The notes under the pieces were generated by a model. The model made no database searches and was not told the DNA's origin. It saw only the letters and a list, made by a program, of their open reading frames with translations. Positions 1 through 64,000 of a stretch of 64,000 nucleotides of DNA are shown here, in pieces. This DNA comes from Nordella sp. HKS 07. GTDB lineage: Bacteria > Pseudomonadota > Alphaproteobacteria > Rhizobiales > Aestuariivirgaceae. The stretch is from the NCBI RefSeq assembly GCF_011046735.1, contig NZ_CP049258.1, forward strand, positions 248,001 to 312,000, given 5' to 3'. Position numbers and translations under genes: made by a program. The first letter of the stretch is position 1. The number at the start of each line of letters is the position of its first letter.

Positions 1-240
1 CGCGGCGACGTCCTGCCGGAGCATGGCCCCTCGCCCGGTGTGACCAATCTCAAATGGATCAAACCGGTTTATCCGGGCGACACCGTTACCTATTGGATGG
101 AGATCACCGCGAAGCGCGAAATGGTGTCGCGGCCGCGCTGGGGCCTCGCCACGAAACATAGCGAAGGCTTCAATCAGAATGGCGAGCTGGTCTTCGCCTT
201 CGATGGTAAGGTGATGGTCGAGCGCAAGGATATGCGCTGA
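1..240 (+). CDS. MaoC-family (R)-specific enoyl-CoA hydratase-like protein, C-terminal part
   Basis: The frame is open from the first base, so only the last 79 residues are visible and the start lies outside the window. The segment GVTNLKWIKPVYPGDTVTYW followed by a strand ending in FDGKVMVERKD matches the second half of the MaoC hot-dog fold: the typical 'P..PGDT' turn, then the 'G..V' strands that close the sheet. MaoC proteins hydrate enoyl-CoA or act as related thioester dehydratases. The catalytic Asp/His of the hydratase motif would lie upstream, so activity cannot be judged. It converges on the histidine kinase gene with a 29 nt gap. Confidence 0.75.
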   Translation, partial: RGDVLPEHGPSPGVTNLKWIKPVYPGDTVTYWMEITAKREMVSRPRWGLATKHSEGFNQNGELVFAFDGKVMVERKDMR

Positions 241-269
241 GCGCGGGGTTTCTATCAGGATACCCGGAA

Positions 270-1646
270 CTATACCGGGATCGTGACCACCGCGCGCAGG
301 CCTCCGAGCGGGCTGTCCTCCAGCTTGATATCTCCGCCATGAGCGCGCGCGATGTCGCGGGCGATTGACAGACCGAGCCCGGTTCCCGGCTCGTCCTGAT
401 TGCGCGCCTCATCGAGCCGGAAGAAGGGCCGGAACACATCTTCGCGCATATTGGCCGGAATGCCCGGCCCATTGTCATCGACGGTGACGACCAGCCGGCT
501 GCCCTTGATCTTCACTTTCACGGCGATCTCCTGGCCGAAACGCGCCGCATTGGCGACCAGGTTCAGGATGAGGCGCCGGAAGGCATTGGGCTTTACCTTG
601 GCGACGAGATCCGGCGCCACGTCGACCTTCACCTGCGAACGCGGCCGCGAGCCGCTTTTCGCAGCACTCGCGACCATTTGCGCGATATCGCTCACTTCCG
701 CCTTCTCTCCACCGGCGCCACGCGCGAAATTCATATAGGCTTCGAGCATCGTCTGCATTTCTTCGACATCGCCCTTGAGCGCTTTCACCTTGGCGCTGTC
801 GCCGAGGAAAGCGAGCTCGAGCTTGAAACGGGTGAGGATGGTGCGCAGATCGTGGCTGACCCCCGCCAGCATTGCCGTGCGCTGCTCGACATGCCGCTCG
901 ATGCGTTCCTTCATGTTGAGGAAGGCTTGCGCCGCCTGGCGAACCTCCGTCGCGCCGCGCGGAGTGAAGTGACTGACATCATGGCCGAGACCGAAGCTGC
1001 GCGCCGCATGCGCGAGCTCGATGATCGGCTTGATTTGTTTGCGCATGAAGACGATGGCGATGGCCAGGAGCACCAGGGACGATACCAGCATCCAGAGCAG
1101 CAATGAATTGGTATTGGCCGCGAAAGCCCGCTCGTCATTCGGCAAAAAGCGAAAGACGGTTCCTCCCCCGGCCTCGACGCGAATTTCGACATAGCCAGGG
1201 CTGCTGGTGCTGTCGATCCAGGCCGGCAAGCCTTCGTTATCGAGATAACGGCTGAGCCGTGTGTCGACAATGGACAGCCACGGCGCCGGCTTGGGCGGCG
1301 GCAGAGAAGCATTGTCCTGGATTTCCAGCCTGAGGCGCAGGCGCCGGTTCACCATCTCGGTGAAATTGGCGATCGCGGCGGGCGACTTTTCCGTCTTGCC
1401 GTAAAGCTCGATGACCAGCGAAATGTCGCGTGCCAGCGAACGGGCGAGCACTCTCGTCACATTGTCCCAGTGACGGTCGAGAATGACGCCGACCATGATG
1501 CTCTGCAGCAGCACGATGGGCGCCACGACGATGATCAGAGATCGCTGATAGAGTCCGCCCGGCAGGTAGCGCTCGAGGAAGCGGTTGAAGCGCCAGTAAA
1601 GCGTGGGATGTTCTATTTTGGGTTCGCTCTCGCTGGCGACGCTCAT
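270..1646 (-). CDS. EnvZ-type sensor histidine kinase
   Basis: This 458-residue membrane kinase should sense an envelope or redox-related signal and phosphorylate the response regulator encoded just upstream. Visible order: TM1 about residues 36-56, a periplasmic segment of about 120 residues, TM2 about 182-201, HAMP about 202-254, a HisKA helix with H265 in SHDLRT, then an ATPase domain with an N-box (NLVANAARFG), DNGPGIP and GTGLGLSIA. The gap to the regulator stop codon is 12 nt, so the two are cotranscribed. The MarR-regulator-kinase order resembles the petP-petR loci of alphaproteobacteria, but the signal is unknown. Confidence 0.9.
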   Translation of the reverse strand: MSVASESEPKIEHPTLYWRFNRFLERYLPGGLYQRSLIIVVAPIVLLQSIMVGVILDRHWDNVTRVLARSLARDISLVIELYGKTEKSPAAIANFTEMVNRRLRLRLEIQDNASLPPPKPAPWLSIVDTRLSRYLDNEGLPAWIDSTSSPGYVEIRVEAGGGTVFRFLPNDERAFAANTNSLLLWMLVSSLVLLAIAIVFMRKQIKPIIELAHAARSFGLGHDVSHFTPRGATEVRQAAQAFLNMKERIERHVEQRTAMLAGVSHDLRTILTRFKLELAFLGDSAKVKALKGDVEEMQTMLEAYMNFARGAGGEKAEVSDIAQMVASAAKSGSRPRSQVKVDVAPDLVAKVKPNAFRRLILNLVANAARFGQEIAVKVKIKGSRLVVTVDDNGPGIPANMREDVFRPFFRLDEARNQDEPGTGLGLSIARDIARAHGGDIKLEDSPLGGLRAVVTIPV

Positions 1647-1658
1647 GCCGTTGTCCTG

Positions 1659-2342
1659 TCAATCGAGATGCAGAGTATAGCCCGCTCCGCGCACGGTTTG
1701 CAGATAAACCGGATTGGAGGGATCCTCCTCGATTTTCTGGCGCAGGCGATTGATCTGGACATCGACGGTGCGGGCATTGTCCTCGGTCCCTTCGGGTGAA
1801 AGTTCCGCACGGGTGATGGACTGGCCGGCATTCTGCACGAACTGACGCAGCAATTCGCGCTCGCGCGTGGTCAGCTTGACGAGCTCGCCATTGCGCCGGA
1901 GTTCGCCGCGCGTCATGTTGAACTGGCAGGCGCCGAAGCGAACATCGACACGCTGATCGGGCGGCGAGGAGGAACGGCGCAAGAGATTCTGCACCCGCAG
2001 CAGCAACTCGCGCGGTTCGAACGGCTTCGGCAGATAGTCGTCGCTGCCTGCCATCAGTCCGTTGATCCTATCCTCGATCTCCGACAGCGCCGAGAGCATG
2101 AGGATCGGTATGCGCTCCTTCGCGCCACGCAGGGACTGCGCCAACGCCGTTCCGGATTCACCTGGCATCATCACGTCGAGGATGAGGAGATCGAAGGCTA
2201 GCCCGCGCATCTTGTCGCGCGCCTCCGTCGCACTCGCCGCCACTGTGACCCTGAAGTCGTTCTCGGCCAGATAGGAGTGCAGCAGCTCACGGATGCGGCG
2301 GTCGTCGTCGATCACCAGTATATGCGGCTTCTCTTCGCTCAT
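1659..2342 (-). CDS. petR: OmpR-family response regulator (PetR-like)
   Basis: A DNA-binding regulator of 227 residues. The receiver domain carries the acidic pair DDD (12-14), the phospho-acceptor D56 in LLILDVMMP, and the lysine in LPKPF. The C-terminal winged helix has the OmpR pattern ending RTVDVQINRLRQKIE and GYTLHLD. I place the start at MSEEKPHI because that ATG lies 2 nt after the MarR stop codon; an upstream in-frame start would overlap that gene by 34 nt. It is the partner of the following kinase. In Rhodobacter, PetR-type regulators sit next to a MarR-like PetP and affect respiratory cytochrome genes. The symbol is by resemblance and gene order only. Confidence 0.8.
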   Translation of the reverse strand: MSEEKPHILVIDDDRRIRELLHSYLAENDFRVTVAASATEARDKMRGLAFDLLILDVMMPGESGTALAQSLRGAKERIPILMLSALSEIEDRINGLMAGSDDYLPKPFEPRELLLRVQNLLRRSSSPPDQRVDVRFGACQFNMTRGELRRNGELVKLTTRERELLRQFVQNAGQSITRAELSPEGTEDNARTVDVQINRLRQKIEEDPSNPVYLQTVRGAGYTLHLD

Positions 2343-2344
2343 CT

Positions 2345-2845
2345 CTACTTGCCCCGCGCGCTGCGGCTGGTGAGCCATTCGCTCACCGAGCGACGGTTCT
2401 CCGGACTGATAAGGTGATAGAGAACCTTCCTGTAATTGGGCTCCGCCTCATCGCCTGCCTCGCCGAGGGCGCGGATGATGCGCTCGGCTTGCGGCGCCAT
2501 CAGCTTGAGACGTAGCGCCTCACCTTCCTCGGTCAGGAACAAAAGCCGCTGCCGCCGGTCCGTATCGCCAGCACGCTGATAGACGAGATCCTTTTCGATG
2601 AGATCGCGCAACACACGGCCGAGGCTCTGCTTGGTGATCCCTAGGATGCTCAAGAGCTGCGCCACCGTCATGCCAGGGTTGCGGCCGACAAAATGCACGA
2701 CGCGGTGATGCGCCCGCCCGAAGCCCCATTCCGCCAATATCGCATCGGGATCGGAGGTGAAATCGCGATATGCGAAGAACAGAAGCTCGATCAGGCTGAC
2801 GATATCCTCATCGCTCACATCGCGCTCAGAAATTATGTCAGCCAT
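2345..2845 (-). CDS. petP: MarR-family transcriptional regulator (PetP-like)
   Basis: A 166-residue winged-helix regulator, first gene of the trio with the response regulator and kinase. The recognition region reads GMTVAQLLSILGITKQSLGR and is followed by a wing with DTDRRQRLLFLT, the conserved MarR D-x-R-x-R signature. MarR proteins are dimers that often respond to small ligands. Its pairing with an OmpR-type regulator and its position opposite a branched-chain aminotransferase fit the alphaproteobacterial petP arrangement. The 157-base spacer to ilvE (2846-3002) must hold divergent promoters; I found no clear long palindrome there. Confidence 0.8.
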   Translation of the reverse strand: MADIISERDVSDEDIVSLIELLFFAYRDFTSDPDAILAEWGFGRAHHRVVHFVGRNPGMTVAQLLSILGITKQSLGRVLRDLIEKDLVYQRAGDTDRRQRLLFLTEEGEALRLKLMAPQAERIIRALGEAGDEAEPNYRKVLYHLISPENRRSVSEWLTSRSARGK

Positions 2846-3002
2846 ATTGACGTATTTTCCGAAGTTTGTTACAAGACATCACAATCGCAAGAAACCTTGT
2901 TGCGTCATCGTGGCTGAACATTCGGACAGCCGTGATGACATATAGGCCGAACCGAGGCTGCGTGCAAAAATGCCGGGCAGCCGAATAAATGGGAGACAAG
3001 CC

Positions 3003-3890
3003 ATGTCGATCGTTCCTTTTGACCAGCGCGACGGCGTCATCTGGATGAATGGCGAATTCGTGCCGTGGAAGGACGCCAAGGTCCATGTCCTCACCCACGC
3101 TTTGCATTATGGCAGCGCCGTTTTCGAGGGCGAGCGCGCCTATGGCGGCGAGATCTTCAAGCTGACCGAGCATACCCAGCGCCTGTTCGATTCGGCCGAG
3201 ATGCTCGATATGAAGATTCCCTACACCGTGGCCGAGATCGATGCCGCCTGCCGCGAGACCTTGAAGCGTCAGGGCTTCGCCGATGCTTATGTCCGGCCGA
3301 TCGCCTGGCGTGGCTCCGAGATGATGGGTGTTTCCGCCCAGAATACCAAGATCAATGTCGCCATCGCCATCTGGCAGTGGCCGTCCTATTTCGATCCGAC
3401 CCAGCTCGAAAAGGGCATCCGCCTCGATATCGCGGAGTTCCGACGCCCCGACCCGCTGACCGCTCCGTCCAAGGCCAAGGCGGTCGGCCTGTACATGATC
3501 TGCACCATCTCCAAGCACAAGGCCGAGCGCAAAGGCTATGCCGACGCCATGATGCTGGACTGGCGCGGCCAGGTTGCCGAATGCACCGGCGCCAATATCT
3601 TCTTCGTGAAGAACGGTGAAATCCATACGCCGACCCCGGACTGCTTCCTGGACGGTATCACGCGCCGCACCGTCATCGGTCTCGCCCAGAAGCGCCAGAT
3701 CAAGGTGATCGAACGCGCCATCATGCCGGAAGAGCTCGCGGGCTTCGAGCAATGCTTCATCGTCGGCACCGCGGCCGAAGTGACGCCGGTCGGCGAGATC
3801 GGCCCCTACAAGTTCGCCGTCGGCGATATTTCCCGCAGCTTGCGGGCCGACTATCTCAACGAAGTGCAGCCGAAGAAAAAGGCCGCCTGA
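3003..3890 (+). CDS. ilvE: Branched-chain amino acid aminotransferase
   Basis: A PLP enzyme of 295 residues (fold type IV) that exchanges amino groups between glutamate and the 2-oxo acids of leucine, isoleucine and valine. Family features: HALHYGSAVFEGERAY near the N-terminus, the Schiff-base lysine in the SKHKAE/GYADAM region, then EC(T)GANIFF and the GITR..I phosphate-binding loop. The start is the ATG at 3003, preceded by GGGAGA about 8 nt upstream; an in-frame ATG at 2970 lacks such a site. It is a single-gene unit, divergent from the MarR gene and closed by a strong hairpin terminator. Confidence 0.93.
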   Translation: MSIVPFDQRDGVIWMNGEFVPWKDAKVHVLTHALHYGSAVFEGERAYGGEIFKLTEHTQRLFDSAEMLDMKIPYTVAEIDAACRETLKRQGFADAYVRPIAWRGSEMMGVSAQNTKINVAIAIWQWPSYFDPTQLEKGIRLDIAEFRRPDPLTAPSKAKAVGLYMICTISKHKAERKGYADAMMLDWRGQVAECTGANIFFVKNGEIHTPTPDCFLDGITRRTVIGLAQKRQIKVIERAIMPEELAGFEQCFIVGTAAEVTPVGEIGPYKFAVGDISRSLRADYLNEVQPKKKAA

Positions 3891-3916
3891 ACGCTCTGAA
3901 CATCTGACGACCAGTC

Positions 3917-3951
3917 GCGCGCGGGCTCATTCCCCGCGCGCTCCTCTTTTT
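3917..3951 (+). terminator. Rho-independent terminator of ilvE
   Basis: A perfect 9 bp GC stem (GCGCGCGGG at 3917-3925 with CCCGCGCGC at 3933-3941) has a 7 nt loop and is followed by TCCTC and a run of five T at 3947-3951. It lies 26 nt after the ilvE stop. It faces the end of the minus-strand NTF2-like gene, so it mainly protects that convergent neighbour. Confidence 0.9.
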
Positions 3952-3954
3952 ATC

Positions 3955-4353
3955 TCACGCACCGTTTGAATCCTCCTGGATCGGCGTGGCCTGGAATGCC
4001 TCCCGCAGCCACTTACCGTCGCGCAAGAGCCAGACTTGCGTGAAGCGGATGGACAGGTCCGTTTGATCTCCCGCATTGCGAATGCCGCCGCCCGTGAGAT
4101 CGTTGACACCGGTGACCACGGCAATGTCACCGATATACCGTGTCTCGACTTCCCGGAATGATATCTGCGTGCCGCGCCCGGCGCGTGCGGCGGCATAGGC
4201 AAGCCAGCCGGCACGGTCATAGAGCTTCCCAAAGGCATCCGAATGGCTGTAGGTCGGCGACAACAGTGCATCGAGCGTCCGCAGATCGCCACTCGCCCAA
4301 GCCTCGCCAAACTGCCGGACAGCCTCCTGCAAGAGAACGGCCTGGTCCGGCAT
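3955..4353 (-). CDS. NTF2-like (SnoaL/DUF4440-type) protein
   Basis: A 132-residue single-domain protein with the cone-shaped NTF2 pattern: an N-terminal helix (FGEAWASGDLRTLDALLSP), a middle strand set, and a C-terminal strand RFTQVWLLRDGKWLREAFQA ending in TP. Such proteins are small ligand-binding domains or enzymes acting on diverse substrates; nothing here identifies one. It follows moaD by 4 nt and is presumably last in the uvrC-pgsA-moaD transcript. In many relatives moaE occupies this place, so it may be a later insertion. No signal peptide. Confidence 0.75.
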   Translation of the reverse strand: MPDQAVLLQEAVRQFGEAWASGDLRTLDALLSPTYSHSDAFGKLYDRAGWLAYAAARAGRGTQISFREVETRYIGDIAVVTGVNDLTGGGIRNAGDQTDLSIRFTQVWLLRDGKWLREAFQATPIQEDSNGA

Positions 4354-4357
4354 CGGC

Positions 4358-4612
4358 CTACCCGCCGGTTACCGGCGGGAAAAACGCAATCTCGCGCGCG
4401 CCCGCAATAGACGCGTCGAGGGGCGCATGCGCTTGGTTGATTGCGGCGCGGATAATGCGCGGGTCGGCGAAAGCCGCGGCATAGGCCTCGTCGCGCTTCT
4501 TCAGAAAGTCGATCAGCAGGTTCACGGTGGTGACTTCGGCCGGGAGAGTGATCTCCTCCTCCCCTTTGCCTATGATCTGGCGCATGCGGGCGAAATAGAG
4601 GAGTTTCGTCAC
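4358..4612 (-). CDS. moaD: Molybdopterin synthase sulfur-carrier subunit MoaD
   Basis: An 84-residue ubiquitin-fold protein ending in the diagnostic Gly-Gly (PPVTGG), whose C-terminus is thiocarboxylated and donates sulfur to precursor Z with MoaE. It starts with [12 protein letters not shown], the usual MoaD first strand. I choose the GTG at 4612 because it overlaps the pgsA stop (GTGA), the coupling seen throughout this region; an upstream extension would run far into pgsA. The catalytic partner moaE is not in the window. Confidence 0.9.
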   Translation of the reverse strand: MTKLLYFARMRQIIGKGEEEITLPAEVTTVNLLIDFLKKRDEAYAAAFADPRIIRAAINQAHAPLDASIAGAREIAFFPPVTGG

Positions 4613-5217
4613 TTGTCTTCCATCACATGGCCGATGCCGGCACGGAAATAATCGTAGCCCGTATAGAGGGTGAGAGCTGCGGCGATCCACAGGCAGAACA
4701 GTCCGAACTCGCTGACATAGGGCAGGATCTTGTCGCCGGCAGGCCCGGCGATCAGGAAGCCGATTGCAATTAATTGCACGGTGGTCTTCCACTTGGCGAC
4801 CTTGGTGACGGGGACCGAGACACGCAGTTCCGCCAGGAATTCGCGCAGACCCGACACCAGCACCTCGCGCGTGAGGATGATGATCGCAGCCCAGATATGC
4901 GCGTCATCGATGGTGCGGTCGGTGGTGAGCACCAGGAGCACCACCGCCACCAGGACCTTGTCGGCGATGGGATCGAGCATGCGCCCAAGCGCCGATTGCT
5001 GGCCCCAGCGCCGGGCCAGGTAGCCGTCGAAGAAATCAGTGATGGCGGCCGCGATGAAGAGAGCGAGCGCCGTCCAGCGCGCCGCGTCCCCGCCCCACAG
5101 GATCAGGCCGGCGACCACGGGCACCGCGACAAGTCGCCCATAGGTCAGCATATTGGGCAGGCTCAGTGCGTGCCGCTGGCTTTCCTTCTGAGCCAATTTT
5201 GTCACCGCGTCGCTCAT
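4609..5217 (-). CDS. pgsA: CDP-diacylglycerol-glycerol-3-phosphate 3-phosphatidyltransferase
   Basis: An inner-membrane enzyme of 202 residues making phosphatidylglycerophosphate, first committed step to phosphatidylglycerol and cardiolipin. The CDP-alcohol phosphotransferase motif D-x2-DG-x2-AR-x8-G-x3-D-x3-D is complete: DFFDGYLAR, then G, then LDPIAD. Several hydrophobic segments follow. Its start overlaps the uvrC stop (ATGA at 5214-5217) and its stop overlaps the moaD start. The uvrC-pgsA-moaD order is standard in Rhizobiales. Note a second member of the same superfamily at 51934. Confidence 0.95.
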
Positions 5218-7139
5218 AAAGCGCCCTCGTGGAAATGGTCATAGATAGCCTGGGCCAAAGCGTTATTCACCCCTTCAACCTTTGCCAAATCGGCAAGGCT
5301 GGCCCGCGCCACCGCCTTGGCCGATCCAAAGGCTTGCAATAAGGCTTTTTTGCGAGTCGGGCCAATCCCCGCGATCTCATCGAGCGGATTTAGCGCTATC
5401 GCCCTGGCCCGCTTGGCTCGGTGGCTCCCGATGGCGAAGCGGTGCGCCTCGTCCCGGAGCCGCTGGATATAGTAAAGGACGGGGTCGCGCGCCTCGAGCA
5501 TGAAGGAGGGCTTGTCCGGGACATAGAAATGCTCGCGCCCGGCATCGCGGTCCGGTCCCTTGGCGACGCCGGCGATACAGAGATCGGCGATCCCGAGATC
5601 GGCCAACACAGCGCGCGTCGCATTGAGCTGGCCCTGCCCGCCGTCGATGAGGACCAGATCCGGCCAGGCCTGCGGCTGGTCGGGATTCGTCTCGCCGGCA
5701 GGCACGCGCTCGCCATGTTCCTTGAGCAGACGGGAGAAGCGCCGAGTCAGTACTTCCCGCATCATGCCGAAATCGTCGCCGGGGGTGAGGTCCTCGGCCC
5801 TGATATTGAACTTGCGATATTGCGATTTGAGGAAGCCTTCGGGGCCGGCCACGATCATGCCGCCGACCGCCTGGGCGCCCTGAATATGGGAGTTGTCATA
5901 GACCTCGATACGCCGCGGTGGCTCGCCAAGACCAAAGACGCGGGCCACCCCGGCAAGGAGCTTCGCCTGTGAGGACGATTCGGCGAGCTTGCGGCCCATG
6001 GCCTCGCGCGCATTGGTGACGGCATGCTCGATCAGCGCCCGTTTCTCACCCCTTTGCGGCACCGCAATCTCGACCTTGCGCCCGGCATGGGTCGAAAGCG
6101 CCTCTTCGAGCAGCGCCGTCTCCTCGATCTCCTGCGACAGGAGGATCAGGGGCGGAATGGGCTTATCGTCATAGAACTGGGCCAGGAAGGAGCCCAGCAC
6201 CTCCGCCACCGGCAGAGACTTGTCGGCGCGCGGGAAATAGGGTCGGTTGCCCCAATTCTGTCCGGCACGGAAGAAGAACACCTGGATGCAGATCTGCCCG
6301 CCTTCCTGAGCGAGACCGAAGACATCGGCTTCCTCTACTCCTTGCGGATTGATGCCCTGTTCCGAGGTCACGAAGCTCATCGCCTGGATGCGGTCGCGAT
6401 AGCGCGCCGCGCTCTCGAAATCGAGCCGTTCGGAGGCTTCCTCCATCAGCTTGGCAAGCTCGGCCTTGACCGTCTTGCTCTTGCCGTTGAGGAATGCTTC
6501 CGCCTCCTTGACCAGCTCGGTGTAGGGCGCAGGCTCGATCTCGCCGGTGCAGGGTGCCGAACAGCGCTTGATCTGGTAGAGGAGACAGGGCCTTGTGCGG
6601 TTCTCATAGACGCTGTCGGCGCAGGAGCGCAGGAGAAAGGCCTTCTGCAAGGCGTTGATGGTGCGATTGACGGCCCCTGCCGAGGCGAAAGGCCCGAAAT
6701 AGCTGCCCTTATGCGAGCGCGCACCCCGATGCTTGACGATCTGGGCGACCTCATGGTCCTTGCGGATGAGGATATAGGGGAAGGACTTGTCGTCCCTGAG
6801 CGAGACATTGAAGCGCGGCCGCAGCTTCTTGATGAGATTGGCCTCGAGGAGCAGCGCTTCGGCCTCGGTCTCGGTGGTCACGAACTCCATATTCGCGGTC
6901 AGCGAGATCATCGCGGCGATGCGGTTGCTGTGGCCGCCGAGCCGCACATAATTCGACACGCGGTTCCTGAGGCTGCGCGCCTTGCCAACGTAAAGCACGT
7001 CGCCCTTGGCGTCGAACATCCGATAGACGCCGGGCCGGTTGGGCAGCGTCCTTAGATGGGCGCGAATCACATGCGGGCCGGGACCTTCCCTTGCACCCTC
7101 CTCGCCTTCATCCGCGATGATGTCTTCCGGTTCTTCCAT
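5214..7139 (-). CDS. uvrC: Excinuclease ABC subunit C
   Basis: UvrC makes both incisions in nucleotide excision repair after UvrA/UvrB find the lesion. Order seen: N-terminal GIY-YIG nuclease ([20 protein letters not shown]), the cysteine-containing segment, a UVR coiled region ([12 protein letters not shown]), the RNase H-like C-terminal nuclease starting [12 protein letters not shown] with [11 protein letters not shown], and terminal helix-hairpin-helix motifs. I start at the ATG of MEEPEDI (7139), giving 641 residues; a TTG 36 nt upstream is open but adds an unusual leader. It is the first gene of the uvrC-pgsA-moaD run. Confidence 0.95.
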
Positions 7140-7276
7140 GGGGCCCAATATCGTGATTCTGCGGTCTTTTCGCAAATAGCACGATGGCCCGCCCGGAACT
7201 GGCAGGACGCCTCGTCAGATAGCGATCTAAGCGCGCATCCCGGCCGAAGAGGACTCGGCGCGAGGTCAATATCTTG

Positions 7277-7323
7277 GAGCAAATCCTTATCGCCAAAGTC
7301 TTCAACTTTGGCGGGTTTTGCTC
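7277..7323. repeat. Long imperfect palindrome between clpP and uvrC
   Basis: An inner perfect 8 bp stem (CGCCAAAG at 7291-7298, CTTTGGCG at 7306-7313, loop TCTTCAA) sits inside an outer 10 bp stem (GAGCAAATCC at 7277-7286 with GGTTTTGCTC at 7314-7323, one mismatch). The right arm touches the clpP stop codon. There is no T-run, so it is more like a dispersed palindromic element or an mRNA 3'-end hairpin than a classical terminator. I saw no second copy in the window. Confidence 0.6.
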
Positions 7324-7922
7324 TAAGCCGCCTGGCCGGTCCGCACCTCGTAGACATGATCGACGAGGCCCCATTCCCTGGCCTCTTCCGCCGTCATGAA
7401 GAAATCGCGGTCGAGGGTCCGCTCGACCTCTTCCAGGCTGCGTTTGCAGTGCTTGGCATAGAGGCCGATCATCCGCCGCTTCATCTTGACGATATCCAGG
7501 GCATGGCGCTCGATGTCGGAGGCCTGGCCCTGGAAGCCGCCGGAGGGCTGGTGCAGCAGGATGCGCGCATTGGGGAGTGAGATGCGCCTGCCCGGAGCGC
7601 CCGCCATCAGAAGAAACGACGCCATTGAGGCGGCAAATCCCATACACACCGTCGAGACCGGGCATTTGATGTATTGCATCGTGTCGTAGATCGCGAAGCC
7701 GCTCGTCACCACCCCGCCCGGCGAGTTGATGTACATGGCGATCTCCTTGCCCGGCCCCTCGGCTTCGAGGAACAGCAGCTGCGCGCAGATGAGCGCCGAC
7801 ATGTTGTCGTCGATCTGACCGTTCAGAAAGACGATGCGTTCACGCAGGAGCCTGGAGAAAATGTCGAAGGAGCGCTCGCCCCGGCTCGACTGCTCGACGA
7901 CGATGGGGACGAAATTGCTCAT
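7323..7922 (-). CDS. clpP: ClpP-family serine protease subunit
   Basis: A 199-residue ClpP with the full triad by alignment to the family: S99 in GFAASMAS, H124 in LLHQPSGG, D173 in LDRDFF. It also has the INSPGG oxyanion segment. ClpP forms a double heptamer and degrades proteins delivered by ClpX or ClpA. It is not linked to tig/clpX; its ATG overlaps the stop of an AHSA1 gene (ATGA at 7919-7922), itself coupled to an ArsR regulator. It is probably a paralogue of the housekeeping ClpP, but this needs the rest of the genome. Family is certain, paralogy inferred. Confidence 0.92.
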
Positions 7923-8275
7923 GCCGCCCTCATCATCAGTGATTGATTGTCATTGGCGGCATCAAGCGCGGCACGGGCAAAGCCTTCATGCACGATGCGC
8001 AAATGTGTGCCTCCGGCCTGGGTCGGGGTGAGTTCGAATGTGACGACGGTGTCGAGGCTTTGGCCGAAGCTGTCGCGCTCATCTTCTCGGCTCTTCCATG
8101 AGCAGCGCAGCAGCCTTTCGGGATCGGCCTCCATCACCCGGCAGTCGATATCGTCAGGCACCAGCCATCGCGCGACGAGATCGGGTTCGGTCAAGGCCCG
8201 CCAGACCTTGTCGGGTCCCTCATGGAGATCGCATTCGGTGATGATTGCATTTTCCGGCTTGTTGTCGCTGCTCAT
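7919..8275 (-). CDS. SRPBCC (AHSA1-like) protein
   Basis: A 118-residue START/Bet v1-like protein. The N-terminal pattern [20 protein letters not shown] is typical of the activator-of-Hsp90 homologue family, followed by the F.....T.V.FEL.....GT.L.I.H.GF strand set. Such proteins are commonly encoded next to ArsR regulators, as here: its start overlaps the regulator stop (ATGA at 8272-8275) and its stop overlaps clpP. Ligand unknown; these domains bind hydrophobic molecules. The start is the ATG at 8275; frames open further upstream only through the regulator. Confidence 0.85.
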
Positions 8276-8586
8276 GGTTCCATTCCCTTGAGAACATCCT
8301 TCAGTCTCTCGATCCGCTCGGGCCAGAAAGCCCGGTAGCGCTCGACCCAACTCAACAGCGGCGCGATCCCCTTCGGATCGGCGCGGTAATAGGCGAAGCG
8401 GCCTTCGCGTCTCTCGCGCACCAGGCCCGCTCCCTTGAGTGCCGCCAGATGCTGCGAGATGGCCGGCTGCGATACGGCGAAATGGCTCTTCAGCTCGCCG
8501 ACGCTCATTTCGCGCGCCGCCACCCGCTCCAGCACGGCACGCCGGGTGGGGTCGGCCAGCGCGCGAAAAACCTCGGATTCGATCAT
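8272..8586 (-). CDS. ArsR-family transcriptional regulator
   Basis: A winged-helix repressor of about 104 residues that begins MIESEVFRALADPTRRAVLE, the hallmark of the SdpR/AHSA1-linked ArsR group. The recognition helix is SQPAISQHLAALKGAGLV, the wing REGRFAYYR. No metal-binding cysteine motif is present, so metal sensing is unlikely. A second in-frame ATG at 8595 exists; I prefer 8586 because a perfect inverted repeat begins at 8596 and would otherwise abut the start codon. It probably represses its own operon (ArsR-AHSA1-ClpP) through that site. Confidence 0.85.
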   Translation of the reverse strand: MIESEVFRALADPTRRAVLERVAAREMSVGELKSHFAVSQPAISQHLAALKGAGLVRERREGRFAYYRADPKGIAPLLSWVERYRAFWPERIERLKDVLKGMEP

Positions 8587-8595
8587 GGCAATCAT

Positions 8596-8611
8596 ATAAG
8601 TACATACTTAT
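8596..8611. promoter_or_regulatory. Candidate ArsR operator
   Basis: ATAAGTA (8596-8602) and TACTTAT (8605-8611) form a perfect 7 bp inverted repeat with a 2 nt spacer, directly upstream of the ArsR gene. AT-rich dyads of this size and position are typical ArsR-family sites. Inference: autoregulation of the ArsR-AHSA1-ClpP operon. Confidence 0.65.
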
Positions 8612-8630
8612 GAGAAGTGCAAGCCTCATC

Positions 8631-8662
8631 ACAATGCCGGGAGCTCCGCTCTCCGGCATTGT
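8631..8662. repeat. Ten-base inverted repeat in the leader of the DUF6152 gene
   Basis: ACAATGCCGG (8631-8640) pairs perfectly with CCGGCATTGT (8653-8662) around a 12 nt loop. It lies between the divergent ArsR gene and the DUF6152 gene, about 50 nt upstream of the latter. It could be a regulator site, a leader hairpin or a small palindromic repeat; no T-run follows. Confidence 0.5.
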
Positions 8663-8714
8663 CCCGGCGGCCTCAGCCCTTAAGCTCGACGGGGACGGCT
8701 TCAGGAGGACTGCC

Positions 8715-9065
8715 ATGCGCAACAGACTGATCACCGCCCTCGCCTTCCTCGTCGGCGCAACCGCCGTCGCCTCGGCCCATCACGGCTGGGGCAGTTACGA
8801 CTCGGCGAAGAAGTTCTCCATCGAAGCGCCGGTCGAGATGATCGCCTGGCAAAACCCGCACGCCCACGTGATGCTGAAATACGACAACGCGACCTGGGAA
8901 ATCACTCTGGCGCCGATCTCGCGGATGCAGAACCGGGGTTTGACAGAGGATATGCTGAAGACCGGAACTATCATCATAGCGGAAGGATATCCTTCGACCC
9001 GGCGCGCGCATGAAATGCGGGCGGAGCGAGTCACCGTCGCCGGCAAGGTCTATGAGATGCGCTGA
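8715..9065 (+). CDS. Secreted DUF6152-family protein
   Basis: A 116-residue protein with a Sec signal peptide (about residues 1-21, cleavage after ASA) leaving a mature N-terminus HHGWGSYD. The mature part has a conserved I.WQNPH.H..L pattern and ends in an RAERVTVAGKVYEMR strand, the features I associate with DUF6152. The His-rich start hints at metal binding but this is inference. The ATG at 8715 is preceded by AGGAGG (8703-8708), which fixes the start. It is followed after 6 nt by a membrane protein gene, a pairing often seen for these families. Confidence 0.75.
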   Translation: MRNRLITALAFLVGATAVASAHHGWGSYDSAKKFSIEAPVEMIAWQNPHAHVMLKYDNATWEITLAPISRMQNRGLTEDMLKTGTIIIAEGYPSTRRAHEMRAERVTVAGKVYEMR

Positions 9066-9071
9066 CCGCTG

Positions 9072-9539
9072 ATGTGGGACTCATTCCTCCAGGGTCTTGA
9101 ATTCTCGCGTCTCGGCTTTGCCGCGCGGGGATCCGTCTGGCTATATCCCCTCGCCAATCTCGCCCATGTCGTCGGCGCGACATTGCTCGTCGGCGCCATT
9201 CTCGTCTTCGACCTTCTACTTCTGCGCCGGCGTTTCCACATGGCGACGGCCATAGCGCCGACCGCACTCGGCGTCGCGGCGACAGGCCTCATCCTTCTCC
9301 TTCTCAGTGGGCCCGTCATGTTCAGCGCCGAGGCGACAGCCTTCGGACAGAATCCGGTATTTCTGGCCAAAATGGCCTTCATCGCCGCCGGCTTCACCAA
9401 TCTCGGCCTCTATCACTGGGGTGAACGGCGCGCCGTCTTGCAGCCGGCGGTTCCCGCCAATGCCCGCTATCATGCCGCCTTTTCCGCCGGCATCTGGATT
9501 CTGGCAGTCCTTGCTGGGCGCTCGATCGCTTATGTCTGA
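9072..9539 (+). CDS. DUF6644-like integral membrane protein
   Basis: A 155-residue protein with four predicted membrane segments (about 26-48, 60-82, 95-115 and 133-152). It resembles the small copper-resistance-D-like/DUF6644 membrane proteins: conserved H30 in LANLAHVVGA and a GLYHWGER loop. It probably works with the secreted DUF6152 protein upstream. Function is unknown; a metal or electron-transfer role is only a guess from the family context. It converges on the ABC ATPase gene with a 14 nt gap. Confidence 0.6.
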   Translation: MWDSFLQGLEFSRLGFAARGSVWLYPLANLAHVVGATLLVGAILVFDLLLLRRRFHMATAIAPTALGVAATGLILLLLSGPVMFSAEATAFGQNPVFLAKMAFIAAGFTNLGLYHWGERRAVLQPAVPANARYHAAFSAGIWILAVLAGRSIAYV

Positions 9540-9553
9540 AGCTGCAGCGAGGA

Positions 9554-10618
9554 TCAGGACAGCCTGTTCCCGTCGGCGCCGAAGAAATGCAGATGCGTTT
9601 GATCGACGGCGAGCGCAATCCGCTCTCCCGCCTTGAGATTGGTTTTGCCCTGGATCTTGAGGATGAGGAGATCGCCGCCCGTCGGCGCTTGCGCATAGAT
9701 CAGCGTTTCGCCCCCCAGCCTTTCGACGAGCGAGACTTGCGAGATGAAGGCCGCCTCGCCTTCGCTGCGGGCGATGGCGAGATGTTCGGGCCTGATGCCG
9801 ATGGTGACCTTCGCGCCTGGCGCCGCCGCGATGCCGGGATGGACAAGGACCCCTGGCCCTATATCGAGCCCTTTCTCCGTGACAATCGCATCGATGAGAT
9901 TGATCGCCGGCGCGCCGATGAAGCTCGCCACGAATTTGTTCGCCGGCTGGTCGTAAAGCTCCATGGGCGAGCCGACCTGCTCAACCCGGCCGCGATTGAG
10001 GACAATGATGCGGTCGGCGAGCGTCATGGCTTCGATCTGGTCATGCGTGACATAGATCATGCTGCGCCGGGACAGCTGGTGAAGCTTGGCGATCTCGAGC
10101 CTGGTCTGTATGCGAAGCGCTGCATCGAGATTGGAGAGCGGCTCGTCGAACATATAGACGGCGGGATCGCGCAGCATGGCGCGCCCGATGGCAACGCGCT
10201 GCCGCTGGCCGCCCGACAGCTGCGCCGGCCGACGGTGGAGGAGACCGTCGAGCTGCAAGGTCCTGGAGACCTCAGCGATCTTGGCGGTTCGTACCGAGCC
10301 TGCGACACCACGGATCTTGAGGCCGAAGCCCATATTCTGGGCGACCGTCATATGCGGGAACAGGGCATAGGTCTGGAACACCATCGCGACATTGCGCTCA
10401 GGCGGCGGCAAGTCATTGGCGCGCCTGCCATCGAGCCTGATCTCGCCCGCGGTAACGGTCTCGAGCCCCGCCACCATGCGCAGGAGCGTGGACTTGCCAC
10501 AGCCCGAAGGGCCGACAAAGACACAGAGCTCGCCGCTCTCGATGCTGAGTGTGACGTCGTGGAGAACCGGCGTGTCGCCAAAGTTCTTGTGGACATGCTC
10601 GAATTCAATTCGCGCCAT
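9554..10618 (-). CDS. Sugar ABC transporter ATP-binding protein (UgpC/MsmK type)
   Basis: A 354-residue ATPase of the carbohydrate uptake CUT1 class. Walker A GPSGCGKST, Q-loop FQTYALFPHMT, signature LSGGQRQR, Walker B VYMFDEPLSNLDA and the switch histidine in VTHDQ are intact. A C-terminal TOBE-type regulatory domain follows (about 240-354). The start is the ATG of MARIEF, overlapping the upstream acetyltransferase gene by 14 nt. It energises the permease pair at 12593-14342. It is the last gene of this operon. Confidence 0.93.
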   Translation of the reverse strand: MARIEFEHVHKNFGDTPVLHDVTLSIESGELCVFVGPSGCGKSTLLRMVAGLETVTAGEIRLDGRRANDLPPPERNVAMVFQTYALFPHMTVAQNMGFGLKIRGVAGSVRTAKIAEVSRTLQLDGLLHRRPAQLSGGQRQRVAIGRAMLRDPAVYMFDEPLSNLDAALRIQTRLEIAKLHQLSRRSMIYVTHDQIEAMTLADRIIVLNRGRVEQVGSPMELYDQPANKFVASFIGAPAINLIDAIVTEKGLDIGPGVLVHPGIAAAPGAKVTIGIRPEHLAIARSEGEAAFISQVSLVERLGGETLIYAQAPTGGDLLILKIQGKTNLKAGERIALAVDQTHLHFFGADGNRLS

Positions 10619-11249
10619 GCAGTTCCCCGAGGTGGCGCGCCATGAACAATGTGTCGCCCGGCAAGTCCGGTGAAGAGAGCACTTCAAAGCCAAGGGCGTG
10701 ATAGAATTCCCGCGCGCCTTCATTCTTCGGGCTCACCTGCAGGTGAAGGCCGGACGAGCCGAGCTCGGTGAGACGCTCCATCATGGTCTGCATCAGATGA
10801 CGGCCGATCCCGTGCCCACGCGCTTCGATGAGAAGATCGATATGAGCATGCGAGGGGTAGGGTGCCAGAACGGCGGGAACCTCGAGGAAGGGATGATGCA
10901 GGACGTGGCGCACCCAGTCGCTGCCTCGCCAGGTCTTGGCATCGCCGCCGGGATCGCGGTGAGCCTTCTGCAGGCGCGGCAACCATTCCCGCTCGAGCCG
11001 GTCATTGAACCTGACCGTATCGAGGGCGCCGAGCAGATAGCCGATGGGTCCATGCGGACTGTCGAGCGCAAAGGCGAGATCCGGCTCCAGCACTACATAG
11101 GGTCCGACATAGACCTCGCCCAGGATATCGGGATCGTCCTGCAGGGCGGTCGCATCCCTGCCGGAATTTCCGGTCTTCAGGCAGACCCTGTAGAGCGCCG
11201 GCAGGTCGTCGGGGGTCGCGTGGCGCAATAGGTAGGACTCAAGTGACAT
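10605..11249 (-). CDS. GNAT acetyltransferase resembling the O-GlcNAcase C-terminal domain
   Basis: A 214-residue GNAT-fold protein. The stretch LYRVCLKTGNSGRDAT, then DPDILGEVYVGPYVVLEPD, then GYLLGALDT is strikingly like the pseudo-acetyltransferase domain at the C-terminus of animal O-GlcNAcase as I remember it. The acetyl-CoA loop reads ARGHGIGRHLM (R-x2-G-x-G-x2 type), so unlike the human domain it may bind acetyl-CoA. The gene overlaps the GH84 glycosidase gene by 11 nt, the other half of that animal enzyme. Separate bacterial homologues are known. Acceptor substrate unknown; an amino sugar or protein lysine are options. Confidence 0.8.
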   Translation of the reverse strand: MSLESYLLRHATPDDLPALYRVCLKTGNSGRDATALQDDPDILGEVYVGPYVVLEPDLAFALDSPHGPIGYLLGALDTVRFNDRLEREWLPRLQKAHRDPGGDAKTWRGSDWVRHVLHHPFLEVPAVLAPYPSHAHIDLLIEARGHGIGRHLMQTMMERLTELGSSGLHLQVSPKNEGAREFYHALGFEVLSSPDLPGDTLFMARHLGELHGAN

Positions 11250-12582
11250 GGCGGTAAACTCCTGTCTCGTCGCGCGGAAGGAGATGCTGGAGAGCCACGG
11301 CAAAGCCTTGTCGATAAGTATTGGGTATGCGGTCTTCATGCGGGAAGCGGGCGCCGGCTTCCGGGCCGGTCGCCAGCCAGTCGAGATAGTGGACGGTGGT
11401 CAGAAGCTCTTCGCGGCATTCCCAGAGATAAGGCTGGAACGTGTAGAAGAGATCACGGTTGCCGATCTCGGTGAGGTCGTCGAAGAGCTTCGAGACGCGG
11501 TTGAGGAAATGGCGGATGCGCTCGACACCTTCGGCAAAGCCTGCTCCCATGGGCTGCAGCAGAAGCCGGCGCGCTTCCGCGACGATCGCCGCCGATTGCG
11601 GGCCCAGGCGGAAAGGCTGGTGGAGGAGATCAGCCAGAAGCTCGACCTGGTCGAGCTCGAGCTGCCGCTCGCTCGAGGCATAGACGAAGCGCCGCCGCCA
11701 GTCGCGGCAGGAGGCCTTGAGCGCTTCCGCCTCATTATAGCCGGCATCCGACAGGAAACAGCCGAGAGTGTGGACGGCGGAGAAATTGGCCTCGAACTCG
11801 TTGTTGGGATTGGTGATGAAGCCTGAGACCTCCGCCACGATTTCGGTTTTGCGTCCGCCGAGCGGCCCGGCATAGACGCGCCTGATGTCATAATCGTTGG
11901 CGTGGAAATTCTCCCAGATCACCGGCTTGCGCCTCAGCACCTGGGCAAGTTCCCTGAGCGACTGCGCCGTGATCTCTTCCGAGACGATCTCAGGTCCCGT
12001 CCAGAAGATCTCGACACCAGGAGCGAGTCTCTCTCCGATCTCTGCGAGATAAGCCGACTTGCGCACGTCACCGCCGGCCATGCGCCCGCAATATTCGGTC
12101 GGGCAGAAGAACAGCCTGCGATCGGAGCCTAAAGCCTTCACGAAGTCCTGCATCTCGTTGACGACATGCGCCTGTGCTTCCGCAAAGGTCGAGAAGTGCT
12201 TGCCATCCTCGGGCCCGAGGATGCTCGGGACATCGTCGAAGAGCAAGGCGAAGGATCTCATGCCGATGTCGTCGAGTTGCTGCAGCTTGCGCTTGAGCAC
12301 CACGGTCTCGCTCGGATCGCAATGGCGGATATCGAGACAGGGCGAGACCGCCCCCATGAGCGTCACGTTGCGCGTTTTCGCCTCGCTGGCGAGATTGACG
12401 AGGCTGCGGCTTTCCCAGCAATCGTAAAGTTCGCGCCAGCGCGCCCTGATCTTGATGTCGTCCTTGGGCGCATAGGCAAAGAGCTTCATGCCGGCTTGGC
12501 TGATCCAGTCCAGCATCTCGATGCGCTGGGCGGCCGACCAGGGCCTGCCGTAGAAGCCTTCGATGACTCCGCTGTAGAACAT
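11239..12582 (-). CDS. GH84 beta-N-acetylglucosaminidase (O-GlcNAcase-like)
   Basis: A 447-residue glycosidase without a signal peptide, hence cytoplasmic. It opens with FYSGVIEGFYGRPWS and has YAPKDD (37-42) and the adjacent catalytic aspartates D116-D117 in LLFDDVP, the GH84 hallmark for substrate-assisted cleavage of beta-linked N-acetylglucosamine. A helical C-terminal half follows. The start is the ATG at 12582 with GGAG about 7 nt upstream. The neighbours (importer, GNAT, SIS gene) suggest it trims imported GlcNAc-containing molecules rather than acting as a regulatory O-GlcNAcase, but the latter is not excluded. Confidence 0.9.
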   Translation of the reverse strand: MFYSGVIEGFYGRPWSAAQRIEMLDWISQAGMKLFAYAPKDDIKIRARWRELYDCWESRSLVNLASEAKTRNVTLMGAVSPCLDIRHCDPSETVVLKRKLQQLDDIGMRSFALLFDDVPSILGPEDGKHFSTFAEAQAHVVNEMQDFVKALGSDRRLFFCPTEYCGRMAGGDVRKSAYLAEIGERLAPGVEIFWTGPEIVSEEITAQSLRELAQVLRRKPVIWENFHANDYDIRRVYAGPLGGRKTEIVAEVSGFITNPNNEFEANFSAVHTLGCFLSDAGYNEAEALKASCRDWRRRFVYASSERQLELDQVELLADLLHQPFRLGPQSAAIVAEARRLLLQPMGAGFAEGVERIRHFLNRVSKLFDDLTEIGNRDLFYTFQPYLWECREELLTTVHYLDWLATGPEAGARFPHEDRIPNTYRQGFAVALQHLLPRDETGVYRHVT

Positions 12583-12592
12583 TTGAGCTCCG

Positions 12593-13435
12593 CTATTCGG
12601 CGACCGCGGCAGTGAGGCCGCGCATGACATGGCGTTGACAGATGAAATAGAAGATCATGATCGGTATGGTGGTGATGGTCAGCGCCGCGAAGATCAGGCT
12701 GTAGTCGGTGCTGTGGTAGCCCGAGAATCGCACAATGCCGGCGGGCAGCGTGCGTTTGTCGTCGTCGCTGATGAAGAGCAGCGCGAAGAGCAGCTCGTTC
12801 CAGATATTGATGGCATTGAGGATGGCGACGGTGATCATCGCCGGCTTCACCAGTGGCATCACGACATACCAGAAGACCTGGAAGCGATTGGCGCCTTCCA
12901 GCAAGGCCGCCTCCTCCATCTCGCGCTTGAGCGAGCGGAAGTAGCCGCCGAGCAGATAGGTCGTAAGCGCGATCGTCCAGGCGCCATTGGTGAGAATGAG
13001 CGCCCACAAGGTATTGATGAGGCCGAGCGCGCTCAGTTGCGTGAAGAGCGCGATGGCGACGGCGGGGGGCGGCAGGAGAAGACCAACGAGGAACAGGCGC
13101 GACAGGAGCCGACGGCCCGGGAATTCGAGTCTGGTGAAGGCATAGGCGGCCATGCTGGCGAAGAGGACCGACAGCGCCACGCCGACGCCGGTGACGATGA
13201 TGGTGTTGAGAAACAGCGAGCCGAGCCCGCCCTCGATCCACGCCTTGCCGAAATTCTCCCAGCGCCATTCCGCCGGCAGGCCGAAGGGCGATCGGAAGAT
13301 TTCGCGGTTCGACTTGAAGGCGGAGTACACCATCCACACCGCCGGGAAGCACATCACCGCGACGATGACCGATCCGGCCCCGAATTGCAGCCATTCGCCC
13401 GGCGTTCTGGGCTTTACGTCAATATTCGACGACAT
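12593..13435 (-). CDS. Carbohydrate ABC transporter permease (MalG type)
   Basis: A 280-residue inner-membrane permease with six predicted membrane helices and the EAA loop EEAALLEGANRFQVFWYVVMP that docks on the ATPase. It pairs with the MalF-type permease upstream. I choose the ATG at 13435 (MSSNID); an ATG at 13450 would extend the 17 nt overlap with the upstream gene to 32 nt. It is CUT1 class, predicted to move an oligosaccharide or glycoside. The gap to the GH84 gene is 10 nt. Confidence 0.9.
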   Translation of the reverse strand: MSSNIDVKPRTPGEWLQFGAGSVIVAVMCFPAVWMVYSAFKSNREIFRSPFGLPAEWRWENFGKAWIEGGLGSLFLNTIIVTGVGVALSVLFASMAAYAFTRLEFPGRRLLSRLFLVGLLLPPPAVAIALFTQLSALGLINTLWALILTNGAWTIALTTYLLGGYFRSLKREMEEAALLEGANRFQVFWYVVMPLVKPAMITVAILNAINIWNELLFALLFISDDDKRTLPAGIVRFSGYHSTDYSLIFAALTITTIPIMIFYFICQRHVMRGLTAAVAE

Positions 13436-14342
13436 GGCTTCGCTCGGCATAGCGCAGATAGATGAGCGAGATGAGGCAGACGACGCTGGTGAGGATCACA
13501 GTGAGCGCGATGCCATAGCCCAGCTGATCATTGTCGAAGGCCTGTTTCATGATCCAGGTCGCCGGCACTTCCGTCGAATTATAGGGCTGGCCGTTGGTCA
13601 TGGTGAAAAACAGATCGAAGCCGGCGAAGCCGCCCGTGACGGCGAGCAGGACCGCCACCAGCACATTCTGCTTGAGGAGCGGCAGCGTGATGTTGAAGAA
13701 GCACCAGATACCGCCCGCCCCCTCGAGCCGCGCCGCTTCATAAAGATGACGCGGAATGCGCCGGAGCGCCGCGAAGAACAGGATCATATAGAGGCCGGCG
13801 AACTTCCATCCCGACACCAGCATGACACAGAGGAGCGCGGTAGCCGGCTGTGACAGCCACGGCTGTGCCCAGTCGGCGAGTCCCAGTCCTTTCAGCGATG
13901 CATTGATGATGCCGGTGCGATAGTCGAAGACGAAGGTCCACAGCACGCCCGCCGCCGACATCGACAGCACCACGGGTGAGAAGAACAGCGCCCTGAGTAG
14001 CGCGAAACCGGGCCTGTCGCTGTTGAGCAGCACCGCCATGAAGAGGCCGAAACTCACTTCGAAGACGAGAGTGCCCAGTATGTAGAGCGTGACATGCAGA
14101 TAGGAGGCGAGGTGAATCTTGTCGGCGAAAGCACGCTCGAAATTGGCGAAACCGATCCAGCGGGCCTGGCTGATGCCGTCCCAGTCGGTCATCGAAAAAT
14201 AGACTGAAGACGCGAGCGGCCAGATCACGAAGGCGGCATAAAGGACAAGCGCCGGCGCGACGAAGATCAACCCCGTCGCACCGGCCCTTATCGCTCCTGT
14301 CGCACCTGCAGAATTCGAAACTTTCGCTGCGCCGACCGTCAT
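13419..14342 (-). CDS. Carbohydrate ABC transporter permease (MalF type)
   Basis: A 307-residue permease with the EAA loop LYEAARLEGAGGIWCFFNITLP and about six membrane helices, first at residues 24-46. The start is ATG 14342 (MTVGAAK), 2 nt after the binding-protein stop; much longer upstream extensions overlap that gene. With the MalG-type permease and the ATPase at 9554 it forms one importer. Confidence 0.9.
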   Translation of the reverse strand: MTVGAAKVSNSAGATGAIRAGATGLIFVAPALVLYAAFVIWPLASSVYFSMTDWDGISQARWIGFANFERAFADKIHLASYLHVTLYILGTLVFEVSFGLFMAVLLNSDRPGFALLRALFFSPVVLSMSAAGVLWTFVFDYRTGIINASLKGLGLADWAQPWLSQPATALLCVMLVSGWKFAGLYMILFFAALRRIPRHLYEAARLEGAGGIWCFFNITLPLLKQNVLVAVLLAVTGGFAGFDLFFTMTNGQPYNSTEVPATWIMKQAFDNDQLGYGIALTVILTSVVCLISLIYLRYAERSHVVEY

Positions 14343-14344
14343 CG

Positions 14345-15643
14345 TCACGGCTTGCGCATGGACTTGACGCGGTCGTCGAGCCAGACAAGCGCGTCCTTGG
14401 GCGATTTCTCGCCGCCCGCCACATAGGCGGCGGCCTGGTAATAAGCCTCCGCGACTTCGACCGGATAGGTCGTGTCGGGCGGCGGCACCAGCGAGCTGGC
14501 GCTGTTGAGAAGATCGGCCATCGCCTTTGTCTTGGGATCGAGCTTGGCCTTCTCCATTGCGCCCTTCACCGGGCTGAAGCTGCCGGCTTCCGCCCATTTG
14601 ACCTGGTTCTCGGGACTGGTGAAGAAGCGCAGGAAGGTAATCGCCTGCTGCGGATTCTGGCTCTTGGGGCTCACCGCGAAGCCGGTGAGCGTGCCGATGA
14701 CGCTATCCTTCAGGGGATGCGCCGGGTCGATGAGCGGCGTGTTGAACTCGTCATAGTCGAAGTCCTTCTCGGCGAGTTCCGCCGCCGAGGAGACGAGCCA
14801 CGAACCGATCGGATGCATGGCGGCAGCGCCCTGGAAGAAGGTGCTCATGGCCGGATCGGCGCCGAGACCGGCGATATCCTTGTTGAAGCCGCCGGCCTGG
14901 CGGATTTCGTCGATGAGCATCAGCGCCTTCTCGAAATCGGGCGTGTTGAAGGGCTTCTCGAGCCGGAAGGCCGCTTCATAGTCACCGGGCGGCACGACGC
15001 GCGAGGCAATATGGGATGCCCAGTTGCCGAGCGGCCAGAGTTCCTGGTTGCCGATGACGAAAGGCGTCTGATTGGCGCCGGCGAGCTTCTTGGTGAGATC
15101 GATGAGCTCGGCCCAGTTCGCGGGCGGCGTTACGCCGGCGTCCTTGAAGATCTGCTTGTTGTACCAGATGACATTGGTGACATCGAGCGTGATGGGCACC
15201 AGATAGGGCTTGCCGTCACTGAGCACGCCCATCTGCTGCGAGAAGGCGGGCGCGATGAAGCTGTCCTTCCAGCCGTCCGTGCCGAGCGCCTCTGAGAGAT
15301 CCATGGCGAAGCCCTCGCGCGCGTCGCGCTGGATGGGAGCGCCCGCCCATTGGAAATAGATCTCGGGCGGCGAGGAGCTCTTGAGCTGGGTGATGAGGCC
15401 GGTGTCGGAATAGAGATCGTCGTCATAGACGATCTGTTTGATCTTGATGTCGGGATGCGCCGCTTCGAAGGCGGCGACAATGGCGTCGAAGACTTCCTTC
15501 TGCGCGCCACCCGTCATGGAATGGGTGATGCGCACCTCGGTAGGTGCCGCCGCCGACGGGAGTGACGCGCTGCCCCAGGCCGCCGCACTCAGGGCCAGGA
15601 GAGAGAAAGCACGGCGCGTCAACACGTTTGTCCTGAGCGGCAT
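14345..15643 (-). CDS. Extracellular solute-binding protein, carbohydrate ABC importer
   Basis: A 432-residue periplasmic binding protein (SBP type 1 family). The signal region has a twin-arginine-like TRRAFSLL followed by a hydrophobic stretch and an AxA cleavage site near residue 33. Mature features are VRITHSMTGG at the start and IWYNKQIFKDAG in the ligand-binding cleft region. The start is the ATG at 15643, with GGAGG about 6 nt upstream; an in-frame ATG 12 nt earlier overlaps that site. First gene of the importer-GH84-GNAT operon. Ligand unknown; a GlcNAc-containing glycoside is suggested by context. Confidence 0.9.
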   Translation of the reverse strand: MPLRTNVLTRRAFSLLALSAAAWGSASLPSAAAPTEVRITHSMTGGAQKEVFDAIVAAFEAAHPDIKIKQIVYDDDLYSDTGLITQLKSSSPPEIYFQWAGAPIQRDAREGFAMDLSEALGTDGWKDSFIAPAFSQQMGVLSDGKPYLVPITLDVTNVIWYNKQIFKDAGVTPPANWAELIDLTKKLAGANQTPFVIGNQELWPLGNWASHIASRVVPPGDYEAAFRLEKPFNTPDFEKALMLIDEIRQAGGFNKDIAGLGADPAMSTFFQGAAAMHPIGSWLVSSAAELAEKDFDYDEFNTPLIDPAHPLKDSVIGTLTGFAVSPKSQNPQQAITFLRFFTSPENQVKWAEAGSFSPVKGAMEKAKLDPKTKAMADLLNSASSLVPPPDTTYPVEVAEAYYQAAAYVAGGEKSPKDALVWLDDRVKSMRKP

Positions 15644-15686
15644 CACGACCTCCATTTTGGTATGTTTTTGGCATGGTATCGGACTG

Positions 15687-15723
15687 TTGGATAACCGTCC
15701 AGTGGGTGCGACGCCTTATCCAT
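15687..15723. promoter_or_regulatory. Possible regulator site in the divergent importer/GntR spacer
   Basis: TTGGATAA (15687-15694) and TTATCCAT (15716-15723) form an inverted repeat with 7 of 8 bases paired and a 21 nt spacer. It lies in the AT-rich 259-base spacer (15644-15902) between the importer operon and the divergent GntR gene, just upstream of the binding-protein gene. The spacing is long for a GntR site, so this is a weak candidate. Confidence 0.3.
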
Positions 15724-15902
15724 AAATAATCTCGAAAATTGAATCTGGACTTAAAATATTGATTTTACTACCATCACAAAATTACATTAGGTTAGAAATA
15801 CATCTCATCATAACACCTCCTGCATGCACGCCAAATTCATACCAGTGTTGTCTTGCCCAGCCGGCCAGATTAAGGTGGCCCCCGAATCTCACTTAGGTGC
15901 CG

Positions 15903-16637
15903 ATGACTGAAACCCACGAAATCCGCCGCCGTATGGACCGCCTGACGGGCCCCTTGGGCGTCCGCCTCGTGATGGCGATGACCTCGGCGATCGAGGATCG
16001 CACCCTGGGGCCCGGGCAGCCTCTGCCGGCGGAGCGTGACTTCGCGGCCGACCTCGGCGTCTCGCGCTCGACCTTGCGCCAGGGTCTGGAACAGCTGGCT
16101 AAGGACGGCTATGTGGCGACCCGGCCGGGTGCCGGCACCTTCGTCGCCCAGCGCATCCTGAAGCCCATCACCCGGCTTACGGGCTTCACCGACGACATGC
16201 TGAGCCGCGGCCTCAAGCCCTCCTCTCAAATCCTCGGCTGCAAGGTGATGCCGGTGCCGCCCGAGATTTCCTTTCGCACCGGTCTGCCGCTCGGCACCGA
16301 AGTGATGATGCTGACACGCTTGCGCCAGGCGGATGGCGAAGTGATGGGCTATGACCGCTCCATCTTCCCCGTCCAGGCCGTAGGCGCCGATTTCGACGGC
16401 ACCGGCTCGCTTTATGCCCGCATGGACGCGCGAGGTGGACGGCCTCGCCGCATCCTACAGAGCCTCAAGGCCGCCGGTGCGCCGGAAGACATCGCCCGCC
16501 ATCTGGGCGTGAAACCGGGCACCGCGGTGCTCGCGATCCACCGCATCGGATATGGCGTGCAAGGCAATGCGCTCGAGGACGCCATGAGCTGGTACCGGGG
16601 CGACCGCTATGAATATATTGCTGAAATAACAGGGTGA
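15903..16637 (+). CDS. GntR-family regulator with UTRA ligand domain
   Basis: A 244-residue HutC-type repressor. The N-terminal winged helix contains LPAERDFAADLGVSRSTLRQ and GAGTFV. The C-terminal UTRA domain starts around residue 90 with ITRLTGFTDDMLSRGLKPSS, the NagR/DasR-like pattern that binds phosphorylated sugars. It stands opposite the importer operon and 4 nt ahead of the SIS gene, so it very likely controls both in response to a sugar phosphate, plausibly GlcNAc-6-phosphate. I use ATG 15903; a GTG six bases earlier is also possible. Confidence 0.88.
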   Translation: MTETHEIRRRMDRLTGPLGVRLVMAMTSAIEDRTLGPGQPLPAERDFAADLGVSRSTLRQGLEQLAKDGYVATRPGAGTFVAQRILKPITRLTGFTDDMLSRGLKPSSQILGCKVMPVPPEISFRTGLPLGTEVMMLTRLRQADGEVMGYDRSIFPVQAVGADFDGTGSLYARMDARGGRPRRILQSLKAAGAPEDIARHLGVKPGTAVLAIHRIGYGVQGNALEDAMSWYRGDRYEYIAEITG

Positions 16638-16641
16638 CTTG

Positions 16642-17383
16642 ATGACGACGCTGATCGACGAATATTGCGACAACATCACGGGGATGTTGAAGAAGCTTGT
16701 CGCCACGCAGCGCGGCGCCCTGGCGAGCGCCCAGGACTGGGTCGCGGAAGCGTTGGCGCAAGGAGGACTCGTCTATGTCACCGGCAGCGGCCATTCCCAT
16801 ATGATCGCCGAGGAAGTCTTTTACCGCGCCGGTGGGGCGGCGGCGGTGCAGGCGATCCTCGACCCTGCCCTCATGCTGCATCAGGGCGCCCAGCGCTCAA
16901 CCGTCCTCGAAGCGGCTCGAGGGCTACGCCGAGATCGTGCTCGATGATTATCCGATCGGCCCGAAGGATGTCCTGTTCGTCGTCTCGAATTCGGGCCGCA
17001 ACGCCTTTCCGATCGAGGCGGCGCTGCACGCCCGCGAGAAGGGCGCCAAGGTGATCGCCATCACCTCGGCCGACCATGCGGCGCGTGTCACTTCGCGCCA
17101 TCAGAGCGGCAAGATGCTCGCCGATGTCGCAGACCTCGTCATCGACAATCAGGCGCCATATGGCGATGCCTGCCTCAGCATTCCCCATTCCGACAAGCGC
17201 ATGGGCTCGACGTCGACGATCTCCGGCGCCTTTATCGTCAATGCGGTGATGGCGGGAGCCGTCGCCAATCTCAGCGGGCGCGGGATCTCCGTCGATGTCT
17301 ACAGAAGCGCCAACTCGTCCGGCGAGGCGAAGGAGATGAGCGACATCATCGCCCGCTGGCGCCCGCGCATCCGCGGGCTGTAG
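16642..17383 (+). pseudogene. SIS-domain sugar-phosphate protein, interrupted by a frameshift
   Basis: Two overlapping frames together encode one SIS protein of about 246 residues. The first part reads VYVTGSGHSHMIAEEVFYR and ends in STVLE; the second resumes with RLEGYAEIVLDDYPIG and VSNSGRNAFPIEAALHAREK. One extra base around 16910-16912 (codon GAA, then an extra G, then CGG) breaks the frame, and the total length of 742 nt is one base over a multiple of three. SIS proteins isomerise, deaminate or sense sugar phosphates. It follows gntR by 4 nt. It may be a true pseudogene or a sequencing error; the downstream half is otherwise well preserved. Confidence 0.85.
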
Positions 17384-17390
17384 GCGCGCT

Positions 17391-17795
17391 CTAATCCCGC
17401 AGCCTCTCGATCTCCACGCCGACGCTGCGGGCGTTGGGGATGATATGCGGCTTCTCGATGCGGACCCTGGCCGCCATTACGCGCTTGTCGCGCAGGCAGG
17501 CCGCGGCGATGAGCTCGGCCAGCGTCTCCGCCAGGCCTACATGGCCCGCCGCCACGATCTCCTCCACCTTGCGCACCACGATCTCATAGCTCACGACATT
17601 CTTGATGTCGTCGCTCAGGGGATCGTCTCCCTCCTTCACCGAAAGGTCGATATTGACCACGATCTTCTGCGGCGTGGTCTTTTCTTCAGGATAGATGCCG
17701 AGCAGCGCGTCCACTTTCAGGTCCTTGACGAAGACATGGCGCAGTCGCGCTTTTCCGCTCGCCACATGATGGGTGATCTTGGCTTCGTCGCTCAT
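17391..17795 (-). CDS. folB: Dihydroneopterin aldolase
   Basis: A 134-residue enzyme of folate synthesis that cleaves 7,8-dihydroneopterin to 6-hydroxymethyl-dihydropterin and glycolaldehyde. Seen: VDALLGIYPEEKTTPQKIVVNIDL, including the conserved E of the GI.P.E segment, Y75 in NVVSYEIVV, the E in LAETLAELI and the KPH lysine in RIEKPHIIP. It overlaps nothing and follows the SDR gene by 3 nt. Converges on the frameshifted SIS gene. Confidence 0.92.
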   Translation of the reverse strand: MSDEAKITHHVASGKARLRHVFVKDLKVDALLGIYPEEKTTPQKIVVNIDLSVKEGDDPLSDDIKNVVSYEIVVRKVEEIVAAGHVGLAETLAELIAAACLRDKRVMAARVRIEKPHIIPNARSVGVEIERLRD

Positions 17796-17798
17796 TGC

Positions 17799-18572
17799 CT
17801 ATTCTTCCACTTCGGTGACATCACGGGTCTGCCATAAGAGATGCTGGCCGCCGTCGAGCACGATCATCTGGCCGGTCATCGCCGGCGCCGACAGAATGTA
17901 TTTCACGGCGGCGGAGATCTCCTCGGGCGACGTGCCGCGCTTCAGAAGCGTGAGACGCGCCTGCCTGGCGAAATCCTGCTCGTCCATCCGCACATTGGGA
18001 AGCGCCGGCCCGGGCCCTATGGCATTGACGCGGATGCGGGGCGCGAGCGCCTGTGCGAGCGTTCTCGTTACCGTCCACAATGCCGATTTGCTTGCCGTGT
18101 AGGAGAAGAATTTGGGCGTCAACTTCCAGACGCGCTGGTCGATGATGTTGATGATGTTGCCTTGCGCGCCCGTCGGCAGCTGAGCCGCGAAATGCTGCGA
18201 CAGGAAGACCGGCGCCCTCAGATTGGTATCGAGATGGGCCGCCCAGCTGTCGAGCGTCACCGACCCCGCCTCATCGGGCTCGAAGCGTGAGGCGTTGTTG
18301 ACGAGGCAGGTCAAGGGTCCGAGCGCCTTCGTCGCCTCGGCGACCAGCCGCTCAGGCACCGACGCCTCGGCAAGATCGCCCTGGACGATGGCGCTTCGGC
18401 CACCCTCGGCCTCGATCCCAACTTTGAGCGTCGTCGCATCCTCCAGCGAGCTATTGCAGTGGATCGCGACAGCCCAGCCGTCGCGCGCGAGATCGAGGGC
18501 GATGCGCCGCCCGATCCGGCGCGCCGCGCCGGTGATCAGGACGGCGCCGGCAAAGTCGCGTCGTTCAGTCAT
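17799..18572 (-). CDS. SDR oxidoreductase, pteridine/dihydromonapterin reductase-like
   Basis: A 257-residue short-chain dehydrogenase with the nucleotide site TGAARRIGRRIA, the NNAS motif and the Y-x3-K pair in SYTASKSA. The post-catalytic loop RVNAIGPGPALPN resembles FolM and pteridine reductases. The TGxxRRIG variant fits the NADPH-preferring FolM/PTR1 type. Location 3 nt upstream of folB supports a role in reduced pterin or folate supply. It may stand in for dihydrofolate reductase activity; that is inference. Confidence 0.8.
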   Translation of the reverse strand: MTERRDFAGAVLITGAARRIGRRIALDLARDGWAVAIHCNSSLEDATTLKVGIEAEGGRSAIVQGDLAEASVPERLVAEATKALGPLTCLVNNASRFEPDEAGSVTLDSWAAHLDTNLRAPVFLSQHFAAQLPTGAQGNIINIIDQRVWKLTPKFFSYTASKSALWTVTRTLAQALAPRIRVNAIGPGPALPNVRMDEQDFARQARLTLLKRGTSPEEISAAVKYILSAPAMTGQMIVLDGGQHLLWQTRDVTEVEE

Positions 18573-18588
18573 GCGTAGTCAGGAACCT

Positions 18589-19320
18589 TCACGGCTGCTC
18601 GTTGAGCGGAGAGCACTCTGTCTGGAGCAGATCGGGATAGATGTCAAAGCCGCGCATCAGGAGCTTGATGCGCAGGCCATAGGAGGTGATCGTGCAGCGG
18701 CTGACCGCCACCGGCACCGAAGCCGCGACATAATCCGGGAAGAACAGGCCACGGCCGCTCAACAACGACCAGACTTCGTTGAAATTGCTGGCCCGGATAC
18801 GGAAATACATGCTGTTCTGGTCGGTGCAGGGCAGCGCGTGGCAGCCTTGCACCGAATGCTCGTTCTCATGCGGCAGGATTTCCTGCGAATTGGTCAGATA
18901 GACGACTTCGCCCCGCTTGACGGTGGTGAGGAACAGGATGCCGTGAAAGAGGAAGACGACCGCCGGAATGAACAGGTACCAGGCGAAGACCGCAGACAAA
19001 GCGAGGAAGATGCCGCCACGTGTCTTGGAGAACTGCCGCTCCTGCCGCTCATCCTCGTAATAGACGGCCTTGTCCCACAGAAGCCGGTAGAGATGCCAGA
19101 GCCAGGAGACGGGCTTGAACAGGAGACGCGCGGCCGGTCTCACAATATGGGCATAGATCCAGCCCACGGCCTGCACGAACTGGAACAGAAACCTATGCAA
19201 TGCGGTCAGATTGTATTGCGTACGCCCCGTCCACGAGCGCGAGTGCACTTTTGCCCGCTCATCCGCCCGTTCCTCGAGCTTCTTCTTAAGTGCTTCAACC
19301 TCGTCGCGCAGGTTGCTCAT
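18589..19320 (-). CDS. Membrane protein of unknown function with N-terminal coiled coil
   Basis: I do not recognise a family in this 243-residue protein. Residues 1-25 are a charged heptad-like helix (LRDEVEALKKKLEERADER). A weakly amphipathic aromatic segment follows (about 40-85, many W, F and Y), then a strong membrane region about 103-134 that could be one long or two short helices. The C-terminal about 100 residues are soluble, with four cysteines. The ATG overlaps the AAA+ gene stop (ATGA at 19317-19320), so it is translationally coupled to the ClpB-like ATPase and is its likely membrane partner. Confidence 0.75.
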   Translation of the reverse strand: MSNLRDEVEALKKKLEERADERAKVHSRSWTGRTQYNLTALHRFLFQFVQAVGWIYAHIVRPAARLLFKPVSWLWHLYRLLWDKAVYYEDERQERQFSKTRGGIFLALSAVFAWYLFIPAVVFLFHGILFLTTVKRGEVVYLTNSQEILPHENEHSVQGCHALPCTDQNSMYFRIRASNFNEVWSLLSGRGLFFPDYVAASVPVAVSRCTITSYGLRIKLLMRGFDIYPDLLQTECSPLNEQP

Positions 19321-21467
19321 GTCTCTTTGATCTCGAAGGCCCGGTGCTTCGGATTGTAGGTCAGGTCGAGCGCGCCGCGCTTATCGCTCTCCAGGATCAT
19401 ATTGACGATGATCGGCTCGATATTCGCCTGGATGAAGCCCGGCAGGCCGCGCGCGCCGATCGCCGGGTCGTAGTGATCCTTGCAGAAGGCCTTGAGGTCG
19501 GCCTCGGGCACCGTGACCTTGATGCCCTCCTGCGTGTAGGTGCGGTCGATGCTGTCGAACTCGCGCCGCACGATCTTCTCGATGGAGGGTAGATCCAGCT
19601 TGCTGAAGCAGATGATGTTCTGGCGGCCGGCGAAGCGGTTGAGGAATTCCGAGCGATAGGTCTTCTCGATCTCCCGGATCGCCTCGGCATTCGCCTCCTT
19701 GGCGGTGAGCTTCGGATCGAGGAAATGCGGCTGGCCGATATTCGTCGTCATGACGATGATGGCGTCGGAGAAGGAGACGGTGCGCCCGACATTGTCGGTC
19801 AATCGCCCGTCCGACAGGATCTGCAGGAAGACGTTGAAGACGTCTGGATGCGCCTTCTCGATTTCATCGAAGAGCAGGATGCGCAGCGGGTTCTTCCGCA
19901 TGGCATTGGTCAGGATGCCGCCCGCCTCGAAACCTTCGTAGCCGGGCGGCGCACCGATGAGCCGCGAGACGGCGTGCTTCTCCATGTATTCAGACATGTC
20001 GAAGCGGGTGAGCGCCTTCTCGTCGTCGAGCAGGCTCGCGGCCAGCGCCTTGGCGATCTCGGTCTTGCCGACACCCGAAGGTCCCAGGAACATGAAGGAG
20101 GCCTGCGGCTTATCCGCGTTGCGCCGACCCACCCGGGCGGTCTTGACCGCATTGGACAGCACGCGCACCACATGGTCCTGGCCGAAGATCCGCTTCTTGA
20201 GCTCGGCTTCGAGGTTGCGCAGCTTCTCTCGCTCATCCTCGTTGAGCTTGCTCACCGAAATGCCGGAGATCTGGCTGAATTCGCGCAGCACGATGTCGCG
20301 CGAGAGCTCGAGATGGTCGTTCAGCTGCTTGGTGAGGGCGTCGAAGGCCGCGCGGTTGGTCGCGATCTCGCTCTGAAACTTCCCGATGCGGTCGCGCAGG
20401 CCCCGCACCTCGTCGGATTCGATCCCGGCGCCAGTGGCGAGCCTGGCGAATTTGGCGATGCGGCCGGTGATTTCGCTCACCTGGTTTTCGGGCAATTTCC
20501 GTGCCTCCGCTTCGGAGGCCATCTGTTTGTCGAGTTCCTCCTCGAGCTCGAGCACGGCGATCTCACCGTCGCGCTGGCGCTTGTACAGCGACTTGATCCT
20601 CTCCTGGCTTTCCGACCAGCTCGCCTGCGCCTGTGCCATCGCGGCCTCTGCTTCGGCGATCTGCTGTGCGCTCTTGGCCAGCTTTCTGGCGGCTTCCGCC
20701 TCGGCGAGGCCATGCGCCTTGCGATGGGCGCCGAGCCTGTAGGTCGCGAGCGCCCGGTCGAGCAGTGACACGCTGCGCTCGGGCTGCGCCCGGCTCATGC
20801 CGGCATCACGCGAGCGGTATTTCGAGGTGAGCTCGATGGCGGTGCGGATGGCGCTCTCGGCGATCCTGATCCGGTGAAATTCATTCAGATGCTCGGCCCG
20901 CTCGCAGACGATCTCGAACAAGGCGTCGCCCTCGGGCTCCCCCAGGTCGACGAGCGTGAACAGCTCCCGCAAGTCCGAATGGCTCTTCAGGATGATGTCG
21001 AGATCTTCATCGCGCGCCTCGAGGATCACTTGCGTTTTCTTCGACTTGATGGCGAGACAGAGCGCGTTGATGAAATGCAGCGTGCCGATATTGCGCGCCG
21101 CCTCGATGAAGTCGCGCGTATCCTCGATGATCAGGACGGAATCCGGAGTGCGGTCGAGCGTGCCCATCACCCGCTGGAAGGAATCCCGGATGACGACCGG
21201 GTCGCCCGAGGAGAACAGCGCATCGGTGTCGAGCCAGAAGAAGCGCTTGTTGACGATGTCGAATGGCGCATCCGGATCGTGCTTGCTGGCTTGCAGGCCC
21301 ATGCACAGGGCGGTGCAGCCGACCCCGCCCGGCCCCACCAGCAACACGGAATTTGCCATGTTGCGGACCAGGATCGAGGAGAGCTTCTTGAGCTCGCTGG
21401 CGCGTCCGACCAGGCGGAATTTCGGCGCCTTGGCCAGATAGTCTTCCCCTCGGGTGAGAAAACTCAT
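19317..21467 (-). CDS. ClpB-like AAA+ ATPase with a degenerate first nucleotide domain
   Basis: A 716-residue double-AAA+ protein lacking the ClpN domain. NBD1 (about 17-250) keeps the fold pattern but Walker A is GPGGVGCT (45-52) with C51 in place of lysine, Walker B reads VLIIEDTRDF (E-D instead of D-E), and the arginine-finger segment is RELF (167-170). A coiled-coil middle region spans about 250-420. NBD2 is intact: GPSGVGKT (462-469), FDMSEY, pore segment GAPPGYEGF, Walker B ILLFDEIEKAH, sensor MTTNIG, FLNRFAGR and GARGL. So only NBD2 should hydrolyse ATP. It lies between a coiled-coil protein gene (23 nt gap) and a membrane protein gene (4 nt overlap). Confidence 0.88.
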   Translation of the reverse strand: MSFLTRGEDYLAKAPKFRLVGRASELKKLSSILVRNMANSVLLVGPGGVGCTALCMGLQASKHDPDAPFDIVNKRFFWLDTDALFSSGDPVVIRDSFQRVMGTLDRTPDSVLIIEDTRDFIEAARNIGTLHFINALCLAIKSKKTQVILEARDEDLDIILKSHSDLRELFTLVDLGEPEGDALFEIVCERAEHLNEFHRIRIAESAIRTAIELTSKYRSRDAGMSRAQPERSVSLLDRALATYRLGAHRKAHGLAEAEAARKLAKSAQQIAEAEAAMAQAQASWSESQERIKSLYKRQRDGEIAVLELEEELDKQMASEAEARKLPENQVSEITGRIAKFARLATGAGIESDEVRGLRDRIGKFQSEIATNRAAFDALTKQLNDHLELSRDIVLREFSQISGISVSKLNEDEREKLRNLEAELKKRIFGQDHVVRVLSNAVKTARVGRRNADKPQASFMFLGPSGVGKTEIAKALAASLLDDEKALTRFDMSEYMEKHAVSRLIGAPPGYEGFEAGGILTNAMRKNPLRILLFDEIEKAHPDVFNVFLQILSDGRLTDNVGRTVSFSDAIIVMTTNIGQPHFLDPKLTAKEANAEAIREIEKTYRSEFLNRFAGRQNIICFSKLDLPSIEKIVRREFDSIDRTYTQEGIKVTVPEADLKAFCKDHYDPAIGARGLPGFIQANIEPIIVNMILESDKRGALDLTYNPKHRAFEIKET

Positions 21468-21490
21468 CGCCCTCCTGCTCCCGCGTTTCT

Positions 21491-23173
21491 CTAATGCTGG
21501 CCCAGCTTGAAGGGTGACGGCGTGGCGCCTGAGACATCAGACTGGACGTCCACCCTTTGCGGGCGCCCCACATCGGCATGGACCGCGATCGCAACATGCA
21601 CGTCGCCTTGCACATCCTCGGCGAGCTTCTTCAGTTCGTCGAGCTTGGCGCGCATGTCGGTGAGGCCTTCGCGCGTGATGCTGGTGGCAGCGCGCACCAC
21701 CTCACCATAGGCGCCGAGATCGTCGATCGCCTTGGAGAGATCGCTGTTCTGCTCTTCGATGCCCATGGCGATGCGGATGCTTTCCTTCTGCGCCACCTTG
21801 TTGGTGTTGGCCGCCATCTGCTGCAGCGTGTCCTTGGCCATGGCCGACGCTTCGCCGAGTGCCGCCGAGGAGACCGCCTGAAGCACGACGCTCAGGCGGT
21901 CGGCGACGCCCGAAATGCCCTGGCTGTGCATGGCGCGCGCCTTGATCGTCTGCTGGTCGACCGCGTCCTTCATCGTCTTGATGCGGATGGCGCCCGAGGT
22001 CAGGTCGGCATAGGTCGCCATCGTGTCGGCGGCGGAGGCATCGAGCATGGTGATGTGCTGCTCCACCGCCATCTTCTTCTGCTCTCGCGCCATCTGCGCG
22101 ATCATGTCCTCAGTGCCCTGAGCGGGTGGCTGCAGCGTGTCACGGGTCTTGAGATTAGCGTCGGCCGCCTCCTTGATCCCTTCATTCATGATGGCATAGA
22201 CCGTGCCCATCATATTGTTGGCGTCGAACAGGTTCTCGACCTGATCGTTCATCTTGGACAGATGCTCGCGCACCGAGCCGACGCGTGTCTTCGCCGTGGT
22301 CACGAAATTCACCGCCGCATCGACCAGATCCTTCTGGCGCTGCTTGTGGTCGTCGGCGCTGATGTCGAGAAGCTCGCGCAGCTTCTTCTTCTGCTCCACA
22401 TATTCACCGAGCTCGCTCTCCGTCGGCGTCTGCTCGTCCAGCTGATGGATCTCGTCCGAAAGAGTGTCGAGCGAGTCGACGACCCATTTCAGCTCTTCGT
22501 TCTTGCGCGCGATCGCGATGCGCGCCTCCTCCTTGACGCCCCCGAGGCCGAAGAAGCTGCGCTGCTCGCCCAGCGCCGCGATATCGGAATGGATGGCTTC
22601 GACCTTCGATTTGAGCTGGCCGAACTCCTGCTGCTTCTCCTCTTTGAGACGCAGAAGCTCCTCCTCACGCTTCCTGTCGCGCAGGATCTCCTGGAAGGCG
22701 TCGAGGGTGAGCCCGTTGGTGCGCAGCGTGTAGACCGCATCGATGATGTCGGTCAGCGGCTGCATTCTCTCGTCGAACTGGATCAACGAGCTGTTGAGAT
22801 CGTCATAGACCTGTTTCAGCTCCGCGAAGGTACCGGTATCGGTGAGCCGGATGATCTCCTGCGCCATTTCCTCGCGCTGGCTCTGGAGATACTCCTTGAA
22901 CAGCTCGAATTCCTTGATGCGCTCGCGGTTCTGCTCCTTCGTGCCTTCGAAGGTGAGAATCTTGGCGACTTCCGCCCGCTTCGCCTCGGGCTTGGTGTTC
23001 TCGGCAAACATCACCTTGAAGAAGCTGTTGGCCGCGATGTTGGCGAAGCGTGGATCGGCGCTGGCCTCGGTCTTGGCCGCCTTGCTCTCAGCCTGGCGCG
23101 CCCGCACGGCGGTGGTCAGGACATCGGAAACGTCAGTCTTCTGCTGAAGTTTAGGCTTCGCGGCGTCGGCCAT
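21491..23173 (-). CDS. Large cytoplasmic coiled-coil protein of unknown function
   Basis: A 560-residue, almost wholly helical protein with no signal peptide or membrane segment. Heptad-rich stretches run about 90-135, 165-300 (RDRKREEELLRLKEEKQQEF) and 440-530. The C-terminal third (ATNTNKVAQKES-like repeats and a terminal DMRAKLDELKKLAEDV helix) is loosely reminiscent of TelA/toxic-anion-resistance proteins, but I would not assign it. The ATG has AGGAGGGG about 7 nt upstream. First gene of the three-gene set with the ClpB-like ATPase and the membrane protein; a scaffold or substrate of that ATPase is the simplest reading. Confidence 0.8.
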   Translation of the reverse strand: MADAAKPKLQQKTDVSDVLTTAVRARQAESKAAKTEASADPRFANIAANSFFKVMFAENTKPEAKRAEVAKILTFEGTKEQNRERIKEFELFKEYLQSQREEMAQEIIRLTDTGTFAELKQVYDDLNSSLIQFDERMQPLTDIIDAVYTLRTNGLTLDAFQEILRDRKREEELLRLKEEKQQEFGQLKSKVEAIHSDIAALGEQRSFFGLGGVKEEARIAIARKNEELKWVVDSLDTLSDEIHQLDEQTPTESELGEYVEQKKKLRELLDISADDHKQRQKDLVDAAVNFVTTAKTRVGSVREHLSKMNDQVENLFDANNMMGTVYAIMNEGIKEAADANLKTRDTLQPPAQGTEDMIAQMAREQKKMAVEQHITMLDASAADTMATYADLTSGAIRIKTMKDAVDQQTIKARAMHSQGISGVADRLSVVLQAVSSAALGEASAMAKDTLQQMAANTNKVAQKESIRIAMGIEEQNSDLSKAIDDLGAYGEVVRAATSITREGLTDMRAKLDELKKLAEDVQGDVHVAIAVHADVGRPQRVDVQSDVSGATPSPFKLGQH

Positions 23174-23240
23174 CTGGTCCCCTCCTGACAGAATGTCGCA
23201 GGGTCACATATAGGGGGAAGTCCCATTCCGTCCAGTAAGG

Positions 23241-23287
23241 GCCACACAGAAATTTGTGTGGCACCGGTCCTTGCAGGGACCGGTGCC
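23241..23287. repeat. Two overlapping hairpins between the cupin and coiled-coil genes
   Basis: GCCACACA (23241-23248) pairs with TGTGTGGC (23255-23262) around a 6 nt loop. GGCACCGGTCC (23260-23270) pairs with GGACCGGTGCC (23277-23287), 11 perfect pairs around TTGCAG. The two share bases 23260-23262, so they cannot both close fully. No T-run follows on either strand. They lie in the 160-base spacer after the cupin gene and before the coiled-coil gene: a terminator/attenuator or a repeat element. Confidence 0.55.
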
Positions 23288-23333
23288 ACCTCACAAATAT
23301 TGTTGTTTCGGCGCACGCACCGCCCGATTGCCC

Positions 23334-23696
23334 TTACTTGGGCATCAGGATCACATAGTGCTTGCGCACTTTCTCGACCGTTTCCCAGGTCCCCTTGAAG
23401 CCGGCCGGAATGATGAAGCCGTCGCCCGCCTTGAGCGTCCACTTCTTGCCCTTGTCGCTGGTGAGAACGGCCTTGCCTTCGATGAAGTGGCAGAATTCCC
23501 ACTCCTTGTAGGCGACCTTCACCTTGCCCGGCGTCGATTCCCAGATACCCGAATAGAGCCGGCCTTTCTCACCCTTGAAGTGGTTCCAGGTCTTGGTCTT
23601 GTACGGCCCTTTGATCAGCGAAGGTCCGCTGCCCTGCCCCTTCTCAACCTTCGGCGCCGCCTTGCCGGTGGTTTTCATGACGATGATGTCGGCCAT
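23334..23696 (-). CDS. Small cupin-domain protein
   Basis: A 120-residue single cupin of the DUF861/EutQ-like type. The C-terminal barrel motif reads FCHFIEGKAVLTSDKGKKW then AGDGFIIPAGFKGTWETVE, where the P-x-G-F-x-G-x-W-E signature is typical. The first metal-motif histidine is reduced to one H, so metal binding is doubtful. The role is probably ligand binding or sugar/ureidoglycolate-type chemistry; unresolved. A 233-base spacer (23697-23929) separates it from the ABC operon; it holds only a weak CCACC/GGTGG hairpin at 23786-23797. Confidence 0.8.
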   Translation of the reverse strand: MADIIVMKTTGKAAPKVEKGQGSGPSLIKGPYKTKTWNHFKGEKGRLYSGIWESTPGKVKVAYKEWEFCHFIEGKAVLTSDKGKKWTLKAGDGFIIPAGFKGTWETVEKVRKHYVILMPK

Positions 23697-23929
23697 TCTG
23701 ATCTCCTCTTATTGGCTGATTCCTGAGTGTCATAGCCCAACTTCGCCGATTCGACCGCGTGCGGCGCGTTTTCCCCCGCAAGCGCCCACCAAGGTGGAGC
23801 ACCGAGATAGTGGGAAACCCGCGCGCCCGAACTGGTCCTGACGCAAATACAGGGTAGATACAGCGAAATTCGAGAAAATGCCCATTTCGCTTCAGCATAT
23901 CCCCGCCATCGCAAGACCTGACAGGGCCC

Positions 23930-25633
23930 TTAGCCCGTTAACTGCAGGCGCCGGGCCGAAAGGCATTCATCAGCCGTATTTGATTGGACATTCGCAGTCC
24001 GGTCCAGCTTTTGCCGCGCGACAAGCCCATCGAGCCAGGTGACATCGAGCTGGGGAACAGCGCTTAGGAGGGTTTCGGTGTAGTCGACATACGGGGGCGA
24101 CATGATCTCCGAGCGACGTCCGGCCTCGACGATGCGGCCGTTCTTCATCACTACGATCTGGTCGGCCATCGCGGCCACGATCTTCAGATCATGCGTGATG
24201 AATATGTAGGTTGTGCCCGATCGCTCCTGAAGGCGGGCGAGCAGGTTTAACACGCCCTTCGCCACGAGCGGATCCAGACCGGAGGTGATCTCGTCGCAGA
24301 TCACAAGGTCCGGTTCGGCCGCGAGCGCCCTTGCGATGCAAACCCGTTGCTTCTGGCCCCCCGACAGTTCCGATGGGAAACGATCAGCCAAGTCGCGAGC
24401 CAGCTCCACCTGTTCGAGCAGATCGCCGACACGTGCTCCAATTTCGGGGCCCTTCAGATTGTGATAGAGCTGGAGCGGCCGGCCGATGATCTCGGTTACC
24501 GTATGCCGGGGGTTCAGCGCGGTGTCCGGCGACTGGTAAATGAGTTGGATGCGACGAAGCGTATCGAGCTTTCGCATATCAAGGCGTTTCGCCAGGAGCG
24601 CGCCTTCGAAGACGACTTCGCCGTTCATCGACTTGAGAAGCCCGGTTATCGCACGTGCCAGCGTGGATTTGCCCGAACCCGACTCACCGACGATCGCGGT
24701 CGTGCGTCCCAAGGGCACGGATATGGAAACGTCGTGAAGTATCTGCTTGCGGCCGTAGAAGGCGGATACCGAATTCACCGTCAGGATCGGCGGCTTCCCC
24801 TCGCGTTCCGGGCGTTGTTCCGGATCGGCGGCGAGCAGACGCCTGGTGTAGTCCGCCTTCGCGCCGGAGATCATGGCCTTGGTTTCGCCCTCCTCGACCA
24901 TGCCGCCATGCCTGAGCACGATGATCCGGTCGGCGATCTGCGCCACCACAGGAAGGTCGTGGGTGATATAGAGGGCGGCGGTGCCCAGCGCCCGCACCGC
25001 ATTGCGGATGGCGAGCAATACGCCAACCTGCGTTGTGACGTCGAGTGCGGTGGTCGGTTCGTCGAAGACGACGAGGTCGGGATCGCCCGCCATCGCCATC
25101 GCAATCATCGCGCGCTGGAGCTGGCCGCCGGAGACCTGGTGTGGATAGCGGTTCCCGAAGGACTTGGGATCGGGCATGCCGAGAAGCTCATACAGCTGCT
25201 CGGCCTTTCGCCTCGCCACCTCGCGATTCACGCTTCCGTGGCATGTGAAGACTTCCACGAACTGATCAATCAGACGGTGCGCCGGATTGAAAAAAGCTGC
25301 CGCCGACTGCGCCACATAGGATATCTTGATGCCCCTGAGCGCACGTAGTGGTCCGCTCGGCATGGTGAGCAGGTCCTGGCCATCATAGAGAACACGCCCG
25401 CCGCTGAATCGGCATCCGGGCCTCGCATAGCCGAGAGCCGCGAGGCCGATCGTCGATTTGCCGGCTCCCGATTCGCCGATGAGGCCGATGACCTCGCCGC
25501 GGTTGAGCGTGAAGCTCACTCCCCTGACGATCTCGCGCCATTCGCCGGAGCTCTCGCCCTCTATGCGCAAGCCGTCGACGACAAGCAACGGACTGTCAGC
25601 TTGCCGTTTCTTGTCGAAGTTACTTCTGATCAT
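23930..25633 (-). CDS. Dipeptide/oligopeptide-type ABC transporter, fused dual ATPase
   Basis: A 567-residue fusion of two ABC domains corresponding to DppD and DppF. First domain: Walker [10 protein letters not shown], signature VSGGQLQR, Walker [13 protein letters not shown]. Second: [29 protein letters not shown]. Both appear active. The start is the ATG at 25633, overlapping the permease gene by 14 nt. It powers the DppB/DppC permeases next door. The last gene of an eight-gene operon beginning at 32290; the C-terminal tail of about 45 residues beyond the second domain is not conserved in pattern. Confidence 0.92.
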
Positions 25634-26540
25634 TGCGAAGCCCGCTCGATAGGTCGAGGAACCAGTCAACGACGTAGTTGACGCCCACCGTCAGGATCGC
25701 GATCGCGGCCGCAGGAAGCAGTGGCGTGATGTCGCCGTAGGTTATGAGGGTTGCGTTGTCGCGCACCATCGATCCCCAGTCGGCGCTCGGCGGCTGGATG
25801 CCGAGACCGAGGAAGCTGAGCGCGCTGATCAGCAGGAACACGAAGCAGAAGCGAAGCTCGAACTCGGCGACCAGAGGCGCCATGATGTTCGGCAAGATTT
25901 CCCTGCGGATGATCCACCAGCGCCGTTCCCCACGCAACTTCGCGGCCTCGATGAATTCCATCACCGCGACGTTCATGCCGAGCGCCCGTGACAGGCGATA
26001 GACGCGTGTCGCGTCGAGCGCGGCTATCACCGCGATGAGAAGAGGAATGGACATGCCGAAGATCGTGAGCAGGAACATGGCGAAGATCAGTTGCGGAATG
26101 GCCATGAGGACATCGACAAAGCGAGACAGGATGTGGTCGATCCAGCCGCCGGCCGCTGAGGAAAGGAGACCCAGCAGGCCTCCGATCAGAAAAGCCAGGA
26201 TCGTGGACAAGAAGGCGATTCCGATCGTGTTCCTCGCACCATAGATCAGACGGCTCAGCATGTCGCGGCCGAGGTTGTCGGTGCCGAGAAGGAACTGCGC
26301 TCCCCAAGGCTCAAACTCCCTGGCGACGATCTGGCCTTCTTTGAATGGAGCCAGGAACGGAGCGAACACGGCGACCGAGACGTAGAGCGCGATCACCAGA
26401 AGTCCAAGCTTGGCGCTCCATGGCGCCTTTGACAGAGCCGATAGCCAGCGCCGAAGCTTGCGATTCTGCTGGACGGCGGCCTGTGCGACATTTCTTGCGC
26501 GCGTCGCCGGCTCCTTGAATGACATTCCAAGTTCTTCCAT
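25620..26540 (-). CDS. ABC transporter permease, DppC type
   Basis: A 306-residue inner-membrane permease: the N-terminal cytoplasmic part carries LGTDNLGRDMLSRLIYGAR, the DppC signature, followed by five more membrane helices and the EAA loop EFIEAAKLRGERRWWIIRREI. GAGGAG about 6 nt before the ATG fixes the start. It partners the DppB-type permease encoded 9 nt upstream. Confidence 0.93.
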   Translation of the reverse strand: MEELGMSFKEPATRARNVAQAAVQQNRKLRRWLSALSKAPWSAKLGLLVIALYVSVAVFAPFLAPFKEGQIVAREFEPWGAQFLLGTDNLGRDMLSRLIYGARNTIGIAFLSTILAFLIGGLLGLLSSAAGGWIDHILSRFVDVLMAIPQLIFAMFLLTIFGMSIPLLIAVIAALDATRVYRLSRALGMNVAVMEFIEAAKLRGERRWWIIRREILPNIMAPLVAEFELRFCFVFLLISALSFLGLGIQPPSADWGSMVRDNATLITYGDITPLLPAAAIAILTVGVNYVVDWFLDLSSGLRNDQK

Positions 26541-26549
26541 CGACGCTCC

Positions 26550-27500
26550 TCAACGGTGCAGCAGACGCGGGTTGGTCACTGTGGCCAACACATCGGCGAG
26601 AATGTTCAACGTGATGTAAGTCGTCGCGAAGATCAGGCTGCATGCCTGCACGACCGGAATGTCCCGCTTCGCCACGCTGTCGACCATCAATTGGCCAAGG
26701 CCCGGATAGACGAAGACGACTTCGACAACGACCACGCCGACGATCAGGTAGGCGAGGTTTATGAGAACTACGTTGATGATGGGCGCAAGCGCGTTCGGCA
26801 GCGCATGGCGCGTCATGATGCGGAGACGGCCTGCCCCCTTGAGCTTCGCCATCTCGATGTACGGGCTGGACAGCACCCCGAGAAGCGCGGCTCGCGTCAT
26901 CCGCATCATATGGGCGACGACCACCAGAGTGAGCGTCAGAGCCGGAAGGAACATGCTTTGCAGCCACTGAGGAAACGACGTAACGTCGACCCGTGCGAGG
27001 CTCGGAAACCAGCCCAACTGCACCGAGAAGAACAGGATCAGGATGTAGGCTACGAAGAACTCGGGGAAGGAAATCGAGGTAAGCGCCGCCAGGTTGGCAC
27101 CGCGGTCGAATTTTCCGTTCCGGAACAGCGCCGTAGCGATGCCCAAAACGATCGCCAAAGGCACCGACATGGCCGCTGCGAGAGCCGCCAGCGAAAGCGT
27201 GTTCATAAGGCGCAGCGAGACCAGCTCGGCTATCGGTCGGTTGTTGGCGAGCGAAACGCCAAGATCGCCCTGCGCGATGCTCGACAGCCACGCCAGATAG
27301 CGCTGCACCACGGGCAGGTCGAGGCCGAGCCGCTCGCGGAAGGCGGCGATCGTCTCGGGTGTTGCCGACTGCCCGAGAATCTCGGTTGCGATGTCTCCCG
27401 GCAGCGCCGACACGCCCAGGAAAATGATCAGCGAGACAAGCCAAAGGGTGATGATGCCCGAGGCGATTCTCGTCGCGATGAGTTTGGCGATCGTGTTCAT
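26550..27500 (-). CDS. ABC transporter permease, DppB type
   Basis: A 316-residue permease with six predicted helices, the periplasmic loop GLDLPVVQRYLAWLSSIAQG and the EAA loop SPYIEMAKLKGAGRLRIMTRHALPN, standard for dipeptide/nickel/oligopeptide importers. It follows the hydrolase gene after a 50-base gap and precedes dppC. The transported compound is unknown; the catabolic enzymes in the same operon suggest it is the enzymes' substrate. Confidence 0.93.
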   Translation of the reverse strand: MNTIAKLIATRIASGIITLWLVSLIIFLGVSALPGDIATEILGQSATPETIAAFRERLGLDLPVVQRYLAWLSSIAQGDLGVSLANNRPIAELVSLRLMNTLSLAALAAAMSVPLAIVLGIATALFRNGKFDRGANLAALTSISFPEFFVAYILILFFSVQLGWFPSLARVDVTSFPQWLQSMFLPALTLTLVVVAHMMRMTRAALLGVLSSPYIEMAKLKGAGRLRIMTRHALPNALAPIINVVLINLAYLIVGVVVVEVVFVYPGLGQLMVDSVAKRDIPVVQACSLIFATTYITLNILADVLATVTNPRLLHR

Positions 27501-27550
27501 GTTATCGGCCGGGACGCGGCGCGCTGCAAGCGCGCCGCGATACGGATGGG

Positions 27551-28327
27551 TTATCCAATGCGTTCGAGGAAGGCCTTGACCGGCGGGGCGACCCGCTCGG
27601 TGGCCTCGATCAGGATCGCGTGCTTGAGGCCGTCGAGGATGACCAGCTCCGAATCCGGGAGCGCCGCGGCGATCTGTTTGTTGAGGCGGGGATTACAGCC
27701 TCCATCCAGTTCGCCGGTGAGCACCAGGGACGGCGCCGTCACTTCGTGCAGCCAGGGCTCCATCTCCGTCTCCGCGTAGATGTCGAAGACATTGAGGAAG
27801 ACGTCCGGATTGGTCTCCATGACCTGGCGCTTGCGCCATTCAATGACGTCTGGCCGCGCCGCCGCGAATTCGTCGGTGAACCAGCGTGCAGTCAGAGTGT
27901 CGAGCACCTGGCCGATACCCTTCTCGCGCATCGCGGCGACGACCGCCTTGACCTTGGCGCTGTCGTCCTCCGTGCGGAAGGCGGCCGTCGAATAGAGGCC
28001 GAGCGACAGGACACGATCAGGGTATCGCCGGGCGTAGGCCGGACCAATCATGCCACCGAGCGAGTGGCCAGCGAAATGCGCCTTTTCTATACTGAGCTTC
28101 GCGCGCAGCGCCTCGAGATCATCGACCAGCTCATCAAGGCCAAACCGGCTCCCCGGCAACGGCGACTCGCCATGGCCGCGGAGGTCGTAGGCGACGCAGG
28201 TGAAGTCGCCCTTCAAATGCTCGGTCAGCTTGCTCCAGGCGGTCTTTCGGGCGCCAATGCCGTGGATGAAGAACAGGGCGGGCCCCTTCCCCTCGACGGT
28301 ATAGGCGCAATCAATCGCATTACCCAT
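27551..28327 (-). CDS. Alpha/beta hydrolase
   Basis: A 258-residue cytoplasmic hydrolase: oxyanion HGIG (22-25), nucleophile elbow GHSLGG (S93 by position), the acid in LTGELDGG and the histidine in LDGLKHAIL. The pattern with DLRGHGES is that of 3-oxoadipate enol-lactonase-like and ring-cleavage hydrolases. Its neighbours, a tautomerase (9 nt upstream) and a flavin-dependent monooxygenase, fit a degradation pathway in which it opens a lactone, ester or amide. Confidence 0.88.
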   Translation of the reverse strand: MGNAIDCAYTVEGKGPALFFIHGIGARKTAWSKLTEHLKGDFTCVAYDLRGHGESPLPGSRFGLDELVDDLEALRAKLSIEKAHFAGHSLGGMIGPAYARRYPDRVLSLGLYSTAAFRTEDDSAKVKAVVAAMREKGIGQVLDTLTARWFTDEFAAARPDVIEWRKRQVMETNPDVFLNVFDIYAETEMEPWLHEVTAPSLVLTGELDGGCNPRLNKQIAAALPDSELVILDGLKHAILIEATERVAPPVKAFLERIG

Positions 28328-28336
28328 GGCGGCGCC

Positions 28337-28552
28337 TCACTTGCTCGGTTGCGCCCGCTGGTCGGGATAGAGATCGGAGCAGAGTTCGCCGCCGATCGAC
28401 CAGTTCGACTTGTCGGTATCCTCGAAAATGATCCAGACCGATTGGGGCTTGCCGCCACAGACCTGGACATACCCGTCGGTCAGGACCTTCGCGAGCTGGC
28501 GCTTCTGTTCGACCGTGCGCCCCTTGAACATGTCAACCTTGATAACTGGCAT
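28337..28552 (-). CDS. 4-oxalocrotonate tautomerase-family protein
   Basis: A 71-residue tautomerase. After Met removal it starts with the catalytic Pro1 (MPVIKVDMFKGRTVEQKRQL), followed by the usual helix and the second strand SVWIIFEDTDKSNWSIGGEL. Members interconvert enol and keto acids in catabolic routes, or act as small dehalogenases or hydratases. The I-F-E-D region and the W-S-I-G-G-E-L loop are family-typical. It lies between the monooxygenase gene (20 nt) and the hydrolase gene. Confidence 0.88.
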   Translation of the reverse strand: MPVIKVDMFKGRTVEQKRQLAKVLTDGYVQVCGGKPQSVWIIFEDTDKSNWSIGGELCSDLYPDQRAQPSK

Positions 28553-28572
28553 TCGACTTCCCTTTGTCTTGA

Positions 28573-29604
28573 TTAAGCAACGAATTTCCGGCGCGCGTCC
28601 GTGAAGTGCGGCATCACCTGCACGGCGAAGCGCTCCATCATGTCCAGCGTGTCGGACTGACTCTGGCCGAAGTTGGAGGTCATGATGACCTCGTCGATCC
28701 CGGCCTCCACATAGGTGCCGAGTCGGTCAACCATCTCCCCGGCTTCACAGATCAGCAGACTGCGCCCCAGTTCCTCTATCGTCTGTTTGCGCGGAATCGC
28801 CTTGATAAGCCCTTTCTCGACGATTCCCGGCCCACTCCAGACATTATCGAAACGGCTGTAGTAGTCGTGAGCACGCTCGAGCTTTTCCCGGGCGTCCGCC
28901 GCGTTCTTCGCGAGGAACACACCACGCTGGAGCGACAAGCGGTTCGCGGCATTCTTGTCTCCCTCGGCCTTGCCGCGGTGGAAAGCTCTCGTCTGTTCCA
29001 GAAGAACCTCGTGGGACGCGCCGAGCGGCGTCGTCTGCACATGGTAGCCCTTCTTCGCCGTATGGTAGATGCCTTCGGGCACCATGACGGCCAGCATGAG
29101 CTCGACCGGCCGTTCAGGTCGCGGCATGACGGTGATTGGCTCGAACTTGTAGAACTCGCCGTCCCAGGACACGTCCTCGCGGGTGAGAAGCGCCTCCAGA
29201 ACAGCGAACGATTCCGCGAATTTTCGCTTGAGCTCGGTCATCGGCACTCCCAGCCGTTCGATCTCATAGGCGAAGGCTCCGCGGCCCACGCCAAGCACAA
29301 GCCTTTCCTCGCAGAGGATAGCGGCCTGCACCACCTCGCCCGCAAAGACTCGCATGTCGCGGATCGGCAGGACAGCGATGGACGTGACGATCTCGATCGA
29401 CTTCGTCACCGAAGCGACCTTTACGGCCATCTGCAGCGGCGAAGGCACCAGCAGAATATTGATCAGATGGTGCTCGGGAATCGAGATCCCGCGGTACCCG
29501 CATGTGTCGGCCTGCACCGCCTGCTCGACCATATCCTTGTAAAGGCGGGTACCGCCGTAGGCGGGGTCGGGCAGATAACTGGACAGGAAATGGTTGAAGT
29601 GCAT
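28573..29604 (-). CDS. Luciferase-like flavin-dependent monooxygenase
   Basis: A 343-residue TIM-barrel LLM-class enzyme using reduced flavin delivered by a partner reductase. Seen: IPEHHL (the E/H pair near residue 44), the IVTSIAVLPIRDMRVFAGEV segment and VLGVGRGAFAYEIERLGVP, the classical flavin-binding block. ATG 29604 lies 4 nt after the stop of the reductase gene, which supplies FMNH2. Probable role: oxygenation of an imported compound. No disulfide or membrane features. Confidence 0.9.
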   Translation of the reverse strand: MHFNHFLSSYLPDPAYGGTRLYKDMVEQAVQADTCGYRGISIPEHHLINILLVPSPLQMAVKVASVTKSIEIVTSIAVLPIRDMRVFAGEVVQAAILCEERLVLGVGRGAFAYEIERLGVPMTELKRKFAESFAVLEALLTREDVSWDGEFYKFEPITVMPRPERPVELMLAVMVPEGIYHTAKKGYHVQTTPLGASHEVLLEQTRAFHRGKAEGDKNAANRLSLQRGVFLAKNAADAREKLERAHDYYSRFDNVWSGPGIVEKGLIKAIPRKQTIEELGRSLLICEAGEMVDRLGTYVEAGIDEVIMTSNFGQSQSDTLDMMERFAVQVMPHFTDARRKFVA

Positions 29605-29608
29605 CTTT

Positions 29609-30646
29609 TCAGAATCCTTGTCGTGTTGCGGAGTAGGTCGGCGTGGCCGACGGTTCGGGAAGCCATTGGGTCCAATGCATTGCCTTTCCGCCGAGCGGTG
29701 ACACGCGGCCACCATCTGACGTGTCGTAGTAGAGACCAAAACAGCCGGCGGCGCGCTCGCGGAAGAACCTTTGGAGCAAGCCTTCGCTCATCGCGCCCCG
29801 CACCAGCTTCCAGGGCTCGTCGGCCTCGCCGAAGTAACCGACCTCGACTCCCTCCTCCGGGGCCTGCCGCAGGTCGGCCCTGGCGCTCTCCATCGAGAAG
29901 ATCAGGGTCATGTGGCGGTCACCCAATTCCTGGAAAAGGGAGTACAGGAAGGACGACTGAGCGGAGGCGCCGAGCCTGGTGAAGAGGTCTTCAAGCAGCT
30001 TGCTGTGCGGCTCCCCCTGCGCGGCCGCCCTCCGGGGTATCTCCCAGTGAGGAGAACCTGGCCGCCGGCAGAGCAGGACCTGACCGTCGACGTCGAGCAG
30101 TCCGCCAACTACAAGCGGAGAAGACAACCGCTCGAGCTGGCGCTCCACGAGACCAAAGGAGACATATCCGCCCTTGAAGAAGCCCAAGGGCAGCCCGGCA
30201 CCCGTGGTGAACTTGGTCACATTGCCCAGGAGAATGACGTGATCGCCCGCGTCGATCAGCTCATGGCGTGAGCAGAGCATCACCGCGAGAGCCCCGTTGA
30301 CATAGGGGGAGCCGTCGACGGCAAGCAACCGCAGGGCCTCCTCCTTCGCCGCGCTTCGCGTCGCGAACACGCTCGATAACTCGCGCTGCCAGTCGCCCAG
30401 AATGCTGACGCTGAACTCAGGTACCGTCGAGAAGACGTCGTAGCTCAACGACGCCTTGGCGAGGCACACCAGGATCAGCGGTGGATCAAGGGAAACCGAC
30501 GTGAACGAGTTCGCCGTAAATGCGCGAGTCGATCCATCCGCGGCCCTGGCAGCGACAGCGGTCACGCCCGTCATGAACGAACCGAGCATGTCTCGGAACG
30601 CACGCCGATCGCAATCGGCGGCGGTCTGCCACACGATCTCGGGCAT
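29609..30646 (-). CDS. Flavin reductase fused to a Nudix-like domain
   Basis: 345 residues in two parts. Residues 1-165 are a flavin reductase-like split barrel: MLGSFMTGVTAV, TANSFTSVSLDPPLILVCLA and the GDHVILLGNV strand, as in HpaC or RutF. Residues about 175-345 start VVGGLLDVDGQVLLCRRPG and follow the Nudix fold, but the Nudix box is degenerate (after PRRAAAQGEP comes LLEDLFTRLG, without the paired catalytic glutamates). It should supply reduced flavin to the adjacent monooxygenase; the second domain may sense or bind a nucleotide or flavin. The fusion is unusual. Confidence 0.82.
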   Translation of the reverse strand: MPEIVWQTAADCDRRAFRDMLGSFMTGVTAVAARAADGSTRAFTANSFTSVSLDPPLILVCLAKASLSYDVFSTVPEFSVSILGDWQRELSSVFATRSAAKEEALRLLAVDGSPYVNGALAVMLCSRHELIDAGDHVILLGNVTKFTTGAGLPLGFFKGGYVSFGLVERQLERLSSPLVVGGLLDVDGQVLLCRRPGSPHWEIPRRAAAQGEPHSKLLEDLFTRLGASAQSSFLYSLFQELGDRHMTLIFSMESARADLRQAPEEGVEVGYFGEADEPWKLVRGAMSEGLLQRFFRERAAGCFGLYYDTSDGGRVSPLGGKAMHWTQWLPEPSATPTYSATRQGF

Positions 30647-30700
30647 CTTTCATCTCCATGATAAATGAGCGTAGCGCGCCGGGCGCGCTACGCTGTCGGT

Positions 30701-32290
30701 TCAGGCGATCCACCAGCGCTCGATCGCCTTCATGCCGTCGAGCGGCAGGTCGGCGTTCTGCCTTTCCGGCGTGCGCACATTCTCGGCCATCGCGTTGACG
30801 TAGTTCATGAACATCGGCACGATCGTTGCGCCGTCCTCGTTCAGGACCCTCTGCATCTCGCCATACATCTCCTTCCGCTTCGCCTCGTCCTTTTCAGGAC
30901 GGGCTTCCAAGAGAAGCGTGTTGAAGCGCTCATTATCCCACCGGGTGTCGCCGAAGGATGCGCCCCTGGCGTAGATCATCGAGAACACCGCGTCCGGTGT
31001 CGAGCGGCCCGTCCAGTAGGTGGTGCAGAAAGGTTTCTTTGCCCAGACGTTCGACCAATATCCATCGTTCGGCTCGCGCACGACGTTGATGTCGATGCCC
31101 GCCGCCGCCGCGGTTTCCCTGAACAGCACGGCCGCGTCCACGGCCGTCGCGAATGCGGCTTCGGAAGCGCTGAGATCGACCTTGAGACTGTCCATCCCGG
31201 CCTTCTTCAGATAGGCCTTCGCCTTATCCGAGTCGTAGGTCCGTTGTTCAAGAGAGGCGTCGAAATACTTCTGGCTTGCCGGGATCGGATGATCGTTACC
31301 GACGGTGCCGTGTCCGTTCAGCAGCATATCCACCCACTTCTGGCGATCAATGGCGTATTTGAGAGCGCGCCGGACGTTGACGTCGCCGAATGGCTTCGCG
31401 TCGACGATCATCGGAAGAGTGGCATGCTGGTAGCCCTTCACCTCGTCGATCCTCAGCTTGCCCTGACGCTTGAGCAGATTGATGGTCTTGAGGTCGACGC
31501 GGTTTATGCACTTGACCTGGCCGGTGACCAGGGCGTTCTGGCGGGCGGTGACGTCGTTGATCGCCAACACCTCCACTGCGTCGACATGGGCCCGGCCGCT
31601 CTTCCAGTAATTGGCAAAACGTGTTGCAGCCGCCGATACGCCAGGCTCGAACTTTTCGAGCTTGTAGCCTCCGGTACCCACACCCGACGCCCAGTCGACG
31701 GTGCCGTCGGCATTCGCCGGCATGATGGCGACATGGTAGTCACTCAGCAGAACCGCGAGATCCGCGTTGCCCGACTGCAGCGTGATTTTGACGGCATCTG
31801 TGCCGTCGGCAGTAACGTCTGCGATCTGCGAGAAGATGCTCTTCACAAGCGACGTCGTCTTCTCGCCGCGGTGATGGTTGATCGATGCGATCACGTCATC
31901 GACGCCGAGCGTCTTGCCGTTGTGGAACTCGACACCCTTCCTGATACGGAAGATCCAGGTCTTGGAGTCCGCCGTGGATTCCCAGCTCTCCGCGAGTTCA
32001 GCGACCGGGTTTCCGTCAGGGTCGAGTTCGATCAGATTATTTCTCAGGCCCCCATAGCTCAACGATATCATGAAGTCGTCCCAGGCGAGGCCCGGATCGA
32101 GGCTGTCACTCGTGTTGGCGCCCGCAAGACCCATGGTCAGCGTACCGCCCCTCACCGCCTCCTCGGCCGCCAGCGCCGGAAATCCGAACGCTCCTCCGAG
32201 CGCCACTCCTGCGCCCAGCGTCATCATTCCCTTGAGCGCTGATCGCCTCGTCAAAGCGAGACGAAACGCCTCCCCGTTCCCATTATTCAT
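30701..32290 (-). CDS. Extracellular solute-binding protein, DppA/OppA family
   Basis: A 529-residue SBP family 5 protein for the dipeptide-type importer. A twin-arginine-like signal (TRRSALKG) precedes a hydrophobic region with an ALA cleavage near residue 41. Mature features: SLDPGLAWDDF, WIFRIRKGVEFHNGKTLGVDDV (the SBP5 signature region) and DVNVRRALKYAIDRQKWVD. Length is normal. First gene of the operon, opposite the TetR regulator. The ligand is not evident and need not be a peptide: this family also takes nickel chelates, opines, cyclic sugars and aminopolycarboxylates. Confidence 0.92.
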   Translation of the reverse strand: MNNGNGEAFRLALTRRSALKGMMTLGAGVALGGAFGFPALAAEEAVRGGTLTMGLAGANTSDSLDPGLAWDDFMISLSYGGLRNNLIELDPDGNPVAELAESWESTADSKTWIFRIRKGVEFHNGKTLGVDDVIASINHHRGEKTTSLVKSIFSQIADVTADGTDAVKITLQSGNADLAVLLSDYHVAIMPANADGTVDWASGVGTGGYKLEKFEPGVSAAATRFANYWKSGRAHVDAVEVLAINDVTARQNALVTGQVKCINRVDLKTINLLKRQGKLRIDEVKGYQHATLPMIVDAKPFGDVNVRRALKYAIDRQKWVDMLLNGHGTVGNDHPIPASQKYFDASLEQRTYDSDKAKAYLKKAGMDSLKVDLSASEAAFATAVDAAVLFRETAAAAGIDINVVREPNDGYWSNVWAKKPFCTTYWTGRSTPDAVFSMIYARGASFGDTRWDNERFNTLLLEARPEKDEAKRKEMYGEMQRVLNEDGATIVPMFMNYVNAMAENVRTPERQNADLPLDGMKAIERWWIA

Positions 32291-32328
32291 ATTGCGTTTC
32301 CAGACTTGTTAGTGTGATTGTCGATAGT

Positions 32329-32358
32329 TTTGTACAGATGTACTATTTGTTGTACAAA
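32329..32358. promoter_or_regulatory. Candidate TetR operator
   Basis: TTTGTACA (32329-32336) and TGTACAAA (32351-32358) form a perfect inverted repeat with a 14 nt spacer. A second shorter dyad, GTACA-GA-TGTAC (32332-32343), overlaps the left arm. The site lies between the divergent solute-binding-protein gene (start 32290) and tetR (start 32444), ideal for controlling both. Confidence 0.7.
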
Positions 32359-32443
32359 CGACCAATTCACGTTGTCAACGGTTTTCGCCGGCCAGATTGT
32401 GGACGGCCCGACGGAACGGTTTGAATTCGGCAATAGACCAGCT

Positions 32444-33097
32444 ATGTCTTTGAAATTGGCCCCATCTGGAAGAAAAGTCTTGGTCAGGAAAAGAAGGGGA
32501 ACCCGCGCTTATCTTTCGGCAGAGGACAGGCGCGCCGAAATCGTCGAAGCGGCATTCAAGTGCCTCCAGGAGTTCGGCTACGCCAAGCTCACGGCCCGCA
32601 AGATCGCCGAGACGTCCGGCATATCGCTCGGCCACATCACCTATAACTTCAAAGACATGAACGAGGTCCTCGTCGAGACATACAGATACGCCTCACGTAC
32701 CCTGTACGAGGCGACCATGGAGAATCTCGGCAAAGCGCCAGAGACCTCGATGGCTCGGCTGCGGGCTTTCCTTCGCGCCGGCTTCACGCCGAGCATCCTG
32801 AAGAAGGACTATATCCGTGTCCGTGTCGATCTCTGGTCAGCCGCGCTCTCTCACGAAGAGATCTCAAACACGGAACTTGTCCTTTACCAGCGCTACCGGG
32901 AGCACCTCGCGCTGATCCTGTCGACGATCGCGGCCGAGCGCGGCCGCAGTGTAGATGAGGTTCCCCTCCTTACCGACACCATTATGGCGACGCTGGACGG
33001 CCTCTGGCTCGACTGGGAACGGCGTCAGAGCCAGGAAGCGGTCGACAATGGCCTCGAAGGCTGTATCCGTCTTGTCGAGGCGGTCCTTCCGGCCTGA
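32444..33097 (+). CDS. TetR-family transcriptional regulator (BetI-like)
   Basis: A 217-residue regulator with the TetR helix-turn-helix (KLTARKIAETSGISLGHITY) at about residues 45-65 and a C-terminal ligand domain with the BetI-type IMATLDGLWLDW helix. A longer frame begins at 32318, but it would run through the operator; I choose ATG 32444 (MSLKLAPSG). It very probably represses the divergent transport and catabolic operon and releases on a pathway compound. Confidence 0.88.
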   Translation: MSLKLAPSGRKVLVRKRRGTRAYLSAEDRRAEIVEAAFKCLQEFGYAKLTARKIAETSGISLGHITYNFKDMNEVLVETYRYASRTLYEATMENLGKAPETSMARLRAFLRAGFTPSILKKDYIRVRVDLWSAALSHEEISNTELVLYQRYREHLALILSTIAAERGRSVDEVPLLTDTIMATLDGLWLDWERRQSQEAVDNGLEGCIRLVEAVLPA

Positions 33098-33123
33098 CAG
33101 TCGGCCGTTGGCTTCGCCAATCG

Positions 33124-34341
33124 TCACGCTCGCGTCTCCAGCCGGCGCAGCAGCGCAACCTTGCTCTCGGTGAAATCCGACGCGATCCACCAGTCCTCGA
33201 GCCGGATCAGTTCCTGGCCGAGCTCAGGTCCCGATTTGAAGCCACATGCCAGGAGATCCTGTCCCGACAGCGGGAAGCGCGGAATGGTCCACTGATCGGC
33301 GAAGGCCAGAAGCTCGCGCCAGGCCTTGTCGCCGAGCCGCTGCTTCGATTGCGCCCAGGCGAGCCTCACCATGTCGCGCCAGGCCTCTGCCCCCACGCGA
33401 TAGAGCACCGCGCGGCGCTCCTTGTCGCGCAAGCTAGGATGCGGGGTCACATGACTGCCGATAACCTCGAGGCGTTTCATCTCCGCATTGGTGAGACGCA
33501 GGCGCTCGCGCAAGCTGTGCGGCGCCTTGGCGATGAGCGCGAGCCTCAGCAGCGCGTCGGGCGCAAGCCCCTGCGCAGCGTCGATCTTCGCCATGCGGAC
33601 AATCGGCATCAGATCGGCTGCCGGCGCGAACAGGACCTTCAGCACGTTGCGCGCCGCCATCAGCTTGACCGTGTCGCTCGCCCGCTTCGCCTCCAGAAGC
33701 TTGAACAGCTCCTGACGGATACGCTCGCTCGACAGCTGCTTGAGCTTGGCCTTGTATGTGATGCAGGCGGCCAGCCCCTTGCGGTCAGGCGCACCGCGGC
33801 CATAGCGCGCATGAAAGCGGAAGAAACGCAGGATGCGCAGATAGTCCTCCTTGATGCGCGCCGCGGGCTCGCCGACGAACCTGACCTTGCCGCCCAGAAT
33901 GTCCTTGTATCCCTGAACAGGATCGTAGATCCCTCCGTCGACTGAGCAATAAAGTGCATTCATCGTGAAATCGCGCCGGCGGGCATCGGCCTCCCAGTCG
34001 TCGGTGAAGGCGACCCGCGCTTTGCGGCCGTATGTTTCGACATCGATGCGCAACGTCGTCACCTCGAAGGGCTTGCCGCCGGAGACCAGCGTGACGGTGC
34101 CATGCGCGATGCCCGTCGGATGCACGCCGAGACGCGCCTTCTCGCCGGCCACGATGATGCGTTCGGGCGGCAGCGTGGTCGCGATGTCGATATCGTTCAC
34201 CGGCTCACGCAGCAGTGCATTGCGCACTGCTCCGCCGGCGACGCGCGACTCGCCCCCCGCCGCGGCGAGCGCCGCGAAGATGCGGCGGAGCGCTGGATCA
34301 TTGAGCCAGGCCTCGGAGCTGAGCGAAGGCAGTTTCGTCAT
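33124..34341 (-). CDS. cca: CCA tRNA nucleotidyltransferase
   Basis: A 405-residue class II polymerase that builds or repairs the CCA end of tRNA. Seen: RVAGGAVRNALL, the catalytic DIDIATT (two Asp), RRRDFTMNALY, and YKDILGGKVRFVGEP with RIKEDYLRILRFFRF. The C-terminal helical domain is present. Its ATG overlaps the stop of the Nudix gene (ATGA at 34338-34341). It converges on tetR with a 26 nt gap that holds a small TTGGC/GCCAA hairpin (33108-33120) without a T-run. Confidence 0.95.
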   Translation of the reverse strand: MTKLPSLSSEAWLNDPALRRIFAALAAAGGESRVAGGAVRNALLREPVNDIDIATTLPPERIIVAGEKARLGVHPTGIAHGTVTLVSGGKPFEVTTLRIDVETYGRKARVAFTDDWEADARRRDFTMNALYCSVDGGIYDPVQGYKDILGGKVRFVGEPAARIKEDYLRILRFFRFHARYGRGAPDRKGLAACITYKAKLKQLSSERIRQELFKLLEAKRASDTVKLMAARNVLKVLFAPAADLMPIVRMAKIDAAQGLAPDALLRLALIAKAPHSLRERLRLTNAEMKRLEVIGSHVTPHPSLRDKERRAVLYRVGAEAWRDMVRLAWAQSKQRLGDKAWRELLAFADQWTIPRFPLSGQDLLACGFKSGPELGQELIRLEDWWIASDFTESKVALLRRLETRA

Positions 34342-34973
34342 GGGGCGCGATAGAGACGATCGAACAGATTCATGATCATGCCGGCGGTGGCGCCCCAGAT
34401 ATACCTGTCGTTATAGGGCATGGCATAAAAATATCTGGCCTTCCCCTGCCATTCGCGGCTGTGGCGCACATGGTTCTCCCGGCTCATCAGGAAACGAAGA
34501 GGAACCTCGAAGATATCTGCCACCTCGTCTTCATGTGGGGAAAGCACGAAGCCCGGCTTGACCAGCGCCACCACCGGAACGACCTGAAAGGAGGTCCTGG
34601 TCAGATAGGCGTCGAGGAAACCGACGGGCTCGACATAGCTCGCCTCGAGCCCCGTTTCCTCGCGCGTCTCGCGCAGGGCGGCGGCGAGCGCATTCTCGTC
34701 TTTCGCTTCGATCTTGCCGCCTGGAAAGGCAACTTGCCCGCCATGGCTCGGCAAGTGGTCGGTGCGCCGGGTAAGGAGCACGGTGAGTTCCGGCTCATGC
34801 AGAACGATCGGCACCAGTACGGCTGCGGCGCGGCGAGGCTTGAGCGGATCGATGGCCTTGAGCTCGGGATTGAGATCGTCGTCGCCGCGCGCCACGTCCT
34901 GCGGCGGCTCGTGCAGGAGCCTCGTGGCGGCGCGGGCTCGAAACTCCGCCTCATCGAACCGGAATTCCTCCAT
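34338..34973 (-). CDS. CoA pyrophosphatase, Nudix family
   Basis: A 211-residue Nudix enzyme with both signatures of the coenzyme A subgroup: LLTRRTDHLPSHGGQVAFPGG (NuCoA) followed by the complete Nudix box from GGKIEA through RETREETGLE. It cleaves CoA or oxidised CoA to phosphopantetheine and 3',5'-ADP. The start is the ATG at 34973, overlapping the DUF1285 stop by one base (TGATG). The DUF1285-Nudix-cca order is common in Rhizobiales. Confidence 0.93.
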   Translation of the reverse strand: MEEFRFDEAEFRARAATRLLHEPPQDVARGDDDLNPELKAIDPLKPRRAAAVLVPIVLHEPELTVLLTRRTDHLPSHGGQVAFPGGKIEAKDENALAAALRETREETGLEASYVEPVGFLDAYLTRTSFQVVPVVALVKPGFVLSPHEDEVADIFEVPLRFLMSRENHVRHSREWQGKARYFYAMPYNDRYIWGATAGMIMNLFDRLYRAP

Positions 34974-35566
34974 CAGGCGACCGCGCCGATCTCGGCGGCG
35001 CGCTGCATCGGCCAGAAGCGGCCGGATGACCAGACGCCGAACCATTCGCCCTCGACCATCCCCAGCGCCACCAGATCGTAGAAGAGCGCGCGCGCGACCA
35101 GCGCCTCAAGCCGCCCGCGCACCAGCACATAGGGCTTGAGACCCTCGGTTCCTTCCTCGACGGCCACCCGCAGGGGATGCGCAGCGTCAATTGTGACAAG
35201 ATCGTCGGTATTGGTCTCGAAGGTAATGGCCTGATCGCGGCCCTTGCCCTCGACGCTCATCCTTATGGCGAGGAAGGGCGCGTCATCGACCCTGATGCCG
35301 CATTTTTCGACAGGGGTGACGAGATAATATTTCCCGTCCTCGTCATGCCGCAGAACCGAAGCGAAGAGCTTCATCAAGGGTTTGCGGCCGATCGGCGAGT
35401 TCATGTAGTACCACAGCCCGTCCTGCGCGATGCGCATGTCGATATCGCCGCAAAAGGGCGGATTCCACAAATGGACCGGCGGCAGGCCTTTCTTCCCCGA
35501 GGCCCGTTCGGCCTCCTTGAGGCCGGCCAGGGGGGTGCCCGCGTCGCGCTCCGGCTTGGTCATCAT
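34973..35566 (-). CDS. DUF1285 protein
   Basis: A 197-residue conserved protein of unknown function. Recognised by HLWNPPFCGDIDMRIAQDGLWYYMNSPIGR near residue 35 and KYYLVTPVEKCGIRVDDAPF, the DUF1285 core. No membrane segment. I start at the first of two adjacent ATG codons (35566 and 35563); the frame stays open further upstream but that sequence overlaps the promoter zone of the MoxR gene. First gene of the DUF1285-Nudix-cca operon. Confidence 0.85.
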   Translation of the reverse strand: MMTKPERDAGTPLAGLKEAERASGKKGLPPVHLWNPPFCGDIDMRIAQDGLWYYMNSPIGRKPLMKLFASVLRHDEDGKYYLVTPVEKCGIRVDDAPFLAIRMSVEGKGRDQAITFETNTDDLVTIDAAHPLRVAVEEGTEGLKPYVLVRGRLEALVARALFYDLVALGMVEGEWFGVWSSGRFWPMQRAAEIGAVA

Positions 35567-35665
35567 AAGGCCATGCTTGTTCACAAGGATTTCATTAACG
35601 GAATCGGCACTTGGGCTACCAGATTTGGTTTCGCATCGGATCAGGCCCAAACTATAGTGAGCCCC

Positions 35666-36664
35666 ATGGCAAGCATCAATGAAGCTGAGAAGCATATCGT
35701 CTCCGAACTCGACCAGATGGCCGGCCGCCTCGAGAAGGTGCGCGAGGCCATCGGCAAGGTGATCTTCGGCCAATCCGATGTCATCGAGCTGTCGCTCACC
35801 GCCATCCTGGCCGGAGGTCATGGATTGCTGGTCGGCGCGCCGGGCCTCGCCAAGACCAAACTCGCCACCACGCTCGGCCGCGTGCTCGGCCTCGAGGAGA
35901 AACGCATCCAGTTCACCCCCGATCTCATGCCTGCCGACATATTGGGCTCAGAAGTGCTGGATGAGAGCGAGCATGGACGCCGGCAGTTCCGCTTCGTGCC
36001 GGGGCCGGTCTTCTGCCAGTTGCTGATGGCGGACGAGATCAACCGCGCCAGCCCGCGCACCCAATCGGCCTTGCTGCAGGCGATGCAGGAGCACCACATC
36101 ACCATCGCTGGCGCGCGCCACGATCTGCCGCGTCCCTTCCACGTGCTCGCGACACAGAATCCGATCGAGCAGGAAGGTACCTATCCCTTGCCGGAAGCCC
36201 AGCTCGACCGCTTCCTGGTTCAGATCGACGTGCCCTATCCCGCCCTCGATGCCGAGCGGCGCATGCTGTTCGCCACCACCGGTGCCGAGGAAGACGAGCC
36301 CCAGACCATCCTTACCTCCGGCGAGCTCATAAAGATCCAGCATCTGGTGCGCCTGATGCCGGTCGGCGAGCAGGTCGCCGAGGCGATCTTGGGTGTCGTG
36401 CGCGCCGCGCGTCCGGGACCCGACTCCGACGATTTCGTCAACAAGACGATCGGTTGGGGCCCCTCGCCGCGCGCCAGCCAGGCCCTGATGCTCGGCGCCC
36501 GCGCCCGCGCTTTGCTTGGCGGCCGGCTGTCGCCATCGATCGACGATGTGCTGGCCCTTGTCGGTCCGGTCTTCCGCCACCGCATGGCCCTCACTTTCAC
36601 GGCGCGCGCCGATGGCGAAACGATCGATAGCGTGATCGACCGCCTCAAGTCGCGACTGAGCTGA
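35666..36664 (+). CDS. MoxR-family AAA+ ATPase
   Basis: A 332-residue AAA+ chaperone-like ATPase. Walker A is the MoxR form GAPGLAKT, Walker B LLMADEINRASPRTQ, sensor ATQNPIEQEGTYPLPEAQLDRF. A C-terminal helical lid follows. ATG 35666 gives the normal length (MASINEAEK). MoxR proteins act with DUF58 and vWA proteins to mature or regulate envelope complexes; here it leads exactly such a cluster (MoxR, DUF58, DUF4159, vWA-like). Confidence 0.93.
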   Translation: MASINEAEKHIVSELDQMAGRLEKVREAIGKVIFGQSDVIELSLTAILAGGHGLLVGAPGLAKTKLATTLGRVLGLEEKRIQFTPDLMPADILGSEVLDESEHGRRQFRFVPGPVFCQLLMADEINRASPRTQSALLQAMQEHHITIAGARHDLPRPFHVLATQNPIEQEGTYPLPEAQLDRFLVQIDVPYPALDAERRMLFATTGAEEDEPQTILTSGELIKIQHLVRLMPVGEQVAEAILGVVRAARPGPDSDDFVNKTIGWGPSPRASQALMLGARARALLGGRLSPSIDDVLALVGPVFRHRMALTFTARADGETIDSVIDRLKSRLS

Positions 36665-36671
36665 TCCTCGG

Positions 36672-37574
36672 ATGCTGGACCGGGCCGCACTCGCCCTCAA
36701 TGATCGCGCCGAGACCCTGTCGGGCGCATTGCCGGCGCTTCTCGTCGAGGCGCAGCGGATCGCCGCGACCGTGATCATCGGCGTACATGGCCGCAAGCGC
36801 GCCGGGCCGGGTGAGACATTCTGGCAGTATCGTCCTTATTCGTTCGGCGATACGGCGCAGCAGATCGATTGGCACCGCTCCGCCCGCTCCGACCGCGTTT
36901 TCATCCGCGAGAATGAATGGGAAGCCGCCAATACCTTGTGGCTGTGGGTGTCGCCTTCGGTCACCATGGGCTTCCAGTCGCATCTCGCCAGTGTGACCAA
37001 ATCGGATCGTGCCAAGCTCCTCGCCTTGGCTATTGCCAGTCTTGCGGTGCGCGCCAATGAGCGCGTCTCGCTGCTCGGCACCGGCATGCTTCCGGCACAT
37101 TCGCGGCCCGCTTTGATGCGGCTGGCGCAGATGCTGATTGCCCAGCCCTCGACGCAGGCATTGCCGCACGTGATCAGGCTGCCGAAATTCTCGACCGTCC
37201 TGATGTTCGGCGACTTCCTTGAGCCGCCGCAGGACATCGCCCGCTCCCTGAGCTCGATCGCCGCCCATGGCGTCGCCGGCCATGTCGTGCAGGTCTCGGA
37301 TCCGGCGGAAGAGACGCTGCCCTATTCCGGCCGCGTGCAGTTCGAGGAGATGGCCGGCCCGCTACGCTATGTCGCCGGCAAGACCGAAGCCCTGCGCGAG
37401 GCCTATCAGGAGAAGTTCCAGGCACAGCGCGCGCAAGTGCGCGACATTGCCCGGCGCATCGGCTGGAGCTTCGCCGTGCATCGCACCGACGAGCCGCCGC
37501 TGCGCATTCTGCATGCGCTGCACGGCCTGATCGGCGGCGAGAAGAGCCGCGCCCGCGGCGCGCGGACTTTCTGA
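36672..37574 (+). CDS. DUF58 protein
   Basis: A 300-residue DUF58 protein: GETFWQYRPYSFGDTAQQIDWHRSARSD is the family signature (x-R-x-Y-x-x-G-D-x-x-R/Q-x-I-D-W). A vWA-like domain follows, with LWLWVSPS replacing the metal site pattern. Located 7 nt after the MoxR gene; its stop overlaps the next start by one base (TGATG). Acts with MoxR; molecular role unsettled. Confidence 0.92.
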   Translation: MLDRAALALNDRAETLSGALPALLVEAQRIAATVIIGVHGRKRAGPGETFWQYRPYSFGDTAQQIDWHRSARSDRVFIRENEWEAANTLWLWVSPSVTMGFQSHLASVTKSDRAKLLALAIASLAVRANERVSLLGTGMLPAHSRPALMRLAQMLIAQPSTQALPHVIRLPKFSTVLMFGDFLEPPQDIARSLSSIAAHGVAGHVVQVSDPAEETLPYSGRVQFEEMAGPLRYVAGKTEALREAYQEKFQAQRAQVRDIARRIGWSFAVHRTDEPPLRILHALHGLIGGEKSRARGARTF

Positions 37575-40378
37575 TGCTGCAGGGTCTGACCTTCCTCACA
37601 CCGTGGGCGCTGGCCGGCCTCGCCGCGCTGCCGGTCATCTGGTGGCTGTTGCGTTTCACGCCGCCTAAGCCGCAGCATGTGCGCTTTCCGCCTTTGCGCC
37701 TGCTTCTCGACCTCATCCCGCGCGAGGAGCAGCCGGACAAGACGCCCTGGTGGCTCCTGCTGCTGCGTCTCGCGCTTGCCGCCTTGCTGATCCTGGCCGT
37801 GGCGCATCCTTTGCTCAGTCCCAGTGACGCCACGCGCTTCGCTGGAGATCCGGTGCTGATCGTCGTCGATGACAGCTGGGCGGCGGCCAAGGACTGGGAC
37901 ACGCGTCTCGCCGTGCTGCAGGATGTGGCCGCGTCGGCCGAGCAGGCGCGCGCTCCGGTGGCAGTGGCTTCGACCGCGCCGGTGGCGCGACCTTCCGATC
38001 TTCTTCCGCAAGCCGCACGCGAGGCCTTGAGCCGGATCACCGCGCTCACGCCGAAGGCTTTGCAGCCCGATCGCATGGCGCTGCTCGAGCGCTTGCGGCA
38101 AGCTTATCGCGACACAACTGGCCTCAACATCGTATGGCTGTCGGATGGCCTCGATCATGGATCGGCCCGCGACTTCGCCCAGGGGCTGCTGGGGCTTAAT
38201 GGCGGCCGCGCCGTGCTGGACGTGATCGCGGCCCCGGCGAGCGGACTGCCGCTTGCCCTCGCCGCCCCCGAAATCGATAGTGGCCGCATGAAGGTGACGG
38301 CTCTGCGCGCCCCTTCATCGCCGGCCAACAATGTCGTCGCCAAAGCGCTCGCCGGCAACGGCCGCAGCCTCGCCGCGACGGCACTGAATTTCCCCGCAGG
38401 GGTGAGGCGCGCGGAAGGTTTCATCGACCTGCCGCTCGAATTGCGCAATGAGGTCGAGCGCGTGGAATTGTCGAATGAGCGCAGCGCCGGTGCCATCTAT
38501 CTCCTCGACGACCGCTGGCGCCGCAAAACGGTCAGTCTCATGACCGGCAGTTCGTTCGAAACGGCGCAGCCGCTGCTCTCGCCGCTATACTATGTTTCCC
38601 GCGCTCTCGAGCCGTATGCCGAGGTCTCCGAGCCAAAAGAAGCTGCCGACCTCAAGAACCAGCTCGATGCCGGCCTCTCGGTTCTGGCGCTTGCCGATAT
38701 CGGCGTACTGCCTCAGGACGAGCAGGACATGATCGAGGCCTGGGTCGAGCGCGGCGGCCTGCTTTTGCGTTTTGCCGGTCCCCGCATGGCGGCCGCCCAG
38801 GATCCGCTGATCCCGGTCACCTTGCGCGAGGGCGGACGCGCTCTGGGTTCGGCCCTCTCCTGGGAGACGCCGCAGGCGCTCCAGCCCTTTGCCGAATCGA
38901 GTCCCTTTGCCGGGCTGGCGCTCGACAGCTCCGTCCTCGTCAATCGCCAGGTGCTGGCCGAGCCCGCTGCCGATCTCACCCCGAAGGTCTGGGCGAGCCT
39001 TGCTGACGGCACGCCGCTCGTCACCGCCGACCGCCGCGGAAAAGGCATGATCGTGCTGTTCCATGTCACCGCCAATGCCGATTGGTCGAATCTTCCCTTG
39101 TCTGGCATGTTCGTGGAGATGTTGCGGCGCATACTCGATCTCGCCCCGGGCGCCGGCAGTGGCGCCGGCACGGCCTCCGGTGAGGCGGCCAGCGAGGCCG
39201 CCTTCACGCCGCGCCGTGTGCTGACCGGAAGCGGCGATTTCGCCGATCCTTCGCCCGATGCGGAACCCATCGCTGCGGCTGATATCGATGCCGCCAGACC
39301 GACGCCGCAGCATCCGGCGGGGTTCTACAATCGCGCCAGCCTCGAGCGCGCCATCAATCTCACCATGGGCGAAGACGATCTGACCCCCATGGCGGCGCTG
39401 CCTGCCGGCGCCACCCTGCGTGGACTGGAACGCGCGCCCGCCATTCCACTGGCGCCCTATCTCTTTGGGCTGGCGGCCCTCCTCTTCCTTCTGGATTGTA
39501 TCGCCGCGCTCTGGATCGCCGGCAGCTGGCAACGGCTGAAGGCGCGGCGCGCCGGCACGGCGGCTATCCTGGCTCTGGCGCTTCTGATGCCCGGCCCGCT
39601 GCAGCCCGGCGTCAGCCGCGCCCAGGATGCCGCCGCCGATCAGTTCGCGCTCGACAGCACCTTGCAGACCAAGCTCGCTTTTGTCGAGACCGGCGACGCG
39701 CAGGTCGACGAGATCAGCCGACAGGGTCTTGTCGGCCTCAGCAACATTCTCGTCGAGCGCACCTCGGTCGAGCCCGGCGAGCCGGTCAGTGTCAATCTCG
39801 ATCGCGACGAGATCGTCTTCTTCCCGCTGCTCTACTGGCCGATCCTGCCGGATGCGCAGGCGCCGTCGCCGGCCGCACTTGCCAAACTCAACACCTACAT
39901 CAAGAATGGCGGCACGATCTTCTTCGACACGCGCGAGGACGGCACCGATCTCAACACGCTGTCGGGCGAGGTCTCAGGCGCGACCCTAGCGCTGCGCCGC
40001 GTCGTCGAAAAGCTCGACATCCCGCCGCTCGAGCCGGTGCCGCCGGACCATGTGCTGACAAAAGCCTTCTACCTGCTGCAGTCCTTCCCCGGTCGCTACG
40101 AGCGCGGCCAGCTCTGGGTGGAGACGGGCGAAGGCGGGCAAGCGAATTCCGGCAATGCCGACGGCGTGACCTCTGTCATCATAGGCGCTAACGACTATGC
40201 CGCCGCCTGGGCGCAGGACAGCCGCGGCCAGCCACTCTATGCGACGATGCCGGGCGGCGAGCGCCAGCGTGAATTCGCTTACCGCACCGGCGTCAATGTC
40301 GTGATGTATGCGCTGACCGGCAATTACAAGGCCGATCAGGTCCACGTCCCGGCGCTGCTCGAAAGGCTTGGCCAATAA
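37574..40378 (+). CDS. BatA-like membrane protein with C-terminal DUF4159
   Basis: 934 residues. The N-terminus is a BatA-type module: FLTPWALAGLAALPVIWWLL (TM1), then a second TM around 58-80. A long soluble region of vWA/GATase-like character runs to about 620, with two membrane segments near 630-665 that include a signal-like LALALLMPGPLQPGVSRAQ. The C-terminal about 240 residues are DUF4159 (FFPLLYWPILPDAQ, NGGTIFFDTREDGT, GRYERGQLWVE). An envelope-facing component of the MoxR system. Function not established. Confidence 0.88.
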   Translation: MLQGLTFLTPWALAGLAALPVIWWLLRFTPPKPQHVRFPPLRLLLDLIPREEQPDKTPWWLLLLRLALAALLILAVAHPLLSPSDATRFAGDPVLIVVDDSWAAAKDWDTRLAVLQDVAASAEQARAPVAVASTAPVARPSDLLPQAAREALSRITALTPKALQPDRMALLERLRQAYRDTTGLNIVWLSDGLDHGSARDFAQGLLGLNGGRAVLDVIAAPASGLPLALAAPEIDSGRMKVTALRAPSSPANNVVAKALAGNGRSLAATALNFPAGVRRAEGFIDLPLELRNEVERVELSNERSAGAIYLLDDRWRRKTVSLMTGSSFETAQPLLSPLYYVSRALEPYAEVSEPKEAADLKNQLDAGLSVLALADIGVLPQDEQDMIEAWVERGGLLLRFAGPRMAAAQDPLIPVTLREGGRALGSALSWETPQALQPFAESSPFAGLALDSSVLVNRQVLAEPAADLTPKVWASLADGTPLVTADRRGKGMIVLFHVTANADWSNLPLSGMFVEMLRRILDLAPGAGSGAGTASGEAASEAAFTPRRVLTGSGDFADPSPDAEPIAAADIDAARPTPQHPAGFYNRASLERAINLTMGEDDLTPMAALPAGATLRGLERAPAIPLAPYLFGLAALLFLLDCIAALWIAGSWQRLKARRAGTAAILALALLMPGPLQPGVSRAQDAAADQFALDSTLQTKLAFVETGDAQVDEISRQGLVGLSNILVERTSVEPGEPVSVNLDRDEIVFFPLLYWPILPDAQAPSPAALAKLNTYIKNGGTIFFDTREDGTDLNTLSGEVSGATLALRRVVEKLDIPPLEPVPPDHVLTKAFYLLQSFPGRYERGQLWVETGEGGQANSGNADGVTSVIIGANDYAAAWAQDSRGQPLYATMPGGERQREFAYRTGVNVVMYALTGNYKADQVHVPALLERLGQ

Positions 40379-40379
40379 C

Positions 40380-42443
40380 ATGGGGTGGGATTTCGCCATA
40401 GAGCCGCTTCTGCCGTGGCCGCTGCTCGCGGGCCTCGCCTTGGCCGGTCTCGCCTTCATCGCCATCTCCGTCTTCATACGCGGACGCGGCTGGGTTCTGC
40501 GGGCGGTGGCGCTGGCTCTGCTTCTGGCCGCACTCGTCAATCCGAGCCTGCGCAACGAGGACCGAGAAACACTGTCTGACATTGCCGTCGCCGTCGTCGA
40601 TCAGAGCCGCAGCCAGAGCTTCGGCGACCGCACCGCGAGGACAGAGCGCGCCTTGAACGATCTCAAGCAGGCGGTGGCGCGCCTTGGCAATACGGAATTG
40701 CGTGTTGTCACCGTCGCGTCGAACGCCTCGGCGGAGAATGACGGCACACGCCTGTTCGCCGCCTTGAACGAAGCTCTCTCCGAAATCCCGCCCGAGCGCT
40801 TTGCCGGCGCCGTCTTCATCACCGACGGCCAGGTGCATGACGTGCCGGCAGCACCCGGCAAGCTCGGCCTCAACGCGCCGATCCATGGCCTCATCACCGG
40901 CAGCCGCAAGGAGATCGACCGCCGCATCGTCATCGAGCAGTCGCCGCGTTTCGGCATTGTCGGCAAGGAGCAGACTGTCCGCTTCCGCGTCGAGGAGACG
41001 GGAGCTGCGCCGGGGCCGATCGGAGTCACCATTCGCACCAACAATGGCGAAGAGCATTCGGTTGAGGTCGAACCCGGCCAGAGCGTCTCGATTCCCGTTC
41101 TCGTCGACCATGGCGGCCAGAACATCACCGAGATCATCGCCGACGCTTTGCCGGGCGAGATCACGGCGCAGAACAACCGGGCCATCTCGATCATCGAAGG
41201 CATCCGCGACCGCTTGCGGGTTCTCCTGGTTTCCGGCGAGCCGCATCCGGGCGAACGCACCTGGCGCAATCTCCTCAAAGCGGACGCCTCCGTCGATCTC
41301 GTCCATTTCACCATTCTGCGCCCGCCCGAGAAGCAGGACGGAACGCCGATCAAGGAATTGTCGCTGATCGCCTTCCCCACCCGCGAATTGTTCGTGGAGA
41401 AGCTGGACGAATTCGACCTCATCATCTTCGATCGTTATCAGCGGCGCGGCATCCTGCCGATGATGTATCTCGCCAATATCGCGGAGTATGTGAAGCGCGG
41501 CGGGGCTGTGCTGATTGCTGCGGGCCCCGATTTCGCCGCCGAGGATGGTCTCTATAACACCCCCTTGAACGCGGTCCTGCAGGTCGTACCGTCTGGCCAG
41601 ATACTGCAAGGCGGGTTCAAGCCCGAGGTCACCGAGCGCGGCCAGCGCCATCCGGTGACGCGTGGCCTGCCGGGAGCGCAAGGGACGACGACCAATTGGG
41701 GCCGCTGGTTCCGGCTGATCGACGCCGAGGCGCAATCGGGCGAGGTCGTCATGTCCGGCCTCGACAACAAGCCGCTGCTCGTCCTCTCGCGCGAGGACCA
41801 GGGCCGCCTGGCGCTGTTGCTCTCCGACCACGGCTGGCTGTGGGCGCGCGGCTATGAAGGCGGTGGGCCGCAGACCGAATTGCTGCGCCGCCTTGCCCAC
41901 TGGCTGATGAAGGAGCCGGATCTCGAAGAGGAATATCTGAGCGGCAAGCAGGATAACGACAATATTGTGATCGAGCGCCGCACCATGGCCGATACGGCCG
42001 AGCCGGTGACGGTGACCTTGCCCTCCGGAACCGCCAGGCAGGTCGAGCTCAAGCAGGTCACCCCCGGCGTGTGGCGCGCGAGCCTGCCAGTGACCGAGCC
42101 CGGTATCCATCGCCTTGCCGACGGCAAGCTGACCGCCGCGGTGGCGATCGGCAGCGCCGACCCCAAGGAGACGGCCGATCCGGTCGCGACCGAAGACAAG
42201 CTCGCTCCGGTCACCCGGGCGACCGGTGGTGGCCTCTATTGGCTCGAGGATTATTCGGGCCTGCCACGCCTCGTGAAAGCCGATGCCGGCCGCCAGATGG
42301 CCGGCTCAGGCTGGCTCGCTTTCAAGGCGAATGACGCGCATCGCATCCGCGCCGTGCACGAGGTGCCGCTCTTCTCAACCCTGGGCAGCCTGGGCCTGCT
42401 GCTGATGGCCTTTGCCGCCATGTGGTACCGCGAAGGCCGCTGA
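40380..42443 (+). CDS. Large membrane protein with vWA-like and glutamine-amidotransferase-like regions
   Basis: 687 residues from the ATG at 40380, one base after the DUF4159 stop; a TTG 12 nt upstream is less likely. Two N-terminal helices (about 12-34, 40-58), then a vWA-like domain with a D-x-S-x-S metal site in VVDQSRSQS. A class I GATase-like segment (YVKRGGAVLIAAGPDFAAED) lies around residue 380, and a single C-terminal helix near 670. It is the usual fourth member of the MoxR-DUF58-DUF4159 cluster. Its 3' end overlaps the convergent GNAT gene by 69 nt. Confidence 0.85.
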   Translation: MGWDFAIEPLLPWPLLAGLALAGLAFIAISVFIRGRGWVLRAVALALLLAALVNPSLRNEDRETLSDIAVAVVDQSRSQSFGDRTARTERALNDLKQAVARLGNTELRVVTVASNASAENDGTRLFAALNEALSEIPPERFAGAVFITDGQVHDVPAAPGKLGLNAPIHGLITGSRKEIDRRIVIEQSPRFGIVGKEQTVRFRVEETGAAPGPIGVTIRTNNGEEHSVEVEPGQSVSIPVLVDHGGQNITEIIADALPGEITAQNNRAISIIEGIRDRLRVLLVSGEPHPGERTWRNLLKADASVDLVHFTILRPPEKQDGTPIKELSLIAFPTRELFVEKLDEFDLIIFDRYQRRGILPMMYLANIAEYVKRGGAVLIAAGPDFAAEDGLYNTPLNAVLQVVPSGQILQGGFKPEVTERGQRHPVTRGLPGAQGTTTNWGRWFRLIDAEAQSGEVVMSGLDNKPLLVLSREDQGRLALLLSDHGWLWARGYEGGGPQTELLRRLAHWLMKEPDLEEEYLSGKQDNDNIVIERRTMADTAEPVTVTLPSGTARQVELKQVTPGVWRASLPVTEPGIHRLADGKLTAAVAIGSADPKETADPVATEDKLAPVTRATGGGLYWLEDYSGLPRLVKADAGRQMAGSGWLAFKANDAHRIRAVHEVPLFSTLGSLGLLLMAFAAMWYREGR

Positions 42444-42959
42444 GAGCTCGGCGAAACGATAGGGCGGCAGCACGAGGCCATGCGCCTCGGCCAGCGCGCC
42501 CTCGACGAGCTCCAGATAGAGCAGCCGGTCGGGATCGACCGGGCCCGGCATTTCGAGCTGGCCGTCAGGCACGCGCTTGAAGCCGACACGCGCATAATAG
42601 GGCTCGTCGCCGACCAGAATGACGAGCGGATGGCCGAGCGCCTTGGCCTTGTCGACGCCGGCGCGCATCAAAGCGCGCCCGATGCCGATATTCTGCCGCT
42701 GCGGATGCACCGCCAGCGGCCCGAGCAGCAAGGCGTCGGTGCCGGCCGTGCCGATCTTGAGCGGCCAGAAGCTGATGGCGCCGGTCAATCCAAGGCCCGC
42801 CTCGCGCGTCACGAGCGACAGGCCGGCAATGGCCGTATTACCTTCGCGCAGCCGGTATGAGGTCTTGGTCGAGCGGGTCAGGCCGAAGGTCAGGTCGAGC
42901 AGGTTTTCCGTGGCGGCGTGATCGGCGGCAAGCGCCGCTTCGACGGTGATGGTGGTCAT
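42375..42959 (-). CDS. GNAT N-acetyltransferase (YhbS type)
   Basis: A 194-residue acetyltransferase with the acetyl-CoA loop RQNIGIGRALMRAG (Q/R-x2-G-I-G-x-A) and PLAVHPQ just before it, then VGDEPYYARVGFKRVP, diagnostic of the YhbS group. The start is the ATG at 42959 (MTTITVEAAL). Substrate unknown. Its last 69 bases overlap the end of the convergent membrane protein gene. The 249-base spacer downstream of the next gene (42960-43208) shows no supported feature. Confidence 0.88.
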   Translation of the reverse strand: MTTITVEAALAADHAATENLLDLTFGLTRSTKTSYRLREGNTAIAGLSLVTREAGLGLTGAISFWPLKIGTAGTDALLLGPLAVHPQRQNIGIGRALMRAGVDKAKALGHPLVILVGDEPYYARVGFKRVPDGQLEMPGPVDPDRLLYLELVEGALAEAHGLVLPPYRFAELSAAFAVPHGGKGHQQQAQAAQG

Positions 42960-43208
42960 GGTGATTTCCGAAGGAGTGAGACTGCATGAGCCCCAGGCAA
43001 CGGAAGCACCCGCCGGCCGGAGCGATTTCAAACGCGCGCGAGCGCCGATCGTTCTCGTCGTCGCAAATGGCCGAGGATATGCAGAATCCGCTTCATGGCC
43101 GCGCCCATAACACAGGGCGGACCTGCCGTAAACAGATAACTCGTCGGAATCGCGCGGCTTTTGGGGGATTCAGCGTGCAAATCGGGGAGATAGAGCGGCG
43201 CCCCTGAC

Positions 43209-43664
43209 CTACCAGTCGGCCGGCGGAGCCTTGCCTTCCATGATCTCCTGTACGCGCCGGCGCGTGCCACCTGTCGTCCCGTCAGGAAGATCCGTCATCG
43301 GGAAGAAGCGGGCCTCTCTGATCTCGAGCGATGGCGCCCAGTCCTGACGGCTGAAATTACGGATCACAAAGCAGGCGATATGATCGCCGCGGAACTTGTC
43401 CTCGTTCGAGAAAAGGCCATGCAGCACGGGCTTTTCGCCGAGAATGATGCCGCCCTCTTCGGCGAGTTCTCGCCTTACGGTGTCATAGACCGTTTCGCCT
43501 CGCTCGACCCCGCCACCCGGAAATAGCCAGCCCGGGGCGTAACCATGCCGCACCAGGAATACGCGATCCTCGCCATCGATGACCGCGGCCCGTATCCCTA
43601 GCGTCATGCCCCGGCTGAGCCTGAACCAGGGCTGCATCATAAGGAGGAGGATTCGGCTTAACAT
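43209..43664 (-). CDS. Nudix hydrolase
   Basis: A 151-residue Nudix protein. The box is complete: GGGVERGETVYDTVRRELAEEGG. The start is the ATG at 43664 (MLSRILLL), with an alternative start further in at MQPWFRL. The R..LVRH.YAPGWLFPGG context fits the NDP-sugar/NTP-cleaving group, but the substrate is not evident. It diverges from the ABC exporter gene with 48 bases between them. Confidence 0.88.
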   Translation of the reverse strand: MLSRILLLMMQPWFRLSRGMTLGIRAAVIDGEDRVFLVRHGYAPGWLFPGGGVERGETVYDTVRRELAEEGGIILGEKPVLHGLFSNEDKFRGDHIACFVIRNFSRQDWAPSLEIREARFFPMTDLPDGTTGGTRRRVQEIMEGKAPPADW

Positions 43665-43712
43665 GGGCTGTCCTTGAGTCGGGCGGGCAATCACAGTAAA
43701 GCCAGCCGCATA

Positions 43713-45443
43713 ATGAAACAGATACTTCGCATCTTTCTGTCGGCCGAAGGCGCCCGGCCCTGGGCGGTATTGCTGTGCCTGCTTCTGTCCGGCTTTGCCG
43801 AGGCGGTCAGTATTACCGCACTTTTGCCCACGATCCAGACGATTGCCAGTCAGGGAATTGAGTCCGGCGGCGGCTCACTGGCCATGTCCTTCATTCACAA
43901 TTTCATGTCGGCGCTGGGGATTACACCCAATCTTCCCAATCTCATTCTCGTCGTCTTGGTATTCTTCGCGCTGAAGACGATCCTGTCCTTCGTCGCCTTG
44001 TCTTACGCCGGCTATACGATCGCCCGCGTTTCCACCGGACTTCGACGGCGGCTGATCAAGGCATTGTTTGGCGCGCGCTGGAGCTTCTACACGCAATTGC
44101 AAGCCGGCCGCGTCGCCAACATCATGAGCGGAGATGCCGGCATCGCCGGCATGGCCTATTACGTCGCGGCCCAGATCATGGCCTTTTCCATCCAGGGCGT
44201 TATCTACACGATTGTCGCCCTGATGATCGACTGGAGGCTGGCCGTTCTCGGCCTGGTCGTCGGAGCAGCCATTGCCGGCTCGCTCGGCTGGCTGGTGACG
44301 ATCGCCAAGAAAGCCGGCTACAAGCGGGCCGACCGGACGTCCGAACTCACGACCTTCATCACCGACCTGATGAACAACATCAAGCCTTTGAAGACGATGG
44401 ACCGCTATGACGGCCTGGTCGGCGAGATGGGGCTTATCCTCAGGCGCTTGCGCAAGGCCCTGGTCACCCGGGAAGTCGCCCGTCAGGGACTCACTCAGGG
44501 CGGCGACCTGCTCATTACCTTGGCCCTTGGCATCGGTGTCTATCTCGCGGTGACCGTCGGCAACCTCTCACTGGCGGAGCTTGTCGTTCTCGCTGTCGTC
44601 TTCTCCCAGGTGATCAACATCACCAACAAGCTGCAGAAGCTCACGCAGCAGGCGGCGGAATTTGAAGGCGCCTATATCCGCACCGAGCAGCTCATCAACA
44701 GCGCGAATGCTCAGTGCGAAACGCACATCGGAACGCTCCCCCCTATCCTCGAGAAGGAATGCCGCTTCGAGAACGTCACCTTCGCTCATGCAAAGACACC
44801 GGTGGTCAGGAATGTCAGCTTCACCATCTCGAAGGGCTCCATAACCGTGCTGCAGGGGCAATCCGGCGCCGGCAAGACGACATTGATAGACCTGCTCACC
44901 GGCCTCCATACGCCCGATAAGGGATTGATTACGCTGGATGGCGTTTCGCTCGCGGACATCGACATGAAGCAGTGGCGGCAGTCGATCGGGTATGTGCCGC
45001 AGGAGCTCAGTCTGCTCCACACGACGATCAGGGAGAATATCGTCCTCGGCGACACCGGGATCAGCGACGCGGATCTGATGGAGGCGCTCGATCAGGCGGG
45101 GGCGCGCGATTTCATCATGGCGATGCCCAACGGCGTCGACACTGAAGTGGGGGTCATGGGCTCGAAGCTGTCGGGCGGCCAGCGCCAGCGCATTGCCTTG
45201 GCCCGCGCCTTGGTCGTCAAGCCGAAACTGCTCATCCTCGATGAGGTCACGAGCGCGCTTGATCCGGAATCCGAGCTGGCCATCTGCCAAAACATTTCGG
45301 CCTTGCGCGGCAAATACACCACGGTCGCGATCACCCATCGTCCGGCCTGGACGGAGGTGGCGACCGATCTCTACAAGGTCGAGCGTGGCGGCATGATCAA
45401 GACGACAGTATCCAGCACGACGAAAGAGGGCAGCGCCGCATGA
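43713..45443 (+). CDS. ABC exporter half-transporter (MsbA-like), possible lipid flippase
   Basis: 576 residues: an exporter-type transmembrane domain (about 1-320, six helices, first at 20-40) fused to an ATPase with Walker A GQSGAGKTT, Q-loop YVPQELSLLHTTIREN, signature LSGGQRQR and Walker B LLILDEVTSALD with ITHRP. It works as a homodimer in the inner membrane. Start is the ATG at 43713 (MKQILRIF). Its stop overlaps the start of the ceramide synthase candidate (ATGA at 45440), so a role in flipping a sphingolipid intermediate is attractive; this is inference from coupling. Confidence 0.88.
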   Translation: MKQILRIFLSAEGARPWAVLLCLLLSGFAEAVSITALLPTIQTIASQGIESGGGSLAMSFIHNFMSALGITPNLPNLILVVLVFFALKTILSFVALSYAGYTIARVSTGLRRRLIKALFGARWSFYTQLQAGRVANIMSGDAGIAGMAYYVAAQIMAFSIQGVIYTIVALMIDWRLAVLGLVVGAAIAGSLGWLVTIAKKAGYKRADRTSELTTFITDLMNNIKPLKTMDRYDGLVGEMGLILRRLRKALVTREVARQGLTQGGDLLITLALGIGVYLAVTVGNLSLAELVVLAVVFSQVINITNKLQKLTQQAAEFEGAYIRTEQLINSANAQCETHIGTLPPILEKECRFENVTFAHAKTPVVRNVSFTISKGSITVLQGQSGAGKTTLIDLLTGLHTPDKGLITLDGVSLADIDMKQWRQSIGYVPQELSLLHTTIRENIVLGDTGISDADLMEALDQAGARDFIMAMPNGVDTEVGVMGSKLSGGQRQRIALARALVVKPKLLILDEVTSALDPESELAICQNISALRGKYTTVAITHRPAWTEVATDLYKVERGGMIKTTVSSTTKEGSAA

Positions 45444-46576
45444 GCCTGAGGGTCGCGGAAGTCCGATCGGCGGCGGACAGGAAGGCGTTCCTGCGCGTCC
45501 CTCATCTGGTCTTCGCCGGCGATCCCAACTGGGTCGCCCCGCTCGATCTCGAGCGCCGGGAGCACCTCGACCCCAGAAAGAACCCTTATTTCCGGCACGC
45601 CGAAGCTCAGCTTTTCGTCGCCTATGACGGCGACAGGCCGGTCGGCAGGATCTCCGCTCAGCTTGATCGGCTACGCCTCGAGCACCATCGCGACGGCTAT
45701 GGACAATTCGGCTTCCTCGACGCCGTCGACGACGCTCGGGTCTTTGCAGCACTTCTCGGAACCGCTGAGGATTGGCTCCGCAAGAGAGACCTGAAGGCCA
45801 CGCATGGCCCGTTCAGTTTCTCGATCAATGACGAGATGGGACTTCTGATCAAGGGCTTCGACACGCCGCCTTCGATGATGATGGGGCATGCTTTGCCCTA
45901 TTATGCGCGCCATCTCGAATCGCAAGGCTATGTCAAAGCCAAGGACGTCTTGGCCTATGATTATGAAGAAGCTCAGCCTATGCCCGAAATGCTGCGGGCC
46001 TTGCTCGAAAAGGTCAAGGCGCGCGGCAATCTTGTGATCAGGCCTCTGAGCAAGAAGAACCTTGATCGCGACCTCGCCATCATCATCGACATCTTCAATG
46101 ATGCCTGGTCGGAAAACTGGGGCTTCGTACCGATGACGCACGAGGAGATCGTAGCACTCGGCAAGAATTTGAAGATGCTTGTGAACGAAGAGTACATTTC
46201 GATCGCGAGCTACAAGGATGAGCCGGCCGCCATGGCCATCACCCTTCCCAACCTCAACGACTGGATCAAGGATCTGAACGGCAGGCTTCTGCCGTTGGGT
46301 TGGGCGAAGCTCGCCTGGCGGCTGATGATGACGCCGCCACAATCCGTACGCATGCCGCTGATGGGAGTTCGCCGCCGATATCATAGGACGACACTCGGCT
46401 CGGCGCTGACGCTTGCTGTCGTCGACAGCGTCAGAGCCTATCATATCAGCCGCGGCACCGTCCGCGCCGAGTTCTCCTGGGTATTGGAGGAAAACCTGCC
46501 CATGCGGCGCATTATCGAGTCGAATGGCGGCACGGCCTACAAGACCTATCGCATCTACGAGAAGAGCCTGACGTGA
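45440..46576 (+). CDS. cerS: GNAT-fold protein, candidate bacterial ceramide synthase
   Basis: 378 residues with two GNAT-like halves. N-terminal pattern FLRVPHLVFAGDPNWVAPLDLERREHLDP and GRISAQLD; C-terminal acyltransferase-like block RAEFSWVLEENLPMRRII. Relatives are often annotated as hypothetical or dATP pyrophosphohydrolase-like. From memory, the Caulobacter crescentus protein with this architecture is the bacterial ceramide synthase, which N-acylates 3-oxosphinganine. The spt, ACP, reductase and ligase genes within 12-16 kb support that. It overlaps the ABC exporter and the next nucleotidyltransferase gene by 4 nt each. Family assignment good, enzyme assignment inferred. Confidence 0.78.
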   Translation: MSLRVAEVRSAADRKAFLRVPHLVFAGDPNWVAPLDLERREHLDPRKNPYFRHAEAQLFVAYDGDRPVGRISAQLDRLRLEHHRDGYGQFGFLDAVDDARVFAALLGTAEDWLRKRDLKATHGPFSFSINDEMGLLIKGFDTPPSMMMGHALPYYARHLESQGYVKAKDVLAYDYEEAQPMPEMLRALLEKVKARGNLVIRPLSKKNLDRDLAIIIDIFNDAWSENWGFVPMTHEEIVALGKNLKMLVNEEYISIASYKDEPAAMAITLPNLNDWIKDLNGRLLPLGWAKLAWRLMMTPPQSVRMPLMGVRRRYHRTTLGSALTLAVVDSVRAYHISRGTVRAEFSWVLEENLPMRRIIESNGGTAYKTYRIYEKSLT

Positions 46577-47364
46577 CGGCGGCCGCCTGGAATGTCGTTG
46601 TCCTCGCCGCCGGCCGCGGACCGGACGATCCGATGGCGAAGGCCTATCGGGTCACGCACAAATGCCTGGTCGAGGTGGGTGGGGAAAAGATGCTTGCGCG
46701 TGTGGTGCGAACGCTCGACGCGCACCCCGCGGTCAAGTCGATCGGTGTCGTGATTGAAACGCGCGAGTTGCTCGTGGAAGCCTTGGGCCCGCTTGCCGGC
46801 AAAGTGAGTTTCTTGTCGCCGCAGGAGAGTGCCGCGCGCTCGGCGCTCGCCGCGGTAAAAGGCGATCCGCAGTTCCCCTGGCTCATCACCACCGGCGATC
46901 ACCCCCTCCTGACCACCGACATGCTGGATTATTTCTTCACCGAGGCCGCGGGTTATGATGCCGACCTCTCGGCGGGGCTCGCCAGCGCCGAAACCATACT
47001 GGCGCGTTTTCCGGAGGCGAAGCGGACGTTCCTGAAATTCGGTCGCGATCGCGTTTCCGGCTGCAATCTCTTCGCCTTGACGTCGGATCGCGCCCTCGCG
47101 GCCCTCGCCTTCTGGCATGATCTCGAGAAGAACAGGAAGAAGCCCTGGCGTCTAATCGGCGCCTTTGGGCCAGTGGCGTTGCTGCGTTTCGCGACCGGCA
47201 TGCTGACGCTGGAAAGCGCCTTCGCGCTCGCCTCGCGGCGCTTGCGCCTCACTGCAAGGCCCGTGCTGATGCCCTTCGCGGAAGCGGCCGTCGATGTCGA
47301 CAAGCCGGAAGACAAGGAACTCGCCGAGAAGATTCTCGCCGAAAGACGCGCCTTACCAGCCTGA
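46573..47364 (+). CDS. MobA-like nucleotidyltransferase
   Basis: A 263-residue GT-A-fold NTP transferase: VVVLAAGRGPDDPMAKAY near the N-terminus followed by THKCLVEVGGEKML, then TGDHPLLT (metal-binding D). Instead of the usual G-x-G-x-R-x4-PK pattern it has a spaced G-R-G...K..K form typical of the MobA-like_NTP_transf_3 group. The start is GTG 46573, overlapping the ceramide synthase stop (GTGA). It probably activates a small phosphorylated alcohol or sugar for a lipid head group. Its last 12 bases overlap the convergent nucleotidyltransferase gene. Confidence 0.82.
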   Translation: MTAAAWNVVVLAAGRGPDDPMAKAYRVTHKCLVEVGGEKMLARVVRTLDAHPAVKSIGVVIETRELLVEALGPLAGKVSFLSPQESAARSALAAVKGDPQFPWLITTGDHPLLTTDMLDYFFTEAAGYDADLSAGLASAETILARFPEAKRTFLKFGRDRVSGCNLFALTSDRALAALAFWHDLEKNRKKPWRLIGAFGPVALLRFATGMLTLESAFALASRRLRLTARPVLMPFAEAAVDVDKPEDKELAEKILAERRALPA

Positions 47365-48081
47365 TACGAGCTGGCGCGCCTGTTGCAGATCCACCGGGAA
47401 ATCCACTTCGCACCATTGCACCCCGTCGAGGGCCACGGTCGCGATCGGGATGCGCTTGGCAAGCATGCCGACCGCCGCCGGGAACCATTGCTTAAGGCCC
47501 GACGGCTCGCGCATGGCGCCGTCCAGGGTCTCGACATAGGCTTTCGCGCCATCACCACGAAAGATGTAGAAGCCGATGGCCTCGGCATTGACGGTTTCGG
47601 CCGGCAAAGTCTTGCCGATCTCGGTCAGCCGGTCGCCATCCATCATGACCTTCATGTCGTCGGCGTCATAGGCGGGCTTATGATTGATGGCGACCGTCAC
47701 CGGTGCCGGGGGCGCCGCCAGCAGGATCTTGACCAGATCCGCCTTGAACAGGTTGTCGCCATTGACCTGAATGAACTCGCCCTTCATTTCCTGACGCGCC
47801 ATCCAGCAGCTTGCGAGATTGTCGGCCACGCTGAAGAACGGATTGAATATGGTCTTGATCTTGATCCGTTTGTCGTGTGCGATGCGCGCCAGCGCTTCTT
47901 CCATGCGCGACGCCGCGTAACCGGTGACAACGGCGAATTCGCTGACGCCGCACGCGACAAAGGCATCGATCTGTCGGCCGATGAGCGACCGCCCGCCGAT
48001 ATCCAGGAGAGCCTTGGGGACTTCGGCGGTCAAAGGCAGGAGTCGCTTCCCCTGCCCGGCGCCAAGAATGATAACTTTCAC
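47353..48081 (-). CDS. NDP-sugar/phosphocholine-cytidylyltransferase-like nucleotidyltransferase
   Basis: A 242-residue enzyme with a canonical signature VIILGAGQGKRLLPLTAEVPKAL, NGDNLF (metal aspartates) and EIGKTL. The length and the DNLASCWMA region resemble LicC-type CTP:phosphocholine cytidylyltransferases and inositol-1-phosphate cytidylyltransferases. It is transcribed against the ceramide synthase run but divergently from the phosphoesterase. It could make the CDP-alcohol or CDP-polyol used by a CDP-alcohol transferase (compare 51934). Substrate unproven. Confidence 0.82.
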   Translation of the reverse strand: MKVIILGAGQGKRLLPLTAEVPKALLDIGGRSLIGRQIDAFVACGVSEFAVVTGYAASRMEEALARIAHDKRIKIKTIFNPFFSVADNLASCWMARQEMKGEFIQVNGDNLFKADLVKILLAAPPAPVTVAINHKPAYDADDMKVMMDGDRLTEIGKTLPAETVNAEAIGFYIFRGDGAKAYVETLDGAMREPSGLKQWFPAAVGMLAKRIPIATVALDGVQWCEVDFPVDLQQARQLVSGW

Positions 48082-48232
48082 GATGTTCGAACTCGCTGAT
48101 CACCCCCGCTTTCGAGCCGATTTCCTATCCGGGCCGAATCAAAAAGGTTCGACCCGCTGCGGAAAGGCTCTATGAACGGCAAATCTCAATCGCACCCGAT
48201 TCGACGGAAGTCAACGAAACTGTCCAGGCTCC

Positions 48233-49150
48233 ATGTTCACGCTTGCCCATCTCTCCGACGTTCATATCGGGCCACTGCCCAAAGCGGAATCATGGCGCGA
48301 CTATCTGGGCAAGCGGACGCTGGGCAAGCTCAGCTGGCATCGCCGCCGGCGGTTCCTGCACGATCCGGTGATCGCCAGCGCCATGATCGCCGATATCCGG
48401 GCGCACGCCCCCGATCATGTCGCCTTGACCGGCGATCTCATCAATATCGCGCTGAAGCAGGAGTTCATCGAGGCGGCACTATGGCTCAAGGCCTTCGGCC
48501 CGCCTGACTGGATCACCGTGGTGCCCGGCAACCACGACGCCTATCGCCCGTTCCCGTGGGCAGAAGGTGCCGGCCTGTGGGCCGACTATATGACGGGCGA
48601 CATCAGGCTGCCGGGCGCGGCACGCGCCGCCCCGGGGGCCGAGCAGGTCTTTCCCTTTGTGCGCCAGCGCCGGAACATCGCCTTGATCGGCCTGTCCAGC
48701 GCGGTTCCGCAATCACTGTTCCGGGCCGGCGGACGTCTGGGCGCCGATCAGCGCAGCGAGCTCGCCGCCACCCTGGAGGATCTGCGCCAGCGTGGCTTCT
48801 ACCGGGTCGTGCTGATCCACCACCCGCCGGTGCCCGGCCTCACCCCCAGACGCCGCGCCCTCGACGACGATCAGGAATTGAAGCAGGTGCTGGAGGACCA
48901 GGGCACCGATCTTGTCCTTTATGGCCACAATCATCGCCATGGCCGGAGCTCGCTGCAGACCCGCTTTGGCGCGGCCCATATTGTCGGGGCGCCGTCCGCC
49001 ACCTCTCCGGGACATGGCACCTATGATGCCGCCGCTTGGTACCTATATAAGATCCGCCGCCAGGAGGGGGCCTGGTCGACCACGGTGAATATCCGCAGCT
49101 GGGACGGCCGGAAGGGCGCCTTTGTAGCCCACAGCAGTTTTACCCTGTAG
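48233..49150 (+). CDS. Calcineurin-like metallophosphoesterase
   Basis: 305 residues with the five metal motifs: HLSDVHIG, GDLINI, GNHD, HHPP and GHNH. No signal peptide, so cytoplasmic. Family members cleave phosphomonoesters, phosphodiesters or nucleotide-linked lipids (for example LpxH-like UDP-lipid hydrolases), so a phosphatase or pyrophosphatase step in lipid head-group synthesis is plausible given the neighbours. It precedes the HIT gene by 37 nt containing a small AAGGA/TCCTT hairpin. Confidence 0.9.
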   Translation: MFTLAHLSDVHIGPLPKAESWRDYLGKRTLGKLSWHRRRRFLHDPVIASAMIADIRAHAPDHVALTGDLINIALKQEFIEAALWLKAFGPPDWITVVPGNHDAYRPFPWAEGAGLWADYMTGDIRLPGAARAAPGAEQVFPFVRQRRNIALIGLSSAVPQSLFRAGGRLGADQRSELAATLEDLRQRGFYRVVLIHHPPVPGLTPRRRALDDDQELKQVLEDQGTDLVLYGHNHRHGRSSLQTRFGAAHIVGAPSATSPGHGTYDAAAWYLYKIRRQEGAWSTTVNIRSWDGRKGAFVAHSSFTL

Positions 49151-49187
49151 AAGGACGGCAATATCCTTCTCAAAATTACGCTAGGGC

Positions 49188-49637
49188 ATGTTACAAATTA
49201 TGTCGAATGCCACGCTCGTCAAATTTGGCCTTCCCGCGACCCTGATCGCGGACTACAAGCACTGGACTGTTATGCTGCGTCCGGCGCAGGTCACTTTGGG
49301 ATCCCTCATATTGGGAGCAAAGGGAGAGTGGATGGCGTTCTCCCAAATTCCGCCTGAGGCATTTGCGGAATTGGCCCACGTAACCCGTTGTCTCGAGACC
49401 GGCCTCAAGAATTTCAATGCCTATGACAAGATCAATTACCTGATGCTTATGATGGTCGACCCGCACGTCCACTTCCATGTCATTCCCCGCTACGCCACGC
49501 CGCGGCGTTTCGAGGATCTGGAATTTCCAGATGTTGCCTGGCCGGGCCAGCCCAACATGGCCGGGGCAACCACCTTGCCGCCCGAGACCCAGATGCGTCT
49601 GCGCGACGCGGTGCGCCAGCACTGGCCGAGAGACTGA
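49188..49637 (+). CDS. HIT-family protein
   Basis: A 149-residue histidine-triad protein with the motif HVHFHVIP around residue 95, acting on nucleotide phosphoramidates, adenylates or CDP-type substrates. The first of two nearby ATG codons (49188) has an AGGGC upstream; 49200 is the alternative. It lies 6 nt before lptF and so leads, or joins, the lptF-lptG-transferase-kinase-cytidylyltransferase transcript. Possibly hydrolyses a nucleotide side product of that pathway; inference only. Confidence 0.88.
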   Translation: MLQIMSNATLVKFGLPATLIADYKHWTVMLRPAQVTLGSLILGAKGEWMAFSQIPPEAFAELAHVTRCLETGLKNFNAYDKINYLMLMMVDPHVHFHVIPRYATPRRFEDLEFPDVAWPGQPNMAGATTLPPETQMRLRDAVRQHWPRD

Positions 49638-49643
49638 TCCGTC

Positions 49644-50864
49644 GTGTTTCGCATCGTAGACCGCTATGTCCTGCGCCAGCTCGCCAAGCCGCTGATCACT
49701 TCGGTTATCATCGGTCTGCTCGTGCTTCTGGCCGAGCGGATGGTGCGACTGCTCGACACGACGCTCGGTAAGAAGAATTCCATCGGCGTCGTCTTCGAGA
49801 TGCTCGCCTATCTGGTGCCGCACTATCTGGGCGTGGCTTTGCCCGCCGCCTTGTTCCTCGGTCTTCTGTTCAGCTTCAACAAGATGTCGCGCGACAGTGA
49901 GATCGATGCCTTTCTGGCTTCGGGAATCGGGCTGCATCGCATTGCCCAGCCGGTGGCGATCCTGTCACTCATATTGGCTGCTCTTTCCGTCCTGATCGTC
50001 GGCTGGCTGCAGCCGCATACCCGCTACGCCTATCGCGCCGTCCTTTTCGACGTGAAGAATGTCGACGTCTTCTACCTCGCCGAGGAAGGCATCTTCATGC
50101 AGGCCGGGACCCGCACCTTCATCCTCGACAAGCTCAATCGCTCCGCCGGGACTTTCGAGCGCATCTTCCTCTTCGACAATCGCGGCAATCGCGGAATTGA
50201 GACGGTGACCGCCTCGAATGGCCGGCTGATCGAGAATACCGACACGCGCTTGCCAGTTCTGCGCCTTGAGAACGGCCACCGCCTGCAGATCGACCGCATG
50301 CCGAACCTCGCCCCCGATCAGCCGCCACCCAACTCGACCGTCAGCAACTTCGAGGCCGCCGACACGCCGCTCGGACAAGTGGCGGACAAGACATTTCGGC
50401 CGCGCGGCAATGATGAACGGGAGTTGACGCTTCCGGAGCTGATCGCGCTTCAGGGCAATCCGCCCCCGGGTGCCGAACCTGATCAGATGCGAGCCGAGCT
50501 GCACAAGCGATTCATCGCGATGCTGACCATGCCGATGCTGCCCTTCCTGGCCGTGCCTTTCGCGCTCGGCCGACGCCGCAACCAGCGGACCTACCGGTTC
50601 GGCGTGGCGCTCATCCTGCTCGTTGCGTTGCACGAGGTCATCGAGCAAGGCGCCATCGCGACGCGCTCGAACGGCGCTTCGCCCTGGCTAACAATGTGGC
50701 TGCCCTTCCTGGCCGTCACGGCCTTTGCCGCTTGGCGATTCTGGTCGGTGAGCTTCGCGCTGCAGCCCGATCAGCTCGACCGCCTCATCGACCGGTTCGC
50801 CACCCTGATAAGGCGCTTCTTCAGCAGCGTGCGAACGCTTTTCTCGCGCGGAGAGGCGGTATGA
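49644..50864 (+). CDS. lptF: LptF-family permease
   Basis: 406 residues with the YjgP/YjgQ pattern: N-terminal IVDRYVLRQLAKPLI, TM1 about 16-36, TM2 and TM3 about 55-120, a beta-jellyroll periplasmic domain about 125-305, then three more helices. LptF and LptG form the membrane part of the lipopolysaccharide extractor. The GTG start follows the HIT gene by 6 nt; the stop overlaps lptG (ATGA). The surroundings (CDP-alcohol transferase, lipid kinase) are unusual for the LPS-export pair, suggesting a sphingolipid-dedicated paralogue. Confidence 0.9.
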   Translation: MFRIVDRYVLRQLAKPLITSVIIGLLVLLAERMVRLLDTTLGKKNSIGVVFEMLAYLVPHYLGVALPAALFLGLLFSFNKMSRDSEIDAFLASGIGLHRIAQPVAILSLILAALSVLIVGWLQPHTRYAYRAVLFDVKNVDVFYLAEEGIFMQAGTRTFILDKLNRSAGTFERIFLFDNRGNRGIETVTASNGRLIENTDTRLPVLRLENGHRLQIDRMPNLAPDQPPPNSTVSNFEAADTPLGQVADKTFRPRGNDERELTLPELIALQGNPPPGAEPDQMRAELHKRFIAMLTMPMLPFLAVPFALGRRRNQRTYRFGVALILLVALHEVIEQGAIATRSNGASPWLTMWLPFLAVTAFAAWRFWSVSFALQPDQLDRLIDRFATLIRRFFSSVRTLFSRGEAV

Positions 50865-51937
50865 ACATAATCGGCTGGATGCTCACGCGTATGGTTCTCA
50901 TACGCTTCGTCTTCATTCTCTTCGGCATTTCGATCTTTGTCATAACCCTCGACATCGTCGCTTATTCGAAGGAGATCCTGGCCATCGGCGATGGCGGTCT
51001 GCAAGCGGTCTTCACCTATGTCCTGATGCGGTCCCCCGGCACGCTCTCGACCTTTCTGCCAATCAGCGTGCTGATCGCGATGCTCCTGGTCCTCATCGAG
51101 CTGAGCTACCGCAACGAATTGCCGGCGATCTGGTCGTCCGGCATCTCGCCCTTCCGTATCATGATGATGCTGATGCCCTTCGCCATCATGGCCGGCGGAT
51201 TGCATTTCCTTCTCAACGACCAGGCCGTGCCGCGCGCCGCGCCCACGCTGCGCCTGTGGGGCATCGGCGACTATGACGAGAAGAAGCTGAAGGTCGGCGG
51301 CGAAAGTGATCCGATCTGGATGCGTGCCGGCCGCGACATTCTCAGGGCCGGCAGCGCCAATCCGCAGGCGACCGAGCTCGATGACGTCATCATCTTCCGC
51401 CGCGACGAGGCGGGACTCCTGCGTGAGCAGATCATGGCGAAGCATGCCGTGCTCAACCAGGATCGCTGGCATCTGTCGAACGTGCTCGTCTATTACCGCG
51501 AGAATCTTCCGCCCAATCGCCTCGATCAGATGATCTATTCGGGCTCTTTTCGCCCGGCTGCCGCCGGCGCGCGCTCAGGCGATCCCGAAGAGATGAGCAT
51601 GAGCGATCTGAGCTATTTCGTCGAGAATTCAGGCTTCGGCATCAGACCGGCCTGGGTCTATCAGACCTGGTGGCACAAGCGGCTTACGCTGTTCGTCACC
51701 GCCTTCGCTATGGTCGCCTTGTGCATTCCTCTCGCCGCCCGCTTCCGCCGCGGCGGTGGCATCGGGGTGATGTTCGCCGTCGGCATCGGCCTCGGCTTCC
51801 TCTTCTTTATCACCGACGGCATTGCCCTCACTATGGGCGAACTGGGCTTTGTGACCCCCTGGTTCGCTGCCTGGGCTCCGATCCTGGGCCTATCGGCGAT
51901 CGCCGGCTTCATAACCTTCCGCACTGAGCGCCTATGA
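50861..51937 (+). CDS. lptG: LptG-family permease
   Basis: 358 residues of the same YjgP/YjgQ fold as LptF: first helix around 12-34, LMRSPGTLSTFLPISVLIAMLL, a periplasmic jellyroll domain in the middle and three C-terminal helices. It is coupled to lptF (ATGA at 50861) and to the CDP-alcohol transferase (ATGA at 51934). In Escherichia coli LptFG works with LptB and LptC; neither is in this window. That it extracts LPS, a phospho-ceramide, or both cannot be told from sequence. Confidence 0.9.
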   Translation: MNIIGWMLTRMVLIRFVFILFGISIFVITLDIVAYSKEILAIGDGGLQAVFTYVLMRSPGTLSTFLPISVLIAMLLVLIELSYRNELPAIWSSGISPFRIMMMLMPFAIMAGGLHFLLNDQAVPRAAPTLRLWGIGDYDEKKLKVGGESDPIWMRAGRDILRAGSANPQATELDDVIIFRRDEAGLLREQIMAKHAVLNQDRWHLSNVLVYYRENLPPNRLDQMIYSGSFRPAAAGARSGDPEEMSMSDLSYFVENSGFGIRPAWVYQTWWHKRLTLFVTAFAMVALCIPLAARFRRGGGIGVMFAVGIGLGFLFFITDGIALTMGELGFVTPWFAAWAPILGLSAIAGFITFRTERL

Positions 51938-53133
51938 CCGTGGAACACGTGACAATGAACGCCGCTCCAGACCGACCGGCATCAGGGCAGGCTGCAAGCC
52001 CGGTGCTTTGCTTCGTGGGCTCGAGCGATATCCGCCTATGGTCCTTGACGCCGGTCGAGCGCCTTCGCCGCCAGTTCGCCCGTGAGGGCGTGCGGCAGGA
52101 GATTTCCTTCGCCCAAGCCGGACGGCACAACGGACCGGTGATCTACATCCGCGCCGACGCGGTGCTGGACCAGCCTCTGATCCCTATCCTCGTCACAAGG
52201 CCCAATGTGCTGATCATCGGCAGCACCGGCCAAGCCTCAACGGCGCTGGCGGTCCAGGCTCCAGGCCATCATGGCCATGCGATCGCCGAGATATTGCTGG
52301 AGGGTATCGAGCCGGCGTCCGGTCTGCAGCTCCTCGCGCGCACGCCCGACCAGCTCGATGCCAAATTCTGGAAGGCCCTGCGCAAGCGTGAGACGCCCTA
52401 TGCCTTCCGCCTGACGGCCGACAACCAGCCGGATGTCGAATGGCGGATGTTCATGGGCACTTACAAGGGCGCCACCGATCTGGTGACCAAGCATGTCTGG
52501 CCGCGGCCCGCTTTCGCGGTCACGCGGTGGCTGGCGCCGCGCGGCATCACGCCCAACATGGTGACGCTGGTGGGCGCGGTCATGGTCTTCCTGGCTTTCT
52601 GGTTGTTCATGCAGGGCCAGTATGCCTTGGGCCTTGCAGCGGCTTGGCTCATGACCTTCCTCGACACGGTCGACGGCAAGCTCGCCCGCACGACGCTGAC
52701 CTCGAGCAAATGGGGCGACGTTTTCGATCACGGCCTCGACCTCATCCACCCACCCTTCTGGTATGTCGCCTGGGGCATAGGGCTCGCTCATTCCGGCCAT
52801 CCCCTCGATGCAACGACACTCTGGACCGTCATCGCGGCTATTCTCGGCGGCTATGTCTTGCAGCGGATCATGGAAGGCATATCCATCAAGTGGCTTGGAC
52901 TCGAGATCCATATCTGGCGCAAGATCGACACGGTGTTTCGCCAGATCACCGCACGCCGCAATCCCAATCTCGTGATCCTGACGGCCTTCACTCTGGGGGG
53001 CCGCCCCGACTGGGGGCTCATCGCGGTTGCGTGGTGGACGGTGATCTGTCTCGTGCTGCACGGGCTGCAACTCGCGCAGGGCCTGGCCGCTAGGCGCGCC
53101 GGACCGCTCGAATCCTGGATGGCGAAGAGCTGA
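51934..53133 (+). CDS. CDP-alcohol phosphatidyltransferase with N-terminal nucleotidyltransferase-like domain
   Basis: 399 residues. The catalytic motif is complete: D244-x2-D247-G248-x2-A251-R252-x8-G261-x3-D265-x3-D269, in a C-terminal domain of about six helices starting near 205. The N-terminal about 180 residues resemble a nucleotidyltransferase fold without a nucleotide signature, as in the bifunctional inositol-phosphate cytidylyltransferase/phosphotransferase family. It overlaps lptG by 4 nt and the lipid kinase by 1 nt. Likely forms a phosphodiester between ceramide-phosphate and a head-group alcohol. Gene order matches the Caulobacter ceramide phosphoglycerate genes as I recall them. 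Confidence 0.85.
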   Translation: MTVEHVTMNAAPDRPASGQAASPVLCFVGSSDIRLWSLTPVERLRRQFAREGVRQEISFAQAGRHNGPVIYIRADAVLDQPLIPILVTRPNVLIIGSTGQASTALAVQAPGHHGHAIAEILLEGIEPASGLQLLARTPDQLDAKFWKALRKRETPYAFRLTADNQPDVEWRMFMGTYKGATDLVTKHVWPRPAFAVTRWLAPRGITPNMVTLVGAVMVFLAFWLFMQGQYALGLAAAWLMTFLDTVDGKLARTTLTSSKWGDVFDHGLDLIHPPFWYVAWGIGLAHSGHPLDATTLWTVIAAILGGYVLQRIMEGISIKWLGLEIHIWRKIDTVFRQITARRNPNLVILTAFTLGGRPDWGLIAVAWWTVICLVLHGLQLAQGLAARRAGPLESWMAKS

Positions 53134-54086
53134 TGATCCGCGGTCTCATCGTCAACCCGCTATCCGGCAAGGCGAGCGGCAAGGGCCTGAAGCTGGCCTC
53201 GCTGCTCAAGGCGCATCCGCATGTCATGGTCCGGGTGCTCGAGAATTTCGCCCAGCTCAACCCCTTCGTTGCGGAAATGGCCGAAGCCGGTGTGACCGAT
53301 CTTTTCATCAGCTCGGGTGACGGCACCGTGCAGGCGATCCAGACCGAGATCGCCGAACGTCACGCGCCGAAGTTCTTTCCGCGCTTGTCGCTTCTGCCGC
53401 ACGGCACCACCAATATGACGGCGGCCGATCTGGGTTTCCGCAACCGAAGCGTAGAGGTCCAGGCGGATTTCATCGCCAACCGGGAGTCGCGCGCGATCGT
53501 CGCGCGCCCGACATTGCGCGCCGCCAACCCCAGGGATGGCCGGGTCCGCCACGGCATGTTCCTGGGAACCGGCGCCGTGTGGCAGGCCACCGTCTTCTGC
53601 CAGGAGGTCGTCCATGGCACCGGCTTGAAGGGTGATTTCGCCACCTTTGCAACCTTGGCAGCGGCAGTCGGCAAGGCGCTGTTCATCCGCGCCGATCCCC
53701 ATGATCACAAGCGGATTGATCGGCCTTATCCCATCGGGCTTGCCCGCGACGGCGCCGCGGTCCTGGACGGACAGCATCTCCTCCTTCTCGCGACCACACT
53801 CGACAAGCTCATTCTCGGCACCAGGCCCTTCTGGGGCGGCAAGAGCGGCCCGATCCGGGTCTCGACCATCCCCTATCCGATCCCCAGCATCGTGCGCTGG
53901 CTGCTGCCCTTGATGTATGGCGGCGAAGACCGCGGCGTGCCCGAAGGCGCCCGTAGCTATGCCGGTCAGGTTTTCGAGATTGCCTCGAAGACACCCTTTG
54001 TCATCGACGGTGAATTCTTCGAAGGGCCGGTCGAGGGGCCGCTCAGGCTCGAAACCGGTCCAGAATTCACCTATGTTTGCGGATGA
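53133..54086 (+). CDS. cpgB: Diacylglycerol/ceramide kinase-family lipid kinase
   Basis: A 317-residue DAGK-fold kinase: VNPLSGKASGKG near the N-terminus, the ATP site SSGDGTVQ (60-67; first glycine of the usual GGDGT replaced by Ser) and LPHGTTNMTAADLG, a variant of the PLGTGND loop. The C-terminal beta domain ends with IDGEFFEGP. It overlaps the transferase (1 nt) and the Tam41-like gene (4 nt). CpgB of Caulobacter is a reported ceramide kinase; the symbol rests on gene order plus fold and should be checked. Confidence 0.78.
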   Translation: MIRGLIVNPLSGKASGKGLKLASLLKAHPHVMVRVLENFAQLNPFVAEMAEAGVTDLFISSGDGTVQAIQTEIAERHAPKFFPRLSLLPHGTTNMTAADLGFRNRSVEVQADFIANRESRAIVARPTLRAANPRDGRVRHGMFLGTGAVWQATVFCQEVVHGTGLKGDFATFATLAAAVGKALFIRADPHDHKRIDRPYPIGLARDGAAVLDGQHLLLLATTLDKLILGTRPFWGGKSGPIRVSTIPYPIPSIVRWLLPLMYGGEDRGVPEGARSYAGQVFEIASKTPFVIDGEFFEGPVEGPLRLETGPEFTYVCG

Positions 54087-54964
54087 TGGCCACTCCGCCC
54101 GCCGACCTCTCGAGCCTCATCGCCAGGACGCTTGATCGTCCGCTTTCCCCGGATGTCCGGGCAATGGCCGACCACGTGCTCAGCCGGCATGCGAAGGCCG
54201 CCGCCATCCTCGCTTACGGTTCCTGCCTGCGCGGGGTCGGCACCGATGAATCGCTGATTGATCTCTATGTTCTCCTGGAGCGCGACGAGGATGTGAGCAC
54301 GAATGTGCTGAGCCGTCTGGGCGCCCGCCTCATGCCGCCGAATGTCTATTATGCCGAGACGCTCCATGAGGGCCGAACCTTGCGTTGCAAATATGCCGTT
54401 GTGACTCTGTCGGTCTTCGCCGCGCGCATGCGCCCGGAGACGACGAATCCCTACTTCTGGGCACGCTTTGCGCAACCCTCCGCACTTCTGCACGCCTCGA
54501 CCGACGTGAACCGCGCGCATGTCATAGCGGCGGTGACCCAGGCGGTCATCACCATGTATCGCGCCGCCATCGCCACAGCGCCTCGCGACAGCACACCGGC
54601 GGATACTTGGCGTAGCGGCTTCGAGGAGACCTATCTGACCGAACTGCGTCCCGAATCCGGGGGTCGCGCCGGCGAGCTCGTCGCCGCGAATGCCTCTTTC
54701 TATGACGCGGTGGCGCAGATGATCGGCCACCCGGATGTCCCGCCGGTGTCATGGTCGAAACGGCGCTGGGAAGGCAAGGCGCTCTCCGTCGCAAGACTGC
54801 TGAAGGCCGCTTTTACGTTCGAGGGTGGCGCATCCTACGCGGCATGGAAGATCGAGCGGCACAGCGGAAAGAAAATCGTGCTTTCGCCGTGGCAGCGGCG
54901 CCACCCCGTTCTCGCCGGTTTCCTGCTGCTGCCGAGATTGTTGTGGCGAGGCGCCATTAAGTGA
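54083..54964 (+). CDS. Tam41-like nucleotidyltransferase, candidate lipid-phosphate cytidylyltransferase
   Basis: 293 residues. The N-terminal half has a nucleotidyltransferase-superfamily motif ILAYGSCLRGVG followed by ESLIDLYVLL, then PNVYYAET and LRCKYAVVTLSVF, a succession I associate with Tam41 (mitochondrial CTP:phosphatidate cytidylyltransferase). The C-terminal half ends in a basic, hydrophobic helix (LAGFLLLPRLLWRG) that could touch the membrane. The start is the ATG at 54083, overlapping the kinase stop. Predicted reaction: CTP + ceramide-1-phosphate -> CDP-ceramide, feeding the transferase two genes upstream. Fold plausible, substrate inferred. Confidence 0.68.
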   Translation: MMATPPADLSSLIARTLDRPLSPDVRAMADHVLSRHAKAAAILAYGSCLRGVGTDESLIDLYVLLERDEDVSTNVLSRLGARLMPPNVYYAETLHEGRTLRCKYAVVTLSVFAARMRPETTNPYFWARFAQPSALLHASTDVNRAHVIAAVTQAVITMYRAAIATAPRDSTPADTWRSGFEETYLTELRPESGGRAGELVAANASFYDAVAQMIGHPDVPPVSWSKRRWEGKALSVARLLKAAFTFEGGASYAAWKIERHSGKKIVLSPWQRRHPVLAGFLLLPRLLWRGAIK

Positions 54965-55098
54965 AACGATGGCATGCGCTCACCTCGCCCGAAGGATTAA
55001 CGGATTATTTGCCACACTGATACTGCATAGCGTGTGTTAGCCTCTCCTTTCGGGCGACTCGGCATAAGTAATCATCAAGAATAAGCGTCCGGTGGATA

Positions 55099-57081
55099 AT
55101 GAAGCAGTCGATCGTCAGGCGGGCGATCTCGGTCGCACATCGCAGCGTCATGATCGCGCTCTTCGGCGCATTCCTGCTCACGGTCGCTGGAATGTTCGAA
55201 CGGTCGATATTCGAGAATTGGTCGCACCGGATCGACACCCGGCTGCAGCGTGCCGGCCTGGTCGCCAATCAGATTGCGCTCTTCGATGAGCGCCTCGCCA
55301 TGTTCGCCCATATGGCCGTGTCCAGCAGCGATTGGCGCTGGATTACCCGCTACGACAACACTGTCCCCCTGCTGGACCGTTCGATTGCCGACGCAATCGC
55401 CATGGCGCCGGAAGACGCCGCCCGGCGCTTCACGGCCTATGGCAAGAAGTCGCATGAGACGACGTTCAATATGGAGCGCCAGGCGCTGAACCTCATACGG
55501 AATGGGCAGAAGGCCGAGGCCGAGGCGATTCTGGATTCACGCACTTATGCAATGGAGAAGGCGCGCCTCACCAGCGAGACCAATCGCCTCGTCGAAGCCA
55601 CCCGCGACCAGTTGCGCTCGGACTTCGGGTCGGTTTCGAGATTCTCGGAGCTGTCGAAATTCTGCCTCGTGCTGATCGGCCTTGGAATATTGTGGTGGGC
55701 GCTCTATCGCAATCTCCGCCGCTCGGAAGATGTCTTCACCGAGGCCGAAGCCAATATCCGCTACCTCGCCATGCATGACGAACTGACCGGCCTCGCCAAC
55801 CGGCGCGCCCTCAGTGACCATCTCAGCGACAGGCTGCACGGCATGATCACCGGCGGCAGGAAGCTTGCCTTGATCTCGCTCGATATGGTCGGCTTCAAGA
55901 AGGTGAACAGCCTCTATGGTCATGTCGCCGGTGATACGATCCTTGCCGCCCTGGCCAAGCGGCTTCTGTCCAACCAGACCGGCTCCGCCAATACGTTCCG
56001 CGTCGGCGGCGACGAATTCGTGATCCTCACCGAGTTCACCGACGAACAGGATCTCGACGCGCAATGCGACAGGCTCATAAGGCTTTTGGAAAAGCCGATC
56101 GCGGCGGCTTCCGGGACCATATCGCTCAATGCCAGGCTCGGCGTCGCCAAGGCGCCCCAGGATGCGACCGATCCGTCATCGCTCTATCGAAAGGCCGACA
56201 TCGCGCTCCAGCACGCCCGCAGCGAGCAGTCCGGCATGGTCGTCCATTACCACGTGTCGATGGAGGATCGGATCAGATCGCGCGCGCGGATCGAAACCGA
56301 GTTGCCGGCGGCGATCGACCGCAACCTGATCTTGCCCTACTTCCAACCCGTGGTGGAGCTAGCAACTGGCCGACTGGTTGGCTTTGAAGCGCTGGCCCGT
56401 TGGGAGCACCCCGACGAAGGCCTGATGAGTCCCGACTGCTTCATCTCCGTCGCCGAGGAAGCCGGTCTCATTGACGAACTGTTTCTATCCATATTGCGGC
56501 AGGCTTGCGCCAATGCGCGGCTATGGCCGTCGCATCTTTCAGTGTCGGTGAACATGTCGCCGACGCAGCTCGCCAATCCGAACATATCCGCGCGGATAAG
56601 GGGCATCGTGATGGAAGCGGGCATCGCGCCCAACAGGCTCGAGATCGAGATCACCGAAGATGCCCTCGCCGCCAACTTCGACTCGGTGCGCCAGCCGCTG
56701 GCAGATATGCGAGCCCTCGGCGTCTCCATCGCCCTTGACGACTTCGGCACCGGCTATTCGAGCATGCAGCATCTTTCCGAATTGCTGATCAACAAGATCA
56801 AGATCGACAAATCTTTCATCCGCCCCACGCCCGATCCGCGGCAGAATGCCAATATCGTGCGTTCCATGCTGGGCCTCGCCCAAAGCCTCGGCCTGGCGAC
56901 CACCGCCGAAGGGATCGAGCGCCGGGCACAGGCGATCGAGCTTCAGGAACTGGGCTGCCTCTATGGGCAGGGCTATCTGTACAGCAAACCGGTGAACCAG
57001 CTCGCTTGCCTGGCCCTGATTGAGAAATGGGACTCGGCGGCAGCCCGCGCATCGGCGCGCATGCGCGAGGTCAGTGCATAA
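55099..57081 (+). CDS. Membrane-bound GGDEF-EAL cyclic-di-GMP enzyme
   Basis: 660 residues: TM1 about 14-36, a periplasmic helical region about 37-190, TM2 about 190-210, GGDEF domain with the intact RVGGDEF motif, then an EAL domain with FEALARWEHP, EIEITED, LDDFGTGYSS and KIDKSFI. Both domains keep their catalytic motifs, so it may make, cleave or switch between the two. It stands alone between the head-group genes and the minus-strand spt operon, after a 134-base promoter region (54965-55098). Whether it is functionally linked to sphingolipids is open. Confidence 0.92.
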   Translation: MKQSIVRRAISVAHRSVMIALFGAFLLTVAGMFERSIFENWSHRIDTRLQRAGLVANQIALFDERLAMFAHMAVSSSDWRWITRYDNTVPLLDRSIADAIAMAPEDAARRFTAYGKKSHETTFNMERQALNLIRNGQKAEAEAILDSRTYAMEKARLTSETNRLVEATRDQLRSDFGSVSRFSELSKFCLVLIGLGILWWALYRNLRRSEDVFTEAEANIRYLAMHDELTGLANRRALSDHLSDRLHGMITGGRKLALISLDMVGFKKVNSLYGHVAGDTILAALAKRLLSNQTGSANTFRVGGDEFVILTEFTDEQDLDAQCDRLIRLLEKPIAAASGTISLNARLGVAKAPQDATDPSSLYRKADIALQHARSEQSGMVVHYHVSMEDRIRSRARIETELPAAIDRNLILPYFQPVVELATGRLVGFEALARWEHPDEGLMSPDCFISVAEEAGLIDELFLSILRQACANARLWPSHLSVSVNMSPTQLANPNISARIRGIVMEAGIAPNRLEIEITEDALAANFDSVRQPLADMRALGVSIALDDFGTGYSSMQHLSELLINKIKIDKSFIRPTPDPRQNANIVRSMLGLAQSLGLATTAEGIERRAQAIELQELGCLYGQGYLYSKPVNQLACLALIEKWDSAAARASARMREVSA

Positions 57082-57126
57082 GCATCGGGCCGAAAAGTGC
57101 GGCGCGGTTTTCGGAGAACCCGATGC
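57082..57126. repeat. Palindromic element at the convergent end of the GGDEF-EAL and spt genes
   Basis: GCATCGGG (57082-57089) pairs with CCCGATGC (57119-57126). Inside, CCGAAAA (57090-57096) pairs with TTTTCGG (57108-57114), with AGAA unpaired on one side. It begins right after the GGDEF-EAL stop. The GCATC...CCGAAAAGTGC...GCGGTTTTCGG...GATGC shape is that of the abundant small palindromic repeats of Rhizobiales genomes, as I recall them. It may act as a bidirectional mRNA end. Confidence 0.7.
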
Positions 57127-57169
57127 GCAAATCAAAGAGACGGGGGCACCGAGCCGATCCCGTGGCGGT

Positions 57170-58372
57170 CTAAACCGCCTTCTTGTAGAGCCCTTGCGCG
57201 ACGACTTCGCCGAACAGGGCGATGATCCGGTCGATTTCCTCGAATGTATGCGCCGCCGATACCGAGCAGCGCAGCAGGCACTGTTTCCCGGGCGTGCCGG
57301 GTGGCAGGGCGATATTCACATATACACCGGCAGTGAGAAGTGCATTCCACATTGAGATGGTGGACACTTCGTCGGGACAATGGACCGCCACGATCGGGCT
57401 TACGCTGTCGCAACCGAGCGCCAGCCCCAATGACTTGAAGCCGTTGAACAGTCGGGCGGAATTGACGGACAGACGCTCACGCCGCTCTGGCTCGGCCCTG
57501 AGCTTGCGGATCGCGGCCAGCGCGGTTGCCACCGTGGCGGGCGACGGCGAGGCGGTGAACATATAGGGCCGCGACGCATATCGCAGCATGTTGAACAGGG
57601 GATGGTTACCGGCACCGAAGCCGCCGATGGCGCCGATGCTCTTCGAAAAGGTGCCGACGACGAAATCGACATCGTCCTCAAGTCCGGCTTCGTCCGCCAG
57701 TCCTCTGCCGTTCTTGCCGAGGACGCCGAAGGAGTGAGCCTCGTCGACGAGGAGTTGGAAGCCGTGCTTCTTCTTCACCTCGACGAACTCCGCCAGCGGC
57801 GCGCGGTCGCCCAGCATCGAATAGATGCCTTCGAGCACCACGAGACGGCCGCCTTCGTCTTCCGAACGCGCCAGACGCTTGTCGAGATCGCCAGCATCAT
57901 TATGGCGGAAGCGCACCAGCTTGGCGCCCGACAGTGTGCAGCCGTCATAGATCGAAGAATGCGAGTCGGCGTCGAGATAGATCGTGTCCTTGGGTCCCGC
58001 GAGGCCCGCCAGCATGCCGAGATTGGCCTGGTAGCCGGTCGTGAACATGATGCAGTGCTTGCGGTTGAGGAAGCCCGCGAGTTCCTTCTCGAGATCGCGA
58101 TGCATGGAATATGAGCCATTGGCGATGCGCGAACCCGTCGTGCCCGTGCCATAGAGAGCCATCGCCTCCTGCCCGGCGGCGATGCAGTCGGGATCGAAGG
58201 TGATGCCCATGTAGTTGTTGGTGCCCGCCAGCACGGTCTCGCGGCCATCGATGATGGCACGTGTCGGCGAAAGGATACGGTCATTGGTCAGGCTGACCGC
58301 GTTGACGCCGAGCGAGAGCATGCGTTCGTGACGTTCGGCGATCGCGCGATGTTTGTCGAATAGATCGGTCAT
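57170..58372 (-). CDS. spt: Serine palmitoyltransferase
   Basis: A 400-residue alpha-oxoamine synthase that condenses L-serine with an acyl thioester to 3-oxosphinganine. Features: NNYMGI, GTGTTGSRIANGS, the DSHSSIYDG region, DEAHSFGVLG (PLP aspartate), and the Schiff-base lysine in VGTFSKSIGAIGG. Compared with KBL/AONS paralogues the soluble SPT pattern is strong, and the upstream dedicated ACP (4 nt gap) plus the reductase settle the choice. The start is the ATG at 58372 (MTDLFDKHR). Last gene of the minus-strand operon. Confidence 0.88.
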   Translation of the reverse strand: MTDLFDKHRAIAERHERMLSLGVNAVSLTNDRILSPTRAIIDGRETVLAGTNNYMGITFDPDCIAAGQEAMALYGTGTTGSRIANGSYSMHRDLEKELAGFLNRKHCIMFTTGYQANLGMLAGLAGPKDTIYLDADSHSSIYDGCTLSGAKLVRFRHNDAGDLDKRLARSEDEGGRLVVLEGIYSMLGDRAPLAEFVEVKKKHGFQLLVDEAHSFGVLGKNGRGLADEAGLEDDVDFVVGTFSKSIGAIGGFGAGNHPLFNMLRYASRPYMFTASPSPATVATALAAIRKLRAEPERRERLSVNSARLFNGFKSLGLALGCDSVSPIVAVHCPDEVSTISMWNALLTAGVYVNIALPPGTPGKQCLLRCSVSAAHTFEEIDRIIALFGEVVAQGLYKKAV

Positions 58373-58376
58373 CTGT

Positions 58377-58625
58377 TCACACCTTTGCCAGCCGGGCATC
58401 GACGACCTTTACAAGGTCGCCAAGCGAGCGTGTTTCGGAAAGGACATTGAGAGGAATGTCGATGTTGAAGCGGTCCTCTACTTCCATGACGAAATCCATG
58501 ACCGTTACGGAATCGATATTGAGATCGGCTGAGATATCCGTGTCGGGCTTCAGGGCGATCTTGGCCGTGTTGAACGGTTCAAGCAGCTGACACAGTGTAT
58601 TGAATGTGTCCTCGCTCACGCTCAT
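58377..58625 (-). CDS. Acyl carrier protein dedicated to sphingolipid synthesis
   Basis: An 82-residue ACP with the four-helix pattern. The phosphopantetheine serine is S39 in LNIDSVTVMDF; the usual DSLD/E is DSVT here, a variant expected for a specialised carrier. It lies between the reductase (start overlaps its stop, ATGA at 58622-58625) and spt. It probably presents the acyl chain, loaded by the ligase at 59614, to serine palmitoyltransferase. Confidence 0.9.
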   Translation of the reverse strand: MSVSEDTFNTLCQLLEPFNTAKIALKPDTDISADLNIDSVTVMDFVMEVEDRFNIDIPLNVLSETRSLGDLVKVVDARLAKV

Positions 58626-59593
58626 TTTCTGCTCTCTCCATAAAACTTAGGCGATTGCCTTCTATCGACCGCGCTCCTGGCCGGCAACCATCCTTGTTCG
58701 CGATACCAGGCGATCGTAAGGCGGAAACCCTCGGCGAACTGCCTGGCATTCACCACCCCGTCGCCGCGCGCGACCCAATCGCTGTGATACAGCTCCCTCA
58801 CCTTCCCGGGCGTCAGCGGAACCCGCAATTTGAGCGCCGATCCCAGCATCCCCACCGGATAGGACAGGCCATGCAGCAGCCATTGCGGCGGGAAGATCGC
58901 CCGCGCCTCACGGCCTTCCGTTTCGGCCGCACTCTTCAAGAGGTCCGGCCAGCCATAGCCGCCGGGCCTTCCGTCATCGATCTCGTGCAGGCCTGCCATA
59001 TCGTCTGCCAGGCGTGCGATCAGGTAGTTTGCCAGATCCTCGACATAAATGAGCGAGATGCGCGCCTCACGGTTGGCCGGAATGACGGCAAGACGCCGGG
59101 TGAGCTGCGCCATCAGCGGCAAGGTGGCGCGGTCGCCCGGCCCATAGACCGCAGGCGGCCTGACGATGAGGAGGTTTAGCGGTGCGAGAGCGAGAAGCTT
59201 TTCCTCGGCCTCAAGCTTGCTTGCCCCGTAGTCGGAGAGTTGAGGCTCCCGAGCGGCAAGACTTGAAACATGAATGAAGCGCTCGACGCCGGCAGACATC
59301 GCGGCGCGGGCAAGCTTCTCCGTTCCTTGCGCATTGATGGCGAAAAAGCTGGCGCGATCAGGCGCGGCGATCGCGCCGGCCAGATGAATGACGGCCCCTG
59401 CTCCCGCAACCAGCCGCGCGAGTGCCGCTTCGTCGTCGAGGGTGCCGATGATTGTTTCCGCCCGGCCGAAGCCGCAGTCGCGCGGCCCTTCGCGCACGAG
59501 CAGCTTCAGGGAGAATCCTGCCTCATCGAGCGCCGCGACGAGGTGCCTGCCGACAAAACCGGTGCTTCCTGTAAGTGCAATCGGGCCTCGCAT
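58622..59593 (-). CDS. cerR: NAD(P)-dependent epimerase/dehydratase family protein, ceramide reductase-like
   Basis: A 323-residue extended SDR: nucleotide site TGSTGFVGRHLV, HLAGAIAAPD and the Y-x3-K pair in DYGASKLEAEEKL, then RPPAVYGPGD. The C-terminal part resembles 3-beta-HSD-type reductases. In Caulobacter, CerR reduces the 3-oxo group of the N-acylated intermediate, and the gene sits with spt and acp in the same order. No membrane helix is obvious apart from a hydrophobic stretch near 245-260. Enzymatic assignment from order plus fold. Confidence 0.82.
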   Translation of the reverse strand: MRGPIALTGSTGFVGRHLVAALDEAGFSLKLLVREGPRDCGFGRAETIIGTLDDEAALARLVAGAGAVIHLAGAIAAPDRASFFAINAQGTEKLARAAMSAGVERFIHVSSLAAREPQLSDYGASKLEAEEKLLALAPLNLLIVRPPAVYGPGDRATLPLMAQLTRRLAVIPANREARISLIYVEDLANYLIARLADDMAGLHEIDDGRPGGYGWPDLLKSAAETEGREARAIFPPQWLLHGLSYPVGMLGSALKLRVPLTPGKVRELYHSDWVARGDGVVNARQFAEGFRLTIAWYREQGWLPARSAVDRRQSPKFYGESRK

Positions 59594-59613
59594 CGGCCTC
59601 AGCCAATCGCGGA

Positions 59614-61461
59614 TTATTGGGCAGCTTCGAGCCGCGTCTCGTCAAGGGGACGTGGCAGCCGCGCCAACGGCGAAATCTCGGCGATGTCGCCCGCCAGATA
59701 GCCGTCTTTCGCGCCGGCGCGGGACAGCTTGCCGGACGAGGTAAAGGGCAGGCTCTTCGGCGCGACGAGTACGACAGCACACTCGACACCGGCCGTCTGA
59801 TGGACGGCGGCGGCGATATTCCGGCGCAATTCTTCCATTTCCGGGCCATCCGCCAGGCGGCAATGCACGAGAACGACGACATCGTCCTCGCCATCCTCGC
59901 CCTCGACTGCGAAGGCCGCGGCGTCGCCGCTGCGCAGGGGCTCGATCCGCTCGGCCGCCCATTCGATGTCCTGCGGCCAGATATTGCGGCCATTATGGAG
60001 GATCAGGTCCTTGGCGCGGCCAGTAATGACGATTTCGCCATCGAGCCAGTAGCCCATGTCGCCGGTGTCCATATAGCCATCGGCGGTCATGATCGCCTGG
60101 GTGGCTTCGATATTCTCGAAATAACCGGCCATCAGGCTCGGGCCTTTGAACAGGATATGGCCGATCTCGCGGTCGCCCAGATCCTGGCCGGCATCGTCAC
60201 GGATGACGATGTCATGGCCGGTGATCGGCTTGCCGCACACGACGAAGCTGCGCACCCGCTCAGGGCTCTGCTTGAGCTGCTCACTTGCCGGGACCGCGCG
60301 CTGCGCCAACTTGTAATGCAGGCGGTCGACGGTATCGACCTTCACCGGCTTGCTGAGGTCGGCGAAAGTGATGGCAAGTGTCGATTCGGCCATGCCGTAG
60401 CTAGGCGTGAAAGCCTTGGCGTCGAAGCCCGCGACCGCGAGCTTCTCGGCGAAATTGTTCAGGATATCGGCCCGCACCATGTCGCCGCCGATACCGGCGA
60501 CGCGCCACGACGTCAGATCGAGCGTCACCGCCTCGCCGTTGATCCGGCGCGCCGCGAGATCGAAGCCGAAAGATGGCGAGTAGGAGATGGTGCTGCGATT
60601 CTCCGACATCAGCTTGAGCCACAGCGCCGGGCGACGGGCAAATGACGGGGTCGACAGGAAATCGACCGTCACCTGGCCCATCATCGGCGACAGGCAGAAG
60701 CCGACGAGCCCCATGTCGTGATAGAGCGGCAGCCAGGAGAAGGCGCGATCCTCGTTGGTGATGCGCAGCCCGTCGCGCAGAATGCCGCGCGTATTGGCGA
60801 CGATCGCCTTCTGGGTGATGAGCACGCCCTTGGGGCTCGAGGTCGAGCCGGAGGAATACTGGATATAGGCCACATCGTCGACATCGAACGGCTTGAGCTT
60901 GTCGATGCTCTCGGGCAGCGCCGCCAGTTCCTCGAACGTCTTGACGATGGCCGTGTCGGCGAGTTTCGCCGCTTCACCGATATGCGAAATGAGATCGCCC
61001 GGCAGGATGACCGCGCCGGCGCGCGCCGTCTTCAGCATGCCGGCGATGCGTGAAACATAAGCTTCCTTGCCACCGATATACATCGAATAGGGCATGGGGC
61101 ACGGCACCAGGCCGGCATATTGGCAGCCGAAGAAGACCGCCATGAAATCGGGATTTGTTTCGGCAACAACCGCCACGCGATCACCGCGCTTCAGGCCAGT
61201 CGAGAGAAGCTTGCGCGCCGTGCTCAGCGCCCTGAGCCGCAACTCACGGTAGGTGAGCACATGCTCTAGCTGGCCGCGCGACGAATAGAAATTGAAGCCC
61301 GTCACACCCCGCGCGGCATAGTCGAGACCCGCGCTCAGTGTTGCAAAACCACCAAGCACTTTCGCCAGCACCGGGTTATGATGGGGCGTGGGCGTTAGCG
61401 CGAACTCCGCCGCGCTCTGCCTCAAACCGCCTTTGATCACCGTGCCGTGCAATTGATCCAA
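59614..61461 (-). CDS. Fatty acyl-AMP ligase / acyl-ACP synthetase-like enzyme
   Basis: A 615-residue ANL-superfamily adenylating enzyme. Core motifs: YSSGSTSSPKGVLIT (A3), FSWLPLYHDMGLVG (the FAAL-type HDMGL segment), TPSYGMAESTLAI and YMDTGDMGYWLDGEIVITGR. The HDMGL and AEST features favour FAAL-like enzymes that transfer acyl adenylates to an ACP. It should load the ACP at 58377. The frame opens with TTG 61461; a GTG at codon 8 is an alternative. A 122-base structured leader lies upstream. Confidence 0.87.
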   Translation of the reverse strand: MDQLHGTVIKGGLRQSAAEFALTPTPHHNPVLAKVLGGFATLSAGLDYAARGVTGFNFYSSRGQLEHVLTYRELRLRALSTARKLLSTGLKRGDRVAVVAETNPDFMAVFFGCQYAGLVPCPMPYSMYIGGKEAYVSRIAGMLKTARAGAVILPGDLISHIGEAAKLADTAIVKTFEELAALPESIDKLKPFDVDDVAYIQYSSGSTSSPKGVLITQKAIVANTRGILRDGLRITNEDRAFSWLPLYHDMGLVGFCLSPMMGQVTVDFLSTPSFARRPALWLKLMSENRSTISYSPSFGFDLAARRINGEAVTLDLTSWRVAGIGGDMVRADILNNFAEKLAVAGFDAKAFTPSYGMAESTLAITFADLSKPVKVDTVDRLHYKLAQRAVPASEQLKQSPERVRSFVVCGKPITGHDIVIRDDAGQDLGDREIGHILFKGPSLMAGYFENIEATQAIMTADGYMDTGDMGYWLDGEIVITGRAKDLILHNGRNIWPQDIEWAAERIEPLRSGDAAAFAVEGEDGEDDVVVLVHCRLADGPEMEELRRNIAAAVHQTAGVECAVVLVAPKSLPFTSSGKLSRAGAKDGYLAGDIAEISPLARLPRPLDETRLEAAQ

Positions 61462-61485
61462 CCTTCTTCGAATTTACTGATTGCA

Positions 61486-61538
61486 TCCTGCAACCGGGCA
61501 GGACTCGCTGAAATCCCCTGCCCTTAGCTATCAGCGAG
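61486..61538 (-). promoter_or_regulatory. Structured leader with mutually exclusive hairpins upstream of the acyl-AMP ligase
   Basis: Three perfect stems compete: stem A GGGCAGG (61496-61502) with CCTGCCC (61517-61523); stem B CTCGCTGA (61504-61511) with TCAGCGAG (61531-61538); stem C TCCTGC (61486-61491) with GCAGGA (61498-61503). A and B interleave, as in an H-type pseudoknot, and C excludes A. On the minus strand, B forms first, then A, then C, about 25 nt before the start codon. No T-run follows C. A cis-regulatory RNA switch or pseudoknot is possible. Confidence 0.5.
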
Positions 61539-61583
61539 AGGGGGAAGCTTAAAATCAAAAGGTATTTCAGATTATTAACGAGG

Positions 61584-62138
61584 CTATCCGATAAGCCGGG
61601 AAATCAGTATTCCGGCGACAAAAAGCGCCAATGCCCCGACGGAGAAGCCGGAAACCCAGGCGAGGATGAGAGCGCCTGTGGAATAGCCTGTGATCGCGGC
61701 TTTAGAATCTGCCGCTAGGGTAGAGACTGCGGTCATTTCACGCTCACGCGCGACAAGTCGATGGGCAATGTGCTGGGTGACGCGCTCGACCATCTCGGCC
61801 CGATCGGCGGTCTCGAAAAGCGTCTGGCGTCCCGCCGGACTATCCTGGACCAACCGATAGGTGCGGGGATCCGGCGCCATCACCACCGAGGTGATGAGAT
61901 CCACCCACAGACGCGGCGGATCGCCAGGCACAAGAGCCAGATCGATGAAGGAGGTGGCGGCACTGCCGCCGGCGACAATCGGCACGAGGTCGTCTTTCAG
62001 GACCTGCAACCTTAAGGTTTGGGCATCCCTGATTTCCAGAACGGCCTCGAAATGGGCGGCTTCCGCAAGACGGGCCTGGCGCAGCGCCCCGTTCAGACCC
62101 TGCTCTCCTGGCAATCTTGTCGACCGGGGGGAAACCAC
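61584..62138 (-). CDS. Unknown protein with a C-terminal membrane anchor
   Basis: 184 residues, no family recognised. The N-terminal about 125 residues look like a mixed soluble domain (LRLQVLKDDLVPIVAG, FIDLALVPGDPPRLWVDLIT, RTYRLVQDSPAGRQTLFE). A helix about 125-150 leads to a single membrane segment about 158-182 ending in RLIG, so it is tail-anchored with the domain in the cytoplasm. The GTG start is supported by AGGAG about 7 nt upstream. It lies upstream of the acyl-AMP ligase on the same strand, and may belong to the sphingolipid operon. Confidence 0.72.
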   Translation of the reverse strand: MVSPRSTRLPGEQGLNGALRQARLAEAAHFEAVLEIRDAQTLRLQVLKDDLVPIVAGGSAATSFIDLALVPGDPPRLWVDLITSVVMAPDPRTYRLVQDSPAGRQTLFETADRAEMVERVTQHIAHRLVAREREMTAVSTLAADSKAAITGYSTGALILAWVSGFSVGALALFVAGILISRLIG

Positions 62139-62241
62139 TAAAATACTCCTGAACTATGAATCGGTTGTGCCAAAATAGTCCGAGAAAAGAGTCGTTCCTT
62201 CAGCTATCTCCATATCTTGCAACTCCCGCACCAGCAAGGCC

Positions 62242-62730
62242 ATGACCGATTTGGACAATCCACTGCCTTCCAGCGCCCGGCGCGTCGCCGATGCGGCCCG
62301 CCTCCTGGGCCTTTCCCCGCACATCGTCACCATGGCGAACAGCACGCGAACAGCCGAGGAGGCAGCCGCATCCTGTGGTTGTACGGTCGCCCAGATCGTC
62401 AAGTCCCTGGTGTTTCGCGGCGCCCAGTCGGGCACCCCTTATTTGCTGCTGGTTTCGGGCAAGAACCGGGTCGATGAACGCAAGGCCGCGGATGTGATCG
62501 GCGAACGCCTGGCACGCCCCGATGCCGCCTATGTGCGCGGCACGACCGGTTATGCGATCGGCGGCATCCCGCCTTTCGGCCATGACGTGCCGCTCAAGAC
62601 CTACATGGATGCCGATCTGCTCGCTTTCGCGAGCGTATGGACGGCGGCTGGCACACCGCACTGCGTGATGCGCCTTTCCCCTGAGGAGCTGCGCGCCAAG
62701 ACCGGCGCCGAGACGATCAACGTCTATTGA
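62242..62730 (+). CDS. YbaK/EbsC-family aminoacyl-tRNA deacylase-like protein
   Basis: A 162-residue protein of the YbaK/ProX fold. Seen: AASCGCTVAQIVKSLVFRG (the conserved lysine in QIVKSLVF), the LLLVSGKNRVDERKAADVIGE block, and TGYAIGGIPPFGH, the characteristic substrate loop. Members edit mischarged Pro-, Cys- or Ala-tRNA; which substrate applies here cannot be read. Its end overlaps the convergent unknown gene by 7 nt. Confidence 0.9.
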   Translation: MTDLDNPLPSSARRVADAARLLGLSPHIVTMANSTRTAEEAAASCGCTVAQIVKSLVFRGAQSGTPYLLLVSGKNRVDERKAADVIGERLARPDAAYVRGTTGYAIGGIPPFGHDVPLKTYMDADLLAFASVWTAAGTPHCVMRLSPEELRAKTGAETINVY

Positions 62731-63437
62731 GTCTTGGCCGGCTGCGCCGTCCCGCCGCAGACCGTCGGCAGTGGCGCGTTGCCGAACCATAATTCGAAAG
62801 TATTGGGACGGACCTTCTTGGCGCCGTCCCAGATGGTGGTCAGGTTGATGACCTTGAGCTCGAGGCCGAGCGCGCCGAACATATTGGCGATGCCCTGGCC
62901 GCGCTCCACGTCGCTGTCCTTCAGCACCCGCAATTCATGCTGCTTACCGTCCCAATTCACCTGGGCGATCAGCGGCACCGAGATCTGCGAGCGGTCGGCG
63001 TCCTTCAGAGACAGGAGCATGGTGGCGATGCAGGCGCGCTGCTGGTCGTTCATGGCGTGGACGAAAAGCCGGCTCGGCAGGCGTTCGAGCGCCTTTCGGA
63101 AGGTCTCGGCGACCGCCGGATTCTCGTCCGACGCCTTCATCAGAGCAGCCTCCATCAAGGGCAGCATCTGCTTGTCGGCGGACGAATTGGCGTAATCGAG
63201 CTGGGCCGCTACGAATTCCACCGGTACCTTGTCGTTCTTGAGCAAATATTCGAGCATGGCGATACCGAACTTGCGCTTCTCGGCATTCTCGTCGCTGACG
63301 AGATCGATCATCGTCTTGAGGTCGGCAAGATTCTGCTGCCAGCGCGTGTAATAGAGGCCGGTGCCCGCCACGGTGAGCGGGATCATGACCGTCGCCAGGA
63401 GCTGGACCATAATCTCGCGCATGGGCCGTATCGACAT
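62724..63437 (-). CDS. Unknown protein with an N-terminal membrane anchor
   Basis: 237 residues, no family recognised. A single N-terminal hydrophobic helix (about 8-29, MVQLLATVMIPLTVAGTGLY) followed by a helical repeat-like region (MIDLVSDENAEKRKFGIAMLEY..., HEAT-like in spacing) to about residue 130, then a mixed C-terminal domain. Probably inner-membrane anchored. It is neither in an operon nor clearly linked to neighbours. Confidence 0.7.
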   Translation of the reverse strand: MSIRPMREIMVQLLATVMIPLTVAGTGLYYTRWQQNLADLKTMIDLVSDENAEKRKFGIAMLEYLLKNDKVPVEFVAAQLDYANSSADKQMLPLMEAALMKASDENPAVAETFRKALERLPSRLFVHAMNDQQRACIATMLLSLKDADRSQISVPLIAQVNWDGKQHELRVLKDSDVERGQGIANMFGALGLELKVINLTTIWDGAKKVRPNTFELWFGNAPLPTVCGGTAQPAKTQ

Positions 63438-63524
63438 ACTTCAACTCCATCGATTTCCGCCTTGCACCATCCCAATGAGGCGGAACGGTGGCCGTATACA
63501 GCGCGAGTCGATTCGCCGGAATCG

Positions 63525-64000
63525 CTATTCGCCGGACGGCGGCGGCAGTCTTGGGCGCAGCATATAGGCGGCCAGGGGCGGGATGGCGAGGCTCATGACA
63601 AAATAGCGCACCAATTGATGGGCGCCGACATAGGCCGGATCGAGATTGAGGGCGAGCGCGATGATCGCCATCGCATCGAGCCCACCCGGTGAAAAGGCGA
63701 GAAGCGTCAAGGTGAAGGGCAGATGGGCCAGGAGGCTGGCGAGCACGGCGCCCAGGATCGAGATCGCCAGCGCGATGGCGAAGCCCGCCAGACCGTCGGC
63801 CAGGCCGTAAAACAATTCGCCCGGACTGAAATCCTGGAATCGGCTGGCCATCGATGTGCCGAGGATCACATTGGCGAGGATCAAGGCGGGTGACGGCAGG
63901 ACGCCATGGGCGATGTCTCCGAGAAAGAAGCCGGCGCTCACCAGGATGGGACCGATGAACAGCCCGGCGGGAAATCTGAGACGTTCGAGAAGCAGCGCCG
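63525..64000 (-). CDS. AbrB-family (ammonia monooxygenase-like) membrane protein, C-terminal part
   Basis: The frame runs to the window edge (reading ALLLELRFPAGLFIGPIL upstream of a GTG at 63941), so the start lies beyond 64000. At least 157 residues are visible with about five membrane helices. The PAGLFIGPILVSAG segment and the FTLTLLAFSPGGLDAMAIIA helix match the duplicated AbrB transporter-like domain; despite annotations as a transcriptional regulator, this is a membrane protein of unsettled function. Confidence 0.82.
   Translation of the reverse strand, partial: ALLLERLRFPAGLFIGPILVSAGFFLGDIAHGVLPSPALILANVILGTSMASRFQDFSPGELFYGLADGLAGFAIALAISILGAVLASLLAHLPFTLTLLAFSPGGLDAMAIIALALNLDPAYVGAHQLVRYFVMSLAIPPLAAYMLRPRLPPPSGE

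Follow-up and report, generated by a model that had tools for sequence, protein, structure and literature searches.

The only LptF–LptG pair of Nordella sp. HKS 07 lies among ceramide genes and is likely to serve a ceramide lipid in place of LPS

The window, i.e. the whole stretch of 64,000 nucleotides of Nordella sp. HKS 07 DNA analysed here, holds a near-complete ceramide locus. Within it lptF, lptG, a CDP-alcohol transferase gene, a lipid kinase gene and a Tam41-fold gene form one unbroken run with successive overlaps of 4, 4, 1 and 4 nt, exactly as originally predicted, and with ceramide genes on either side. The forward-facing genes make up two blocks, the first running from an ABC exporter through a cerS-like gene to a MobA-like nucleotidyltransferase (overlaps of 4 and 4 nt), and the second from a metallophosphoesterase and a HIT-like gene through the five-gene run to a GGDEF-EAL gene. 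The reverse-facing genes include spt, an 82-aa ACP-like gene, a cerR-like gene and an acyl-AMP ligase gene. The features are as follows.

43674..45443, forward strand: ABC exporter, MsbA-like, candidate flippase (Pfam ABC_tran and ABC_membrane)
45440..46576, forward strand: bacterial ceramide synthase-like gene (cerS position), named by its place, which is conserved in relatives
46573..47364, forward strand: MobA-like nucleotidyltransferase (PF12804, E 1.1e-11)
47353..48081, reverse strand: NTP transferase, possibly CpgD-like (PF00483, E 1.8e-11)
48233..49150, forward strand: metallophosphoesterase, opening the run (PF00149, E 8.9e-12)
49188..49637, forward strand: HIT-like small protein, no Pfam match, place conserved in relatives
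49644..50864, forward strand: lptF, sphingolipid type (S-type), PF03739 E 7.9e-69, S clade
50861..51937, forward strand: lptG, sphingolipid type (S-type), PF03739 E 1.8e-62, S clade
51934..53133, forward strand: CDP-alcohol phosphotransferase, cpgA-like (PF01066, E 5.2e-13)
53133..54086, forward strand: lipid kinase, ceramide kinase CpgB-like (PF00781, E 4.5e-13)
54083..54964, forward strand: Tam41-fold cytidylyltransferase, cpgC-like, fold like that of the Tam41 CDP-DAG synthase
57170..58399, reverse strand: serine palmitoyltransferase, spt (NCBIfam NF047599, 584.2 bits, passing the cut-off of 500)
58377..58625, reverse strand: acyl carrier protein-like gene of 82 aa in the acpR position, an ORF flanked by spt and cerR
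58622..59593, reverse strand: NAD-dependent epimerase-family protein, cerR-like (PF01370, E 2e-23)
59614..61461, reverse strand: acyl-AMP ligase, aasR-like (PF00501, E 4e-57)

The gene in the cerS position matched nothing in Pfam or NCBIfam, and we take its product to resemble CC_1154. An MsbA-like ABC exporter adjoins cerS in relatives also, and the exporter of the window, which scored 239.9 bits against the MsbA model, under the cut-off of 602, may be the counterpart of Caulobacter CC_1166. The 82-aa ORF would be an acyl carrier protein, judged by its place and by a DS motif. The NTP transferase matched the inositol-1-phosphate cytidylyltransferase model at E 2.8e-21, under the cut-off, and it is this enzyme that CpgD reportedly resembles, according to the accessible text of PMC12275187. 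The Tam41 CDP-DAG synthase-like fold of the 54083..54964 product fits a role as CTP:ceramide-phosphate cytidylyltransferase; a CDP-DAG synthase-like domain in CC_1161 had already been remarked on in the part of PMC11324152 available. Clusters almost identical to this one belong to Taklimakanibacter lacteus and Aestuariivirga sp. YIM B02566, and other clusters of the family, Aestuariivirgaceae (Hyphomicrobiales), to Aestuariivirga litoralis and Thermopetrobacter.

In the relatives G017 and G021 (genus g10) and G008, G019 and G027 (genus g5), lptFG adjoin spt, cerR, aasR and cerS, and neither a CDP-alcohol transferase nor a Tam41-like gene was detected in the 20 kb around lptFG; in genus g10 the lipid kinase was absent from that span as well, and G030 of genus g5 has all three. 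The ceramide genes are the constant partner of lptFG, and the head-group genes vary. The tight tie to head-group enzymes on which the original prediction was built is therefore visible in the overlaps here, but is looser in genus g10, G008, G019 and G027, where some or all of these enzymes are absent near lptFG. One fixed phospho-head group as the cargo was likewise weakened as a candidate, since head-group enzymes vary while lptFG stay. In G015, G023 and G033 lptG is inside the cluster and lptF outside. When 37 genomes were compared, Spt and LptFG lay at most 15 kb apart in 23; in 3 they shared a contig but were far from each other, and in 11 they were on different contigs.

LPS is the usual outer-membrane lipid. 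The Nordella genome is a single contig of 7,184,314 bases, and its PF03739 matches are the cluster pair only, with LptF at 232.8 and LptG at 211.9 bits (cut-off 27.9), covering model positions 1–352 and 2–351 of 353. A second lptFG pair near LPS genes, as had been envisaged, was looked for with this profile across the whole 7.18 Mb genome and none was found. Against TIGR04408, the NCBIfam equivalog for the LptG of LPS export, the cluster LptG scored 209.4, under the cut-off of 240, with the S-type LptG of the LpxC-bearing genome G041 at 195.9 and three LPS-type LptGs of relatives at 268.5–283.5. The cluster LptF scored 226.5 against TIGR04407 (cut-off 230), and two of the four LPS-type LptFs tried also fell below (228.5 and 228.7); this cut-off did not separate the S-type from the LPS-type (L-type) and was dropped as a classifier.

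Across 36 genomes of the family, two PF03739 matches were detected in 30, three in G008, G019, G023 and G027, four in G007 and one in G012. Spt was present in all 36 at an identity of at least 61%, in some of them in pieces. LpxC, LpxB and LpxK were above cut-off in none of the 36, this genome included (sub-cut-off matches were one for LpxC in G012 and one for LpxK in G011), whereas they were found in 22, 19 and 20 respectively of 24 genomes from other families of the order. The original prediction had set against itself the case that these are the only lptFG genes and serve LPS export. They are indeed the only ones; the second half does not apply, because none of the 36 family genomes has any of the three lipid A enzymes above cut-off. 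Separately, G058 of the order set showed LpxC and LpxB and no LptFG or LptD match; this assembly is 93% complete in 510 contigs, and there may be a gap.

The genome encodes the remaining Lpt bridge proteins, LptB, LptC, LptA and LptD, all away from the cluster, and for this reason the ‘self-contained’ export system originally proposed is not supported. The genes lptC-lptA-lptB lie at 2.85 Mb, ahead of rpoN (the LptB assignment uses the ABC domain and the position of the gene following lptC-lptA), and the LptC match at this locus is the single one in the genome, with none in the ceramide cluster. Two copies of lptD occupy two places, and LptD was detected in 34 of the 36 family genomes. Among LpxC-bearing relatives, the order pepA-lptF-lptG-lptD was seen in 18 of 21 lptFG loci, the other three being two contig-end cuts and one rearrangement. 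For the family, lptD loci were fetched from 19 of the 36 genomes, with pepA visible in 16, and in all 16 pepA directly precedes lptD-surA without lptFG, across gaps of 29–512 nt and one of 1,377 nt. The LPS-type lptFG is missing from its usual pepA-lptD site in these loci. G049, which is LPS-free and belongs to another family, showed the same junction without lptFG, and in G041, with LpxC, LpxK and Spt present and LpxB not found, the pair at lptD is of L-type and that in the ceramide cluster of S-type.

These data bear on the reading that the cargo of the pair is a glycolipid resembling LPS, whose synthesis has diverged beyond the reach of the models, and that the pair is linked to the cluster by chance. 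The retention of the rest of the bridge, LptD included, would suit such a cargo, as would the scope of the lipid A search, which covered LpxB, LpxC and LpxK. Against this, the three enzymes searched for were below cut-off in 36 of 36 family genomes and found in most of the order, and no LPS-type lptFG occupies its usual site; we regard this reading as extremely unlikely.

The phylogenies suggested with the original prediction split LptF and LptG each into an LPS-type and a sphingolipid-type side. The S and L labels are scores to a profile built from S-type rows, in which LptF gave 186–684 for the S-type and 36–110 for the L-type with one row at 128; the trees are thus a partly independent check. 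Before tree building, the duplicate loci L001, L002, L091, L111, L113, L136 and L178 and a short LptF piece of G040 were removed. For the careful LptF tree, 37 of 119 rows were dropped, namely 18 near-duplicates and 19 loci that were odd or sat on long branches (these include a third type, seen in G241 and G322, and the diverged pairs from G054 and G007), and E. coli LptF was added; the careful LptG tree used the same loci. With these 83 rows, S and L lay on opposite sides of a branch with support of 100/99 (LptF) and 100/100 (LptG), and E. coli LptF attached, by a long branch, on the branch between them. In a quick LptF tree of 119 rows with the odd loci kept, 48 of 50 L rows fell on one side (SH-aLRT 82) and G054 and G007 on the S side, and the best split of the quick LptG tree placed 110 of 112 labelled rows. 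The S-type profiles matched the LptF (E 7.9e-24) and LptG (E 1.1e-22) of the E. coli/Shigella LPS transporter LptB2FG (PDB 6s8g and 5l75), and the cluster pair shares its permease family over nearly the full length; in contrast, it belongs to a separate clade and to a genome without LpxB, LpxC and LpxK.

Of 290 genomes of the class Alphaproteobacteria, 43 had Spt (marginally so in G083, at 37% identity), and LpxC was missing from 27 of them, as it was from 9 of the 247 without Spt; 14 of the 27 were scored as lacking LpxC by their absence from 254 LpxC positives among the matches listed. PF03739 was counted in 80 chosen genomes of the class. At least four matches were found in 14 of 16 genomes with both LpxC and Spt, against 1 of 26 with Spt only and 1 of 31 with LpxC only (Fisher p 3e-8 and 5e-9, kinship ignored; the 31 LPS-only controls were the lowest-numbered genomes rather than a random draw). 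The remaining LpxC- and Spt-bearing genomes, G083 and G116, had two. Spt-only genomes had two matches in 21 cases, three in 1, four in 1 and none in 3; LpxC-only genomes had two in 28, four in 1 and one in 2; and among genomes with neither (seven of nine examined) three had two and four had none. The pattern held inside families f50, f63 and f38, where members with Spt had four matches and those without had two. An extra pair as a duplication for LPS was ruled out, as 28 of the 31 LPS-only genomes had two matches and one had four. Thus, class-wide, extra LptFG goes with Spt and not with LPS alone, with exceptions.

Types agreed with these counts: an S-type LptF was present in 19 of 19 Spt-only genomes with loci fetched (19 of 26), and 11 of the 14 fetched genomes with both LpxC and Spt had one S and one L. 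Among the other three, G241 and G322 each had two non-S LptFs, the second pair of G322 lying 2 kb from spt, and G116 had a single pair, of L-type. Further exceptions were G107, G265 and G325, in which Spt is present and both LptFG and LptD are missing, which means that Lpt is dispensable to a ceramide maker; G101, G104 and G160, where LptFG and LptD are retained despite the absence of LpxC and Spt (loci were fetched for G101 and G160, and both proved L-type); the LPS-free G049, with an L-range LptG on another contig besides its S-type pair; and the family member G007, with a second, diverged pair.

The co-occurrence also bears on whether the S-type pair moves some other amphiphile (a phospholipid, glycolipid or hopanoid derivative) and adjoins ceramide genes as both serve the outer membrane. 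We consider this unlikely: lptFG do stay while head-group enzymes vary, and in 14 of the 37 genomes compared LptFG does not lie near Spt, but extra LptFG accompanies Spt in 14 of 16 genomes against 1 of 31 with LPS alone, even within single families. Very unlikely, in our judgement, is a pair that works at the inner membrane only, where it might present ceramide to CerR in the periplasm or to head-group enzymes, with no feed into LptA–LptD. CerR has been placed in the periplasm (PMC11087976, in the text available), so ceramide must be handled there, and spt, cerR and lptFG are often neighbours; on the other hand, LptD and LptFG are kept or missing together in Spt-only genomes, both being absent from the same 3 of 26, and without LPS there would be no evident job for LptA, LptC and LptD.

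Our case is built on observed gene content, synteny, clades, co-occurrence and changed residues, from which we infer the cargo, the identity of the flippase and the service of LptC, LptA and LptD to a ceramide lipid. It is likely that LptFG are the inner-membrane part of an Lpt machine carrying a ceramide lipid in place of LPS. This agrees with the pair originally predicted to be given over to ceramide lipid, with a sole lptFG, no LpxB, LpxC or LpxK, an empty pepA-lptD site and a clade that tracks ceramide genes. In this genome the cargo is probably phosphoglycerate ceramide. Ceramide would be the product of Spt, the ACP, CerS, CerR and the acyl-AMP ligase; the lipid kinase, the Tam41-fold cytidylyltransferase, the CDP-alcohol phosphotransferase and the two nucleotidyltransferases would add the head group; and transfer to the periplasmic leaflet would fall to the MsbA-like exporter or another flippase. 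The lipid would then be extracted from the inner membrane by LptB2FG together with LptC, and LptA and LptD would take it to the outer leaflet over the old LPS bridge. Lipid A synthesis and the lptFG pair of LPS type beside lptD would have disappeared from the lineage, the rest of the bridge being kept. We think it fairly probable that in Aestuariivirgaceae and other LPS-free Alphaproteobacteria the whole bridge, LptD included, switched its cargo from LPS to a ceramide lipid through the permease pair alone, an ancient S-type LptFG setting cargo choice and lipid A loss then making the LPS-type pair disposable. If so, LptFG alone would decide the cargo of the bridge, and LptD would not be bound to LPS.

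LptFG for sphingolipids is already in print for Caulobacter crescentus, where CC_1168, CC_1156 and CC_1155 are described as second copies of LptC, LptF and LptG, with phosphosphingolipid transport proposed but not investigated, and where CC_1156 (LptF2) has a cofitness of 0.60 with CC_1159 (PMC11324152, accessible text). Going by its description there, the CC_1168–CC_1152 cluster shares with ours ceramide and head-group genes, a flippase candidate and lptFG in one region. However, Caulobacter makes LPS and carries LptC2 in the cluster, whereas here the pair is the sole one, both the LPS-type pair and LpxB, LpxC and LpxK are missing, and the only LptC found is outside the cluster. LPS-free sphingomonads with glycosphingolipids likewise have sphingolipid in place of LPS, with no account of their Lpt side in the text available (PMC11087976 and PMC11324152, in part), but in Sphingomonas wittichii and Zymomonas mobilis the genes are scattered (PMC11324152), rather than in one cluster as here in Hyphomicrobiales. 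In the text available, both sources stated in 2024 that the envelope crossing of bacterial sphingolipids was unknown, and the authors of PMC11087976 that they had not identified the transporters. Among the matches listed, most subscription papers being outside that scope, neither LPS loss nor a reassigned Lpt machine was reported for Aestuariivirgaceae, and the papers on family members or Anderseniella that were searched for LPS and sphingolipid words contained none. Within this scope, neither the displaced LPS pair in a family with no LpxB, LpxC or LpxK above cut-off nor the vacant pepA-lptD site was found in print, and the same goes for the match-count rule and for the differences in residues.

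The bacterium seems to have lost its LPS genes and the usual LPS pump genes, keeping a sister pump among sphingolipid genes. This would be a natural gene-replacement experiment, in which lipid A genes and LPS-type pump genes were lost and the S-type pump and the bridge kept. It would also offer a natural test of the route that bacterial sphingolipids take to the cell surface. Such cells predict cargo-choosing subunits and offer candidate residues. LPS contacts have been assigned to LptG Lys40 (4'-phosphate), LptG Lys41 (inner core) and LptF Arg33 (1'-phosphate) in the accessible text of PMC6744409. We compared these positions by alignment to E. coli, which may be one residue off, leaving out 12 odd loci and six LptG rows lacking an LptF label. 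The residues set the two types apart at the end that faces the lipid, yet by themselves they do not name the cargo, and as evidence on cargo the alignment is mixed. The LptG Lys40 and Lys41 positions are basic in 41/46 and 35/46 L-type rows, but in 9/61 and 6/61 S-type rows. LptF Arg33 is kept in both (38/46 L-type and 57/61 S-type), whereas the LptF Lys30 position is basic in 61/61 S-type and 2/46 L-type rows. The E. coli contacts LptG Lys34, Lys62 and Arg136 are kept in neither type, and position Arg133 is basic more often in the S-type (26/61) than in the L-type (3/46).

Two genes of the window cluster are of note here (window coordinates):

54083-54964, CpgC-like protein with a Tam41 fold
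55099-57081, GGDEF-EAL gene, between the head-group genes and the serine palmitoyltransferase gene (spt)

That the CpgC-like protein folds like Tam41 is consistent with ceramide phosphoglycerate being made via CDP-ceramide. In the compared genomes G001-G003, too, the GGDEF-EAL gene separates the head-group genes from spt, and a GGDEF-like gene is also next in order in G035.

In the window genome, a second lptD at ~3.05 Mb (locus L081:5461-9886) was 92% identical to the pepA-linked lptD, with a second, closely similar lptB nearby; only one LptC match was found in the whole genome.

Genomes G107, G265 and G325 (family f75, genus g86) contained Spt and no LpxC, and gave no matches to LptFG or LptD, so that their sphingolipids, if surface-exposed, would need another route. 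LptFG and LptD were retained in G101, G104 and G160, all of which had neither LpxC nor Spt; LpxC may have been overlooked, or Lpt may carry a different cargo there.

Genus g5 contained solitary LptF paralogues that are not part of the ceramide cluster (G008, L092:7852-9012; G027, L048:6029-7162), with 30-31% identity to the window LptF. A solitary LptF-like gene scoring within the sphingolipid-type range was found in a second cluster of G041 (L057:278-10356), where its neighbours were:

ABC exporter
ceramide synthase-like (35%)
Spt-like (38%)
acyltransferase

This cluster may possibly represent a single-subunit LptF system with another lipid as cargo. In G054 (L060:3642-12449), a strongly diverged LptF/LptG pair, perhaps recruited independently, was flanked by Spt (43%) and a ceramide synthase-like gene (38%), in a region also containing a glycosyltransferase. 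A third, long-branched LptFG type was seen in L244 (G322) and L239 (G241), lying 2 kb from spt in G322.
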